DNA of 53,599 nt. It comes from Candidatus Eiseniibacteriota bacterium (GTDB lineage: Bacteria; Eisenbacteria; RBG-16-71-46; CAIMUX01; WJJG01). Location: contig JAGMBO010000049.1 of NCBI GenBank assembly GCA_023129715.1, positions 1-53,599 on the forward strand, written 5' to 3'. Positions within the stretch are counted from its first letter, which is position 1. Every line of letters begins with the position of its first letter. Made by a program: the position numbers and the translations under genes. The notes under the pieces were generated by a model. The model was not told the origin of the DNA, ran no database searches, and was given only the letters and a program-made list of their open reading frames with translations. This document shows positions 1 through 53,599 of the stretch, piece by piece.

Positions 1-2
1 CG

Positions 3-2720
3 GTGGATGAGTTCCGGCAGGGGATAGAGGAAGGACTTGCGGAGCCGAAGGCTGAGAAGCCGGATCGAGAAGAGACAGAAGATGAACCGGGCAAGTGTCC
101 TGAGTGCGGGCGGCTGAACACGGAAGATGCTCGCTTCTGCGAGGGGTGCGGAGTCGGTCTATTCCAGACCTGTCCCAATCCTGACTGTGGCAAGGAGCTA
201 CGGGTAGGGCTCGACTTCTGCCGTTACTGCGGCACCAGTATCGAGGAGGAGGCGTCCTACCGCGAGCACATCGCCCGGGCTGAGAAGCTATTGCAGAAGA
301 GCCAGTACGGGCGGGCGGAGAAAGAAGCCCGGCTGGCGCTGAAGCTGCGAGCGGAGGACAAGAAGGCGCAGGCGCTGGCCCAAGAAGCGAGCGAGAAAGC
401 CAAACGCCTGGAGGAACTCAGGCGGCAGACGAACAGGAGCCTGGAGCAGGGCGGCTTCGATCTGGCCGAGGAGCGGATCCGTGCGGCGTTAGAGCTGGCC
501 CCCCAGGATGAGGAACTGCTGGAGAAGCTCCGCACGCTCGCCCAACGTTGGACGGAGTCGAAGATCACCCGATGTGCCGAGCTGCTCGACGAACACCTGG
601 CAGCGAAGCGCTGGGCAGACGTCCTCGCTCGAGCCGATGAGATCATCGAGCTTGCAGTCAATAAGAAGTGGGAGGACGGCGGCCCGGTTCAAGGAATCCT
701 TGCACAAGCGAAAGATCTCAAGCACCAAGCGACGGAACAGATCGAACACTGTGAGCAGGTGTTGAACAAGGCCCATTTCCTGCACAACGAGCACCGCTAC
801 GGCGAGGAGATCGCCCTTCTTGAGGAACTTCTAGCTTCTTGGCCCGATGCGCATCGTGCTCAGATACTCCTTACGAAAGCGCGAGAGCAACGCGAGCGCG
901 TCGAGAACGCGTTGCAGGTCGCGGAGCAGGCTTTCGACCAGGGCCAGACCACTAAGGCAGGATACAATCTGCGTCAGGTGCTTGCAGCATGGCCGGAAGA
1001 TCCTCGGGCTCAGGCCCTGAAGAAGCGCCTTGTTCCTGCGCAGCGCGCGGCTGCCAGGCGACGGGCGATCCGGGTCGGAATCGCTGCGGGGGTGATTGCG
1101 GCCGTCGTTGCCATCGTCGCGGTGGTCTTCACGGTCAGGGACAATCGTGGCCATCTGTCGCTCTCTGAGCAGGCTCTGGCAGTCGGGGACTGGGAGACGG
1201 TCCATCGGGAGCTTAGTGAAGCCCGTGGGCTAGGTGTCTCCGAAGAAGCCTGGCAATCCGGTGCACAGGCGATTGGCGGGTTCGTGCTCGCGCGAGGGGA
1301 CAGCCTCCTGAAGGCCGGACAGTGGGATGCGGCCCGCAGGCATTACTCGCAGGCAGAGCGGCTCGGCGGGGCTGTGGCCAGCGAGGCAGAGAAGCGCACG
1401 ACAGTTCTGGAAGAACAGGCGGATCAGGAGATCAGGGGACTACAGGCGGAAGGACTGAGGCTGCAGCAGACTGGTCAGTTTGATGATGCTGTGGCGATGC
1501 TGCGGGGGATCGCCACGGTCCGGCCCGAGGCGGCGCCAGAGGTGGACAACCTGGTGGCCGGGGTGCAGGCGCTGGCGCAGCGCGCCGTCAGGATTGCCTC
1601 CTTGAGTCGTTCGATCCGTGAGGCCATCAACGAGGGGACAGAGGCGTCCATCCAGGCAGCAGAGCAGGCGCTGGTCGAACTTGCGGAGCTGGATCCCGAG
1701 AATGACATGCTGGCAGGGTTGCAAGACCAGCTTGCAACAGCCCGCGACGAACTGGAAAGGCAAAGACAAGAGGAAAGGCAAAGACAGCAGCGGATCACTT
1801 CATTGCTCTCAGAGATCGAGACAGCCATCGGACAGGGCACGGAGGCATCTCTGGAGCGCGCCCAAAACGATCTCCGAGATCTGAAGACACTGGCTCCGAA
1901 CCATGCACGGATCGGGAGCCTGGAGAAAAGCATCAGCACAGGTCTCTGGCAATTCCATCCAGTGGGGACCCGCGCCGGCCAAGTCGCGACCTTTGAGATC
2001 TCTCCCGGGGTCGAGATGGACTTCGTCTGGATCCCTGCGGGGAGATTCCAGATGGGGTCGCCGGAGAGCGAGCCGGGGCGTGATCGCGATGAGGGTCCAG
2101 TCCATCAGGTCGAGATCACGCAGGGGTTCTGGTCGGGGAAGTATGAGGTGACCCAGGCCCAATGGCAGGCCGTGATGGGGAGTAACCCATCGCACTTCAA
2201 GGGGAATACCGGCCGACCTGCAGAGAGCGTTTCTTGGAATTACTGCCAGGAGTTCATCGGAAAGCTGAACGAGGAAGCAGGAAGGGAGGTGTTCCGTCTA
2301 CCGACAGAGGCGGAATGGGAGTACGCGTGTTGTGCCGGAACAACGACGCCGTTCCACACAGGACACTGCCTATCGACCGAGGAAGCCAACTACAATGGCA
2401 ACTATCCTCAGGAGGGCTGCTCCAAGGGGGAGTATCGCGAGAAGACGATGCGAGTAGGCTCCCTGGCTTCGAATGCCTGGGGTCTGTATGACATGCACGG
2501 GAACGTCTGGGAGTGGTGTCATGACCGGTACGGCAGTGACTACTACGGCTCCTCACGCCGGGAGGACCCGGAGGGACCGGAGACGGGCTCGCTCCGCGTG
2601 CTGCGCGGCGGGGGCTGGAGCAGCAGCGCCCGCAGCTGCCGCTCTGCGAGTCGCAGTGACGACTCGCCCGGCTACCGCTACCGCAGCTTCGGCCTGCGCT
2701 TGACGAGAACGGCTCAATGA
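3..2720 (+). CDS. DGR target 1: zinc-ribbon/TPR membrane receptor with C-terminal FGE-sulfatase (lectin-fold) domain, 5'-partial
   Basis: The frame is open at the window edge, so this is the 3' part of a longer gene; GTG at 3 is only the first complete codon. Its first residues (VDEFRQGIEEGL) resemble the last helix of a Ser/Thr kinase domain (compare SVREFREALEG in the 5605 gene), so I infer a kinase domain upstream. Visible order: two zinc ribbons (Cys 32/35/46/49 and 57/62/73/76), TPR-like helices (about 85-350), one membrane helix (about 357-379), more helical repeats (385-650), and an FGE-sulfatase/SUMF1-like domain (about 671-905). The final 40-odd residues are the DGR variable region, with variable codons at 864-896. 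The zinc ribbons should face the cytoplasm and the lectin-fold domain the exterior. The FGE part is nearly the same in DNA as that of the 5605 gene, indicating recent duplication. True FGE catalysis is unlikely; in DGR targets this fold is a binding scaffold. Confidence 0.9.
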   Translation: MDEFRQGIEEGLAEPKAEKPDREETEDEPGKCPECGRLNTEDARFCEGCGVGLFQTCPNPDCGKELRVGLDFCRYCGTSIEEEASYREHIARAEKLLQKSQYGRAEKEARLALKLRAEDKKAQALAQEASEKAKRLEELRRQTNRSLEQGGFDLAEERIRAALELAPQDEELLEKLRTLAQRWTESKITRCAELLDEHLAAKRWADVLARADEIIELAVNKKWEDGGPVQGILAQAKDLKHQATEQIEHCEQVLNKAHFLHNEHRYGEEIALLEELLASWPDAHRAQILLTKAREQRERVENALQVAEQAFDQGQTTKAGYNLRQVLAAWPEDPRAQALKKRLVPAQRAAARRRAIRVGIAAGVIAAVVAIVAVVFTVRDNRGHLSLSEQALAVGDWETVHRELSEARGLGVSEEAWQSGAQAIGGFVLARGDSLLKAGQWDAARRHYSQAERLGGAVASEAEKRTTVLEEQADQEIRGLQAEGLRLQQTGQFDDAVAMLRGIATVRPEAAPEVDNLVAGVQALAQRAVRIASLSRSIREAINEGTEASIQAAEQALVELAELDPENDMLAGLQDQLATARDELERQRQEERQRQQRITSLLSEIETAIGQGTEASLERAQNDLRDLKTLAPNHARIGSLEKSISTGLWQFHPVGTRAGQVATFEISPGVEMDFVWIPAGRFQMGSPESEPGRDRDEGPVHQVEITQGFWSGKYEVTQAQWQAVMGSNPSHFKGNTGRPAESVSWNYCQEFIGKLNEEAGREVFRLPTEAEWEYACCAGTTTPFHTGHCLSTEEANYNGNYPQEGCSKGEYREKTMRVGSLASNAWGLYDMHGNVWEWCHDRYGSDYYGSSRREDPEGPETGSLRVLRGGGWSSSARSCRSASRSDDSPGYRYRSFGLRLTRTAQ
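2585..2720 (+). repeat. DGR variable region VR1
   Basis: This 3' end of target 1 aligns without gaps to the template repeat at 5166-5298. Across the variable interval (template 5173-5271), 18 of 29 template adenines are replaced here, while only 2 of 70 non-adenine positions differ. Template AAC codons have become CTC, AGC, AGT, GAC, TAC and TTC. The segment after the last variable codon (GGCCTGCGCTTGACGAG) is identical in template and both variable regions and is the likely initiation-of-mutagenic-homing segment. Beyond it VR1 differs from the template at isolated bases, as expected for IMH versus IMH*. The stop codon TGA ends the repeat. Confidence 0.95.
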
Positions 2721-2757
2721 CCCTTTGCACTCTTACCATCTTACGATCTGCTCTTGC

Positions 2758-2825
2758 GGACCGTAAGGTCCGGGTGGGCCTGCTCGGGAGGCAGGCGCAG
2801 CGCCGAGCCGAGCAGGCCCACCCGG
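2758..2825. repeat. 18-bp perfect inverted repeat downstream of VR1
   Basis: CCGGGTGGGCCTGCTCGG at 2770-2787 pairs perfectly with 2808-2825 across a 20-nt loop. The loop holds a second palindrome (GGCGC-A-GCGCC, 2794-2804), and just upstream is GGACC-GTAA-GGTCC (2758-2771). No T-tract follows, so a simple intrinsic terminator is not the obvious reading. Hairpins or cruciforms just downstream of the VR are known to promote homing in the Bordetella phage DGR; this one starts about 40-50 nt after the stop codon. A related but partly eroded copy follows VR2. Confidence 0.7.
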
Positions 2826-2893
2826 TTCGCTCGCCGGCGGTGCGTGCCGTCATCTCCTCTTCAGACATTGTCCGGAAGAGGGTATAGAAGCGC

Positions 2894-3445
2894 ATGCAGG
2901 ATGGTCTGAGGATGGGTGTTCGAATTCGGATCGTGACAATACCATTCAGCGAGAATCTGCAGGGCTTCGATGAGGCGCCACTAGCTGCGTTGGCCCGGCA
3001 AGCGGAGATCGTTGACTTGTCCGCGCATTTCTTCATCCACGGGGGCTGTCCGTATTGGACCTGCTTGGCTACCTGCGTGCCACGATCCTCACGCGAGGAG
3101 ATCGCCTCTCCCTCTTCCGCGAAGCACTGGAAGTCCCTTCTTCAGGAAGGAGATGCGGGTCTCTTCCAGACACTGCGGGAATGGAGAGCCAAGGAGGCCG
3201 ATGCACGAGGGATCCCCGCGTTTCTGATCCTGACGAATTGGCAGTTCGCCGAGATCTGCCGCGCGCGTCCAACAACACTGGCAGCGCTCGGTGCCATCGA
3301 TGGAATCGGCCCATCGCGATTGAAGAAGTACGGCCGAAAGGTATTGGAGATCGTTGGGCAATTCAGCGAAATTGCAGATTGCACACCAGTAACTAGCTCG
3401 ACAGTGGAAGACGAGATTCAACCGACGGCCCCACAAGATCCGTAG
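2894..3445 (+). CDS. DGR-associated HRDC-domain accessory protein
   Basis: 183 residues. The N-terminal half (FSENLQGFDEAPLAALARQ, then a HFFIHGGCPYWTCLATCVPR-like stretch) fits, from memory, the small N-terminal domain of DGR-linked HRDC proteins. The C-terminal half (about 105-160) is a five-helix HRDC module with the usual TTLAALGAIDGIGPSRLKKYG-type core, which in RecQ helicases and RNase D contributes to nucleic-acid binding. It lies between target 1 and the Avd gene, in the same direction, 62 nt before the Avd start. HRDC proteins are recognised DGR accessory factors, used with or instead of Avd; the exact role is not established. The ATG at 2894 is weakly supported by a ribosome site; GTG at 2924 is an alternative. 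Confidence 0.82.
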   Translation: MQDGLRMGVRIRIVTIPFSENLQGFDEAPLAALARQAEIVDLSAHFFIHGGCPYWTCLATCVPRSSREEIASPSSAKHWKSLLQEGDAGLFQTLREWRAKEADARGIPAFLILTNWQFAEICRARPTTLAALGAIDGIGPSRLKKYGRKVLEIVGQFSEIADCTPVTSSTVEDEIQPTAPQDP

Positions 3446-3507
3446 CCATCCCGCGGCTCTGCATTCTGTTGTCTGCCAGGGGGCCGGGGATCGCGAAAGG
3501 ACGGGCG

Positions 3508-3939
3508 ATGAGTGAGGAAGAACTCCCCCTCTTCGTGCACTGGATGGAGTTTCTCGACTGGCTTCTCTCCAGAACCGAGAAGTTCCCGCGCAGCGTCCGG
3601 CTCTCGATCTCGAATCGCATCGAGGCATTGGCGCTGGATATTCTCGAAGAGATCATCGAGGCACGCTACCGGCGTGATCGACTCCCTGTTCTGCGGGCGA
3701 TCAATCTCAGGCTCGAGAAGCTTCGCGTCCTACTTCGCATCTGCCATGGGCGGGGCTATCTTCATCACGATGGCTATGAGTATGGGGTCCGGCAGCTCGC
3801 AACAGCTGGGCGGATGATCGGTGGTTGGATCCGCTCGCTTGAAGCGGGTGCCGATCGGTCAGACAAAGCGCCCGCGAACGCCGGGCAGGACAGGCCGGAT
3901 AGTCACGGTATTTGTCGATCAGCCGGCAAGTCACGGTGA
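3508..3939 (+). CDS. avd: Avd-like accessory variability determinant (four-helix bundle)
   Basis: 143 residues. The core (about 1-105) is all-helical and basic, with LPLFVHWMEFLDWLLSRTEKFPR at the start of the bundle, VRLSISNRIEALALDILEEIIEARY in helix 2, a RAINLRLEKLRVLLRI helix and a YEYGVRQLATAGRMIGGWIR final helix. This is the pattern of the bAvd/S23-like family. Avd forms a barrel-shaped pentamer that binds the reverse transcriptase and template RNA and is needed for mutagenic cDNA synthesis in studied DGRs. The gene sits 26 nt before the chosen RT start, so the two are probably co-translated. ATG 3508 is preferred over the in-frame upstream codon at 3469 because family similarity starts there. 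The last 35 residues look like an unstructured tail. Confidence 0.85.
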   Translation: MSEEELPLFVHWMEFLDWLLSRTEKFPRSVRLSISNRIEALALDILEEIIEARYRRDRLPVLRAINLRLEKLRVLLRICHGRGYLHHDGYEYGVRQLATAGRMIGGWIRSLEAGADRSDKAPANAGQDRPDSHGICRSAGKSR

Positions 3940-3965
3940 TCGTTTGCCAGAAGAGGCGGGACAGC

Positions 3966-4964
3966 ATGTTCGACTCCATATGTTCATTCCAGGCACTCTA
4001 TCGCGCCACACAACGGGCTGCGCGTGGAAAGAGAAGGCGATTGCCCGTGGCGCGATTCCTTTGGAATCTGGAGACCGAGATTCTCGAGCTTCAAGAGGAG
4101 CTACAAGAAGGGCATTATCGGCCCAGAACTCCACGGAGATTCCTGATTCACGACCCCAAGGAGAGGCTGATCACCGTTGGGCATTTCCGCGACCGAGTTG
4201 TGCATCATGCTCTGTGTGACGGCATCGGCCCGATCCTTGATGCCAGGGCGATCGGATCTTCCTACGCCTGTCGGCCGGGCAAGGGACCGCTTGAGGCAAT
4301 TGCGCATTGCCAGCGTTTGGCCCGGAGATGTCGGTTCTTCCTGAAGTGCGATGTCGCGCAGTTCTTCGCGAGCATTGATCACGCGATTCTGGGGATCCTC
4401 CTGAGCAGGACCACCAAGGACCGGCGCGTGCTTGCCCTGCTGAGGGTGATCCTCGATGCAGGCGGGAATCTCGGGGAAGGGGGGCGACCGGACAGGGGAC
4501 TGCCCATCGGAAGCCTGACGAGCCAGCACCTGGCGAACTACTACTTGGCGGGCCTGGATCACTACGTCCTTCAGCAGCTTCGTCCTGTCGGCTACCTTCG
4601 CTACATGGATGATTTCCTGTTGTTCGGCCAGGAGCGTGGCCGGCTGCGGGAGATGCTGACGGCAATCCGGGAGTTCTTAGCCAAGCGACGGAGATTGCGG
4701 CTGCGGGATTCGGCCACTCTGCTTGCCCCCACAGCCTCTGGCATCCCCTTCCTGGGATTGCAGATCTTTCCAGGCGTGATCCGACTGCGGCGGAGTCGCA
4801 TTCGGCGTTTTGGTCGTCTGGCCAAGAGGCGGCTTGCACAGTATGGAGCAGGCGTCCTCTCCGAAAAGGAATGGCAGAATTCGATCACCGCGATGCTGGC
4901 GCATATCGAGCGGGGAAGCGCTCCCGCGTTTCGCCGGGCGTTGATTCAACCTATTCTGAGGTAG
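3966..4964 (+). CDS. DGR-type reverse transcriptase
   Basis: 332 residues, a normal length for DGR reverse transcriptases. The N-terminus (ICSFQALYRATQRAARGKRRR) is the typical opening of this clade. Catalytic aspartates are seen in motif 3 (LKCDVAQFFASIDH, D129) and in YMDD (residues 213-216). Motif 4 reads IGSLTSQ (181-187); SQ here is diagnostic for DGR enzymes and is linked to low fidelity opposite adenine, while group II and retroviral enzymes have QG. There is no maturase, endonuclease or RNase H domain. It copies the template RNA encoded just downstream (5166-5298) into adenine-mutagenised cDNA that replaces VR1 or VR2. ATG 3966 is chosen because family similarity starts there; an in-frame ATG at 3912 would overlap avd. 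Confidence 0.95.
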   Translation: MFDSICSFQALYRATQRAARGKRRRLPVARFLWNLETEILELQEELQEGHYRPRTPRRFLIHDPKERLITVGHFRDRVVHHALCDGIGPILDARAIGSSYACRPGKGPLEAIAHCQRLARRCRFFLKCDVAQFFASIDHAILGILLSRTTKDRRVLALLRVILDAGGNLGEGGRPDRGLPIGSLTSQHLANYYLAGLDHYVLQQLRPVGYLRYMDDFLLFGQERGRLREMLTAIREFLAKRRRLRLRDSATLLAPTASGIPFLGLQIFPGVIRLRRSRIRRFGRLAKRRLAQYGAGVLSEKEWQNSITAMLAHIERGSAPAFRRALIQPILR

Positions 4965-5165
4965 CTCCTGTGCTGGCTTGGGGACGCGGTGGGCCGGCTC
5001 CTGTGTTACCTTGGGAGCGGAGCAAGCGGCATTGCCGTTCTTATCAGAAGGCGGATTGCCAGATGTTTCGGCATCAACCGCCTGTGCCAAGATGTGGTTG
5101 CTTCTGCCCGCCGCTGTGCCCCATGCTTGCTGCCGGGTGGGAGCTGCTTTGAACAGGCCGTTTGT
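4965..5165 (+). other. Leader between RT gene and template repeat
   Basis: No convincing gene. This 200-nt stretch probably forms the 5' part of the template RNA. Open frames cross it but show no family resemblance and run into the adenine-rich template, so they are not accepted as proteins. Confidence 0.5.
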
Positions 5166-5298
5166 GGGCTCGAACCGCGTGCTGCGCGGCGGGAGCTGGA
5201 ACAACAACGCCCGCAACTGCCGCTCTGCGAATCGCAACAACAACAGGCCCGGCAACCGCAACCACAACAACGGCCTGCGCTTGACGAGTACGGCTCGA
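5166..5298 (+). repeat. DGR template repeat (TR)
   Basis: Non-coding donor copy of the variable regions, about 200 nt after the RT stop. The similarity to VR1 and VR2 begins at GGGCTCG (5166-5172) and fades after GGCTCGA (5298). Between 5173 and 5271 it holds 29 adenines: twelve AAC codons, one AAT, and single adenines in AGC, AGG and CAC. In both variable regions these are the main changed positions. AAC in the target frame allows 16 codons without any stop when both adenines are randomised, the classic design of a DGR template. The target-frame translation has long runs of Asn. The TR lies downstream of the RT, flanked on both sides by target genes. Confidence 0.96.
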
Positions 5299-5306
5299 TG
5301 CCGGTG

Positions 5307-5330
5307 GTCGGGAGTCGAAAGACTCCCGAC
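5307..5330 (+). other. Perfect hairpin just after the template repeat
   Basis: GTCGGGAGTC (5307-5316), a GAAA loop (5317-5320) and GACTCCCGAC (5321-5330) form a 10-bp GC-rich stem with a stable GNRA tetraloop, 8 nt after the end of the TR. No T-tract follows. In studied DGRs the RNA downstream of the TR folds and binds RT-Avd to prime cDNA synthesis, so this is a candidate structural element of the template RNA. Confidence 0.7.
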
Positions 5331-5604
5331 GTGTGCGGGAGCCGTCCATGTTCCCATCCCGTTCCGGCCGCATCCTCGGACTCGTGCCGGGGGCCGCAGG
5401 CTGGCAAAGAGGGTCGGGGCTGCGGCCGACGGACGAGGCTTTCCGTATCACCGCGACAAGTGCCGCAGTCCCACTGCACAGACCGGTGATTCAGGGGACC
5501 GAGACGGGGCGAATCAGACTGGGTGTTCCGGGCAATTCCGGCCGCTCAGACCGGGGGCCTCGCCGGTCGGTGTCGGCGATGTTCTCTTGGTGGTGTAGAG
5601 GACC
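5331..5604 (+). other. Intergenic region between TR hairpin and target 2
   Basis: No gene recognised. It is the leader of the receptor kinase gene and possibly the 3' part of the template RNA. It ends in TAGAGGACC directly before ATG 5605, a plausible ribosome site with short spacing. Confidence 0.45.
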
Positions 5605-7575
5605 ATGAAGACTTGTCCAAAGTGCGGCCAGTCGAATGTTCAGGGTGCAACCTACTGCTCGCGGTGCGCGGCTCTGCTGGAGCCGCGGGTAGGGTCCGAG
5701 AACACCCGCTTTGGTAACGGCTCCCAAGATGATCCAGACGCAACCATCGGCCCCGGTGACGGGCGACCCGGTTCCACCGCCGGCCAGTTCGAGATCCTCA
5801 CGGAAGTCGGGCGCGGCGGCATGGGGGTCGTTTACCATGCGCGCGATCGCCTGTTGGGTCGCGAGGTCGCGCTGAAGCGGCTCTCTCCCCGTCTTCTAGG
5901 GAGCCAGGTGGGCATTCAGCGCTTCCTGGCGGAGGCGCGCGCGATCGCGGCCCTATCCCACCCTCACATCGTGCAGATTCACCAGTTCGGCGAAGATGCC
6001 GAAGGGCCCTTTATCGCGATGGAGTGGATTGAGGGCCAGGATCTGCGGTCGCTGCTCAAGCAGCGCGGCAAGCTGACCCTTCAGGATGCACTCGGACTGA
6101 TCCGTCCCGTCCTTGCAGCTCTTGACTACGCACACCGCAAGGGAGTGGTCCACCGCGACCTGAAGCCGGCCAACATCCTGTTGACGCACGAGGGCATTCC
6201 GAAGGTCGTCGACTTCGGACTGGCCCGGGTTCTGACGACAGAGGATCTGACCCTGACCGGCGAGTCGGTAGGCACGCTGGCCTACATGGCCCCCGAGCAA
6301 TTCGGCGATGCGAAGCATGCGGACCATCGTTCCGACATCTTCGCACTGGCGAAGGTCATCTATCAGATGCTGACCGGCGAGTATCCGGGCACTGTGGATC
6401 CGCAGCTCCTGCCGGACGAGGTCCGGGAGGTCTTGCTTCGTGCGCTCCGCTCGAAGCCTGAGGAGCGCTACTTCAGTGTGCGCGAATTTCGGGAGGCGTT
6501 GGAGGGGATTGCAACTCGAGCTGTCGGTCGCGAGCCTACACCCAGACCGAGAACTCGATACGTACCGCGGCGGCGGTGGGGCTGGGTAGTCGGAGTTCCG
6601 CTCGTCGTCGTGATAGGAATCGTTCTGGGTGTTGTCTATCTCCCTTCACTGTGGCAGGGCAGCAGCGATGACCAGCAAGCTCCGGCCCGGCGAACGAGCA
6701 GCCTGTCGCCTTCTGAGGGAACCGATCGAGGCGAGTCGACCCCAGCCGACATAGTCTCCCCGGCCGATTCCGAGGACTTGCCCCGCGCTGTTCCGGAGAT
6801 GGACGTGGCTCGACGCGGTGCACTCTCTGCAGGGGAATCACGCGCGTTCACCGTCTATTCCGGAGTACAGATGGATTTCGTCTGGATCCCGGTGGGGCGT
6901 TTCCGGATGGGGTCGCCAGGGAGCGAGCCGGGGCATGAGGACAACGAGAGCCCAGTTCACGAGGTCGAGATCACACAGGGCTTCTGGCTGGGGAAGTACG
7001 AAGTGACTCAGGCCCAATGGCGGGCGGTGACGGGCAGCAATCCCTCCGACTTCAAGGGGGATACCGGCAGACCTGTAGAGGGCGTTTCTTGGAATGACTG
7101 CCAGGAGTTCATCGGAAAGCTGAACGAGGAAGCGGGAAGGGAGGTGTTCCGTCTACCGACAGAGGCGGAATGGGAGTACGCGTGCCGTGCCGGAACAACG
7201 ACGCCGTTCCACACGGGGCGTTGCCTATCGACCGAGGATGCCAACTACGATGGCAATCATCCTCAGGAAGGCTGCTCCAAGGGAGAGAAGCGGGAAACGA
7301 CGATATCAGTAGGCTCCTTGGCTGCGAACGCTTGGGGTCTGTATGACATGCATGGGAACGTCTATGAGTGGTGTCATGACTGGTACGGCAGTGACTACTA
7401 CGGCTCCTCGCCCGGGCAAGATCCGGAGGGACCGGGGACGGGCTCGTACCGCGTGCTGCGCGGCGGCAGCTGGGTCAGCTACGCCCACAGCTGTTGCTCT
7501 GCGAATCGTGGCAGCCTCGGGCCCGGCCTTCGCTATCACAGCAGCGGCCTGCGCTTGACGAGGACGGCCGGATAA
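5605..7575 (+). CDS. DGR target 2: receptor Ser/Thr protein kinase with extracellular FGE-sulfatase domain
   Basis: 656 residues. Order: N-terminal zinc ribbon (CPKCGQSNVQGATYCSRC, 4-22), Hanks-type kinase (about 55-300) with glycine loop GRGGMGVVY, Lys91, HRDLKPAN (Asp185) and DFG (Asp203), one membrane helix (about 324-350), a Ser/Pro-rich linker, and an FGE-sulfatase/lectin-fold domain (about 420-656). The kinase has all catalytic residues and should be active in the cytoplasm, with the lectin-fold domain outside. The last codons are VR2, with variable positions 615-647. This makes it a receptor kinase whose sensor surface is rewritten by the reverse transcriptase. The FGE domain is near-identical in DNA to that of target 1. 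A true formylglycine-generating activity is unlikely because the C-terminal cysteine arrangement does not fit. Confidence 0.95.
   Translation: MKTCPKCGQSNVQGATYCSRCAALLEPRVGSENTRFGNGSQDDPDATIGPGDGRPGSTAGQFEILTEVGRGGMGVVYHARDRLLGREVALKRLSPRLLGSQVGIQRFLAEARAIAALSHPHIVQIHQFGEDAEGPFIAMEWIEGQDLRSLLKQRGKLTLQDALGLIRPVLAALDYAHRKGVVHRDLKPANILLTHEGIPKVVDFGLARVLTTEDLTLTGESVGTLAYMAPEQFGDAKHADHRSDIFALAKVIYQMLTGEYPGTVDPQLLPDEVREVLLRALRSKPEERYFSVREFREALEGIATRAVGREPTPRPRTRYVPRRRWGWVVGVPLVVVIGIVLGVVYLPSLWQGSSDDQQAPARRTSSLSPSEGTDRGESTPADIVSPADSEDLPRAVPEMDVARRGALSAGESRAFTVYSGVQMDFVWIPVGRFRMGSPGSEPGHEDNESPVHEVEITQGFWLGKYEVTQAQWRAVTGSNPSDFKGDTGRPVEGVSWNDCQEFIGKLNEEAGREVFRLPTEAEWEYACRAGTTTPFHTGRCLSTEDANYDGNHPQEGCSKGEKRETTISVGSLAANAWGLYDMHGNVYEWCHDWYGSDYYGSSPGQDPEGPGTGSYRVLRGGSWVSYAHSCCSANRGSLGPGLRYHSSGLRLTRTAG
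7440..7575 (+). repeat. DGR variable region VR2
   Basis: Gapless match to the template repeat. In the variable interval 17 of 29 template adenines are changed (AAC to TAC, GTC, AGC, GGC, CTC, CTT, TAT), against 7 of 70 non-adenine bases. The higher non-adenine count than in VR1 suggests a longer time since the last homing event or ordinary drift. The 17 nt after the last variable codon are identical to the template and VR1. Codon choices differ from VR1 at most variable positions, so the two regions were diversified independently. Confidence 0.94.
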
Positions 7576-7680
7576 TCCTTTGCACTTTTATCATCTTACG
7601 ATCTGCTCTTGTGGACAGGAAGGTCCGGGTGGGCCTGCTCAGGAGGCAGGCGCAGCGCCGAGTCGAGCAGGCTGGAGCCG
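7576..7680 (+). repeat. 3' flank of VR2, duplicate of the VR1 flank, with partial inverted repeat
   Basis: About 95 nt after the stop codon closely match the sequence after VR1 (2721-2815), sharing CATCTTACGATCTGCTCTTG and AAGGTCCGGGTGGGCCTGCTC. The long stem of VR1 is reduced to GCCTGCTC (7633-7640) with GAGCAGGC (7665-7672), while the inner GGCGC-A-GCGCC palindrome (7649-7659) is intact. Similarity stops near 7672. This shows that the duplication of the target end included the downstream flank. Confidence 0.7.
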
Positions 7681-7772
7681 AGAACTCGACTCTCGGCTCC
7701 ACGGTGCCGATGCAGTCCCTTCCTGCCCAACCTCGTCTGAGCCCAGCCCAGCTTGGATTCCGCCGGGGCGAA

Positions 7773-9395
7773 TCACAGCTTCCCTCCACACCACAGCGCG
7801 GCATTCGTCAGTAGCTTCCTGACTTCCGTGTGCAGGATCGTCGCGCTGTAATGCCCGGGCCGGAAGCAGAAGACACGACCTCCCGCTGCGCCACCATTGA
7901 GATCGCGCGTCCAGGCGGCTGCCTGGGAATGACCCGGCCACGACTCCGTGATCAGTACATCCGCGTCCCCGGCCAGCCACTCGAGAGGCCAGGACTCATC
8001 GCGGATCGAGAAGCTCGGCGACACGCCCTGGCAGATCGGGTGCGATGCGTTGCTCATCGCGAACGAAAGCGTACGACCGGTTGGGTGCCGGCTGCCGCTG
8101 GATCCGAAGACCTCAGTCAGCAAGTATTCATCCGACGGGCGCCAACCCCGCCAGAGCACATCATGGATGCCGATCAGGTTGCCACCGGCCAGGACGTACT
8201 CTCTGAGGTGCGTCTCCAGGGCCCACGGGATGTCCACGTGCTCGTGCTCCTGCGTGATGAATGCGAGGATGATCACATCAACGCCGGTGCTGTAGTACAG
8301 CAGATCGAGATTGGATACGGTGATTGCCTCGATGCCCGGATGCGCGTTGAGCGCACCGGCGAGGGCCCGATTCGACCAGACCCAGACTTGGATCGCGTCG
8401 CCGTGTCCCCACAGTCGCTCAGCCAGTTCGACAAACTGGCCGTTGCGCTGGTAGGGTTGATAGACCGCCCAGAGGTTGGCAATGAACTGATAATCTTTAG
8501 TGAGCCATTGCTGGAATACCGTCCAGGTCTCGCGGACGTAGCGCTTTGCCGGTTCCGAGTGCATGTTTGCTTCATAGCTCTCCAGCATGGCCTGGGCATC
8601 ACTGATCCGAGCCAAGAGGTTCGAGGCCTGGTACTCCACCTCCCGCAGGTAGCCGGCGATGCGGTCCTCGATCCCTTCCCGCCGGGCAGGATCGTCGTCA
8701 TAGTGGTCGCGGTGGCGGAGATGGTAGTCGTGTGCGCGATTATAGGTGCGTTGCTCATCCTCGATCTCCGACTGCAGCTCGGTCAGGAGATCGAAGACCT
8801 CGCAGGCTGCAATCGAGCTTCCGCTACGACATCGGATGTGAAGCTGCGTCGTCCCGGCCAGCAGACCATAGGAAACGAAGCTCTGGTTGATCTCGTTGGC
8901 CTGCGAGGTGATCACCTGAATCAGCGTGTGACCTCCCTGTACTCCCTGAAGAAGGGAGGAGAAGAAGGTTGTTCGCGAGTAGAGATCTGCGACCGTTGCC
9001 AGAAGCCGGGTGAGTTCCTGGGTCTCGATTCCTAGAGAGTAGGGGCGGTAGAGATCCTCGACATTCTCGCCCGCCTGACGGGCTCGGGCGCCGCCATCAT
9101 TGACGCCGTCCACGATATAGTCCTCGAAGAGCAGCTCGCGGAAGGACTCGTACTGGTCGATGCGATACTGATACCACTCAGCCTTGTTGAGATCGGCCTC
9201 GAGCACGCCGTCCACGCCTCCGGGCCCGACGTCCTCGGCGGGGTCGCTGCTGACAAGGCATCCCGCGACGATGACTGCGGAGAAGAGGATCGTGGTTGCG
9301 AGCGCCAGGTGACGGAGCAGCGGAGACGAAGGCAGAAGCAGAAGCTTCGATCCTGGGTTCGATTGGCAAGACCGTCTATTGCTCGATGAACGCAT
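7773..9395 (-). CDS. Lipoprotein with C-terminal ThuA-like (GATase-like fold) domain
   Basis: 540 residues. The N-terminus has a hydrophobic signal and lipobox VAGC (Cys near 46), so the protein should be lipid-anchored. The middle (about 65-330) is helical and not recognised. The C-terminal 200 residues (VDVIILAFITQEHEHV, YVLAGGNLIGIHDVLW, GRVFCFRPGHYSATILHTEVRKLLTNAALW) resemble ThuA-like proteins, a class-I-glutamine-amidotransferase-like fold often linked to carbohydrate metabolism. AGGAGG precedes ATG 9395 at good distance. It lies downstream of the beta-barrel gene on the same strand with a hairpin between. Substrate unknown; the ThuA assignment is moderate. Confidence 0.7.
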   Translation of the reverse strand: MRSSSNRRSCQSNPGSKLLLLPSSPLLRHLALATTILFSAVIVAGCLVSSDPAEDVGPGGVDGVLEADLNKAEWYQYRIDQYESFRELLFEDYIVDGVNDGGARARQAGENVEDLYRPYSLGIETQELTRLLATVADLYSRTTFFSSLLQGVQGGHTLIQVITSQANEINQSFVSYGLLAGTTQLHIRCRSGSSIAACEVFDLLTELQSEIEDEQRTYNRAHDYHLRHRDHYDDDPARREGIEDRIAGYLREVEYQASNLLARISDAQAMLESYEANMHSEPAKRYVRETWTVFQQWLTKDYQFIANLWAVYQPYQRNGQFVELAERLWGHGDAIQVWVWSNRALAGALNAHPGIEAITVSNLDLLYYSTGVDVIILAFITQEHEHVDIPWALETHLREYVLAGGNLIGIHDVLWRGWRPSDEYLLTEVFGSSGSRHPTGRTLSFAMSNASHPICQGVSPSFSIRDESWPLEWLAGDADVLITESWPGHSQAAAWTRDLNGGAAGGRVFCFRPGHYSATILHTEVRKLLTNAALWCGGKL

Positions 9396-9424
9396 GATAC
9401 ACCTCCTGATTCCGAATATGCAGA

Positions 9425-9457
9425 ATCCCCCCTCGACTGCGGAGGCCGAGGGGGGAT
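9425..9457 (-). terminator. GC-rich hairpin between beta-barrel and ThuA-like genes
   Basis: ATCCCCCCTCG (9425-9435) pairs perfectly with CGAGGGGGGAT (9447-9457). It starts 6 nt past the stop codon of the upstream leftward gene. No clear T-tract follows, so it may be a weak terminator or an attenuator between the two genes. Confidence 0.5.
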
Positions 9458-9462
9458 CGCCA

Positions 9463-10197
9463 CTAGAAGTAGTAGGTCAACCCGGTCTCGAACCGCGAGC
9501 CACTGAGGCTCAGATGCGAGTTTTCACTGTATGATATGTAGGAATTGGAGTAGTCGCGAGTCTCGTTCAGGGTGCGGCCAAGGTGGTACTGGTACTCCGC
9601 AGAGATCGAGAAGTGGTCGCCCATGTAGAATTCAGCGCCCACGAGTGGGAAGACACTCGCGCCGTACTCGATGTAGTCCTCCTGGGAATCGTCGACAGGC
9701 TCCTCGGGCCGCGGATGAGTGACGAACACTGCGGCTAATCCGAAACCGAGGCAGAGATCCAGCCGGTCGGCTACGACTTCGATGCCGTAGGGCCAGGCGA
9801 AGACGACTCGGTGCAGGGAGTAGGGCCATTCGGACGGCTCGATGTCCGTACTCCCGCCCTCAGATGTGCTGCTCGTGTAGACCATGTCGCTCTCCTGGCG
9901 GTAGTCGTAGGCGAATCGGAAGTCCAATCCCGACGCCCGGCGGCTCACGTAGGCCAGCCCTAGGGTGATCACAGACTCGGTTTCGCCGCACATGGTGGCC
10001 GAGCCGCTGAAGGAACCGCTGATGCCCGGAATGTTGTAGCTGCCACTGAACTCGGAGCTGCGGTCGAGCGTGGGCTCGTAGCTACCGACGCGGACCGAGA
10101 AGCCTTTGGCCAGCGGACCCGGTCCCGCCAGAGCAGGCGACACAGCCACGCAACCCGCTGTCATACAGGTACATACAATAATCATCAACTGTCTCAT
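9463..10197 (-). CDS. Outer-membrane beta-barrel protein
   Basis: 244 residues. Signal peptide MRQLMIIVCTCMTAGCVAVSPALAG (cleavage probably after ALA; a lipobox-like AGC also occurs). The mature part alternates polar and aromatic residues in strand-like segments and ends in SGSRFETGLTYYF, the terminal aromatic residue typical of barrels assembled by BAM. The size fits an 8- to 10-stranded barrel of the OmpA/OmpW type. ATG 10197 is chosen over an upstream in-frame codon because the signal peptide starts there and a GGAGGG site precedes it. Its presence argues for an outer membrane. Ligand or role unknown. Confidence 0.72.
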   Translation of the reverse strand: MRQLMIIVCTCMTAGCVAVSPALAGPGPLAKGFSVRVGSYEPTLDRSSEFSGSYNIPGISGSFSGSATMCGETESVITLGLAYVSRRASGLDFRFAYDYRQESDMVYTSSTSEGGSTDIEPSEWPYSLHRVVFAWPYGIEVVADRLDLCLGFGLAAVFVTHPRPEEPVDDSQEDYIEYGASVFPLVGAEFYMGDHFSISAEYQYHLGRTLNETRDYSNSYISYSENSHLSLSGSRFETGLTYYF

Positions 10198-10510
10198 CAC
10201 CTTGCCCTCCTCGTTCTCTGAGCGCCGTAAGCCGGCGCGCCACTGGATCTCGTGCCCCCTCTTCACCAGGGGAGACGAGAAAAACCTTGACGGCCTTGCA
10301 GCTGAGCATAGGACCCCGGTCAGATGGCGAGTAGGCGCAGGAGGTTGCAGCAGTCGTGATTCTCATTGCTCCGGAATGAACACACTGCAAAAATGCGACT
10401 GATCTGCGTCACCGGGATTCGGCTGGCGCAGATAGAGCGCGTGTTGTCGCCGGGGTGAGTTCTCCCGTCATTCTGTGACGAACATTCCAGACCCTAGAGG
10501 ACACAGGACA
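10198..10510. promoter_or_regulatory. Divergent intergenic region
   Basis: About 310 nt between a leftward beta-barrel gene and a rightward FlgO-like lipoprotein gene; it must carry the promoters of both. No gene and no clear -35/-10 pair could be fixed by eye. Confidence 0.4.
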
Positions 10511-11956
10511 ATGACAACACCTTCGTTCTTGATTGGCTTCTTGGCGTGTGCTTGCGTGAGTTGCACGCTCGCAGGATGCAGTGCCAGAAAGACAACACCA
10601 TCCCTTAGGAATCCAAACACGCGATCATCGCAGAACGCAGCTGCCCATGCACAGCCGGGTTCGTACTCTGAGGCGACTGCATCTCTGGAGGGTGATTCTA
10701 GAACAACTGCTTGGGCTGTCGAGGAGGCGGTAGATTCGTTGGCCACTCAGGTATGCAACTGTCTCCAAGGTGACGCTAGCGTCCAGAATGTCGCTGTCAT
10801 GCCCTTCACGACGCTGGAGGGCTTCGAGACCACACTGGGCATGTACCTTGCCGAGAAGCTCTACGCCTCTCTATTCAGTTGCGGGACGACTTTTGGCTTG
10901 GTTGATCGACACAATCTACAACGGGCCTTTGATGAGATCACCATGGGCAGTGCTGGCCTGGTTGACTTGGACGCGATGCTCAAGGTCGGGAAGATCGTGA
11001 GCGCCGATGCGATCATCGTCGGGACAGTCACCGACGTCGGGGAGGTACTTGACGTCAATGCCCGTCTTGTCCAGACAGAAACCTCCAACGTTTTAGCCGT
11101 CTCCAGCCAGATTCTGCCCAAAGACGATGCCATTACTGCTCTGCTGCGGCAGGGGCGACGGGCTGTGCCCGGCACCTCCGCCCCTAGACTGTCGAAATCC
11201 GGAGTACCGATCGTAGAGGACGCGCCTGAGGACGTTGCGGTCCTTCTAAGCAACATGGCTTTCGCCTCAGCGATGAGTCAAGAGGCCAGTGGCAGGCTTG
11301 AGCTGGAGAAGATCTACTCCTTGATTCCGGAGGGCATCCCTTCGCACTTGGACAAGCGATATCTGGTCTTCAAGGATCTTGAGCGTGAGGATGAGGTCTA
11401 CTGTCTCACCAGGCGGGGTGAAGTGATCGTTGTCTCTGTGGACGAGGTGCGGGATCTTGGGGATGTAGAAGCCCTATTTCGCTATCATCGTGCAGTGAAC
11501 CAACTGATTCAGAAGGTGCACCCCACGTACCGGATGACCAATCAGCGCATTTACTGCAGTGAAGGTGCTGGTGTATACCGGAGAATACTGGCGGTGCGCG
11601 AGACGGTTTGGTTCACCGCAAAGGCAATCGAGTGGCAGCTTCGGGTGCCATTTGTTAAGGTGAGAGATGCAGAACTCTCCCTGTATAGCGACAACCACAA
11701 CATCGAGAGTGTGGACTACTACCTGGGATCGAGGAAGATCACGGTCCCAGACAAGAAGCACATGAGGATTGCAGTTGGACAGGACCTGAGCCCTGGAACA
11801 TCCGTTCGCTTGAGCACCAACGGTGTGCGGGTTTGGTATCTTCAGGGCAGCCTACGCTTAGTGACCGATCCCTCTGACGAGCGATTCATGCTGGGCGGGG
11901 AGGGCGAGATTGAGCATAGCTCGGGGCTAGAGGACCTCCGCTTGCCCTGGGAATGA
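10511..11956 (+). CDS. FlgO/CsgG-like lipoprotein
   Basis: 481 residues. Lipobox LAGC follows a hydrophobic segment (SFLIGFLACACVSCTLAGC). Residues about 85-220 have the FlgO/CsgG-type pattern VAVMPFTTLEG, LAEKLYASLF, GLVDRHNLQRAFDEI, ADAIIVGTVTDVG, then a final strand with TSNVLAVSSQIL. In this family the fold is an alpha/beta domain in outer-membrane lipoproteins that often assemble into rings. The last 260 residues are not recognised. ATG 10511 is chosen because the signal starts there and ACAGGA precedes it; an in-frame ATG at 10475 exists. A likely bidirectional terminator lies just past the stop. Confidence 0.65.
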   Translation: MTTPSFLIGFLACACVSCTLAGCSARKTTPSLRNPNTRSSQNAAAHAQPGSYSEATASLEGDSRTTAWAVEEAVDSLATQVCNCLQGDASVQNVAVMPFTTLEGFETTLGMYLAEKLYASLFSCGTTFGLVDRHNLQRAFDEITMGSAGLVDLDAMLKVGKIVSADAIIVGTVTDVGEVLDVNARLVQTETSNVLAVSSQILPKDDAITALLRQGRRAVPGTSAPRLSKSGVPIVEDAPEDVAVLLSNMAFASAMSQEASGRLELEKIYSLIPEGIPSHLDKRYLVFKDLEREDEVYCLTRRGEVIVVSVDEVRDLGDVEALFRYHRAVNQLIQKVHPTYRMTNQRIYCSEGAGVYRRILAVRETVWFTAKAIEWQLRVPFVKVRDAELSLYSDNHNIESVDYYLGSRKITVPDKKHMRIAVGQDLSPGTSVRLSTNGVRVWYLQGSLRLVTDPSDERFMLGGEGEIEHSSGLEDLRLPWE

Positions 11957-11997
11957 TCTCCCGGGTAGATCTCGCTGATCTTCCTTCGGGACGGGCG

Positions 11998-12030
11998 GGC
12001 CCCAGCGTATCTTTCGGGTACGCGGGGGCC
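11998..12030. terminator. Probable bidirectional terminator hairpin between convergent genes
   Basis: GGCCCCAGCGTA (11998-12009) pairs with TACGCGGGGGCC (12019-12030) with a single mismatch, and a TTCTCT stretch follows on the plus strand. It lies between the converging ends of the 10511-11956 and 12111-13064 genes. Confidence 0.55.
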
Positions 12031-12110
12031 TTCTCTCGCAGGGGTGGGTCTCGACGTATCGCTGGCGCCCGGAGCGATTCTTCCCCGGGCACCCCGCCAG
12101 CGCCCCGCGG

Positions 12111-13064
12111 CTACTCCATCTTCAGGCGCACCTCATCTCCGGTCTCGAATCCCTCACCGGAGACGATCTCGACGGTCGTCGCCTTCACGTCGATCTCGGT
12201 GGCACGCACGACACCGACATCAGCATACAGGCGCTTGATGATCTCGTGAGTCCTGGGATGCTCGATCTCCTGAACCAGCCGGCGCACGTCGAAGACCATG
12301 CCCGGTACGATGCCGATGTTATCCTCGGCATCGATAAACAGAAGCTCGCCAGCCACGATCAGGATCCCCGACCAGGGCTTCAATGAAGTCTGCGCGGCGA
12401 CCTTATCGACGATCAGTTGGATCGCCTTGTGCGTGGCCTTGCCGACGATATGATCGTCGAAGGTCTTCGTGTCGCCGAATGAGAAGTCGGAAGTGCTAAG
12501 CCCAATCGAGGTCGATGTGTCCTCGGCATTGACATCCTCGGCGAGAACGATCTCGCCGCTGCCGATGTCGATGATCCGCAGGGAGATGCCGATCCTTCCG
12601 ATGTACTTCGTCGCGCCGGCAGAGACGGGGGATTTTCCGAACAGGCTCTTTGCGATACTGCCTCCGATCTCTTGTTCCTTGTAGCCAAACTCGGTGACGG
12701 TGGCCTTGACCAGGAAGTCGCCGATCTCGAGTTTCTTGGCCGCTTCCACCGAGGGATTGGCGAGATCCGATAGGCTCATTCCCTTCTCGCCGAGGATCTG
12801 ATCCATGGCCGCGCGTTCGAAAATGCGGAAGCGACCTGACTTGTGCAGTGCGGTGATCAGAATATCTGTCATTCCGTCTCCGACGCCTTGGCCGTGGTAC
12901 CACGTATGGTCGGCTTTGTCCTCGAACGGCGCCACGATGACGCGGTACTTGATGCCGACCGAGGCAGCAGGATCATCAGCGGAAGCGCTCGGAGCATAGC
13001 CGAACACCAAAGGCAGCAAGGCGGCGACAAACAGTGAGTGGCGCACAATCATCGACAAGGTCAT
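12111..13064 (-). CDS. CsgG-family exported protein
   Basis: 317 residues. Signal peptide (about 1-29, ending SASA), then a CsgG-like domain: YRVIVAPFEDKADHTWYHGQGVGDGMTDILITALHKSGRFRIFER, a QILGEKG motif, DFLVKATVTEF, IGISLRIIDIGSGEIVLAEDVNAE. CsgG proteins form secretion or surface-assembly channels for curli; many CsgG-like paralogues are periplasmic ring or adapter proteins of unknown role. The C-terminal 70 residues (SGILIVAGELLFIDAEDNIGIVPGMVF onward) form a small beta domain seen in FlgT-type and related envelope proteins. A good AAGGAGGG site precedes ATG 13064. It is the last gene of a leftward set headed by the kinase at 16742. Confidence 0.78.
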   Translation of the reverse strand: MTLSMIVRHSLFVAALLPLVFGYAPSASADDPAASVGIKYRVIVAPFEDKADHTWYHGQGVGDGMTDILITALHKSGRFRIFERAAMDQILGEKGMSLSDLANPSVEAAKKLEIGDFLVKATVTEFGYKEQEIGGSIAKSLFGKSPVSAGATKYIGRIGISLRIIDIGSGEIVLAEDVNAEDTSTSIGLSTSDFSFGDTKTFDDHIVGKATHKAIQLIVDKVAAQTSLKPWSGILIVAGELLFIDAEDNIGIVPGMVFDVRRLVQEIEHPRTHEIIKRLYADVGVVRATEIDVKATTVEIVSGEGFETGDEVRLKME

Positions 13065-13150
13065 CGCGTTCCCTCCTTTTCATCGAGCAGTTGCCCAAGC
13101 TTCCTTCCTGAGTCATCTTCCATGTCGCCATAAGCGGCATCTCGGCTGAG

Positions 13151-14230
13151 CTATTCATTGTGTTCTAGTTCGATGTGGCCCCGACTGAGGGCAACAACAC
13201 CGAACCGCGATTTCTGACGGCGGGTGAGCGCGCGAACAAAATCCGCCGACTTGCAGGCGATGCGGGCTTGATAGCGGGCGATACCCTGAGCGCAGTCCTG
13301 CAACGCCAGGGTCTCGACCTCTCCGCTTCCGATGATGTGAGTCTCCAACGAGGTGAGTTCACCACAATTGGCGCCCGAAACGACTAGTTCAACTTGATAA
13401 GGGGGGCCGATGGCAGGGGCCATGTTCCAGAGGAGATCCTGGCCGACGTCGTCGCAGTAGGCCTGGATGGCTTTCTTGATCGAGCCATCCTCCGTATTGG
13501 CGGAGCCGCGGCCCTCGCTGGATTGGAAGGTATAGACGACCTGGCCGGTCTCGACGATGACGACCTGGATCGAAAGCTGGGAGCGGGAGCTAATGATCGG
13601 GAACTGCGAATTGCCGACCCGGCCGGTGACGACCGAGTGCAACTCACCCAGCACGAGCACATCGACCCCTTCGGCGGCTGCGGCATCCAGGCCATCGGCC
13701 AAGTCGCGCGGCATTGCCGATCGCGGGCGGACGATCCGATAGCCGGCGCGCTGCAGCGAAGCGGTGATCTCGCCGGCCAGCAGGTTGCCACCCACGCGGG
13801 GTTCCCCGGGGGAGGGAACGACCACAACCATCACGCCAGGGTTGCCCATGAGCTCGATCAGCGTCTTCAGATTCTCGAGTTTCGAGATCCTGCCCTTGGT
13901 GACCGTGGCGCGCAGGGCGATCTCGAAGCCCATCGAGGAGTTCGGGTTCTCGAAGAGGACCTCGTAGTTCTCAACGAAGCCCTGCGATTTGGTGAGAATG
14001 ATGTCCATGACCAGGCGGAAGCGCTCGACCTCCGACTTGGCCTGCACCGTGACACCGAGGCCCTGTTCAACCGCTGCCCGGAACGCATCCCGCAGGGCAA
14101 GCCGGCGGTCGGCTCCATAGCCTCGCACCTCGACGACGTGGGACTCTGCCAAGACCAGGGTGGGCAGACAGGCTGCCAGGATGAATGCGCCCATGAACAC
14201 CCTGATTGGATTGGCGTGGATCTTCCTCAT
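13151..14230 (-). CDS. FlgT-N-domain exported protein
   Basis: 359 residues with signal peptide (FMGAFILAACLPTLVLAES). Residues about 32-115 match the FlgT N-terminal pattern: VEVRGYGADRRLALRDAFRAAVEQGLGVTVQAKSEVERF, IILTKSQGFVENYEVL, with a following RATVTKGRI strand. FlgT builds part of the outer ring of polar flagella in Vibrio, but no flagellar gene is nearby and proteins with this module occur in non-flagellar envelope systems. The middle (about 120-240) has a second alpha/beta unit (VMVVVVPSPGEPRVGG, AGYRIVRPRSAM, VDVLVLGELHSV) of the FlgO/CsgG sort. It follows the 14242-15159 gene by 11 nt. Confidence 0.72.
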   Translation of the reverse strand: MRKIHANPIRVFMGAFILAACLPTLVLAESHVVEVRGYGADRRLALRDAFRAAVEQGLGVTVQAKSEVERFRLVMDIILTKSQGFVENYEVLFENPNSSMGFEIALRATVTKGRISKLENLKTLIELMGNPGVMVVVVPSPGEPRVGGNLLAGEITASLQRAGYRIVRPRSAMPRDLADGLDAAAAEGVDVLVLGELHSVVTGRVGNSQFPIISSRSQLSIQVVIVETGQVVYTFQSSEGRGSANTEDGSIKKAIQAYCDDVGQDLLWNMAPAIGPPYQVELVVSGANCGELTSLETHIIGSGEVETLALQDCAQGIARYQARIACKSADFVRALTRRQKSRFGVVALSRGHIELEHNE

Positions 14231-14241
14231 GGTTCCATCCT

Positions 14242-15159
14242 CTAGTAGACGATCACGACCTTGCAGTTGCGCAATAGGAACCCCAGGCTCTTGGGGTCGA
14301 TGTCATCCTCGAGTTGATCGGAGGAGAGCACCAGGTCAGTAGCGCGCAGAGCGGTGCCCTTCACTGCCGTCGCCGTGAGAATCAGGGGATGCGTGGCCAC
14401 GCGCTCCGATTCCCTGGCTGCATCCAGCGTCGATGCCCACCCCACGAGTCCGTTGCCCTCGGCGATCTCGGGATCGACATGATCGGGTGAGCGCGCGTAG
14501 ATGGTCGAGCCATCTTCGAGAAACACCGCGGGGCTGAGCGACGGAACCAGTCCCATCTCGTCCGCATTGATGATGATCCCGGTGACGACGACTACTACCG
14601 TGTCTGTGCCACCCACGGCGTCTGTGCCGGTCGGTTGCTGCGGCGCGGGAGGCAGCAGGGCGGTCCAATCGTCGATCACTCGAGGCTCGGCGGGGTAGAG
14701 GCTGTCGCTCAGGGACCCGTCTCCGTTGAGGGCCACGCGCACGAGTACCTCGGCGCTGCGGTCCTCATGAAAGTGGGTCTCGATCGGCTGGACCCCGCGG
14801 AGGAACCCGGAAACGCGAGTGTTGATGGCGTGATCCGAGGCCATCCTGTTGTGTACGGTGACCTCGGCATCGATAGCCAGCCCGTGGATGATCTCGGTCA
14901 AGTTGCGCATCGCATCGAGTTGTGCGGCCCGTTCGGCGTGTCTCTTGGCGAGAGCGAGATTCGTCTCTCCCTCGGGAGGCAAGCCAAGCCCCCGCGCATA
15001 GACAAACCCGCTATCCCAGTCCACCCCGGTCTCGGGGCCCTGCGGGCCGCTGTGCGCGGCCCCGGCAGAACAGAACAGCAATCCGATCAGGGTGTAGGCG
15101 ATCAAGCTGGCGTTGATGCGTGAGCAGCGAGAGCGTTCATGTGCTGGCAAACAGATCAT
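14242..15159 (-). CDS. LPP20/FlgP-like exported protein
   Basis: 305 residues. An N-terminal hydrophobic segment (ASLIAYTLIGLLFCSAGAAHSG) is a signal peptide, perhaps lipidated. The next part (ARGLGLPPEGETNLALAKRHAERAAQLDAMRNLTEIIHGLAIDAEVTVHN) is the LPP20-type motif, in which repeated Ala-rich helices are followed by a strand with VRVAL. The C-terminal half is a separate beta-rich unit ending in NCKVVIVY. The start codon shares its first base with the stop of the kinase upstream (TAATG), so translation is coupled. With the next two genes it makes an LPP20/FlgT/CsgG set, like FlgP-FlgT-FlgO of flagella but alone. Confidence 0.68.
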   Translation of the reverse strand: MICLPAHERSRCSRINASLIAYTLIGLLFCSAGAAHSGPQGPETGVDWDSGFVYARGLGLPPEGETNLALAKRHAERAAQLDAMRNLTEIIHGLAIDAEVTVHNRMASDHAINTRVSGFLRGVQPIETHFHEDRSAEVLVRVALNGDGSLSDSLYPAEPRVIDDWTALLPPAPQQPTGTDAVGGTDTVVVVVTGIIINADEMGLVPSLSPAVFLEDGSTIYARSPDHVDPEIAEGNGLVGWASTLDAARESERVATHPLILTATAVKGTALRATDLVLSSDQLEDDIDPKSLGFLLRNCKVVIVY

Positions 15160-16742
15160 TATTCACCTCTTGCCGGACGAGCCTCGGCGAGTATCTCGGC
15201 CAGGTTGTTCAACTCATCGTTCTCGGGGTCTAAGGCGAGGCCGATCTGGCAGGAGCGCTCGGCGGCCGTCTGATCGGATAGACCGTATTGTGTCCAGGCG
15301 AGCTTGGCATAGTACTTGGTCTGAGTTTCATCGTGACGAACGGCGGCGCTGAAGAGCTCCGCGGCCCGGGCGTAATCCTGCAGTTCATACGCCCCGAGCC
15401 CCCACCAGTAGTGAAGTTCGGCTAACTGGGCTGCCGGGAAGTCAGTCGTAGCGATTTGCTCATCAGGGTCCAGCGTCATCAGACGCCGCCAGTCTTGGTC
15501 CTCATAGGCCTGCCGGCTGAGCACATACAGCCGAGCGACGTTGACCTGGGGGTTTGAAACGGAGTCCGGAGTTCCGGGACGCAGTGAGGTGACTCCCCAG
15601 ATGGCAGCGAGTACGAGGACGGCTCCCAAGGCAGCGAAGTATGGCCAGCGCCTTCGCTGCGGCGGATGCGATTCATTGTGCGTCTCTTGTCCAGGGGTTG
15701 GGGGAGACGGCGTCCGGCCCGGGCCGCTCAGTGTGGGCTCAAGAGGGCCGGGGACAGTCTTGACGGTCTCCGGTGGGAGGGGCTGTAGCGCCTTTAGACC
15801 GGCTTCCAGATCCTTCCAGAACTCCCCCACACTGTAGTGGCGCCTCTCCGGCTTCCGGTGCATGGCTCGCAGGAGCGGCTTGCGAAGCGGCTTGGGGATT
15901 TCTTCCTCGTCGATCTGAGTGGGGAGTTGACCGGTCAGCAGATGGTAGCAGGTCTTTGCCAGCGCGAAGATGTCACTGCGCTGGTCGAGCCGCTCCGGGT
16001 GCTCATACTGCTCGGGCGGCATGTAGGCAGTTGTCCCGGCGGCCTCCACGGGACGCGTGGCGCTCGGATCGATCGTCACCCGTGCAAGGCCGAAATCGAC
16101 GAGCTTCGGGATGCCATCCTCGGTCACGAGGATATTGCTCGGCTTCAGATCGAGATGGATCACGTTGTGGCGATGGGCATAGGCGAGTGCGTCGCAAATG
16201 TCCCGCATGAGCTCGTGCAGCACCGCCGGAGAGAGGCGGCCTTCCGAGTTGAGGCGATCGAGTAGATTCTCGCCGGATACCCACTCCATCAGAATGAAAT
16301 CACCATCGGCATCCGTGCCATGCTCGTAGACATGCACGATATGTGGGTGACTGAGGGCCGCGATCGAGCGGGCTTCGGAGAGAAACCGCTCGCAAGCGCG
16401 CGGATCCCGGGCGAATTGCGGCGCCAATCGCTTCAGAGCGGCCTCCCGGCAGAGCTTGTGATCCCGGATGCGAAACACCCGTCCCATGGAACCGGGCGGC
16501 CGTTCCTCGAGAATCTCGAACCGTCCCTTGGCATACGGCTGGGGCTTGGGGGCGAGGGGTTGGATTCGAGTGGCGGAAGGGTCGGGGGGCGGATCTCCTG
16601 CGGGCGCTTCGTTGGGAGGTGCGCCGGGTCGAGCCTGGGACGTGCGCTCCTCGGCAGTCGACGATTGGCGCGGGAAGCGCCCGCAGTGGGGGCACATCTT
16701 TGTGCCTTCGGGGATCACCATCTGGCAGTGAGGGCACTTCAT
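15159..16742 (-). CDS. Membrane Ser/Thr protein kinase with zinc ribbon and extracytoplasmic TPRs, atypical HLD motif
   Basis: 527 residues. Zinc ribbon CPHCQMVIPEGTKMCPHCG at the N-terminus, kinase domain (about 73-315), Pro-rich linker, one membrane helix (WPYFAALGAVLVLAAIWGV, about 370-388), and TPR-like repeats to the C-terminus. The catalytic loop reads HLDLKPSN: the Asp and Asn are kept but the usual Arg is Leu, as in RD-minus kinases. The glycine loop is also altered (RPPGSMGRVF). VDFG and the APE-equivalent PPEQ are present, so it is probably active but controlled differently. AGGAGG precedes ATG 16742. It leads the operon encoding the LPP20-, FlgT- and CsgG-like envelope proteins, which may be its targets or ligands. 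Confidence 0.88.
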   Translation of the reverse strand: MKCPHCQMVIPEGTKMCPHCGRFPRQSSTAEERTSQARPGAPPNEAPAGDPPPDPSATRIQPLAPKPQPYAKGRFEILEERPPGSMGRVFRIRDHKLCREAALKRLAPQFARDPRACERFLSEARSIAALSHPHIVHVYEHGTDADGDFILMEWVSGENLLDRLNSEGRLSPAVLHELMRDICDALAYAHRHNVIHLDLKPSNILVTEDGIPKLVDFGLARVTIDPSATRPVEAAGTTAYMPPEQYEHPERLDQRSDIFALAKTCYHLLTGQLPTQIDEEEIPKPLRKPLLRAMHRKPERRHYSVGEFWKDLEAGLKALQPLPPETVKTVPGPLEPTLSGPGRTPSPPTPGQETHNESHPPQRRRWPYFAALGAVLVLAAIWGVTSLRPGTPDSVSNPQVNVARLYVLSRQAYEDQDWRRLMTLDPDEQIATTDFPAAQLAELHYWWGLGAYELQDYARAAELFSAAVRHDETQTKYYAKLAWTQYGLSDQTAAERSCQIGLALDPENDELNNLAEILAEARPARGE

Positions 16743-17152
16743 TGGATGCCTCCTGGAATGTGCCCGTCCCGGTATCCGGCCGTCTCCTTGCCAGAGGAGA
16801 CCATGGGATCACCTGAGGAGTAATTCGCGGTCACGGGACCCAATCCACATCGAGAGGATAGCAGCCAGGTATTGTGACGTCCAGGGGCCAGGGAGTGCCC
16901 ATTCGCGCCGCGGACGCGATCGGGCTCCAGCGGCGCCTTCGCGTGCGAGTGAATGGTCTCCGCTGCGATCCACTCCCTGGGACATTGGCAGTGCATTCCC
17001 TGCATGGCGCTGGATCTCCCTGACTCCCCTGGACGTATGCGCGACTCTAGCGATCTTGCGACTTTGGATTCTCCGGCATCAGGATCTGTCAACCTTCACT
17101 CAAGAGAACGAGACGATGCTCAGGGTTCTTGCAGTCCGTGCTTGGGAACCTC
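16743..17152. other. Intergenic region upstream of the HLD kinase operon
   Basis: About 410 nt between the stop of the ESCRT-III-like gene and the start of the kinase gene, both leftward. It should contain the kinase operon promoter. I see no gene, repeat or clear hairpin. Confidence 0.4.
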
Positions 17153-17755
17153 CTACCCTTTCGCTTCGATGCTCTGCCGCATCGTTTCCTCGAGCTGTGC
17201 GATGCCCGCCTCGATGCGGCGATCGAGCTCGGCGGACTCACCGTGCTTGGCCTCATCGAGGATCATGTGCTCGAGATCCTGAACATCCTCTTCACCCTCA
17301 CCCTCGGGGAAGAGGACCTCGGCGCTTGAATCCATGACCGCGGCCAGGCTTTCTTCCATGCACTGCGCACGGCCGAGCGCCATCTCCATGTCGGTCTGCA
17401 TCTTGGCGAGCTGGGCCGGATCCGCTCCCGCCATGATTGACTTGCTCAAGGCGCCCATCGAATCGATGAAGGCCGAGGTGGCGGTCATCTGATCGCGGCG
17501 AGCCTCGAAGGTCTCCAACATGAGTAGGAATCGCTCCCACTGCTGGGTCTGCTGAACCGTCCAGAGATAGGTCCGTGCGATCTGCCGGAACTGCACCTTG
17601 TCTCCCAGGCGCAACGCCTTTTCCCCGAGCTTCCAGTAGCGCTTGCGGGCTTCCTGACCCTTGCGGATGAAGCTCTGGATCTTGCTTTTGCCCTGGCGGA
17701 AGCGCACCGAGCGTTCGATCTCCTTGCGCTTTCTTCGATTCTCCAGAAGTCTCAT
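17153..17755 (-). CDS. ESCRT-III/Snf7-like small helical protein
   Basis: 200 residues, all helical, no signal or membrane helix. The first 65 residues are strongly basic and the last 50 acidic, the charge split of ESCRT-III subunits. The core resembles eukaryotic and archaeal Vps2/CHMP proteins: a basic hairpin with ARKRYWKLGEKALRLGDKVQFRQIAR, an ERFLLMLETFEARRDQM helix, then SMGALSKSIM, LAKMQTDMEMALGRAQCMEESLAAVMDS, close in pattern to the CHMP2 segment with DMKEEMMND. The tail has LDRRIEAGI, loosely like a MIM1 motif (LxxRLxxL). The preceding gene encodes a Vps4-type AAA+ ATPase and overlaps it by ATGA. Such proteins form membrane-remodelling filaments. The assignment is by eye and needs profile confirmation; a generic coiled coil is the alternative. 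Confidence 0.6.
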   Translation of the reverse strand: MRLLENRRKRKEIERSVRFRQGKSKIQSFIRKGQEARKRYWKLGEKALRLGDKVQFRQIARTYLWTVQQTQQWERFLLMLETFEARRDQMTATSAFIDSMGALSKSIMAGADPAQLAKMQTDMEMALGRAQCMEESLAAVMDSSAEVLFPEGEGEEDVQDLEHMILDEAKHGESAELDRRIEAGIAQLEETMRQSIEAKG

Positions 17756-19035
17756 GACTCGATTCCTCCTACTTCCGATGCTGTGGAACTGCCCCGTGAC
17801 AGAGACCCGGCGAGAGCAGGCAAGCCCACGAGTTCAAAGGCCTTCTCGAAGTCCTCGCGCGACAACGAGACTACTGTCAGTTCCTGATCGAGCAGGCCTC
17901 CTTGCGCCGGGTGCACCCCAACCGCATGCAGTTCGAGAAGGCTCGGATTGGCCCGTACGAGCATCGTCTCAACCGCTAGGCTGCAGAGCTGGGAGATGTC
18001 GCGTCCACTGAAGCCTGCGCTGCGCGAGACCAATTCCCCATACGGCACATCAGTGCTGAATCCCGCACCGGCAACGTGAATGCGGAGGATCTGCTCGCGT
18101 GCCGGCGCATCGGGGAGCGGAACCGCAATCCGTGCCGCAAAGCGTGAGAGAATTGCCGGATCGAGAAGCTGCGGGGCATTCGTCGCCGCCATCGTGAGCA
18201 CCGGCGCGCTGCTCTCCTTGCTGGCGACACCGTCGAGTTCCGCCAACAGGGTGGCGAGAATGCGGTGCTCTGGCCCCGTCCCCACGCCTGAGCGCGTCGC
18301 CGCCAGCGCGTCGAATTCGTCCAGGAAGATAACCGCGGGGGCCTGTGCTCGCGCCTCGGCGAAGAGCAGAGAGACCAGGCGCGGCGAGTCACCGAAGTAG
18401 CGCGAGAGAAGCTGGCTTGCCTTGACATCGAAGAACGTTGCTCCCAGATGCCCGGCGACCGCTGCTGCCAGCAACGTTTTTCCGGTCCCCGGCGGTCCCT
18501 CGAGAAGCAGCGTGCGGCTGCGGGGCACGCGCACGCCCCGCGGGGGGCGCGCCAGGGTCAGCGAGAGCGCTGTCTGGACCCTGCGCTTCGTTTCCTCGAG
18601 GCCGCCGATGTCTCCCCAATCGACGGTCGTTCTGCGAACGAAGGAACGTACATGCTCGCGCAATGCGGCATTGTCGAGTGGATCGGGAGGGACGCCCTCA
18701 GCACGGGCAGCTGTTTCCCCGGGGCCGCCGGAAGGCGCACCCGGAGATGCGTGCGTCACGGACGATCCCGAAGCTGCTTTGCCCTGTGCTGCCGAGGCAT
18801 GCGCCTGCTGCTCGATCAGGTTCGCGGCCCGTTCGCGCAGGAACATGGCGCGCACCCGCTGATCCTTGCGCCCGGCGGGACTGATGCAGTAGCGAGCCAT
18901 TCTCTCGTAGAGTGCGGCGGCCTCACGATAGTGTGCTGCCCCGCGCCGCAGGTCTCCGCGCTCGCTGGCCCGTTCGGCAAGATCAATGACTCGCCGGATC
19001 CGGCGGATGATCCCACCACTCAGGTCGACCTTCAT
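17752..19035 (-). CDS. AAA+ ATPase of Vps4/katanin type with MIT-like N-terminal domain
   Basis: 427 residues. Residues about 8-78 form a three-helix MIT-like unit (IDLAERASERGDLRRGAAHYREAAALYERM), then a linker, then an AAA module: WGDIGGLEETKRRV, Walker A GPPGTGKT (180-187), pore loop SRYFGDS, Walker B VIFLDE (235-240), sensor-1 AATN (Asn286), arginine-finger region LSRFAARIAVPLPD. The wording is closest to Vps4, katanin and spastin, with a single AAA module. Vps4 binds ESCRT-III tails through its MIT domain and takes filaments apart. Here the next gene is ESCRT-III-like and overlaps by ATGA, and the previous gene also overlaps by ATGA. No FtsH peptidase or Cdc48 N domain is present. AAA class is certain; the Vps4 link is inference. 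Confidence 0.82.
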   Translation of the reverse strand: MKVDLSGGIIRRIRRVIDLAERASERGDLRRGAAHYREAAALYERMARYCISPAGRKDQRVRAMFLRERAANLIEQQAHASAAQGKAASGSSVTHASPGAPSGGPGETAARAEGVPPDPLDNAALREHVRSFVRRTTVDWGDIGGLEETKRRVQTALSLTLARPPRGVRVPRSRTLLLEGPPGTGKTLLAAAVAGHLGATFFDVKASQLLSRYFGDSPRLVSLLFAEARAQAPAVIFLDEFDALAATRSGVGTGPEHRILATLLAELDGVASKESSAPVLTMAATNAPQLLDPAILSRFAARIAVPLPDAPAREQILRIHVAGAGFSTDVPYGELVSRSAGFSGRDISQLCSLAVETMLVRANPSLLELHAVGVHPAQGGLLDQELTVVSLSREDFEKAFELVGLPALAGSLSRGSSTASEVGGIES

Positions 19036-20453
19036 GGCACTACTCCCTCTGCGCTCCCACCATCGAGGGGGAGCACTCCGTCCATGCGGGCCAGGGCTAG
19101 GTCCACTGCGATCTCGACCGTACTCCCGGCCTGCAGCGTATTGCGTGCCGTCCCTACGGCCTCATCGAAACTCATCGCCCGGGTCATGCCCGTCGTCTCG
19201 ACGGGCAGCAACGCTCCCTCGGTGGCATGCCGGTTCACCGCGAGCCAGCTATGGGCAAAGGCTTCCGGCAAGGTGATCGGTTCCCCGAAGAGGCCCGCAA
19301 AGGCATGCCCCTGCATGATAAAGAGAACCGGATGGAGACCAGCCCGCTCCAGGCAAGCCGCGTAGAAGAGGGCGAGATCCAGGCAGGTTCCCATGCGTGT
19401 CTGGAGAAGCTCCCGCGGCAGCACCACCTTCTGCCCGGTCCTCTCGAAACTGGGCGGTGGGTTGATGTAGCCGAGAGCGAAATCGTCGCGCAAGGTCTCG
19501 TAGATCGCCTCAGCGATCTGGTAGGCCCGCGGCTTGCCATCGCTGCCGACTTGCGAGGATTGGTATCCATTCAAGGCATCTGATGATGATGCGGCCTTCA
19601 GGCGCATGCGCGCCCGCGCGAGTACTTCGCTGATTGCCGGATCGTTGGGCAGGACGAAAGTGGCCAGAAGATCCGGGCGGCCTGAGACAGCGATCCATTC
19701 ATTGAACGCGACGACCCGAACAGTCTCTTCAATAGAGAAGATGACCTTTCCGCCTGGGTCGGCAATCTGAATCTTGAGTGCACCGGGCTGGGCTTCACGC
19801 AGCTGGCGGAGCCGATCCGGATAGAGCGTGAGTTGAACAGGGCCGATATGCACCTCGATCCCGGGCTCAGGAGCCGGAACGGTGCTATGCCACACCGCAC
19901 TGAAATCAGGTGTGAGTTGTACAGAGATGTGGAGGTCATGATTCAGCTTCGGGTAGGTTCCCGCAATATCGATATCGACTAGGTGCCGGCCGGCGATCCG
20001 TAGGCAGTAGCTGACCTTGGGCAAGTAGTACATATGGACCACCAGGGTAGAAGTCGCCTGGCGCTTCGAGACCGGCTCAAGCCCGACCCAGCCAAGCTCC
20101 TGAACCCGTGCACTCGACATCCTGAGATTGTCGGTCGTTTCTGGAGGAGCACTGAACGGTGCCGTGGCCGGATCTTCCGTGCTCTGCTCGGGACCCATCT
20201 TGTGCGTGAGTCGGGCGACACGCTCCCGCGCCGCCTGCAGCATCCGTTCAGCGGTGGGCAGCAGGGAAGCCCCTGACTTGGGCGTCGCGTGGCGTCCCAG
20301 GGGATCCGAGCGCTTCGAACGAATCCGGCCGAGCGGATCCTTGGCGGGCGGCTGAGGGCGACCCCGGTCATGAGTCGGCCCGCGCGTCGGGGCATCGGGA
20401 TCGTCGATCCCGTCAGATTTCCCAAGCTCATCGGGTCGCTTCTGGTCACTCAT
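19032..20453 (-). CDS. Transglutaminase-like (papain-fold) protein
   Basis: 473 residues, cytoplasmic. An unstructured charged N-terminus (1-110), a beta-sandwich-like middle (about 130-265, LVVHMYYLPKVSYCLRIAG), and a transglutaminase-like domain (about 310-430): LPRELLQTRMGTCLDLALFYAACLERAGLHPVLFIMQGHAF, with nucleophile Cys357 and His383, then LPVETTGM where the third catalytic residue is expected. The family includes peptidases, deamidases and cross-linkers; which applies here cannot be said. It is first in an operon with the AAA+ ATPase and ESCRT-III-like genes (ATGA overlap), so it may process or cross-link the filament protein or its cargo. Confidence 0.75.
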   Translation of the reverse strand: MSDQKRPDELGKSDGIDDPDAPTRGPTHDRGRPQPPAKDPLGRIRSKRSDPLGRHATPKSGASLLPTAERMLQAARERVARLTHKMGPEQSTEDPATAPFSAPPETTDNLRMSSARVQELGWVGLEPVSKRQATSTLVVHMYYLPKVSYCLRIAGRHLVDIDIAGTYPKLNHDLHISVQLTPDFSAVWHSTVPAPEPGIEVHIGPVQLTLYPDRLRQLREAQPGALKIQIADPGGKVIFSIEETVRVVAFNEWIAVSGRPDLLATFVLPNDPAISEVLARARMRLKAASSSDALNGYQSSQVGSDGKPRAYQIAEAIYETLRDDFALGYINPPPSFERTGQKVVLPRELLQTRMGTCLDLALFYAACLERAGLHPVLFIMQGHAFAGLFGEPITLPEAFAHSWLAVNRHATEGALLPVETTGMTRAMSFDEAVGTARNTLQAGSTVEIAVDLALARMDGVLPLDGGSAEGVVP

Positions 20454-21006
20454 GCGCGGCCTCCCTGCCCCCGGCCGTCGGGGGCCTTCGAGTGGACTAA
20501 CGATGACGACGAGTCGTTCCTTGCAGGTGCAGATGCGGAACGACGGGCACTCCGAGTCACAGTCATCAGGAAGCTAGCACGGCGGCTCGGCGCACCTCCA
20601 GCGCCGGGCGGCCTGAGTGCGCCCAATCGGGGAGGGTCGAGCCGGCGCCCTAATACGTGACACCGCAGTGCGTTGCGCCGCCGCCAATCCGGCCACGGCG
20701 AGAAGGGTCCGAGCGCATTGCAAGCATCGCGCCCCGCATCTCGTTGACGAGGGTGTGAGAGCCATTTGCGTAGGGCCAGGTGCAAGCAACCACAGTTGTG
20801 ATCGCGCCTGGAGTGACGTAATATCACATGGAGTGTGTGGGGGGATGGAAGCTGCAATTCCATTTGTGACCGCCAGATACGTGCACCCCTGCTGGGGAAC
20901 CGCCCGCGCCTTGCGGTCCGCCCGCCCGCGCTTCGGAATGCTCGGATGGGCTCCGGGCACAAGCCCCATGACGCGCCTACCGGGATGACAGTGAAAGGAG
21001 TCTTCC
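20454..21006. promoter_or_regulatory. Divergent intergenic region between ESCRT-like operon and SPFH gene
   Basis: About 550 nt between two divergent transcription units, so it should hold both promoters. No gene is supported. The right end carries a good ribosome site (GAAAGGAG) 6-7 nt before ATG 21007. Confidence 0.45.
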
Positions 21007-23127
21007 ATGGGTCTCTTCACCACGAAGTGCCAGAACTGTGGCGCCAAGGTCAGCCGCCGCGCTCGCTACTGCAGCAAGTGCAGCGCGATCCCCGATGGAT
21101 CGGGCCAGACGGATCGCTGCTGGAAGTGCGGGCATGAGGTCTCCGTGACGTCCGAGTACTGTCCTGAGTGCAAGGCAGACTTGCGCGCTGCCAAGCGACC
21201 AGAGATCGCGGGGCACAAGTGGATCCGAGACGACGACGCCTTCGCGGTGCGTATCGAAGTTGACGACGTTCCCGGTTTCTTCAAGAAAGAGCTCTACATC
21301 GAGCCCGGCACGCGGGCGGTTTTCATTATCGATGGCCGCATCAGCGGGGAAGTTGGACCCGGCTGGTACACGATGGGTGGACTCGTCGGCCGCATCACCG
21401 GGCTCTCCGCCGCGCGCAAGATGACTGCGATACTCACCGATGCCTGGGACTCGGAACTCGAGTTCCGCGCGGCGAATGTCTACACTCGCGATCCGATCGG
21501 TCTCAATGTGACCCTCTCGATGACCATTGCGGCAGATGATGTGACTGTCATTGCGGGCAAGCTGCTCGCTGATCGTCCTTCCGTCGGCGCCAAGCGCCTA
21601 CTCTCGCTTCTCGAGCCCGAGGTGCGTCAGGCGGTGGCCGGGTTCGTCAAGAGCCACAGTGCCGCTGAGCTCGATGAGGGCGCGACGATTCGCGCCGACC
21701 TCCAGCGGGTGGTTGCCGAGGAGCTCGCCGAGACGCTCAAGCGCCACGGCCTGGCCTTCACCAACATCCGGACGCTCGATTTCTTCCACGAAGAGCTCGA
21801 CGAGCAGAAGAAGACCCGCGAGACCTACTTCCTGCAAGTGAGCGAGGACCAGGCCAAGCTCGAGGGAAAGCAGCGTCTCTTCGATGTCAAGAATGCCGCG
21901 GATCTCGAGGGGATCCGTCAGGAGAGCGCCCAGCTCGAGGTGATCCAGAAGCGCATCGATGTCTGGGGCGGGATGATCGACGCCGCGCAGAAGATGGATA
22001 TGAAGGTCTTGCGCAGCGGAGCCGACTTCAAGGAATTCAAGCGCAATCTCGATAAGGAAGAGCTTCTCTCGGGTCATGATCTCTGGAAGCTCATTCAGGA
22101 CGTCAAGATGCGCGAGGGGCGCGAGGAGGAGACTCGCAAGCATCTGATGGCGGTCCTGAAGATGGAGCAATTCGCCGAGCGGGAACGCTTCCGTCTTGTC
22201 AAGACGCATGAACTGAGCGACCTGGAGGCGACCCACGCACTGGAGTCGGCCCGGAAGGAGCTACACGGTAAGATCGATCTCAATCGCGTCTCCGTCGAGG
22301 CAGCCGTGGCAGAGATGCGCACACGCACGGATGCGGAGCTGGAGCGGCGGGGGAAGATGGGGGCTGCCTATCGCCAGGAGGCGGAGGCGGCGGCTGCCAG
22401 CCGTCGGCAGATCTCGGTCGAGGATTTCTTCGTCGAGCTGAAGAAGCGCGAGGCTGCCTATGAGCTCGAGCGGCGGCAGACGGCGGACGCTGTTGACCAG
22501 GCGATCGACTACAAGACGCGCAAGGCAGAACTCAGAGAGAAAGAGAGGCAAGCCGACCATGGTCGGGAGCAAGAGACCAAGGAGCTGGACACCCGCCTGC
22601 TGCGCGAGAAGATCGAGAGCATCGTTGGGAAGACTGGTGGGGCAGATGCGCAGCTTCTGATTGCTGCGCTCTCGGGAGTGTCGGACGAGGGGCTCGATGC
22701 GATCAAGGAGACGCTCCGGGCGGGACAGATGAAGGACATGACGCCCGAGCAGATCGCTGCCATGGTGGCAGAGAAGAATCCTTCCGTGCTGAAGGATCTC
22801 GCCGACTCGATGCGCGCCAAGAGCTCCGATAGCGAGAAGCTCTACGAGCGGATGCTGGTCGATCAGAAGGAGAGCGCTACTCGCACGCAGGAGATGCTCG
22901 AGCGAGTGATGAAGATGGCTCTGGAGACGCAGAAGGATGTTGCCCGCGGCGGGCAGGGCGGCCAGGGGTCGACGGTTGTGGTCTCCGGGTCGGGAGGCGC
23001 ACCTCAGGTCGTGGGGCCGCAGACGGGTCAGGGCGGCACGTTCCAGGCGAAGGGTTGTCCCCATTGCGGCGCCATCGTGGATGCCCAGCTCAACATCTGC
23101 CCGGAGTGCAAGAAGCCGATGAAATAG
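21007..23127 (+). CDS. SPFH/Band-7 (stomatin/flotillin-like) protein with zinc ribbons at both ends
   Basis: 706 residues. Two N-terminal zinc ribbons (CQNCGAKVSRRARYCSKC; CWKCGHEVSVTSEYCPEC), an SPFH domain (about 75-290: AVFIIDGRISGEVGPGWYTM, ANVYTRDPIGLNVTLSMTI, DLQRVVAEELAETLKRHGLAFTNIRTLDF), a long charged coiled coil (about 290-600), a Gly-rich linker and a C-terminal zinc ribbon (CPHCGAIVDAQLNICPEC). There is no clear membrane helix; related SPFH proteins attach peripherally and make large oligomeric cages or lipid domains. The resemblance is to bacterial SPFH proteins of the virion-core-like type that sit next to phage-shock or stress genes. It opens the rightward cluster and faces the ESCRT-like operon. 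Confidence 0.85.
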   Translation: MGLFTTKCQNCGAKVSRRARYCSKCSAIPDGSGQTDRCWKCGHEVSVTSEYCPECKADLRAAKRPEIAGHKWIRDDDAFAVRIEVDDVPGFFKKELYIEPGTRAVFIIDGRISGEVGPGWYTMGGLVGRITGLSAARKMTAILTDAWDSELEFRAANVYTRDPIGLNVTLSMTIAADDVTVIAGKLLADRPSVGAKRLLSLLEPEVRQAVAGFVKSHSAAELDEGATIRADLQRVVAEELAETLKRHGLAFTNIRTLDFFHEELDEQKKTRETYFLQVSEDQAKLEGKQRLFDVKNAADLEGIRQESAQLEVIQKRIDVWGGMIDAAQKMDMKVLRSGADFKEFKRNLDKEELLSGHDLWKLIQDVKMREGREEETRKHLMAVLKMEQFAERERFRLVKTHELSDLEATHALESARKELHGKIDLNRVSVEAAVAEMRTRTDAELERRGKMGAAYRQEAEAAAASRRQISVEDFFVELKKREAAYELERRQTADAVDQAIDYKTRKAELREKERQADHGREQETKELDTRLLREKIESIVGKTGGADAQLLIAALSGVSDEGLDAIKETLRAGQMKDMTPEQIAAMVAEKNPSVLKDLADSMRAKSSDSEKLYERMLVDQKESATRTQEMLERVMKMALETQKDVARGGQGGQGSTVVVSGSGGAPQVVGPQTGQGGTFQAKGCPHCGAIVDAQLNICPECKKPMK

Positions 23128-23197
23128 CGCGGTGATGCGCCTCGACATAGAGTGCCGTTGGGAACTTGCACGATCGAGAGTCCGGGGGTGGATACGG

Positions 23198-25105
23198 ATG
23201 GCCTTGCGCAGTTGCCCAGATCCGAATTGCGGCTACCCGCTCGAGGGTGAAGAGTCGGAATGTCCCCGATGTGGATTGGACTTGCATCCGTACCTTGGAG
23301 GCAAGTCGAGCGAAGAGGTGTCCACGGATGTCCAGGGGCTCCGCGACGATCCGCAGGCGGTGGCTGGCGCGGTTGCTGGCAGCGGCGATTCTTCGCATGC
23401 CGCGCAGGTGGGCCAGGCTGCTCCACCTTCCGCTGCCCCAGCGGCTGTTCCGGCGAATCTCGCCCAAACCCAGCGCAGGAAGGCAACCGACACAGATCCC
23501 AATATCACGACTGACAGGGTGGTGCCTCAGACTGGCGCGTCGGCATCGGGCGAATGTCCTCCTTGCGAGGTGAGTCCGGAAACTCACCGGGTTCCTGCAG
23601 CTGGGCAAGCTCCCGATGGAACTCCGCCCCCGAGCCGGGAGGAGGATCAACCTCCCTTCCGTCTGGCGATCAATGCTGCTACGCGCTACTTCGAGAAGCA
23701 GCACGGCCTGATTCACATCCAGCTGGCAAACGAGACAGAGAACAGGATCCGGGAGATAAGATGTACCTGTTCGGCCGGCTTGATTACCGAGTGGGCATCC
23801 TGCGAAGAGAAGATCCGCAACTTGCGCTCCGGGCGGCTGCGGGAGATCGAGTTTACCTACAAGACTCAGCAGTCGGCAGGTCCCGTGCCCTTGAGATTCC
23901 ATATTCGCTGTGAGACCCATGACGAGAAGACCCTCTTCTTTGTCTCCCGTCACCGAATCAACTTCAAGAAGGCACACCGTGGGGGTGGGTACAATCCCGT
24001 GATTTTCCATGGCGATGTGGATGTCGTCGGACACGAAGCGAGTCTGGGACTCGGGGGTGCGGACGGGCGAAACGATCCACCGAACGGCGAACATGTGGAA
24101 GAGCCGGAACCGAACTGGTACACGCTCGACCTCGAAGTCGATGACGATGCCTATGATGACGAGGCACACAGGCGCGGCACGGAGGGCAAAGCCCAGGTCG
24201 TTCCCTCCGCCCGTCATTCACGCCCCACGGATGTCGCTCTGCTCAGCAGCCGCGTCGGCGGTTGCACGCAGCGGATCGTTCTCTGCTCGCGGCGCCGGAT
24301 TCCGTTTGGAGCAGATCGGGAGGGGCGCGACCATACGCGGCTGCCCTGGCCGCCGCCGGTTTCGCCGGATACGCCCCACAACTTCGAGGAACTCTATCGC
24401 AAGATCAGCCGCAAGCACGGAGAGTTCATCGTCGATCTCGACCGGGTGGAGGTCGCGATTTCTCCGGAATGCCTCAATGGTCTCGAGGTCGACGGCCGGC
24501 TCCTGACCAACGACTCTCCCGGTCCGGTCGAGCTACGGTTGGATGGGTCGAAGGTCGTGTTTCCCTATAGCGGCGTTGCCTACCAGAGTGCGCGGTTCTC
24601 TCCCCACCAGGAGGGCGATGCGCGGCAGTCACGTGTCCAGAGCCTGACCACCCTGGGTGAAGGGGGAGCCGGGACTGCGATGGGCGACTCGGACGGGGTG
24701 TTAGGGATTGATGGATTTGCGGAGTACGATGCGGTTCGCCTGTGCCGCCTCCCCAACACACTGCAAGAAGGCGTTCCGGATAGCCATGATACCCTGCTGA
24801 TTCTGGTGCGTGAGGCGCGCATCGGAAGCAGCGAGAGGAATGCAATCGTCATCGATGGGGAAGGTGTTGAGCGCGTGCATGCGGCGATCATCTTCAAGGG
24901 GCAGCGGTACTGGCTCCAGGATCTGAGCAGTGAGGCCGGAATCACGAGGATCGGACACCTGGGGGACGACCCCCGATCGGATCGTTCTCTGGAAACCAAG
25001 CAGACGGTCGAGCTCTTCGACGGCGCGCGCATTACCCTGGGGAGCTGCGAATACCACTTCCAGATTCCGGATAACTGGGGAAGCGCGATTCCCGCAATTA
25101 CCTAA
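23198..25105 (+). CDS. Zinc-ribbon protein with two FHA phosphopeptide-binding domains
   Basis: 635 residues. N-terminal zinc ribbon CPDPNCGYPLEGEESECPRC, a low-complexity Ala/Pro linker, a beta-rich domain (about 150-260), then a first FHA-like unit (RRIPFGADREGRDHTRLP ... ISRKHGEFIVDLDRVEVAISPECLNGLEVDGRLL) and a C-terminal FHA unit (EARIGSSERNAIVIDGEGVERVHAAIIFKGQRYWLQDLSS). The first keeps the key Arg-Lys-His pattern (SRKH); the second has VERVHA. FHA domains bind phosphothreonine, so this is a natural reader for the Ser/Thr kinases in the window. ATG 23198 is chosen since the zinc ribbon begins at once; an in-frame upstream start near 23132 would add an unlikely basic leader. Confidence 0.85.
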   Translation: MALRSCPDPNCGYPLEGEESECPRCGLDLHPYLGGKSSEEVSTDVQGLRDDPQAVAGAVAGSGDSSHAAQVGQAAPPSAAPAAVPANLAQTQRRKATDTDPNITTDRVVPQTGASASGECPPCEVSPETHRVPAAGQAPDGTPPPSREEDQPPFRLAINAATRYFEKQHGLIHIQLANETENRIREIRCTCSAGLITEWASCEEKIRNLRSGRLREIEFTYKTQQSAGPVPLRFHIRCETHDEKTLFFVSRHRINFKKAHRGGGYNPVIFHGDVDVVGHEASLGLGGADGRNDPPNGEHVEEPEPNWYTLDLEVDDDAYDDEAHRRGTEGKAQVVPSARHSRPTDVALLSSRVGGCTQRIVLCSRRRIPFGADREGRDHTRLPWPPPVSPDTPHNFEELYRKISRKHGEFIVDLDRVEVAISPECLNGLEVDGRLLTNDSPGPVELRLDGSKVVFPYSGVAYQSARFSPHQEGDARQSRVQSLTTLGEGGAGTAMGDSDGVLGIDGFAEYDAVRLCRLPNTLQEGVPDSHDTLLILVREARIGSSERNAIVIDGEGVERVHAAIIFKGQRYWLQDLSSEAGITRIGHLGDDPRSDRSLETKQTVELFDGARITLGSCEYHFQIPDNWGSAIPAIT

Positions 25106-25255
25106 CATGGCTATAGTTGTGAGGCACCTGGCCCTGTCGGGGAGGGGCTCTTTCCCCTGCGGTGCATCGCCCGCGCCAAGTCCTGCAAGCTTCCGCCGTT
25201 TCTTCTCGTCCCTACCAGTGAATGCGATCAAGGCCACTTTGCCAGGAGGGAGACA

Positions 25256-26434
25256 ATGACCTCACGAAACCACCACCATCCGATTGCCTGGGCCGCCGCC
25301 GGACTGCTCGGTCTCGCGGTCCTCGCCCATGGCCTGAACACGCCGCCGGCGTTCGGTCTCGCCGCGCCAGGGCCCGGTCAGCCGACCCCATCGATATCCG
25401 AGGTCGAGGTCGTCGGGATCGCGACGTCTGCCGCGAGCGGCGACTCGATCGTTGGGGTGCCGCTCGTGGGCGTCGAGGCGCTGACTGCAGCGGCGATCCG
25501 GGATGCTTTCGAGAAGGCCGGGCTGTGGATCACGCGCACGCGCAATCTCCTTTCCATTTCTGACTCCTATGGCCTTGGAGGGGCGATCTCGACCGAACGC
25601 GTGCGGGCCTCTCTTCAGGATTGTATCGACTCCTATGAGGTCCTTGAGACAACCATCCGCGACAGCAGCGCCCTGGCGACCGTTCGTCTGCGGGTCAATG
25701 AAGAGCGGATCGACGAGGTTGGGCTGGGGCGGCTTCAGATCCTGCCCATCGTCGGCGGTCGCGCCTTCGCCTCCGATGCTGACGCTCTCGCCGATGAGAT
25801 CCGCGCGGCCCTCGGAGCCGCGCTGGCAGACTCCGGCATCCGAGTGCTTGAACCACTCCAAGTGGTCTCGATCTCCCGTGATCCGGAGCAGCTGCTCAGC
25901 ATCGGCAAGCGCAATCGGGCCGATCTTCTCCTGATCGTCGAGTGCTCCAGCCGCGATCTGGACCAATTGGGCAGTTTCGTGCGCCGGGAGTATCGCGCCG
26001 AGGTCCGCCTTGTCGCCGGCTATACGGGGCAGGCGCTTGCCGAGCACAGCTTCGTCCGTGAAGGAGAGCGCCACTACGATGCGACCAAGATGCTCTCTAC
26101 TGCGGGCCGCGCCCTGGGTGGCGAGATCGGTGAGTACACACTTGCCAAATTGGACGAACTCGGCGAGCGGATTCTGGTGCGGCGAGTCAAGGTCTGCAAC
26201 ATCCCCTCGCATGAAGAGGCCGAGTGGGTTGCACAGGCCCTTGAAGGCATTGGCGGTGTACATGCGGTGCGATTGCTGCTCTTTGACGAGACCGAGGGCG
26301 GCTGCGCGTTCTTCCAGATCGAGACGGCTGCGGACCTCTACAACCGTTTGGGAATCGAACTGCAGAGACTAGGCGGAGCGTCTCTGCATGTCACCAGCGA
26401 GAGTCCATCCTGGATCGAAGCGGTGATCGACTAG
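25256..26434 (+). CDS. Exported protein with FlgT/FlgO-like alpha/beta domains
   Basis: 392 residues with signal peptide (WAAAGLLGLAVLAHGLNTPPAFGLAAP). The first domain (SEVEVVGIATSAASGDSIVGVPLVGVEALTAAAIRDAFEKAGLWI) resembles the FlgT-N unit of the 13151 gene, and the second (QILPIVGGRAF, ALADSGIRVLEPLQVV, NRADLLLIVECSSRD, RAEVRLVAGYTGQALAEHSFVREG) the FlgO/CsgG-type unit. The C-terminal 100 residues (VCNIPSHEEAEWVAQALEGIGGVHAVRLLLFD) look like a small ferredoxin-like fold. AGGAGGGAG precedes ATG. Function unknown; a periplasmic or outer-membrane scaffold is likely. Confidence 0.6.
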   Translation: MTSRNHHHPIAWAAAGLLGLAVLAHGLNTPPAFGLAAPGPGQPTPSISEVEVVGIATSAASGDSIVGVPLVGVEALTAAAIRDAFEKAGLWITRTRNLLSISDSYGLGGAISTERVRASLQDCIDSYEVLETTIRDSSALATVRLRVNEERIDEVGLGRLQILPIVGGRAFASDADALADEIRAALGAALADSGIRVLEPLQVVSISRDPEQLLSIGKRNRADLLLIVECSSRDLDQLGSFVRREYRAEVRLVAGYTGQALAEHSFVREGERHYDATKMLSTAGRALGGEIGEYTLAKLDELGERILVRRVKVCNIPSHEEAEWVAQALEGIGGVHAVRLLLFDETEGGCAFFQIETAADLYNRLGIELQRLGGASLHVTSESPSWIEAVID

Positions 26435-26454
26435 TGTGTTGACTGAGGGAGGGG

Positions 26455-27120
26455 ATGATGACTAGAGAACACCTCGTTTGTCGTGCGCTGCGGTGGGTAG
26501 GCGTTGGGTTTGTTGCACTCGCCCTCTGCGCAGGGACTCAGGCCCGGGGCCAGGAGAATGGTCCCGCGATGGGACCAGCCTACATGGAGGCCTTACAGGA
26601 TGCAGTCGATTCGGCGATCGGGGACATGGCCGGAACGGATCTGCGTGAGGAGTTCACCATCGCGGTGTTGCCCATTGAGAACGACGCGGACGCGCGCTGC
26701 TATGAACTCGTGCGCATCAGCCTCTCGCGGGCTGGCTTTCGCGTCTTTGAGCGACTCGACGAGGAGTGGGAGAACTTGCTCCAGGAGATCGAGTGGGGCC
26801 AGCGGCGGGACGATATCATGGACGCGGCGAGTGTGCAGAAGTTTGGGCACATCCAGGGTGTCTCCGCAATCATGTATGGCCGGATCCTTGATGTCGCCTC
26901 CAGCGAGCGGGGAGAGATCAGCCTGCGCGTGAGTCTGCATGTATCCCAGGTCGAGACCGGGCAACACTTGTGGGGCGATAGCGCGGTCGGCGCGAGCGAG
27001 CTCGTGCCCGAGCAGCCCTTCTACGTGACCCATGCGAAGTACCTGTTTCTGGGTGTTGTGATCTTGCTGCTGATTGTCATCATCGTGCGAGCGATTGGCC
27101 GGGCAACCAGGCCGCGGTAG
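26455..27120 (+). CDS. FlgO/TolB-N-like exported protein with C-terminal membrane helix
   Basis: 221 residues. Signal peptide (WVGVGFVALALCAGTQARG), a compact alpha/beta domain (FTIAVLPIENDADARCYELVRISLSRAGFRVFERLDEEWENLLQEI, IQGVSAIMYGRILDV, ISLRVSLHVSQVETGQHLWGDSAV) of the FlgO/TolB-N kind, and a C-terminal membrane helix (YLFLGVVILLLIVIIVRAIG) with basic tail. The anchor keeps the domain in the periplasm, close to the inner membrane. It starts 20 nt after the previous gene; either of two adjacent ATGs (26455, 26458) may be used. Confidence 0.62.
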   Translation: MMTREHLVCRALRWVGVGFVALALCAGTQARGQENGPAMGPAYMEALQDAVDSAIGDMAGTDLREEFTIAVLPIENDADARCYELVRISLSRAGFRVFERLDEEWENLLQEIEWGQRRDDIMDAASVQKFGHIQGVSAIMYGRILDVASSERGEISLRVSLHVSQVETGQHLWGDSAVGASELVPEQPFYVTHAKYLFLGVVILLLIVIIVRAIGRATRPR

Positions 27121-27130
27121 GGAGGCTATG

Positions 27131-28297
27131 ATGCGGATCCTCTCCGGTCCTTGGGCGTTGACGCTCGCGGCCCTGGCCCTTGTCCCGGCTGCAAGGGGGG
27201 GCGAGGTTGTAGAGCAACACCCCACCGCGCAGGCTGTGCGTACCACTAACGAGGTGTTTCGGGGAGAGCTGACCGCTCACGCCGAGCATGCCGACCGGCT
27301 CGATGCGGAGCTGAACCAGCGGACCGACCGGCGTCTCGGCCGCGAGGCGGTATGGGAGGAGCGGATCTCGGCAAGCCCGAAGCTGTGGGTTTACGAATCG
27401 CCGGACCGCAGGGGGCGCACGATCGTGGATTTCGAGCAGGGCTGGATCGAGGCCCAGGTGCTCGTCCCGCGTGGGGCCCAGGACCGTGATGCAAGCGATG
27501 TCCGGAGCAACCTCGAGGATCTGATCCAGTGGATCCTCGCATGGCGTGAACCCCTGACGGCGCACGGCTCCGTAACCGTCGTGGCCGACCAGGTGGCCGG
27601 GCTCGCAGATGCGCCCGCAGATGGACCAGCATGTGCGGCGGCAGCCCACGAGCTTGTTCAGGAAGAGAAGATCATCTGGCAGCCTGTTGATCACGGGAGC
27701 GGGGCGACGCAACAGGTGGCGACGATTCGTCTGCCGCTGGTGGATGATCATCTCCAGCGGCGTGGGGCCCGACATCGCAGTCTGGTGGGGTGCTATGCGA
27801 CGAAGTTTGGCGTTGATCCGGATCTTGTGATGTCGGTGATTGAGGTCGAGTCGGCCTTCAACCCGCGGGCGATCTCGCCGGCGGGAGCCCTAGGTCTGAT
27901 GCAGATCGTGCCCGAGTCGGCCGGACGCGATGCGCTCGAGCTTTGCCCGGACCTGCCCAATCCCCTGCCGCGCGAAGCCTACTTCGATCCCGAGACGAAC
28001 ATCCGGCTCGGCTGTGCCTACCTGCACATTCTGGAGCATCGGCGGTTTGCGGGTGTCCGGGATCGCCTAAGTCGCCGGCACATGACCCTGGCAGCGTATA
28101 ACGGTGGAGCGGGCAGTGTGGCGCGGGCGCTGGCCGGAACGAATCGGACCGCCGATGCGGTGCGGGCGGCGAATGCGATGGATGATCAAGCGGTTTACGA
28201 ACAGCTACGCACGCATCTGCCCCAGCGCGAGACGCGGACGTATCTGCTCAAGGTCGCAGAAGTTCTGTCTGGTCATGGACGAGGTAAAGCGTTCTGA
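27131..28297 (+). CDS. MltC-like membrane-bound lytic murein transglycosylase
   Basis: 388 residues. Signal peptide (ILSGPWALTLAALALVPAARG). The N-terminal domain (LWVYESPDRRGRTIVDFEQGWIEAQVLV) matches the MltC leader domain (DUF3393-like). The C-terminal SLT domain (about 225-345) has the catalytic Glu in MSVIEVESAFNPRAISPAGALGLMQIVPESAG, the NIRLGCAYL segment and LAAYNGGAGSVARAL. It cuts the glycan strands of peptidoglycan, making 1,6-anhydro ends. A GGAGG site favours the ATG at 27131 over the adjacent one at 27128. Placed among signalling genes, it could open the wall for assembly of a trans-envelope structure. Confidence 0.88.
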   Translation: MRILSGPWALTLAALALVPAARGGEVVEQHPTAQAVRTTNEVFRGELTAHAEHADRLDAELNQRTDRRLGREAVWEERISASPKLWVYESPDRRGRTIVDFEQGWIEAQVLVPRGAQDRDASDVRSNLEDLIQWILAWREPLTAHGSVTVVADQVAGLADAPADGPACAAAAHELVQEEKIIWQPVDHGSGATQQVATIRLPLVDDHLQRRGARHRSLVGCYATKFGVDPDLVMSVIEVESAFNPRAISPAGALGLMQIVPESAGRDALELCPDLPNPLPREAYFDPETNIRLGCAYLHILEHRRFAGVRDRLSRRHMTLAAYNGGAGSVARALAGTNRTADAVRAANAMDDQAVYEQLRTHLPQRETRTYLLKVAEVLSGHGRGKAF

Positions 28298-28343
28298 GGA
28301 GCGCCCAAGTAATGAATGCGTATCGAGGGTGCAAGCGAGGTGA

Positions 28344-29591
28344 ATGATGAAGATGTCCGAGGTTCGTGAGTCCCTCGCGAGTGTGGGTGAAGAGACTCTG
28401 GCCTGCCGCGTCAGAGATGTCCGGATCGATGCTGACTTCCGTGGCCGGCCCGAGCTACCGCTTGGCTGGCGGGGGCTAATCGAGAGCAAGGACCGCGTGC
28501 GTCCGCTTACCCATGAGAGTGTGACCACGGGGCGCGAGGCGGTGATTCTCTTCCAGCCGGATCAGGGGCCCGAACTCGGACACAAGGGCTGGTTGCTCGG
28601 GTTCGAGGTGCCGCTTGTCGCTCCAGAGGACAAGGGCACCGCAGGATGGGTGGTGGCGTGTGAGATGGAGGTCCGCCTGCGGGATCCCCGCCCCTTGACC
28701 CGGGCATTCCCCGGGGAGCAAGGGCAATGGACTGCCGCGGATCTGGAGCGCCTGATCGGGAATCTGATGCAGAATGAGCTGCGCGCCGATGTGGCGGCCG
28801 GAGCTCTGTCGATTCCATCATCGGTGAGTCCGACGCACCCGACGGGTGCACCCGGCGACGTGTCGGGCGCACCAAGAGTCATCGTCTCAGGACACTATGC
28901 GAGTGGTCTACTCAACCGTCTCGACCCACTCTTTCTCTCGGTTGGTGTCGCGATCCTGGGGATCGAGTTGACCCTGCGCCCGGCGGAGCCAATGCCGGCG
29001 AAGAATGGCAGCAGAGCCGCCGCGCAAGAAGCAGTACTCGAGATGGTCACCGTTGATGTCCCAATACGCTTCCAGCGTTCCCGAACGGAGAGAGTGAGTG
29101 ACCTGGAACTCCGCCTGGGGGCCCTGGAAGTTCAAGGTGGTTCCCGCGGCCCGGCCGATGCGCGGTGGCTGCGCCTGCGCAAGAGGCGAGGCGGGCCTCT
29201 CGAGCGGGTTCGGCGGATCCGCGAGGTGATTGCCCAGGAGGCCCAGGAAGCGGGCACACTCTGCCGGGACTGGGCGGCGCGGGGTGATCGGGCAAGCGCG
29301 GGCGAGGCGCAGAGCCTGGGGCGTGAACTCGACGCCCTGGTGCGCTCGCTGCGCGATGTTGTGCCGGAGATGACGGTCGGCGGCAGGCGCCCCTCGCGGC
29401 AAGATCAGCGCGCGTGGTTCGAGAAGTACGAGCGCTGCTTCGCGGAGGCACGGGCGCTGCGCACGGGGCTCGAGGAGGCGTACCGCGTGATGCGCTCCGG
29501 AGGCGGGGGTGGGGAGCGGGCAGTACGAGCGCTGCGCGAGGCGGCAGTCTCTCTCGAGCAGTTGGGGCGTATGCTCAGACGCACGGCGTGA
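28344..29591 (+). CDS. Uncharacterised protein, possibly SPFH-like with C-terminal coiled coil
   Basis: 415 residues, no signal. I do not recognise it firmly. Residues about 60-215 (KGWLLGFEVPLVAPEDKGTAGWVVACEMEVRLRDPRPLTRAF, LERLIGNLMQNELRADVAAGAL, LNRLDPLFLSVGVAILGIELTL) read like the beta-sheet, helix and final strand of an SPFH domain, with the phrase on position along a chain similar to the 21007 protein. The rest (about 265-415) is helical and charged. It sits 46 nt after the MltC-like gene and 7 nt before the sigma factor gene, so it belongs to the same transcription unit. An SPFH paralogue is the best guess; an unrelated fold is possible. Confidence 0.5.
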   Translation: MMKMSEVRESLASVGEETLACRVRDVRIDADFRGRPELPLGWRGLIESKDRVRPLTHESVTTGREAVILFQPDQGPELGHKGWLLGFEVPLVAPEDKGTAGWVVACEMEVRLRDPRPLTRAFPGEQGQWTAADLERLIGNLMQNELRADVAAGALSIPSSVSPTHPTGAPGDVSGAPRVIVSGHYASGLLNRLDPLFLSVGVAILGIELTLRPAEPMPAKNGSRAAAQEAVLEMVTVDVPIRFQRSRTERVSDLELRLGALEVQGGSRGPADARWLRLRKRRGGPLERVRRIREVIAQEAQEAGTLCRDWAARGDRASAGEAQSLGRELDALVRSLRDVVPEMTVGGRRPSRQDQRAWFEKYERCFAEARALRTGLEEAYRVMRSGGGGGERAVRALREAAVSLEQLGRMLRRTA

Positions 29592-29598
29592 GGATGCG

Positions 29599-30852
29599 AT
29601 GGAAGAGAAATGCGTGCAGATCTTGACCGAACTGGCGAGCCTGAATGCGCCCGGCCCGGAGGCGCAGAACCACCGGCGAGTGATGCGCGACCGGCTCTTC
29701 ACGCTCTGCTATCCACTGCTCGAGGATGAGATCAAGAAGATCACCGTCGACTACTGCCGCCATCGCTTCAAGGCTGACGATGGGCACTGGCGTGGCGCTG
29801 CCGACTACGAGGCCTTCTACGGCGACGTCTTCATGTATATCTGGGAGAAGAAGTTCGAGGGCGAGAACTTCACACGTTTCTTCAGCAAGTTCCCGCTCGA
29901 TGGGCAGGGTCACTTCGTGCCCTGGTTCCGGCGCTCGGTACGCAATGCCTGTTTGGATTGGTTCCGGCGGCCGGTCCGGGTGAGGGGTGAGCGGACGGGA
30001 TTGTCCCAAGCGCAGCTGATCCGGCAAGAAGGTGCCCGCACGAATCTCGACGATGTTATTGGGCTTACTGCCGATCAGCAGGCGGATGCGGAAGGGGTTG
30101 TGCGGGAGACAAAGGAGAGCTCCGCGGCTGGTTCAAGTGACCCGTCCACGCCGGCGGCTTCGCTGCGAAGCGTCGAGTTCGACGCTCCTCTCGCAATCTC
30201 GGCCGGTTCGGCCCCGAGGGACTACCTGGGGACCATGATTGCGGCCATGGGCCGGCTGAGAGTCGAGACGCAGGCGGCCCTGTGTCTCTTCTTCTGTGCC
30301 ATCTTGCCGATCCCGGACAAGGTGGTCGAGCATCTGGTCGCGGTTCGCAAGGCGACTGTCGAGCGGGTGCAGGCGGAGATCGAAGAGATCCAGAGACCGT
30401 TGAAGGAGAAATTGACCGCGCTCGTGGACTCGCCCGATCGGGAGATCATCGCCGCTCAGGATCTACTTGCGGAACAGGCCCGCCGGCGAATCGAAGATCT
30501 CACCCGCGAGGCACAAGGGTTGGGCATCGATTTCGAGACGCTGGACAAGTGGCGGGTGGCCTGTGCGGGACAACCGCTGAAGCAGATCCGCGCGGACGCG
30601 GAGCAGGAATCCTCGACCAAGCGTCGTTATCTGCGGTGGGAATACCAGCGCGCCTGGTGGAGTCTCCACCGGGCAGAGCGCAAGATCGCGCAGATTGAGA
30701 AACGGCAGCAGATCCCGACGCCGACATATCGGCAGCTCGCCTCTGTGATTGGTCTTACCGAGGCGGGGGCAACGGCTCGAGTGCTGCGAGGCAAGGAGAA
30801 ACTGCGGCGGATCCTAGCGGAATTGGATCCGCCGGAATTGAGGTCAGCATGA
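29599..30852 (+). CDS. ECF-like RNA polymerase sigma factor, large
   Basis: 417 residues, about twice the size of ordinary ECF factors. Residues about 45-140 contain a region-2-like part (DYEAFYGDVFMYIWEKKFEGENFTRF, HFVPWFRRSVRNACLDWFRRP), with the aromatic and basic residues used for -10 melting. The C-terminus (PTYRQLASVIGLTEAGATARVLRGKEKLRRILAEL) is a region-4-like helix-turn-helix. Between them is a long insertion of charged helices (about 160-350), unusual. The stop overlaps the next start by ATGA, and that gene looks like a zinc-binding anti-sigma factor. Followed by a CHAT-protease gene, the layout suggests a stress-responsive regulon that includes this cluster. Confidence 0.7.
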   Translation: MEEKCVQILTELASLNAPGPEAQNHRRVMRDRLFTLCYPLLEDEIKKITVDYCRHRFKADDGHWRGAADYEAFYGDVFMYIWEKKFEGENFTRFFSKFPLDGQGHFVPWFRRSVRNACLDWFRRPVRVRGERTGLSQAQLIRQEGARTNLDDVIGLTADQQADAEGVVRETKESSAAGSSDPSTPAASLRSVEFDAPLAISAGSAPRDYLGTMIAAMGRLRVETQAALCLFFCAILPIPDKVVEHLVAVRKATVERVQAEIEEIQRPLKEKLTALVDSPDREIIAAQDLLAEQARRRIEDLTREAQGLGIDFETLDKWRVACAGQPLKQIRADAEQESSTKRRYLRWEYQRAWWSLHRAERKIAQIEKRQQIPTPTYRQLASVIGLTEAGATARVLRGKEKLRRILAELDPPELRSA

Positions 30853-31736
30853 ATGCCAACGGATCACAGAGGAAGCGGCAGGAGGCGCGCGATCTGGTTG
30901 CCGAGATCATCCGCCGGATCGCCCGCGAGCAGACCCCCTTGCGGGCAACGCTGAGTCCCTGCAGGCACGCACGGGACGAAGCCGCTCACAGCGCGGAGCT
31001 GTGGGACTTCGTCGAGGGGATGTTGAGCCCGGATGCCGAGGAGGCGTTGCGCGATCGAGTCGAGGAGTGTGCATGGTGTGCGCGACGCCTGCACGAGATC
31101 GTCACTGCTCGGGAGCTTGCCGCTCAGATTCCCAGCCAGAATGTCGAGGAGGCAGTCTCCAGGTTCGGACTCCCCGTGCGAGGCCTGGATGAGAGCGCTT
31201 CTGGGCACGAAGCAGCCGCAGCGGCGTCGGCCAAGGCGGACCGGTCCAAGAGTCTCGTCGGGCAGGTGCGCGGCGCAGTGCACGTCGTGCTCCAGTGGGC
31301 GGAGGCCGAACTCGAGGCGTTGCAGTTTCCCGGCCAGCTTGTGCCCGTACCCGTGGCATCGCGCGGTGGTGGGGACTCGGGTCCGCGCTATGAATGGAAA
31401 GGGGGCGTGCGATTCGAGTTCGAGTTGGCGGGCCGGCAGATGCTGCTGGCCGCCGCCCCCGTCTCGGGGCGGGATTGCCGGATCGAGCTGCTGGCCAAGG
31501 GGAGTGGAGACGATCTCTCCGATGTCGTCGGAGAGCTTCGCCTTCGCGGCCAGCGCATCTGCGTACAGCCGATGCGCAAGACGGCCGGGGGGTTCCTCTG
31601 GGAGAGCGATCGGATCGCGCCAGGCGATTATACGCTTGCCCTGTTGCGCGGCAAGGAACAGATCGCGCGTGTGGATGTGACCGTGCTGGATCCTGAGGCA
31701 TCCGGCAAGCCAGGAACATCCGGGAAGGAGGAGTAG
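30849..31736 (+). CDS. Putative zinc-finger anti-sigma factor with C-terminal beta domain
   Basis: 295 residues. The N-terminus has a helix with AHSAELWDFVEGMLSPDAEEALRDRVEECAWCARRLHEIV, i.e. a His followed by CxxC at the distance seen in zinc anti-sigma domains. There is no membrane helix, so it would be soluble. The C-terminal part (about 170-290) is beta-rich (YEWKGGVRFEFELAGRQMLLAAAP, LRLRGQRICVQPM, GDYTLALLRGKEQIARVDVTVLD), like an Ig-type domain found next to CHAT proteases. Gene overlap with the sigma factor (ATGA) and 2-nt spacing to the CHAT gene imply tight co-expression. Sensor and regulator role is inference. Confidence 0.62.
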   Translation: MNANGSQRKRQEARDLVAEIIRRIAREQTPLRATLSPCRHARDEAAHSAELWDFVEGMLSPDAEEALRDRVEECAWCARRLHEIVTARELAAQIPSQNVEEAVSRFGLPVRGLDESASGHEAAAAASAKADRSKSLVGQVRGAVHVVLQWAEAELEALQFPGQLVPVPVASRGGGDSGPRYEWKGGVRFEFELAGRQMLLAAAPVSGRDCRIELLAKGSGDDLSDVVGELRLRGQRICVQPMRKTAGGFLWESDRIAPGDYTLALLRGKEQIARVDVTVLDPEASGKPGTSGKEE

Positions 31737-31738
31737 CC

Positions 31739-33925
31739 GTGCGTTGCGAGTGGCGCTTCATCGGACGGGGCAAGGAGATCACGACGACGTTGACGCGTCC
31801 TGATGGCACCCTGCTTCGGGAGACGCTCGAGGCTCCGTTGGATGAGCTCCTCCGCCTGGCACGGGACTTTCGGCGGGAGGTGCAGGATCACTTGCACGGC
31901 ATTGGGGAAGATGACGAGGAGTCGTTGCGAGCCCGGGCTCGGCGGATCTTCGGAATGTTCTGTCCGCCGCGGATCCACCAGGCATTGCGCGAGATCGCGG
32001 GTGGGGAGCTGGCGATCGAGTATGACCCTCGACTGGGCGGCGTCCCGTGGGAGCTGCTACACGACGGTACCGACTATCTCTGCCTGCAGTATCGGATCGC
32101 CCATGTTGTCGCGGTGGACTCGGCCAGTCGATCGGCTTCCTCCTCGCGGGAGGGGCAGTTCTTGATCGTTGCCGATCCCAGCGGGGAGCTGGAGCAGGCG
32201 CTGGAGGAGGGTAACAGCCTGTTGGATACCCTCAGGGAGGAGTTTCCGGATCTTCACGGCAGCATTGGCTTCCACTCGCGCAATGTCTCGCGCGACTGGC
32301 TGATCGATCGATTCTTCGCCTACGACATCGCGCACTATGCCGGGCATGTGAAGGACGCCTTTGTCCTGGGTGGGGGCGAGCGCCTCAGTCTCCAGGAGTT
32401 GCAGGCCGCCTCGGGTGGGCGGCCCTTCCCGGCGCTGATCTTCATCAATGCCTGTGGTCCGGATGCGCGACGGGCGAGCTCTTCAGCAGAAGAGGGGCAT
32501 GCTTCCACAGAGGGAAGTCGTGTGGATCCTGTTGCGGCCGAACATGACTCTGTTCGTCGGATGGCAGAGGAAGCAATCTCCGGGGGCACACGGTGCATCA
32601 TATCAGTACCGATGACCCTGCCCGATACCCCGCTGACAAGGCGGTTGGCCGAGGAGTTCTACCGCGGGTTCCTGGCAGGTCTCGAGACGGGAGAGGCGCT
32701 GCTGAAAGCTCGCCAGCGGGTGCGGGATGACTACCCCAGCCGGTTGATCTGGGGCATCCATCGCCTCTATGGAGACAGCGGGTGGACCGGGACGCGTCCT
32801 GCCGGGCAGAACGAGGCCGACGAGGTGCTCAGCATCCCAACAGCAGCGGCGTCGGGCTCGGAACACAGCTTCGTTGAGTGCCGACATGCCGGTTGTCGCC
32901 GCATGATTCCGGCTCGTCATTCACGGGATCCGTTCAATGCGTTCTGTGACCAGCACCAGCTCTCGCTCGATGAACGGCGGCTGGAGGCGAAGCGTTTGCT
33001 GGCGCAGGGAGAGATCGCGGCATGGATGCCGCGCGAGGCGCTCAAAGGTAGAGTGGACGCCTACGTAGATCGATTGACGCGGCGTCTCGCGGGGCTAGGT
33101 ACGGGACGCGTGGGCCCGGCGGTGGGACCAGATGGCACGCGCTACGCCGTCAGATTGACGCGCCGAGAATCTTGGATGCCTCTCGTGCGGAGTGTCAGCC
33201 TGCAAACGCGACTGAGCCTGCTGAAGGACCCTCGGCGGGCGGATAGCTTTCCCTTCGAGGGACGCTTGGACTTCCAGTTCGAGCTCACGCACGGCAAGGC
33301 ACTACGGCGCAGCAAGCGCCTCGTCACTTGCCGGGCTCTCGTCGCGCCAGACATGGAAGCACTTCTGCGGGATGACTTCGTCTGGCGACCGATGGAGCAG
33401 CAGGATCTCAAGCAGCTTGCGCGGCAACTTACAGCGCAGGAGGCCCCGGGCGTTCGCGTGTGCTATGCGGGAGATTGCGATGGGGACGATGGCGTGTGGG
33501 CCCAAGCGGCGAGCGGAGATCGGATCCTGGCCTGGGTGACACCGATGGGGGCTGAGGATGGTCCTCATGTGGGAACATCCGGGCCGCTTCCATCCTCCGG
33601 CAAGGAAGAGGTCCTTGCGGTGGAGCTTATCTCAGGCGCCGACCATCATGGCACGGCTCACGCGACATGGCGGGGTGAGCCGTACATGGTTGCAGCCGAG
33701 GATCTCTTTCTCGGCCTTCTCGAGCCACGGAGTGAGGACGAGTTGGGCCAGGCCATCTTGACGGAGTTGAGACGCGCAGAGGATGTCGAGGTTGGGCTGC
33801 TGGCGGATTCTATCGGGGCATCCCGGTGGCTGACTGAGTCACTCCTCCATCAACTTGCATGGCAGGGTTCTGTTCGCGCGACTGAGCTCGAGGATGGAGC
33901 GCGGTATGTGACGGTGGTGAGATAG
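31739..33925 (+). CDS. CHAT-domain (caspase-like) protease with zinc-binding and winged-helix C-terminal parts
   Basis: 728 residues. The CHAT domain (about 90-365) has the expected order: ELAIEYDPRLGGVPWELLHDG, a substrate-pocket strand, YDIAHYAGHVKDAF with catalytic His203, and ALIFINACGPDARR with nucleophile Cys239, then GTRCIISVPMTLPDTPLTRRLAEEFYRGFLAGLETGEALLKARQ. Beyond residue 380 follow a Cys/His cluster (CRHAGCRRMIPARHSRDPFNAFCDQHQ), a beta-rich region and a winged-helix-like end (LLADSIGASRWLTESLLHQLAWQG). CHAT proteases are clan CD peptidases, several of which act as death or defence effectors when triggered. GTG start with a strong GGAAGGAGGAG site. It follows the sigma/anti-sigma pair. 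Confidence 0.9.
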   Translation: MRCEWRFIGRGKEITTTLTRPDGTLLRETLEAPLDELLRLARDFRREVQDHLHGIGEDDEESLRARARRIFGMFCPPRIHQALREIAGGELAIEYDPRLGGVPWELLHDGTDYLCLQYRIAHVVAVDSASRSASSSREGQFLIVADPSGELEQALEEGNSLLDTLREEFPDLHGSIGFHSRNVSRDWLIDRFFAYDIAHYAGHVKDAFVLGGGERLSLQELQAASGGRPFPALIFINACGPDARRASSSAEEGHASTEGSRVDPVAAEHDSVRRMAEEAISGGTRCIISVPMTLPDTPLTRRLAEEFYRGFLAGLETGEALLKARQRVRDDYPSRLIWGIHRLYGDSGWTGTRPAGQNEADEVLSIPTAAASGSEHSFVECRHAGCRRMIPARHSRDPFNAFCDQHQLSLDERRLEAKRLLAQGEIAAWMPREALKGRVDAYVDRLTRRLAGLGTGRVGPAVGPDGTRYAVRLTRRESWMPLVRSVSLQTRLSLLKDPRRADSFPFEGRLDFQFELTHGKALRRSKRLVTCRALVAPDMEALLRDDFVWRPMEQQDLKQLARQLTAQEAPGVRVCYAGDCDGDDGVWAQAASGDRILAWVTPMGAEDGPHVGTSGPLPSSGKEEVLAVELISGADHHGTAHATWRGEPYMVAAEDLFLGLLEPRSEDELGQAILTELRRAEDVEVGLLADSIGASRWLTESLLHQLAWQGSVRATELEDGARYVTVVR

Positions 33926-34024
33926 ACGCTGGTCCGGGTACGTGTTGCTGGATCGTAGAGCGAACGTTGAGTCGGCCGCATCAGTTCCGTCGCCTGCGGA
34001 CACGCCATAATGAGCCCGCTGGTC

Positions 34025-34534
34025 TTAATTGGAGACGGCCTTCACGGCATCCAAGAGATGAATCTTAGGCATCTGGAGCCTGACCCAGTACTCCTGGGCA
34101 TCTGCGTCAAACCCCTCTTCGGCAACGGTTACATCTTTCAGAAGTGCCTGCAGCTCGCTGCGAACATAGGCACTAGTCTCGAAATCCTTCATTACGATTG
34201 TCTGAGTGATCTTCACGTCTGCGATCATGCGCCCGAGTTCGCTCTCAGCGTTGGTGCGGGCTGCCAACTTGGCCAGGGCCAAATTTCGCCGCATGTCGTC
34301 ATACTTCGCAATTACGGGTGCCCTGCCCTCCACCACAAGGAACTCTGCGCGCCACCGAGCCTCCAGCGAATCAACGAGTGCAGCGGAGATTCCAGGAGTT
34401 GGTGAGACAGGCTGAACATCGCTGGGCTGAGTCAGGGGACCATCAGAGACAGGAGGTTGTGTGCATGCAATGAGCCCACTCAGCAGCGCATGGAGGAGGC
34501 ATATCCTCGTCACTCGTCGAATGCATGTCAACAC
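34025..34534 (-). CDS. Small LPP20-like lipoprotein
   Basis: 169 residues. Lipobox LIAC after a short hydrophobic stretch (ICLLHALLSGLIAC) predicts a lipoprotein. The mature part contains AKYDDMRRNLALAKLAARTNAESELGRMIADVKITQTIVMKDFETSAYVRSELQALLKDVTVAEEGFDADAQEYWVRLQMP, matching the LPP20/FlgP pattern of Ala-rich helices followed by a YWVRL strand. Located tail to tail with the CHAT gene. Its partner is probably the next leftward gene upstream, whose stop is 35 nt away. Confidence 0.68.
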   Translation of the reverse strand: MLTCIRRVTRICLLHALLSGLIACTQPPVSDGPLTQPSDVQPVSPTPGISAALVDSLEARWRAEFLVVEGRAPVIAKYDDMRRNLALAKLAARTNAESELGRMIADVKITQTIVMKDFETSAYVRSELQALLKDVTVAEEGFDADAQEYWVRLQMPKIHLLDAVKAVSN

Positions 34535-34569
34535 ATCAGCCTCTCGAAGTCTCCACTGCGGACACTTGT

Positions 34570-35466
34570 CTAGTTGTCCCGCATCAGCAAGAAGCGAGCC
34601 GTTACTATGCAGCTCAGGCTGTCAGGGGAGACGCGTGTATCGAGTAGTTCGTAACGTAAGACCCTTCCAGCTCCTCTGGCCTGTACAATGTCCTCCACAT
34701 CCCCCAGATCTCGGACGGTCGTCTCCGCGAAGATGTTCAGGCCAAACGCCTGTTCGCACGCAGACCGCATAGCGTTGAGAGTGGCGATCTCGACACAGTC
34801 TTTCTTGGTCGCCGTGAGCGGAGCTTCTGCTTCGGCGGTGACCCATCTACAGGGGGAATTGTGTTGACCAATCGCGACTGAGGCGGCCTCGACGACGCGC
34901 TGAGCCAGCGCCTCCGAGAGAAGGTCTGCAGCTTGCCGGGTCTTCTTTTCTTTGGATCCCTTGAGCTTCATAGGGAAGTCGGCGACGCAGCGTGTTCTGA
35001 GGATGATGGCCTGACTGCAGAGATCCTTGATGAGTACGTCCGCATACGCCTTGCCGATGTGTTTTCCGGAGCCGGACTTGACCGTCCCGAAATACTCTAC
35101 CGTGAGCTGGACTTCGTATCCGACATCAGTTGGGCTCGTTGTAACGGTGAACCCTTCTTGCCCGAAAGCTGCGTTGAGGGTCGAAGAAAGGCGGGCCAGC
35201 GGAAGATCGTGGGCGGCGACACGCTGATCAAGCAGGCTGCTGATCCAGATGGTTGTCACCGAGGTGTCAGGGGTTGCCGGTGCGGCAGCAACATCCGCTG
35301 ATTCGGAGCGCGCACCTGATTGAGCAATCAGTGCCGGAGCTGCAACCGAAGCGGACAGAGAGGTAGAAGCCGCACCGCTGGCCAGCCAATTTGGCAGAAG
35401 TCCCAACAGGGCGCAGATAGCCAACACTGGCCACGCGGCACGACTACGCCGGGAGGCTTGGGTCAC
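34570..35466 (-). CDS. Exported protein with LPP20/FlgT-like C-terminal part
   Basis: 298 residues from GTG 35466, chosen because GGAGG lies 4 nt upstream and the signal peptide (AWPVLAICALLGLLPNWLASGAAS) follows at once; an in-frame ATG at 35496 is possible. The middle (ISSLLDQRVAAHDLPLARLSSTLNAAFGQEGFTVTTSPTDVGYEVQLTVEYFG, then VLIKDLCSQAIILRTRCVADFP) is an alpha/beta unit with a Lys-rich insertion. The end (CVEIATLNAMRSACEQAFGLNIFAETTVRDLGDVEDIVQARGAGRVLRYELLDTRV) has the Ala-rich helix and strands of FlgT-N/LPP20 proteins. Function unknown, probably in the envelope with the 34025 lipoprotein. Confidence 0.58.
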   Translation of the reverse strand: MTQASRRSRAAWPVLAICALLGLLPNWLASGAASTSLSASVAAPALIAQSGARSESADVAAAPATPDTSVTTIWISSLLDQRVAAHDLPLARLSSTLNAAFGQEGFTVTTSPTDVGYEVQLTVEYFGTVKSGSGKHIGKAYADVLIKDLCSQAIILRTRCVADFPMKLKGSKEKKTRQAADLLSEALAQRVVEAASVAIGQHNSPCRWVTAEAEAPLTATKKDCVEIATLNAMRSACEQAFGLNIFAETTVRDLGDVEDIVQARGAGRVLRYELLDTRVSPDSLSCIVTARFLLMRDN

Positions 35467-35510
35467 GGATCCTCCACGGTTTGTGGAAATCAGCACACAG
35501 CTGCAGCAAT

Positions 35511-35912
35511 CTAGCGGCGAATGGCGGTGCCGTGAATGAGCACGTTGCCGCCGTTTGCGAACAGCCCCAGGAATCCTGAACTAGGGGCTTCCCAATCGAT
35601 GCGGAGATTAATCACTGCATCGGCCCCGAGAGCTTCCAGCTGAGGTTGAAGCTTCTGGCGGATTGCCAGGTCAGGATCGACGTCTGCGATCGGCAGGAGA
35701 CCCAGAATCGGAACGGGAATGCGGTATCCCGTCTCGTAATAGATCACCTGGCCAACCGGAGTATAGGGTTTCTGAATGTCACCATCCCCTGTGGTCATAA
35801 ACATCTGATTGGGATCGGGGAACGTACAAACGGTCATCCGAGAACATCCACTGGAGAGAATCGCGATGAGAACCATCAGGCCAAGAAGGTAGCGCAGCTT
35901 CTTGTCTTCCAT
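35511..35912 (-). CDS. Small lipoprotein, YbjQ-like domain
   Basis: 133 residues. Lipobox SSGC follows a short signal (YLLGLMVLIAILSSGC). ATG 35912 is chosen because GGAGG lies 7 nt upstream and the signal begins there; the longer open frame upstream has no signal or family likeness. The C-terminal half (QPQLEALGADAVINLRIDWEAPSSGFLGLFANGGNVLIHGTAIRR) resembles the YbjQ/UPF0145-like pattern of a small heavy-metal-binding-type domain (GADAV, then a final GTA strand). Role unknown. Confidence 0.65.
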   Translation of the reverse strand: MEDKKLRYLLGLMVLIAILSSGCSRMTVCTFPDPNQMFMTTGDGDIQKPYTPVGQVIYYETGYRIPVPILGLLPIADVDPDLAIRQKLQPQLEALGADAVINLRIDWEAPSSGFLGLFANGGNVLIHGTAIRR

Positions 35913-36473
35913 GTGTTCCTCCGTGCCAGCTTCGTGATAGTCATGCCCATGACGTTCGGACCTGAACTTGGGAATCTCAGGATCGTGAACGATTGCAGGT
36001 AGCCAAATCAGAGTATGCGATTGCCAGGGGGGAGGGGGGGGCGCGCGACATGCCGCAGACACTGGCAAGTACAGCCCCTTCGGCAATGGTGTGAGTGCTT
36101 CGATGGCGGTCGCGTATCGGATCGTTGGAATCGAGGGGCAAGAGCCTACGTGAATCTCGCACAACATCCCCAATTCGGCTGATGGCACAGTTCACGACTC
36201 GCACGACACACTCACCAATCGAAGGTAATTATCACCAACAGAGCCAAGTAAGTCAAGAACCCAGAATCCACCGTCTGCGATTTCGGCGGCGTCGAGGCAT
36301 GCTCATCGGGGGGCGTTTTTTGCGCCGGGCCCGATCAGCGGCTCGCTAGCAGAGTCTGGTCGCTCAAGTCCGCGGCATGCCAGCGATTGCGAGCCGTTCT
36401 AGCCCACGGCTCTCGCTCGACCGCGCTCCGCGAACCTGCTTTCATGCTGGCTGTCGTTTCTCGGCCGGATCCA
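35913..36473. other. Gene-free stretch with long G-tract next to IS remnant
   Basis: No gene is supported; open frames are short and without family likeness. It contains GGGGGG-A-GGGGGGGG at 36027-36041, an unusually long G-run. The right half near 36300-36350 adjoins the eroded transposase and is probably insertion-sequence debris. Confidence 0.45.
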
Positions 36474-37268
36474 TCACTCCGGAGAACTCCGCGCCAGGAC
36501 CGCCAGACGTGCTCGCGCCTCCAAGACCAGCCGACTTGATGGGTGACGTCCGCTGAGCCGGATCCACCAACACCGCGCATGGCGCACCACCCGCGCCGGT
36601 AGGTGGATGATGCGGTGCCACCAGATCAACTCCTCACCGCCGATCGTGCGATTGGTCACGATGCCAAAGACCTTGTGCCGGCGAAGTCCGTCAAACTCCA
36701 TCACCGGAAACGGAAAGGCTTGCTGGCTCGTCTCCAGATCAGGGAGATCCAGCTGCCGCAACGGCTCCCGGATCGCCAGAAAGCGATACTCCGGCCCGTC
36801 GCGGCGACCCTCCACCCACCGGTACAACGGCTGCCAGTCGCCCTCCGCGACCGCTGCCACCGCCTCCTTGAACGCCGGCGTTACATCCGCCCCCACTGCG
36901 AACTCCACCACCCCGAAGCGCTCGTTGCGCCCCTCGGCGTAGTACTGCAGTAATTGGTGGTCATAGCCCGCCGCATCCGACCGCAAGTACACGCGCTCCA
37001 CACCCGCTGGCAGCCCCGTCAGGGCCTCCGCGAACACCCGGTCGATCTCGTGGCCGGCCGGCACGTTGCCATCGCGAAACTCCGAATGCACCACCGTCCC
37101 TTGTTCGGCCCTGTAGACGTTCAGTGGCTGATAGCCCTGGAAGTGCCTGTAACAGTAGAGCGCGTCGCGCTTCTCAATCCGGCCGAATCCCTCGTCGCCT
37201 TCCAGTACGCGCAGATCGTCTACGCTCTCGCCGCCGGCCAACTGTATCAGCATCGGTGAGAGCACCAT
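36474..37268 (-). pseudogene. Eroded IS1380-family transposase
   Basis: 264 residues of a family that normally has about 440. Recognised by LAGGESVDDLRVLEGDEGF, VYRAEQGTVVHSEFRDGNVPAGHEIDRVF, GVERVYLRSDAAGYDHQLLQYY, ERFGVVEFAVGADVTPAFKEAV and GEELIWWHR, which follow the IS1380 catalytic core (DDE). About 90 N-terminal residues are missing, and after IWWH the sequence jumps directly to LPARVVRHARCWWIRLSGRHPSSRLVLEARARLAVL, leaving out roughly 60 residues. Both losses mean it is not functional. No intact terminal repeats were seen. It shows that mobile DNA has inserted here in the past. Confidence 0.75.
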
Positions 37269-37713
37269 CTGAGCATCCGTCCAGCCTTGGTAACCACGGC
37301 GTGCCTGGGGGGAATGTGTTGTTGCACCTCCCTATCTGCCCGATCTTCCAGGGGCCAACGAGGTTATTCCTCTTTTCTGATGGTGGATCAGGAGAACTCG
37401 GTCGAAGAGTGATCTTGTCAAGATGCCATTCGGTCTGCGGGCTGGGAGGTACTTGCATATGATCGTAATGACGTGACATGCAACGAGATAAATCCGACCG
37501 GTAGGCGATTAGGTGAACGATGCGCATCTCCTAATCGCAGGTGCTTTATCGTTGTCATCGTTGAACAGGGGTTGCCACCAGGTAGCTCCTGGTGGCAACC
37601 CCTGTTCTCAGCGCCCAAATCATATCGCACGATTTCGCAAAGCCCCGCGCGTGGACACAGTCTCCGCTGAGAGGTGGCATGAGGCGCCATTGTCGGCAAT
37701 CACGCGAAGCGAT
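37269..37713. other. Gene-free stretch containing a 20-bp perfect palindromic stem
   Basis: No gene seen. At 37563-37582 GAACAGGGGTTGCCACCAGG pairs perfectly with 37588-37607 across a 5-nt TAGCT loop. No T-run lies on either side, so a simple terminator is not clear. It may be the remnant of an insertion sequence, a strong structure ending the leftward kinase-FGE transcript, or a small palindromic mobile repeat. Confidence 0.6.
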
Positions 37714-40410
37714 TTAGTCTAAGACGATCATCTTGCGAACGATCGTCTTAGCTGCGGTCTCCAGCCGGAAGAAGTAGATCCCGGTGCCAACCAGCTCGCC
37801 CTGGTCGTCTCGACGGTCCCAGCGCACCGCGTGCATCCCCCCCGGCCACTCGCCCGTCGCCAGCGTCCGCACCATTCGGCCGCCGACATCGTAGACCGTC
37901 AGCCGCACCCGACCTGCCCTCGGCAGGCCAAACGCAATCTCCGCCCCGTCCCACATCGGGTTCGGGCGACTATCCTGCAGACAGACCTCATCCGGCAGCA
38001 CCGCCTCGGGACAAATCACCACGTCGCTCGGCCCAAGGAACAGATCCCCGTTCGACGAGTCACGCCCCGCGGATCTGGCAAGCCGCAGGCCAACGTCATT
38101 GGTACGCCGAGTGGGATCTCGGGCTTCCCGGCTGGCAGAACGGCACAGGGAAGCGCCTGTGAACCAAGATCCGCCCCGGAGCACCCGCGAAGACCCAGTC
38201 GAGGGACCTGTCGGGTTCATCTGAGATCGCGTCGTATAGCTGCTTCGATCATACCAGTCAAGACACCACTCCCACACGTTGCCATGCATGTCATAGAGAT
38301 TCCAGGAATTCGGCAGCTTGAGGCCAACCGGATGAGTCCGGTGGTTAGCATTGCTCCAGAACCAAGCATGCTCGTCAAGGCACGGCTCAAGTCCTCCGCA
38401 GCAGAACCGAGTGTCTATCCCGGCTCGGCAGGCATATTCCCATTCTGTTTCTGTCGGAAGGCGATAGACATCGCGTCCAGCGTGCGCATTCAGTCTCTGG
38501 ATGAATTCATCCGCATCCAGCCAGGAAACCTGTTCAACGGGAAGGTCGCGACCCATGAAGGATGCAGGATTGACACCCATTACTCCCTGCCACTGAGCCT
38601 GAGTGATCTCGTGCTGGCCAAGCCAGAACCCCGATTGGATACGGACCGTCTCACGCGGACCCTCGTCGGCCTCTCGGCCTCCCTCGGAAGTGAGCGAGCC
38701 CATTTCGAACTCGCCAGCGGGAATCCAGGCAAACATGACATCCATACCAGGGCAAATCTCGTACGTGGTGACTTGGCCGGGCGCACTACCTTCAGGAGAG
38801 GAAGGGAGGTCGGTGCTAGCGTCTGCGCCGGGTGCTGCGTCCGTTGTCGAACCGTCGGCCGAGAACCCCGGTTCCTGTTGCGCGACGTCTGTCTCCGAGA
38901 TGCCGGGTTCGCTTGTGGACACAATCTCTATGGATTCAGGTGTTGTGGAAATCGTGACCTGCTCCGAATCCCTCACACCTAGTTCCGCGAGCCTGCTCTG
39001 GGCCTCCAGGGCAACAGGCGGAGTCAGGTGGACGGCTGATTGGTAGAATCGGTTGGCCCCACTCGCGTCGCCTGCGGCAATGGCATCTTCCCCGCTCTGG
39101 AGGAGTAGGCGGCCGATCTCGGTCGCTAGTTTTCTCCACTGCGCACCGGAGACCGCTAGACCGCGTGCTTCACACACCTCATCTGCTGCGGTAATCAGAT
39201 CGCCGCGCTCCAGCGCGTTGCGGGCCGACGCGAAATGGGTCCGGTTCTCAAGTGCGGTGATGCCCAGAATCGTCAGGGCTGCAAGGAAGCAGAGACCAAG
39301 GACGCCCCAAATCACACGTCTGGGTCTCTTGCGCACATCCGTGTGTGCATCGTCAACGGTGGGGATACTCGGAGGCGGAACGATTGACGGCGGTGCCCCG
39401 GCTGGGGATTCAGGCGTGGAGGGGGATACCGACCGATCTAGTTCCTGAATGAACAGATCCGCCGAAAACCAACGATCGGATGGATCAGGTTTCAGAGATT
39501 TCATGACTGCCGGGCGGATGGCCTCCGGCAATGCCTCCGGGTCCACCGGGTCCGGCACCTGGCCCGTCAGGATGTGATAGACCATCTTCCCCAGTGCATA
39601 GATGTCACTGCGGTGATCCGCTCGCTTCGCATCCCGCCTCTGCTCGGGAGGCATGTAGGCCAGGGTTCCCAAGCCGTGACCCGTTTTCGATAAGTCCGAC
39701 TCCGTCGCCATCCGGGCGAGCCCGAAATCCACGATCTTTGCTAGACCCTCTTGGGTAACAAGGATGTTCGAGGGCTTCAGATCCCGGTGGACCACGCCAT
39801 GGCGGTGCGCGTAGCTGACGGCTTGGAACACTTGCCGGAGCAGCGGAAGGGCACGGGTCAGATCCCAGGCCCCTTCCTCTTCCAGGATCTGCCCAAGGTC
39901 CTCGCCCTCAATCCACTCCATGACGATGAAGTGACGGCCTTCGCCTTCTCCTACATCCAGGACCTGGACGATGGACTGGTGGTTCAGGCCTGCGACGGTC
40001 TCGGCTTCCCGGAGGAATCGCTCAATCCCTTCCCGGCTCCCCTCGAGTTGCTCACTCAGGAGCTTGACGGCGACCGTGCGGGTGCGGAGTTTGGCATCTC
40101 GAGCCCGGTAGACGATCCCCATGCCTCCCCGGCCCCGCTCTTCCTCAAGTTGCCAGCGGCCGGCCAGGAGTTGGCCCGAGGGGAGAGAGGAGTCAGGCGA
40201 GGGAGGGACGAAGACCGTGGAGCCTCCGGAGGGCGGTCCCTCGGGTGAATCGCTGCCCGAGGAAGTCTCGTCAGAAGGAGCTCCGGCCGCCGGTGGCGTG
40301 CATGGAGGCGGCCCGCTCGTCTCTCCCGAGATCTTGGAGATCCTGGTGCCGCACTTCACGCAGAACTCCCAAGCAACCGCCAGATCTGCTCCACATTTCG
40401 GGCAGTTCAT
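37714..40410 (-). CDS. Receptor Ser/Thr kinase with FGE-sulfatase domain and FlgD-like C-terminal module
   Basis: 898 residues. Zinc ribbon CPKCGADLAVAWEFCVKC, kinase domain (about 82-340) with GRGGMGIVYRARD, HRDLKPSN and DFG intact, one membrane helix (about 366-390), helical stretch, FGE-sulfatase domain (about 545-775), then a C-terminal segment (about 800-898: NPMWDGAEIAFGLPRAGRVRLTVYDVGGRMVRTLATG ... GTGIYFFRLETAAKTIVRKMIVL) of the FlgD/T9SS-sorting type. The end of the FGE domain (RVLRGGSW ... CRSASR ... GLRLARSAG) is the protein counterpart of the DGR variable regions. Because codons outside the template adenines differ, it is not a recent VR copy. ATG 40410 with upstream GGAG; an adjacent TTG is less likely. 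Confidence 0.93.
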   Translation of the reverse strand: MNCPKCGADLAVAWEFCVKCGTRISKISGETSGPPPCTPPAAGAPSDETSSGSDSPEGPPSGGSTVFVPPSPDSSLPSGQLLAGRWQLEEERGRGGMGIVYRARDAKLRTRTVAVKLLSEQLEGSREGIERFLREAETVAGLNHQSIVQVLDVGEGEGRHFIVMEWIEGEDLGQILEEEGAWDLTRALPLLRQVFQAVSYAHRHGVVHRDLKPSNILVTQEGLAKIVDFGLARMATESDLSKTGHGLGTLAYMPPEQRRDAKRADHRSDIYALGKMVYHILTGQVPDPVDPEALPEAIRPAVMKSLKPDPSDRWFSADLFIQELDRSVSPSTPESPAGAPPSIVPPPSIPTVDDAHTDVRKRPRRVIWGVLGLCFLAALTILGITALENRTHFASARNALERGDLITAADEVCEARGLAVSGAQWRKLATEIGRLLLQSGEDAIAAGDASGANRFYQSAVHLTPPVALEAQSRLAELGVRDSEQVTISTTPESIEIVSTSEPGISETDVAQQEPGFSADGSTTDAAPGADASTDLPSSPEGSAPGQVTTYEICPGMDVMFAWIPAGEFEMGSLTSEGGREADEGPRETVRIQSGFWLGQHEITQAQWQGVMGVNPASFMGRDLPVEQVSWLDADEFIQRLNAHAGRDVYRLPTETEWEYACRAGIDTRFCCGGLEPCLDEHAWFWSNANHRTHPVGLKLPNSWNLYDMHGNVWEWCLDWYDRSSYTTRSQMNPTGPSTGSSRVLRGGSWFTGASLCRSASREARDPTRRTNDVGLRLARSAGRDSSNGDLFLGPSDVVICPEAVLPDEVCLQDSRPNPMWDGAEIAFGLPRAGRVRLTVYDVGGRMVRTLATGEWPGGMHAVRWDRRDDQGELVGTGIYFFRLETAAKTIVRKMIVLD
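37719..37751. repeat. 11-bp perfect palindrome over the stop end of the kinase-FGE gene
   Basis: CTAAGACGATC (37719-37729) and GATCGTCTTAG (37741-37751) form an 11-bp stem with an 11-nt loop, covering the last codons just before the stop. It may be chance within coding sequence or a 3'-end structure. Confidence 0.4.
38063..38193 (-). repeat. Variable-region homologue in the third kinase-FGE gene
   Basis: The coded protein (RVLRGGSWFTGASLCRSASREARDPTRRTNDVGLRLARSAG) matches the VR1/VR2 frame, with variable-looking residues at the places that are template AAC codons. In DNA, however, many bases outside those places differ from the template (for example CGG for CGC, TCT for AGC), including in the stretch matching the homing segment. 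It is therefore a relative of the target domain, not a current homing site, or one served by another template. Confidence 0.55.
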
Positions 40411-40640
40411 CAAGCCGTCTCCGCACTTCAGCAGGCGTCGTACCCGGGATCTCTAGCTCATGACCCGGGAGGCACGTCTCGCTCGCAGAACAGGTGAGAT
40501 TCTACCAGAGCCCGCCAGCCACATAAAGGGCTTGGCGGGTCAGGCATAGAGAGAGCGATGGCGGGGAGCGCCCGGAAGACTGTCCGCACCGTCGAGGTCG
40601 GAAGCACGGTCGAAGGCGCGACCGTCATTCGCGTATCCAC

Positions 40641-41813
40641 TCACGCGCTCTTACGCCTTTCCCCCTCGAACCTACGATACTGCTCCACCTGCTTCGCGCT
40701 CACGCTCGGCCCCATCTGCTCCAACGTGCGCAGGAAATCGATGCGCTCGATCTCGCGTTCGCCCGCTCCGTGGATCTTCTCCTCGAAGGGAGCACGGCCG
40801 ACCGTCGTGCAGACGCGGCGCAGGTCCGCCCCGCTCATGCCTGCCGTCATCTCGGCTAGTTCATCGAGGTCGATATCGTCACTGAGGGTCAGTCCATGTA
40901 AGTGGATGTCGAAGATCCGGCGGCGTGCGCGGTTGTCGGGAAGGGGCACATGGACGATCGTATCGAACCGTCCAGGACGCAGCGCCGCCGGATCGAGAGA
41001 CCAGGGCTCGTTGGTGGCAGCGACAAACAGCAGGGTGGACTCACCCTTGTCGAAACCATCGAGCTCCGATAGGAACTGGGGGATCACCCGCGCCATCACG
41101 GTCGACATGTTTCCCTTGCGCCTGGGCATCAGCGACTCGACTTCATCGATGAAGATCACACTCCGCGGCTGACTGCGTGCCTCGGCGAAGAGCGCCTTGA
41201 CCCGCTGTTCAGCCTCGCCGACCCACTTGCTCATCACATCGGCGGGGCTGACGACGTACAGCGGGGCCTCGACCTCGCCGGCGATCGCCCGCGCGATGAG
41301 GGTCTTGCCGGTGCCTGGGGCACCGTATAGGAGCAGGCCGCCTCCCAGCGCCACCCCATATTTGCGCGCCTCCTCGGGGTACCGGGCTGGGTAGATGAAG
41401 TTGAGGGTGACCTCGCGTTTGACATCCTCGAGACCGGCGACATCCTTGAAGGTGACACCAGTCTGATTCTCGCGGCGCCATTGGCGTGGATCTGTCTCGC
41501 CCTCATCGGTAGTGGAGGCTCGCTTCGAGTCATTGCCTCGATCCCCGGAGGGCTCCTGTCCCCGGCGTATCTCGCGGTGCTTCTTCTTGGCCTCCTCCTG
41601 CCGATCCAGAGTCTCGACCAGTTCTCGCAGCCTCCAGGCGGCCTCCAGGCGGGAGGCTTTCAGCGCCCCCTCGCTCTTGGCCGCCGCTCGGAAGAGATAC
41701 TCGGCCGCGCGCAGGTAGCGATAGCGGGCTTCCTTGTAGTTCTCCGCCGCCAGGGTCCGTTCGGCGGCCGTGAGGGATTCCTGGGCTTTCTCGAGGAGGT
41801 ATCTCATGGTCAT
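40641..41813 (-). CDS. AAA+ ATPase of Vps4/meiotic clade with MIT-like N-terminal domain
   Basis: 390 residues. Residues about 4-72 are a MIT-like three-helix unit (LEKAQESLTAAERTLAAENYKEARYRYLRAAEYLFRAA), then linker, then AAA module with VTFKDVAGLEDVKREV, Walker A GAPGTGKT (164-171), pore loop SKWVGEAEQRVKALF (Trp197), Walker B VIFIDE (219-224), sensor-1 VAATNEPWSLD (Asn268), arginine fingers in LRPGRFD. ATNEPWSLD and the end SVSAKQVEQYRRFEGERRKSA, like the C-terminal helix of Vps4/katanin, are hallmarks of the meiotic clade. It follows the coiled-coil gene at 42492 by 25 nt. Likely role: taking apart that protein's filaments. It is a more typical Vps4 than the 17752 paralogue. Confidence 0.85.
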   Translation of the reverse strand: MTMRYLLEKAQESLTAAERTLAAENYKEARYRYLRAAEYLFRAAAKSEGALKASRLEAAWRLRELVETLDRQEEAKKKHREIRRGQEPSGDRGNDSKRASTTDEGETDPRQWRRENQTGVTFKDVAGLEDVKREVTLNFIYPARYPEEARKYGVALGGGLLLYGAPGTGKTLIARAIAGEVEAPLYVVSPADVMSKWVGEAEQRVKALFAEARSQPRSVIFIDEVESLMPRRKGNMSTVMARVIPQFLSELDGFDKGESTLLFVAATNEPWSLDPAALRPGRFDTIVHVPLPDNRARRRIFDIHLHGLTLSDDIDLDELAEMTAGMSGADLRRVCTTVGRAPFEEKIHGAGEREIERIDFLRTLEQMGPSVSAKQVEQYRRFEGERRKSA

Positions 41814-41838
41814 CTGCTCCTGAGTTTCTTGCCGCCCG

Positions 41839-42492
41839 CTAGGCCAGCTCGGGCTGCTCCAGCTCGCGACCCGCTTCCTGCTGCTCTTCCGCGAGGATCT
41901 CGTTGACCTTGGCGAACCCCTTGGTCGTCGCCTCTTCCTGGCCCTCGGTCGCGGCGGCGGCGGTCTCCTCGATCGCGGCGACGATGCTCTCGATGTCGGG
42001 GTCTTCCTTCTGCCCCATCATCGAGTCGCCTTCCTCCAGCGCCTGCAAGACCTGGGCGAGTTTCTCGTCGGTCAGCTCGCCGTCGATGGCGACCTTCTCG
42101 ATGTTGACCGCGATCTCGGCGACATCCATCTCCTTGAGCAGTCCGAGCATCCCGAAGCGCTCACGAAACTCACGATCCTGCTTGAGTTTGATGATGCCGT
42201 TGAGGATGCGGATCTGCTTCGAGAGGGCCCGCGAGAGCGCCTCGTCATGCTTGGCACTGGCATCGAGTTCCTTGATCTGGCGGGCGACCATCGTGCGCTG
42301 GCGCTTCGAGCCGACACCCACCGCCTGCTCGAAGAGGGCGGCCTTGTCCCGCTCGATGTGACCGATCCGCTGAACCACCTTCTGCTCCTCGCGCTTCAGG
42401 CGCAGCCGCTCGCGATTGAGCCGGTCGAGATCGAGGTCGTCCAGCTTCTGGCGCTTTCCGAACATCTTGGCAATGAATGACTTACGTGCCAT
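41839..42492 (-). CDS. Second ESCRT-III-like helical protein
   Basis: 217 residues. ATG 42492 is chosen because AGGAGAAGG lies just upstream; the longer open frame beyond has no likeness. N-terminus FIAKMFGKRQKLDDLD is a short basic/amphipathic lead, followed by long helices (RLNRERLRLKREEQKVVQRIGHIERDKAALFEQA, QRTMVARQIKELDASAKHDEALSRALSKQIRILNGII) and an acidic half (DGELTDEKLAQVLQALEEGDSMM, then DIESIVAAIEETAAAATEGQEE). Basic first half, acidic second half, charged hairpin and the adjacent Vps4-type gene all fit the ESCRT-III layout, closer to the Snf7/Vps60 side than to Vps2, but direct sequence likeness is weaker than for the 17153 protein. A PspA-like or unrelated coiled coil is possible. 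Confidence 0.52.
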   Translation of the reverse strand: MARKSFIAKMFGKRQKLDDLDLDRLNRERLRLKREEQKVVQRIGHIERDKAALFEQAVGVGSKRQRTMVARQIKELDASAKHDEALSRALSKQIRILNGIIKLKQDREFRERFGMLGLLKEMDVAEIAVNIEKVAIDGELTDEKLAQVLQALEEGDSMMGQKEDPDIESIVAAIEETAAAATEGQEEATTKGFAKVNEILAEEQQEAGRELEQPELA

Positions 42493-42844
42493 GTCCTTCT
42501 CCTCGCTCGCGTCCTGGCGTCCCTTCGTGCTGCCCGCCAGGCGCTGTTCTCGAATCCCTCTCCCCGGATGGCGGGCGTCTCCCAGCTCATTCCCGGGTTC
42601 GATTGCCTTCACCGACAGGGACGAGATGCCGGGGGCGATCCTTGCAGGTTCAGGCCAGACAAGTGGATTCCGGAGGGAGGGCCCCTGTCTCGCGGCTGGG
42701 GTGGGTGGAGCTGCCGCGGGCATGGAAATCGTCGGTTTGGTGGGATAGGTTCTCACAGATTCTCCGGATTCGGCAGCTACGTGCAAGGGGGCATGTGGCC
42801 GTGATCCGGCAAGAGCCAGCCTCTGGACAGCAAGGAGCCGATTC
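42493..42844. promoter_or_regulatory. Divergent intergenic region
   Basis: About 350 nt between the leftward ESCRT-III-like/AAA+ pair and a rightward acyltransferase-like gene. Likely carries both promoters. No gene or repeat seen. Confidence 0.4.
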
Positions 42845-43951
42845 GTGTCCCAGAAGCCCCGCTACCTCTTCATCGATCAGCTTCGTGGGCTGATCATGGC
42901 CCTGATGGGTCTCGACCATGCCTCGAACTACTTCAACGCCGTCTGGAAGCGGGTCTCCTACGACAACTTCCTCTTCGATTCCGCGGGGCAGTTCATCATC
43001 CGCTACCTGAGCTACCTCTGTGCTCCCGTCTTCCTGATGCTCGCCGGGGCGATGGTCTGGCTCAGCATGACCCGGCGGATCGAGAAGGGACGCAGCCCGG
43101 GGCGGGTGCGGTTCTCCTTCATCCAACGCGGCTTTTTCCTGATCCTCGTCCAGCTCGTCTGGGTCAATGCGAGCTGGAGCGGGCTCGCCCGCATCCGGCT
43201 AGATCACTTCGGCATCATCGCCGCGATTGGCTCGGCGATCATCTTGCTTGCCCTCGTCGTCCGCTGGCGCTGGTGGCTGCGCTTGGCGTTGGCGTTGTTG
43301 ATCATCCTGATCCACCCACTGCTGCTGCGGATTCCCTACAACACCGAGGAACTCAACCTCGGCATGCGCGTGATGCAGCTCTTCATCGATTCCGGCAAGT
43401 GGAACCTCTACCCGGTGCTGCCCTGGTTCGCGTTGGCGCTGTTCGGCTCAGTGGCCGGCGAGGCCTGGTTCCGCTACTGGCGGGATGAGGGGATGCGGAT
43501 CCGCGGCTCGCTGGTGATCGGGTTTGCCGGTGTGGCGCTCTTCTTCCTGACGCGCATTCCGGCCGGCTACGGGAATATCCTTCCCTTCGATGCGATCGGC
43601 TCGGTTTCCTTCTTCTTCGTCCAGAAGTATCCGACCAGCCTGCCGCACAACTTTCTCTTCCCGGGCCTGGTCATGATCTGTGCGGCACTGCTGATGATCA
43701 TCGGCTCGCGCTTGCGCTGGCTGCTGCACCCGCTCGAGGTCTACGGGCGCACGCCCTTCTTCTTCTATGTCGTGCACATTCCGCTGCTGGCGATCGTCAC
43801 CCGGCGCATCGCGCTCCTTCCCTACCGTGAGGGGGAAGTCGGCGCCGCGCTACTCGCCTGGGTGGGGCTACTGATCGTCATGTATCCGATCTGCCGCTGG
43901 TTCGCGGGGGTCAAGGCGCGCAGCAGCAATCCGCTGATTCGAATGATGTAG
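42845..43951 (+). CDS. DUF1624/HGSNAT-like multipass membrane acyltransferase
   Basis: 368 residues with about ten membrane helices. It opens with RYLFIDQLRGLIMALMGLDHASNYFN, the RG...MxLDHA pattern of heparan-alpha-glucosaminide N-acetyltransferase-like (DUF1624) proteins, and ends with YGRTPFFFYVVHIPLLAIV, the matching late helix. Human HGSNAT moves acetyl groups from cytosolic acetyl-CoA to sugars across a membrane; bacterial members are presumed to modify envelope sugars. The substrate is unknown. It is alone between a divergent unit and converging genes. Confidence 0.85.
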   Translation: MSQKPRYLFIDQLRGLIMALMGLDHASNYFNAVWKRVSYDNFLFDSAGQFIIRYLSYLCAPVFLMLAGAMVWLSMTRRIEKGRSPGRVRFSFIQRGFFLILVQLVWVNASWSGLARIRLDHFGIIAAIGSAIILLALVVRWRWWLRLALALLIILIHPLLLRIPYNTEELNLGMRVMQLFIDSGKWNLYPVLPWFALALFGSVAGEAWFRYWRDEGMRIRGSLVIGFAGVALFFLTRIPAGYGNILPFDAIGSVSFFFVQKYPTSLPHNFLFPGLVMICAALLMIIGSRLRWLLHPLEVYGRTPFFFYVVHIPLLAIVTRRIALLPYREGEVGAALLAWVGLLIVMYPICRWFAGVKARSSNPLIRMM

Positions 43952-44002
43952 CCATCCGGCAACGGCTCACCCCGCACTCGCGCAGGTGGCGCCCGCAAGT
44001 TC

Positions 44003-44197
44003 TCAGTCGGCCCCCACGAGTTCGTCTCCCTCGCGGGCAATCACGCTGAGGCCCGGATTGCGGCGCAGGTAGGCGGCGAGCGGCTTGGCGGCATCCGATG
44101 GGCTCAAGCCCATCCCGGGCGCGGCTCGCCACAGGGCGATCACGTCGTCGTAGTGCGCCATCGTCATGGGTTCAATGACGACGTCCTTGCTGGTCAT
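44003..44197 (-). pseudogene. Truncated GNAT acetyltransferase (N-terminal third)
   Basis: 64 residues (IEPMTMAHYDDVIALWRAAPGMGLSPSDAAKPLAAYLRRNPGLSVIAREGDELVGA) match the start of GNAT N-acetyltransferases of the YitI-like kind, which are normally about 140-150 residues. The frame then stops (TGA), before the acetyl-CoA loop (R/QxxGxG/A) could appear. No continuation is found before the neighbouring gene end at 43951. It overlaps the 3' end of the 44172-46055 gene by 26 nt, in the same direction. Probably a decayed gene. Confidence 0.6.
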
Positions 44198-46055
44198 CGA
44201 TCCTCCGAGCCTCCGAGCGCAGCCGCTCGGCCTCCAGCTCACGTCCCTGCGCCTCCCGCACGAGAGCCAGGTGCTCCAGCGCTTCCACCCGGAAGCGCTC
44301 CTCACCCGGCGGGAAGAGCTCAATCGCCTCCTCGAACGCCGTGGCAGCGGCCTCCAGGTCGGCTTGCTTGTAGAGCACCCAGCCGAGCGTATCGAGATAG
44401 TGCCGCCGGCGGGCGGGGCTAAGCGAGAGTGCCGAGCGGGCCAGCGTCTCGGCGCGCTCGAGCCGGGTCCCCGCCTCCGCATAGGCATAGGCAAGGGCGT
44501 TGAGCGTCGGGGCGACGCGCAGATTGCGCGTCAGAGATTCCTCGTAGGCGAGGATTGCCTCGGATGTATTTCCCTGACGGTAGAAGGCATCGCCGCAGAG
44601 GTAGTAGTAGTGCCAGGAACGATCCTGGCCGACGCCCCAGAGCGAGCTGAAGGTGATCACACCCCCGGCTAGCAGTAGGAGCAAGAGAGGAACAAGCCGC
44701 CCGAATCCCTCGCGCAGCGCGGTGGTCATGCGGCGCGCGCCCGCCACCGCGCCGATCGCCATCACCGGAAGCAGCGGCAAGCGGAAGCGGCCGACGACGA
44801 AGAAGAGCAGCAAGGCCGCGAGCACTGTCGCGCCATAGAGCAGGAGCAGGCGGCCCGCGGGCCGGCGTCGCAGGATGAGGATTCCGGGGAGTGCGAAGAC
44901 GAAGAGGATCCCGAAACGCAGCGGCAGCACTCGCAGCGGCGCGCTGACCTCCTGGATGGCGACGAAGTCGATGTTATCGGCGGTATCCCGGTTGTTGACC
45001 GCGTAGTAGAGCTTGCGGATCTCAAGTCCGAGCGCGCGCCCGGGGCTATGGGTGATCGCGTGGATGCCCCGGCGGACCCAATGCTGCGAGACCTCCGATG
45101 GCCGCAGCTCACGCCCCGCCTGGCCCTCGGCGATCACCCTGGCGACCCGTGCGGCGGCGCGCGGCTCGGTCGGCAATTCCGGCGCGCGTGCCGAGCGGCC
45201 ATCGGCTTGGGCATGGTTGCCCATATAGAAGTTGATCCCGCCATTGGAGGAGATCAGGACGGAGTCGCCGTGCCGGACATTGTGGATCGTGGCCGGGGCA
45301 ACGGCGAGCGCTGCTGTTGCCAGCAGGAGCAGTGCCCCGGAGCGCAGTTGCCGGCGCCGGTAGCGGATCAACAAGAGGGGCAGGAACAGAAGGATCGTCG
45401 GCCGCGCCAGCGCGGAGAGCCCAAGGGCGAGCCCCGCGGCGATAAACCAGAGGTGCCCGTGTGATCTCACGGGCGCCCGGCGAGCGGTGCCGGTGTGTTC
45501 CCCCTGCGTGGCCACCTGTGCCCGGCGAGCGGTATCAGGCTGTCCCTCCCTCCTGGCCGCCTCTGCCCGGACGAGGCAGAGCAGGGTCACCAGGTTGAGC
45601 AGCAGCGCGAGGGTGGCGGGCAGGAGTTCGGCGCCATAGAAGACCGCCGGCGCGTAGAGGGCGACCACTCCGCCCGCCGTCAGCGCCCACCAACGTCCGA
45701 GCAGGGGGCGGGCCAGCCGCGCGGTCAGGGGTGCGGCCAGCGCGGAGAGCCCGAGCAGCGCCAGGCGTGCAGTCCCCGGACTCTCACCAAACACTCGCAT
45801 GAGGAGTGCGAGTAGATGGGCCAGCAGGGGAGGCTTGTAGAAGACGCCCTCGGGGCCTGCGCCGTGGACCAGCGCGCGGGCCGTCTCCCAGAAGGCGCTC
45901 GCGTCGATCTGGGGATACTCGAAGAGAGGCTCGCTGCGGATCGCCAGCCCATGCAGAACCCGGATGATGAGTGCCGCGGCCAGTAGCAGGAGATCGTCAC
46001 GCCACGCGCGACCGCCTCCTGGGCCGCACTCTTCCCTGGTGGGGTTCCCGCTCAC
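44172..46055 (-). CDS. GT-C (PMT/GT39-like) glycosyltransferase with C-terminal TPR repeats
   Basis: 627 residues. N-terminal multipass part (about 20-470) with an early loop EPLFEYPQIDASAFWETARALVHG holding acidic residues as in the catalytic loop of GT-C enzymes, followed by VFYKPPLLAHLLALLMRVFG. The C-terminal 140 residues are TPRs (GDAFYRQGNTSEAILAYEESLTR, YLDTLGWVLYKQADLEAAATAFEEAIELFPP). Such proteins move sugars from polyprenyl phosphate donors on the outer face of the inner membrane. GTG 46055 is chosen since AGGAG lies 6 nt upstream; TTG 46061 is possible. Acceptor unknown. Confidence 0.82.
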   Translation of the reverse strand: MSGNPTREECGPGGGRAWRDDLLLLAAALIIRVLHGLAIRSEPLFEYPQIDASAFWETARALVHGAGPEGVFYKPPLLAHLLALLMRVFGESPGTARLALLGLSALAAPLTARLARPLLGRWWALTAGGVVALYAPAVFYGAELLPATLALLLNLVTLLCLVRAEAARREGQPDTARRAQVATQGEHTGTARRAPVRSHGHLWFIAAGLALGLSALARPTILLFLPLLLIRYRRRQLRSGALLLLATAALAVAPATIHNVRHGDSVLISSNGGINFYMGNHAQADGRSARAPELPTEPRAAARVARVIAEGQAGRELRPSEVSQHWVRRGIHAITHSPGRALGLEIRKLYYAVNNRDTADNIDFVAIQEVSAPLRVLPLRFGILFVFALPGILILRRRPAGRLLLLYGATVLAALLLFFVVGRFRLPLLPVMAIGAVAGARRMTTALREGFGRLVPLLLLLLAGGVITFSSLWGVGQDRSWHYYYLCGDAFYRQGNTSEAILAYEESLTRNLRVAPTLNALAYAYAEAGTRLERAETLARSALSLSPARRRHYLDTLGWVLYKQADLEAAATAFEEAIELFPPGEERFRVEALEHLALVREAQGRELEAERLRSEARRIDDQQGRRH

Positions 46056-46077
46056 CAGCAACTCCTATTCCCGCGAG

Positions 46078-47160
46078 CTAAGGCAACCGGGCCATCTCGA
46101 GGATTGCGCGGACATCCCAGGTCTGATCAGCGAGCTCTCCCGGCAAGTAGACCGGAGAATCGGATTCGCTGTAGGTTGCGTTGATTGGATTGCCATGTTC
46201 TTCCATGTTGACCCGCACCCAGGGGACCCCGCCGGCTACCGCTGCATTGACGATATCGGTCGTGTGCTTGCATTGCCACCAGAGGGGTGGCTGATTAAAC
46301 GTGTCGACCTCGGCCGCGGTGCTCGGAGGCTGGGAGTGATCCCACTCGGCCTGGAGCCGCAGGTACCGTCCGTTGAACCCCCGGATGAATCGGATTGCAT
46401 CCCGCTCTCCCCACCAGAGGCGGTTCGCCTCGGTCGTGTCGCGAACCGTACTGTAGTGACCTAGGATCCCGTAGACAGTCTCGTGCTTGTCGTTCGTCGT
46501 GTCGGTATCCAGGGACCACGGTTCTTGGGCGGTGACGAAGCTGTTCGGAGGCCCCTCGCCATCGACGAGATACTTGACCGGCAGGTCCTGGTGGCGCGCC
46601 AGACAGCCGGCGCCCATTGCGATTCCGAAGGACTGCGTCTTGACCCCGATGTTGTCCCTGACCACATAGTCGAGCTCGGCCGCGTACTCGATCACCGCCG
46701 AGAGGGCATCCTGATCACGGTAGCCATTCGAGTCGATCTCGCCCTCGGAGATCCGGTCCTCGGGAATGTCCTCTCCGCGCCCCTCCGCATTGAAGGTGAG
46801 GACCACCATGCCGGCCTGGGAGAGCAGTCGCGCCTCGTTGCCCAAGGCCAGCAATCGCCCCGGATTGATGCCCCCCGGAATGTAGACCACTGCCGCGAAG
46901 CAGCGATCGGGATAGAGCCCCGGGTCGGGGCGGCGGATCAGGCCGTAGATGCGATTCCCGGATGTGGCGAGCAGCTCGAATTCCTCGACGATCGTCTCGT
47001 AGGGATCGATCTCCGGGGTTTCGTTGGGGAGCGTCTCCCGACACTCGCACGTTGTCTCTGGGACGTAGCTGCTGTCCTCGCGCGAGCAGGAAAGACCGAA
47101 GGAGAATACGATTACGAAGAGCACGGCGATAGAGAGACGCGCTAGTCGACGAGTCATCAT
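46078..47160 (-). CDS. Alpha/beta-hydrolase-like lipoprotein
   Basis: 360 residues. Lipobox LSC follows the signal (LSIAVLFVIVFSFGLSC). The rest has an alpha/beta-hydrolase layout: AAVVYIPGGINPGRLLALGNEARLLSQAGMVVLTFNAEGRG, a helix region (YRDQDALSAVIEYAAEL), GVKTQSFGIAMGAGCLARH in the place of the nucleophile elbow (SFG, non-canonical), and a late HGNP where a catalytic His could lie. Substrate unknown; activity is uncertain because the GxSxG elbow is altered. A GGGAG site favours ATG 47160. Confidence 0.72.
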   Translation of the reverse strand: MMTRRLARLSIAVLFVIVFSFGLSCSREDSSYVPETTCECRETLPNETPEIDPYETIVEEFELLATSGNRIYGLIRRPDPGLYPDRCFAAVVYIPGGINPGRLLALGNEARLLSQAGMVVLTFNAEGRGEDIPEDRISEGEIDSNGYRDQDALSAVIEYAAELDYVVRDNIGVKTQSFGIAMGAGCLARHQDLPVKYLVDGEGPPNSFVTAQEPWSLDTDTTNDKHETVYGILGHYSTVRDTTEANRLWWGERDAIRFIRGFNGRYLRLQAEWDHSQPPSTAAEVDTFNQPPLWWQCKHTTDIVNAAVAGGVPWVRVNMEEHGNPINATYSESDSPVYLPGELADQTWDVRAILEMARLP

Positions 47161-47213
47161 GTGTGCTCCCAAGCTCGCGGCGGGAGGGATCGGCCGTTCG
47201 GTGGCAGCCGCCG

Positions 47214-47984
47214 CTACGGCTTCGGCTGCTCCTTGAAGAGCGCGATCACCCCGCCGGTCGGATCGGCGAGCACCGCGAAGCGGCCGATGTTGGGGATGTC
47301 GGTCGGCTCCTTGTAGACCTGCCCGCCCAACTCGGCGGCCCTTTTCGCGGTGGCATCGACATCCGCGACGGCAACATATGACAGCCAGTGTTCGGGGAAA
47401 TCGGCGCCCGCGGGGATCTCCTCGATCCCGGCGACCGCCTTCTCGCCGGCGCTGAACATCCAGTAGGGGCGACCCGGGGCGTCGTACTTCTCCAGCTCCC
47501 AGCCGAAGATCTCGGGATAGAACTGCTTCGCCTGCTCCGGATCCCGGGTCATCAGCTCGTACCAGCAGAAGGTCCCGGCGCCCGGCTTCTCCTGGGGGTG
47601 CTGGCTCGGCTCGGTACCCCTGAAGGGCGAGATGCAGGCGCCGGCCGGATCGGAGATGATCGAGAAACGCCCGATGTTGGGGATGTCCATCGCATCCAGG
47701 ATCTTCCGTCCGCCCAGCTCGGTGGCGCGGGTGGTGCGCTGGTCGACATCATCGACGGTGACGTAGTTCAGCCACGCGCTGTGCTCTCCCTGGCCGGGCT
47801 GCAACTGCATCATGCCGGCGACAGCTTCCTCGCCCACGAAGGCCATGTGGTAGTCTATCTCGGCGATCTTCTCGTGCTTGAAGGTCCATCCGAAGAGCTG
47901 CGTGTAGAAGTCCTGGGCAACCTTGACGTCCTTGGTCATCAGTTCGTTCCAGACGAACAGACCAGTTACGTGTTGATCAGCCAT
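47214..47984 (-). CDS. Tandem VOC (glyoxalase/bleomycin-resistance fold) protein
   Basis: 256 residues in two similar halves, each a VOC unit: VWNELMTKDVKVAQDFYTQLFGW ... FSIISDPAGACISPFR and CWYELMTRDPEQAKQFYPEIFGWELEKYDAPGRPYWMF ... FAVLADPTGGVIALFK. This tandem form is close to the CFP-30B/Antigen-type glyoxalase-like proteins found widely in actinobacteria and others. Metal residues vary, so enzymatic activity cannot be assumed. ATG 47984 gives good spacing from GGAGG; ATG 47990 directly follows it. The gene overlaps the end of the 48864 gene. Confidence 0.85.
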   Translation of the reverse strand: MADQHVTGLFVWNELMTKDVKVAQDFYTQLFGWTFKHEKIAEIDYHMAFVGEEAVAGMMQLQPGQGEHSAWLNYVTVDDVDQRTTRATELGGRKILDAMDIPNIGRFSIISDPAGACISPFRGTEPSQHPQEKPGAGTFCWYELMTRDPEQAKQFYPEIFGWELEKYDAPGRPYWMFSAGEKAVAGIEEIPAGADFPEHWLSYVAVADVDATAKRAAELGGQVYKEPTDIPNIGRFAVLADPTGGVIALFKEQPKP

Positions 47985-48864
47985 CGTCATCCTCCTTCCA
48001 CCAATAGTCGCTCAACGTGAGGGTCGACTGTACGCGCTTCTTGAAGAACAAGAACTTGCCCATCGCCCGAATGAACAACTCGGTTGGATACCATGCGCCA
48101 TCGGGGGTGGTCGTGAAGCGCATGCGCATCTCCATCTCCTTGACTCGGCCCGGCAGGGGGGCGGGCGCGAAGCGCCCCTCGATCGGCGCGCCCGTCTCGG
48201 CGTCGAGCCAGGCGATGCCACGCAGCGACCGCTCTCTGGACAGCGGCTGAGTGAACTCGAAGGCGATGCTTGGAGGACCCGGGGGTGGGTCGGTGGCGGT
48301 CACGCGTCGCACGCTTACGCTGTCCTGGATCTCCGGGTCGAAGGGCAAAGGCCCGCCGAAGATCTCGTAGCGCTTTTGCTCCTCGGGGGGGACATAGATC
48401 TCGCCCCGCTTCTCGGCCTCCCGGCGTCGCTTCTCTTCTTCCTTGCGCTGCCGCTCGTCGGCCTTGCGCTCCTCCTCCGCGGCCTTCTTCCTCTCCTTCT
48501 CCGTTCGATCCTTGCCGTCCTTGATCGCCTTGATCAATTCGTGGTCGAGCCCGCCGCTGGAATCGGGCGAGATCCGGATCCAGTACTCCTCGACGCCCTT
48601 CACCTGCCAATCACCATCCATGTCTTCGACTCTCTGGACGGCCAGTCCCGGGATCCAGCCCGCGTTGCGTGCCGCCAGCGCGACCGCCTTCTGCCAGAGG
48701 GGATCCGCAGTGCCGGATCCGTACTGCACTTCCTCGGCCCCGGTCGTGTTCCCGGCTGCTGCCATCGGGAGAGGCGAGAACGGCGGGTTGCCCGACAGGG
48801 AGCCCACGAGAAGCAGGACTGTGGCCGAAACGAGAAAGAACCAACGGGAAGGACGGATGGGCAT
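47977..48864 (-). CDS. Exported protein of unknown function with charged coiled coil
   Basis: 295 residues. Signal peptide (FFLVSATVLLLVGSLSG). A short domain (PLWQKAVALAARNAGWIPGLAVQRVEDMDGDWQVKGVEEYWIRISPDSSG), a highly charged Lys/Glu helix (KDGKDRTEKERKKAAEEERKADERQRKEEEKRRREAEKRG), and a beta-rich C-terminus (IAFEFTQPLSRERSLRGIAWLDAETGAPIEGRF, MEMRMRFTTTPDGAWYPTELFIRAMGKFLFFKKRVQSTLTLSDY), which reads like an outer-membrane lipoprotein-sorting or LolA-type sheet. I do not recognise the family. GGAGG precedes ATG. It overlaps the following VOC gene by 8 nt. Confidence 0.7.
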   Translation of the reverse strand: MPIRPSRWFFLVSATVLLLVGSLSGNPPFSPLPMAAAGNTTGAEEVQYGSGTADPLWQKAVALAARNAGWIPGLAVQRVEDMDGDWQVKGVEEYWIRISPDSSGGLDHELIKAIKDGKDRTEKERKKAAEEERKADERQRKEEEKRRREAEKRGEIYVPPEEQKRYEIFGGPLPFDPEIQDSVSVRRVTATDPPPGPPSIAFEFTQPLSRERSLRGIAWLDAETGAPIEGRFAPAPLPGRVKEMEMRMRFTTTPDGAWYPTELFIRAMGKFLFFKKRVQSTLTLSDYWWKEDDDG

Positions 48865-49235
48865 CTAGATCCTCCAGAGCAGTGCGAACACTTTTCCGCA
48901 CGACACGCCGATACGCCGATGCTACCCGCGATACAGCGGATGGCGCCAGCGGTAAGCGGCCCGGCGCGGTGTGCTGCGGGGCCGTGCCTGTTGTTGCGGC
49001 TCCTCCTTGCGAGATGGACGGAGAGGCGAATCGTGAGCGGTGCAAGTTCTGTGTCTGCTGTAAGTTGCGTGGCGTCACGGCTTTCCGCCGCGCAGTCTCG
49101 CCCCGGTGCTCCATGGGTGGCAAGGGGCGGAGGATCCTCTCGATGCGAGCCGGTGGCAACTCAGTCTCTTCGGGGGGCGTAGTAGAGGTTGGGTGCCCGA
49201 TACGATTCGCGACCTTTCGTGGGGAGATGTAGTCA
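48865..49235. promoter_or_regulatory. Divergent intergenic region
   Basis: About 370 nt between the exported coiled-coil gene (leftward) and the beta-propeller gene (rightward). No gene or repeat is supported. Confidence 0.4.
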
Positions 49236-50489
49236 ATGCGGTTGATGTCTTGCCGTCGAGTGGCGGGGGCGCTGCTGGTTCTGCCGTTCGTCTTGCTGCT
49301 CGTTCTGCCGCTCATCCTGCAGATACCCCTTGCCGCTCCAGCGGATGTTCCTGTCATTGAGAACGAGGCGCCGGTGTTTCCCCCGCTCACGCTGAAACTC
49401 GAAGAGACCTGGCGTGTGGGCGGGGATGAGAGTGATCTACTCTTCGGCACCGTCACCGAGACGGCCACCGACAAAGACGGCAACGTCTATCTGCTCGACT
49501 CCCAGCTCAGCCAGGTGGTGGTAATCTCGCCAGCCGGTGAGCACGTGCGCACGTTGAGCCGCGAGGGAGAGGGTCCGGGTGAGGTCCGTCAGCCGCGCGA
49601 CATCATCTGCCTGCCGGATGAAACCATCGGCATCATGATGATGTTCCCGGCCAAGCTCGTGCGGCTCACGCGCGAGGGCGATCCGCTCGAGTCAATCACG
49701 GCGATGACGGGTGAGGGAGAGGTGGGGGACTTCACCGCCGGTGCGCTGTGTGCCTCGCGGGGCGGCAATCTGGTGCTCGCGGCAACGAAGCTGCTACCGA
49801 CCGAGCATGGGCAGGATCGGGTCATGTATCTCTGCCGGCTTTCCGACACCGGCCGCGAGACAGTGCGCTACTGCGAGTCGCGGATGAGTCTGGACTTCCG
49901 CAAGCTGCACTTCATTGAGCGGGAGATCTCACCGAGCTTTCACTCCGCCCTGGCACTCGGACCCGACGGGCGTGTCTATGTCGGCCAGGCGTGGGACCGC
50001 TACGCAGTCGAGGTCTATCATCCGGACGGCACTCTGGAACGCGTCATCACCCGTGCGTTTGAGAACCGCAAGCGGACAAAGGACGAGCTGCGGCGGGTCA
50101 ATGCGCTTTTTGACGCCTCGGCCCGCAACAACCCCTACGGAGAGACGCGTGAGGTCGAGCCGTCTCCTCCGGTAATCGCCGGACTGCATGTGGACAACGA
50201 CGGACGGCTCTGGGTCCTGCACAGCCGGGGTGCCGAGAATCTGCCTCAGGGGATCATGCAGTCCTACGACCTCTTCGATGCCGACGGCCGCTACTCACGC
50301 CGGGTCCACGTCGCCTGCGACGGCGACCCGGACTATGACGGCCTCACGCTTCTTCCCGACGGCCGGATCTTGCTGATCAAGGGACTTGTCCTGGCCGGGA
50401 CGGCCCAGAGCGATCTCGGCAGCATCCCGCTCGGCGAGGAGGAAGAGGCCGGCAACATGGAGTTCGTCTGCTACCGAGTTGCGGGATAA
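49236..50489 (+). CDS. Membrane-anchored or secreted six-bladed beta-propeller (NHL-like) protein
   Basis: 417 residues. Signal-anchor (VAGALLVLPFVLLLVLPLILQIPLA), then repeated blade units: GTVTETATDKDGNVYLLDSQLSQVVVISPAGEHVRTLSREGEGPGEVRQP, ALGPDGRVYVGQAWDRYAVEVYHPDGTLERVI, VIAGLHVDNDGRLWVLHSRG, YDGLTLLPDGRILLI. This is the 6-bladed/NHL pattern, with GPGE typical of bacterial exported propellers. Ligand or enzyme role unknown. The GGGGAG site lies 9 nt before the ATG. Confidence 0.82.
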   Translation: MRLMSCRRVAGALLVLPFVLLLVLPLILQIPLAAPADVPVIENEAPVFPPLTLKLEETWRVGGDESDLLFGTVTETATDKDGNVYLLDSQLSQVVVISPAGEHVRTLSREGEGPGEVRQPRDIICLPDETIGIMMMFPAKLVRLTREGDPLESITAMTGEGEVGDFTAGALCASRGGNLVLAATKLLPTEHGQDRVMYLCRLSDTGRETVRYCESRMSLDFRKLHFIEREISPSFHSALALGPDGRVYVGQAWDRYAVEVYHPDGTLERVITRAFENRKRTKDELRRVNALFDASARNNPYGETREVEPSPPVIAGLHVDNDGRLWVLHSRGAENLPQGIMQSYDLFDADGRYSRRVHVACDGDPDYDGLTLLPDGRILLIKGLVLAGTAQSDLGSIPLGEEEEAGNMEFVCYRVAG

Positions 50490-50746
50490 TCCGGCCGGGA
50501 CCGCTTGCCTCGCTGCCTTCGAGCCGCCGGTAGGTCCGGAGCGCCGCACTGAACCGCCCCGGCTTCTCCGAAGCCTCCGCCATGTGGGTCCAGCCATGAT
50601 GGCGGGAGTTTCCGGACCTCGATAGCAAGCTTCCTCAGTAAGCCTCCTCGATCTCTGCGACGCGAGGGGCAGGCTTCTGGGCAGCCGGCAATCTCTCCGG
50701 GTGGGGCTTGACCCTGCCTGCTCCTCGTGATGGAATCCCCTCCACC

Positions 50747-51094
50747 ATGAGGATCGTCACGCCGAAGGAGCCCATCCACCTCGATGAACTTCGCCGGTTG
50801 GCCGCCGAGCGTTTCGGGGACTTGGTCAAGGGCGTGGTCGATCTGGCACGCGACATGATGATCCTCGACGCGGATCTGCACGCCGATCAGGAAGCCGAGC
50901 TGCTGACTACCGGATCCAGGCAGCAGGATCTGTGGGGCATCAACCTCTATCCCGACTTGCCCGCCCAGGACTGGATCGAGTTCGATTCCATGATCAACCT
51001 GCGTCCCTCCTCTGGTAACCGCACCCGGGGCGTGGACGACCCGGCGATCCGAGAACAGATCGTCGATCTCGTGAACCGGCTGGTGCTGCGATGA
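50747..51094 (+). CDS. DUF5674 family protein
   Basis: 115 residues. The family pattern is clear: PIHLDELRRLAAERFGDLVKGVVDLARDMMILDADLHADQEAELLTTGSRQQDLWGINLYPD, then WIEFDSMINLRPSSGNRTRGVDDPAIREQIVDLVNRLV. Cytoplasmic; role unknown. ATG 50747 is chosen since similarity starts there. It overlaps the next gene by ATGA. Confidence 0.88.
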   Translation: MRIVTPKEPIHLDELRRLAAERFGDLVKGVVDLARDMMILDADLHADQEAELLTTGSRQQDLWGINLYPDLPAQDWIEFDSMINLRPSSGNRTRGVDDPAIREQIVDLVNRLVLR

Positions 51095-51462
51095 ACGACG
51101 TGGCTGACGGCTCGAATCCACAATCCGGCCAACGCCACCGTGACTTGGCGGCCGGACGTTGGCGGGAGTTGAGCCTCTGCGGCCAAATGGGCCATGTGGG
51201 CAGTGAGGTCAGCCGAGCACTGAACTGGCGAACCCGCAATCCCAAGATCGCAGAGGGCGCAATCGAGCGCGCACTCGAACTGCTCGATCTGACGCTGGCC
51301 GACCCGCGACATCTCCGTCGCCCCGCCCGGATGCGCGAGATCGCGCGGGCGAGAGAGGTACTCCTGGACTTCTTGGTGGGAGAGAACCGCTACGGTTCCA
51401 CCGGAGCGTCTCTGCAGCGTTACTTCGACGCCTTCGCCCACGCCGCCGCGCGCGGCAAGTGA
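51091..51462 (+). CDS. Small helical protein paired with DUF5674
   Basis: 123 residues, mainly helical (RWRELSLCGQMGHVGSEVSRALNWRTRNPKIAEGAIERALELLDLTL, RMREIARAREVLLDFLVGENRYGSTGASLQRYFDAFAHAA). The start overlaps the DUF5674 stop by ATGA, so the two are translated together and probably act together, as in a toxin-antitoxin or regulator pair. Function unknown. Confidence 0.78.
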   Translation: MNDVADGSNPQSGQRHRDLAAGRWRELSLCGQMGHVGSEVSRALNWRTRNPKIAEGAIERALELLDLTLADPRHLRRPARMREIARAREVLLDFLVGENRYGSTGASLQRYFDAFAHAAARGK

Positions 51463-51487
51463 TGTTCGTGGGGGCTTCCTGCGCCGC

Positions 51488-53017
51488 CTAGTACGTCGCC
51501 AACTCCCCAATTTCGTTTTCGACCGCGCGCAGGATGTCGCGGCTCTTGACCAGCGCCATCATCGCATTGTGGTCCGGATGGAGCGGACGGTCCACGTCGA
51601 GGAAGTCGACGTGCTTGCGCACTTCTGCCTTGGCCACCTGCGTGCCGCGTCCCGGCGTGTAGGTGCGGAAGTCGAGCGCTTGGGCGGCGGCCATGAACTC
51701 GATGCCGAGGACGCCGTTGGCAACCTCCAGAATCTGGCACGTCTTGAGCGCCGTGTTCATTCCCATCGAGACGAAGTCTTCCTGATCGGCGGCCGCGGGG
51801 ATCGACATCGTAAACGCCGGCGCCGATAGAATCCGCTGCTCGACAATCTGCATGTCGGCGGTGTACTGGCTGAGCATCATGCCCGACATCATGCCGGCGC
51901 CCTTGGTCAGGAAAGGCGGCAGGCCGACGCTGAGGGCCGGGTTCGTCATCCGGTTCAGCCGCCGTTCGGAGAGCACACAGACCATGCAGATCGCGGCGCC
52001 CATGCTGTCCAGGGGAAGGCTGACCGGTGTACCCTGGAAGTTGGCGCCGGTCAGGACCACCTTGTCGTCGGGCAGGAAGATCGGATTGTCGCCCAAGCCA
52101 TTGGCTTCGATCTCGAGCTGGCTGCGTGTCCAGCGCATCTGGTCGCGCGCCGCACCGATCACCTGAGGCGTTGAGCGCATGCTGTAGGCGTCCTGGACCT
52201 TGACCTTCTCCTTGCCGGTCGTCAGATCCGAACCCTCGATCACCTTGCGCAGGTTGGCCGCCGTGGTCACCGCGCCCTGGAAACCACGCAGCTCGTGCAG
52301 CCGCGTGTCGTACGGCTTCATATTCGCCTTCAGTGCTTCGAGCGACATCGCGGCCGCGATCTCGGCCTGCTTGATCCAACGCTCGGCGTCGTACACCGCC
52401 AGACAACCCATGGCGGTAAGGAGATTCGACCCGTTGATCGCCGCCAGCCCATCGCGCGCCTCGAGACCCGGAATCGGAATTCCCGCTTTTCCAAGCGCCT
52501 TGTCTCCGGGCAGGCGCTCGCCTTTGTAGAACGCCTCTCCCTCGCCCATCATGAGAAGAGCGATCTGACTCATCGGCGCGAGGTCGCCACAGGCGCCCAC
52601 CGAGCCCTTCTGGCAGACGACCGGTGTGACGCCCTTGTTGAGCATGTCGACAAACGTCTGCGCGATCTCGATCCGGCAGCCGGACTTTCCCTTCGCGAGC
52701 ACGTTGGTGCGCAGCAACATCGCCGCACGGACATGATCGATCGGACACGGTTCGCCGATGCCGGCGGCGTGGTTGTAGATCAGATAGCGCTGGAACTGCT
52801 TGGTCTGCTTCTCGTCGAGGATGACCTCGGAGAACTCGCCGATGCCGGTGGTGACACCGTACATGATCTCGCGCGCCTCGATGCGCGCCTCGATGAAGTC
52901 GCGGCACTTCCTGATACGCGCGACGGCGTCGGGGTGGAGTTCGACCTTCTCGTTGCGGCGGGCGACAGCCTCGATGTGCTCGATGGTGAGGTCTTTTCCG
53001 GCAATCTGAATGGACAT
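51488..53017 (-). CDS. Histidine/aromatic amino acid ammonia-lyase with Ala-Cys-Gly in the MIO site
   Basis: 509 residues, full family length. Signature parts: IMYGVTTGIGEFSEV with the catalytic Tyr53, NHAAGIGEP, and KGSVGACGDLAPMSQIALL, where the prosthetic group MIO forms from residues 142-144. The usual triad is Ala-Ser-Gly; here it is Ala-Cys-Gly. The numbering is the same as Pseudomonas HutH, where a Ser143Cys mutant is reported to stay active, so function is possible. It would remove ammonia from histidine (to urocanate) or Phe/Tyr. No other hut genes lie in the window. ATG 53017 with GGGAGG 7 nt upstream; a longer open frame beyond contains the tandem repeat and is rejected. Confidence 0.92.
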   Translation of the reverse strand: MSIQIAGKDLTIEHIEAVARRNEKVELHPDAVARIRKCRDFIEARIEAREIMYGVTTGIGEFSEVILDEKQTKQFQRYLIYNHAAGIGEPCPIDHVRAAMLLRTNVLAKGKSGCRIEIAQTFVDMLNKGVTPVVCQKGSVGACGDLAPMSQIALLMMGEGEAFYKGERLPGDKALGKAGIPIPGLEARDGLAAINGSNLLTAMGCLAVYDAERWIKQAEIAAAMSLEALKANMKPYDTRLHELRGFQGAVTTAANLRKVIEGSDLTTGKEKVKVQDAYSMRSTPQVIGAARDQMRWTRSQLEIEANGLGDNPIFLPDDKVVLTGANFQGTPVSLPLDSMGAAICMVCVLSERRLNRMTNPALSVGLPPFLTKGAGMMSGMMLSQYTADMQIVEQRILSAPAFTMSIPAAADQEDFVSMGMNTALKTCQILEVANGVLGIEFMAAAQALDFRTYTPGRGTQVAKAEVRKHVDFLDVDRPLHPDHNAMMALVKSRDILRAVENEIGELATY

Positions 53018-53599
53018 GGAGAAACCTCCCGGTATCACAGCTCGGGGGCATAAGCGAATCCCCGAGCAAGTTTCGGGTCGATCGCTCCCACCCACCCCGC
53101 TGCAATCGAGAGGCCTCGATCCGCGTGGATAGATTATGCCCGTTTCGGGCTGGCGGGTGCAAGCCCTTCGAGAGGCCCTGCGAGAAGCTGCCTGCGAGAG
53201 GCTGCCTGCGAGAGGCTGCCTGCGAGAGGCTGCCTGCGAGAGGCTGCTGTTACTGCCCAGCGAAAGCGTTCCCTTAACTGCAACGGGAAAATATCCCCTT
53301 CCCAGGTCCTCGAGGCCGTGTAGATCCAGAGGGACTGACGGATGTCTTTGAAGCTCTTTTCCCTTGTGCCCCTTGATCCTACGCGGGTCGCGGAGGTTCG
53401 TGCGCCGGTGGCGGGCTGCGGACCGGCAGCGGCGCACACCACCCTTCCGCCGCCCGCAGAATCGACCCGCGCGGGGGATCCGACCGCTGGTTTCTCGCCC
53501 CTCGTACGTTCAGGTTGGGTGAGACGGGTGAACAAGGCCCGCGGCGGGAAGGGAACTTCGAGGGGCGGCAGGCCCTGGCGATAGCGGGGCACATCAGAT
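53018..53599. other. Gene-free right end, upstream of the ammonia-lyase gene
   Basis: About 580 nt without a supportable gene; it includes the leader of the ammonia-lyase gene and the 14-bp tandem repeat. Small open frames near 53340-53590 have no family likeness. Confidence 0.4.
53187..53249. repeat. 14-bp tandem repeat, four and a half copies
   Basis: GCTGCCTGCGAGAG is repeated at 53187, 53201, 53215 and 53229 without change, followed by a partial unit at 53243. A degenerate unit lies just before. Perfect copies suggest recent slippage expansion. It sits about 170 nt upstream of the ammonia-lyase start codon. Confidence 0.85.

Follow-up and report, generated by a model that had tools for sequence, protein, structure and literature searches.

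The window, a stretch of 53,599 nucleotides (contig C131 from base 1, in a genome of 4.83 Mb, 186 contigs and 95.9% completeness), almost certainly carries a chromosomal diversity-generating retroelement (DGR) with the layout target-HRDC-Avd-RT-TR, in which one template repeat (TR) serves four FGE/C-type-lectin genes (T1-T4), its likely purpose being to vary the ligand-sensing end of a receptor kinase family. The original prediction gave the gene order as target 1, HRDC, avd, RT, TR and target 2, and this order holds, with identities assigned through Pfam and NCBIfam, target 1 being an FGE protein and target 2 a kinase-FGE protein. The further claim that the DGR is complete is supported on every count that can be tested in sequence. 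The features of the locus, all on the forward strand, are listed below.

3-2720, +: target 1 (T1), with double zinc ribbon, coiled/TPR-like region, TM helix (residues 358-376) and C-terminal FGE/C-type-lectin domain
2585-2719, +: variable region VR1, an ungapped copy matching TR; mutable core 2592-2690
2721-2823, +: conserved 3' element of T1
2757-2772, +: hairpin CGGACC-GTAA-GGTCCG, a candidate target-recognition hairpin
2894-3445, +: HRDC-domain accessory protein, 183 aa (Pfam HRDC, 2.3e-18)
3508-3939, +: Avd, accessory variability determinant, 143 aa (NCBIfam NF033474, 91.7 bits, cut-off 80)
3966-4964, +: DGR reverse transcriptase (RT), 332 aa from ATG 3966, with IGSLTSQ and YMDD; the ORF is open from TTG 3912
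5166-5300, +: TR, with varying adenines in 5173-5271; 5272-5300 is a candidate initiation (IMH-like) segment
5307-5330, +: perfect 10-bp hairpin with GAAA loop, just 3' of TR
5605-7575, +: target 2 (T2), with zinc ribbon, Hanks-type Ser/Thr kinase, TM helix (residues 328-346) and FGE/C-type-lectin domain
7440-7574, +: variable region VR2, the oldest-looking of four VRs; mutable core 7447-7545
7576-7672, +: conserved 3' element of T2, with hairpin 7612-7627 (loop GGAA)

The RT contains an RVT_1 domain (Pfam, 1.7e-17), and the DGR-specific SQ motif claimed for it is present as IGSLTSQ, matching the published DGR RT motif (I/V/L)GxxxSQ (PMC3521204). The Avd protein matches bAvd (2.9e-15) and also scores above the cut-off of NCBIfam DivGenRetAVD, and HRDC, Avd and the RT motifs are all intact. 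Three further RVT_1 genes of the genome (contigs C6, C175 and C150; L014, L015 and L016) were rejected as DGR RTs, having a QG-type motif rather than SQ, and these other reverse transcriptases look like group II intron maturases. In the proposed mechanism, the TR would be transcribed, and the RT, aided by Avd and probably by HRDC, would copy the transcript into cDNA, inserting random bases wherever the template has an adenine; this cDNA would then take the place of the corresponding 3' end in a target gene.

Template and variable regions

The match of TR to VR1 and VR2 is ungapped over the intervals listed above (5166-5300 against 2585-2719 and 7440-7574), and ends abruptly on the upstream side. 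Over TR 5173-5271 (29 adenines, 70 other bases), a recount gave values identical to those originally reported, with VR1 changed at 18/29 A and 2/70 non-A positions (1/38 C, 1/25 G, 0/7 T), and VR2 at 17/29 and 7/70 (5/38 C, 2/25 G, 0/7 T). Comparison of A with non-A positions over 5173-5285 (Fisher) gives p = 4e-11 for VR1 and 2e-7 for VR2. The two VRs also differ from each other, as had been noted, at 28/113 core positions, 19 of them opposite TR adenines. Both are real, but two is an undercount: a TR search of the same genome yields, in two further FGE genes outside the window, VR3 (C138:323-456, minus strand), changed at 17/30 A and 1/83 other bases, and VR4 (C178:2717-2851), changed at 20/30 A and 1/83 other bases. 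When the four VRs are pooled (4 x 113 positions), 72 A changes stand against 11 non-A changes, and all mutable template adenines (29/29) are changed in at least one VR. All of these adenines fall on codon position 1 or 2, as is usual in DGRs, and the randomised codons are mostly AAC. Over the 3' segment 5272-5300, TR and VRs are nearly the same, apart from a base at 5289 that is found only in TR and differences near 5296-5297.

Adenine bias of this kind could also arise if these genes were ordinary paralogues whose lectin-surface codons are under diversifying selection, with the 'TR' as a dead 3' fragment of one of them. The FGE paralogue P8 (window 37714-40413, minus strand), which has neither a TR match nor the 3' element described below, speaks for such a reading, differing from TR at 23/29 A versus 28/76 non-A positions (p = 9e-5), and the TR adenines fall in surface codons that are variable in every FGE paralogue. 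P8 is accordingly an undiversified paralogue and a useful control; it is a kinase-TM-FGE protein with an additional C-terminal FlgD-like domain. Because this non-target shows A-bias too, the bias is no proof of homing, and taken alone is weak evidence of it in this family; likewise, an even spread of differences over the four template bases is too weak as a refuting test, since lectin-fold paralogues show A-bias without homing.

The mark of homing is instead near-zero change at C, G and T, which is seen in VR1, VR3 and VR4, and less so in VR2. The first three together have 4/249 non-A changes, versus 17/83 in the paralogue P5 (p = 4e-8). At C/G/T positions, TR, VR1, VR3 and VR4 are 98-99% identical, whereas P8, P9 and P5 differ from TR at 22-47% of them. 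Moreover, the TR is not itself an FGE gene and adjoins the DGR RT and Avd, and a different genus keeps the layout with a TR/VR pair of its own. The ordinary-paralogue reading, to which we attach a very small probability, is thus already refuted on present evidence. P5 (VR5, C134:46251) was also considered as a fifth target and rejected, with changes at 22/30 A and 17/83 non-A positions and without the 3' element, although it may be an old target; it shows that members of the target family can have A-bias while being far from identical to TR. A within-codon test of adenines (positions 1-2 versus 3) was set aside as proof of homing, since P5 passes it too (p = 0.002).

With one template rewriting several genes as the preferred reading, the case that VR1, VR3 and VR4 have been homing sites is strong. 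Non-A divergence among them is 2-4%, versus 7-15% in the adjoining 185 coding bases (p = 0.016, 0.021 and 0.10 for the T1/T3/T4 pairs). The original prediction that both VRs of the window have been homing sites is therefore well founded for VR1; VR2 is likely to have been one as well, but an older one, with weaker near-identity at non-A positions. Of all 11 non-A changes it accounts for 7 (binomial p = 0.008); six of these are C>T or G>A, which looks like ordinary drift after the most recent rewriting. At non-A positions it differs from the other VRs by 10-11%, a level near that of the flanks (7-15%).

Such drift bears on whether the DGR is decayed or idle, its parts intact but homing stopped wholly or for some targets, leaving the VRs to drift as fixed genes. 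The seven changes of VR2 and the broken hairpin stem behind it accord with this, as do the intermediate similarity of P5 to TR and the existence of a gene, G6, which has the 3' element and a VR-equivalent four codons short, as a retired target would. We nevertheless consider an idle DGR unlikely, given that VR1, VR3 and VR4 have only 1-2 non-A changes in 83 while the adjoining gene parts differ by 7-15%, and that the RT motifs, Avd and HRDC are all intact; the DGR may well be currently active.

Target proteins and their proposed array

All four targets contain the FGE-sulfatase domain (Pfam), and the VR forms their last 45 codons. Among solved structures, the closest by sequence is Treponema denticola TvpA (PDB 2y3c, E 2.8e-32); the two VRs align with each other, and the randomised codons lie on a face homologous to the variable face of TvpA. 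In T2 and T3, a Hanks-type Ser/Thr kinase precedes the FGE domain. The T2 kinase (Pkinase, 2.2e-46) contains HRDLKPAN, DFG and APE and is followed by a single TM segment, while T3 has HLD in place of HRD and no TM segment. One strong TM segment likewise lies between the N-terminal part and the lectin domain in T1 and T4, and T1, T2 and T4 are thus predicted to be membrane proteins with the two parts on either side of the segment, in which ligand binding by the lectin domain may activate the kinase.

The 5' end of T1 is cut by the start of contig C131, and that of T4 by the start of its own contig; the two contig starts have exactly 25 bases in common, which occur nowhere else in the genome. 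Because these shared starts sit just beyond the Ser/Thr kinase domain of the full-length paralogue P5, T1 and T4 are probably kinases too, truncated by a fork in the assembly. On the other side of this fork, 25 bases are likewise shared between the C178 end and the reversed C138 start, followed by 62 more after one mismatch. The simplest joining would give T3, T4, other kinases, T1, HRDC, Avd, RT, TR and T2, all in one direction. The paired 25-base contig ends (window position 1 with L011 position 1; L010 position 1 with L185 position 4572) suggest that a repeated kinase segment, absent from the bin, has collapsed in the assembly, and that the targets form a single array.

The genome as a whole is rich in Ser/Thr kinases of the zinc ribbon/TPR type, and has 26 FGE-sulfatase matches. 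One gene product (L185 753-4259, contig C178) is a 1169-aa kinase with double zinc ribbons, in which a PF25302 domain (NAD glycohydrolase translocation F5/8 type C family) takes the place of the FGE domain of its paralogues. Elsewhere in the window, a further Ser/Thr kinase with zinc ribbon and TPR is encoded at 15159-16742 (minus strand), and a gene run at 21007-33925 (plus strand), which includes a zinc-ribbon/Band 7 protein, an FHA-domain protein and a CHAT-domain (caspase-like) protein, is possibly a signalling or conflict cluster. Three ORFs at 34025-36188 (minus strand) have a third-position GC of 0.61-0.64, below most of the window; a Pfam scan of the two larger ORFs alone gave no match.

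Related loci and known systems

Relatives of the RT were collected from 80 loci and from the same-family genome G004, giving 81 loci with 34-51% identity (51% for G004); the nearest genomes compared belong to other genera. A TR/VR pair is present at about 61/81 of these loci, and HRDC and Avd occur together in 22/81, so the layout is common. Kinase-bearing VR genes are also found in Acidobacteria (L056), Bacteroidetes (L077) and Deltaproteobacteria (L103). G004, from a different genus, keeps the order target-HRDC-Avd-RT-TR with its own TR and one VR, changed at 18/36 A and 3/75 non-A positions; no further VRs were found in that genome beyond the local one. The TR-framework pattern was absent from the viral contigs searched.

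Several published systems share parts of this design. The Treponema denticola DGR uses one TR and one RT for up to seven scattered FGE/C-type-lectin genes, includes an HRDC gene, and has some 'suspicious' targets with excess mutations (PMC4891356). The present DGR resembles it in serving several FGE/C-type-lectin genes from one TR/RT, in its HRDC accessory, and in having TvpA as the closest solved structure; by contrast, the T. denticola targets are often predicted lipoproteins, while those described here are kinase fusions, and Avd is encoded beside HRDC. In cyanobacterial DGRs, a Ser/Thr kinase is located N-terminal to the CLec domain, targets are both local and remote, and cruciforms have been suggested at their 3' ends (PMC7517822). 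The same kinase-CLec arrangement and the combination of local and remote targets are found here, in another lineage, but the cyanobacterial proteins are mostly predicted to be cytosolic, whereas T1, T2 and T4 have a TM helix. The DGRs of Thiohalocapsa PB-PSB1, whose activity was proved by population reads, have STAND NTPase, TIR and CHAT domains among their targets, with several targets per locus and unequal activity (PMC10907252); these systems and the present one have in common FGE/CLec sensors on signalling or conflict domains, including a kinase. The part of the DiGReF survey drawn on here reports two to four VRs per DGR through duplication, with VR-less paralogues kept in the genome (PMC3521204), in agreement with the several VRs, undiversified paralogues and SQ motif of the present system, and that part describes no kinase array. 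DGRs with one template and several targets, HRDC accessory genes, Ser/Thr kinase-lectin targets and hairpins downstream have thus all been published before, and only the detail of the GNRA-loop element described below, and its state at T2, goes beyond these descriptions.

The conserved 3' element

An element of about 100 bases after the stop codon is kept after T1-T4 and after the kinase-FGE gene G6 (element at C134:50251-50351), and is found at comparable strength nowhere else in the genome and after no other FGE gene. It contains a hairpin, CGGACC-loop-GGTCCG, with a 6-bp stem located about 37 nt after the stop codon. The loops (GTAA, GGAA, GGGA and GAGA in the targets, GCGA in G6) fit GNRA in 5/5 cases; their two middle bases differ among the copies, while the surroundings hardly vary. 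As DNA, the hairpin is predicted to fold in T1, T3, T4 and G6; in T2 it is not, one pair of the stem being lost to a mismatch and another weakened to a wobble. The only broken stem thus coincides with most of the non-A drift, which is suggestive, as a single case, of T2 being a retired target. In G6 (L162 849-2930, minus strand, contig C134), the GCGA-loop hairpin is intact, but the VR-equivalent falls four codons short of the TR length, so that TR can hardly serve this gene; G6 would be either a retired target or the target of a TR outside the assembly.

In Bordetella phage BPP-1, a hairpin downstream of the VR is required for homing, and phage DGR hairpins have stems of 7-10 bp and GRNA loops (PMC3240598). 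The hairpin described here is similar in having a GC-rich stem and a 4-nt loop 3' of the VR, and the loops GGAA, GGGA and GAGA fit GRNA. It departs from the BPP-1-type limits (7-10 bp stem, GRNA loop, 4-34 bp after the VR) in its 6-bp stems, in the loops of T1 (GTAA) and G6 (GCGA), and in its slightly greater distance from the VR end (about 37 nt), and so appears to be similar in kind to the BPP-1 element rather than a strict member of its class. Searches of Rfam gave no match at family threshold, no credible match to the element was found in the same-family genomes, and the five copies contain no compensatory pairs, being too few to be informative in this respect.

It is quite conceivable, at slightly below an even balance, that the 3' element merely terminates transcription or forms a 3' UTR, was copied along when the genes were duplicated, and has nothing to do with homing. 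In favour of this reading, a second, longer hairpin (7-18 bp) comes after the first; after T1 (window 2770-2825) it has 18 perfect bp and a 20-nt loop, and after T2, T3, T4 and G6 it is shorter (7-11 bp). Among the related DGR loci, tetraloop hairpins are little commoner after VRs than after TRs (11/70 versus 7/70, both counts being slightly inflated by two loci with masked N runs). The hairpin was rejected as a general feature of HRDC+Avd DGRs, being nearly absent from that class among the related loci, and no tetraloop hairpin follows the VR of G004. Against a terminator or 3' UTR, the element is better conserved than the adjoining coding sequence, T1 and G6 differing at 2/38 bases of the element and by 36% in the coding sequence just before the VR; it follows no gene other than the four VR genes and G6; and its position and loop type resemble those of the BPP-1 hairpin that was proved necessary.

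A bolder reading, which we hold to be rather improbable, is that the element acts as a cis-acting tag, whereby the GNRA-loop hairpin would decide which FGE genes are rewritten, stem loss (T2) or VR length mismatch (G6) would retire a gene, and the variation of the loop bases would be a trace of homing. The hairpin at 5307-5330, just after TR, is the longest tetraloop hairpin in the window, and our guess is that it belongs to the 3' part of the template RNA. It has no counterpart in G004, and the region after TR as a whole is not distinctive in folding (z -1.65).

The locus is a clear-cut case of four kinase-linked sensors served by a single template, and its paralogues warn that adenine bias alone is no proof of homing in this protein family. 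It also contains built-in comparisons, namely G6 with the 3' element and no matching VR, P5, P8 and P9 with neither, and T2 with a damaged hairpin, and what marks a DGR target is therefore testable within one genome. If the cis-acting tag were to prove true, a single kinase array would hold both changing and frozen sensors.
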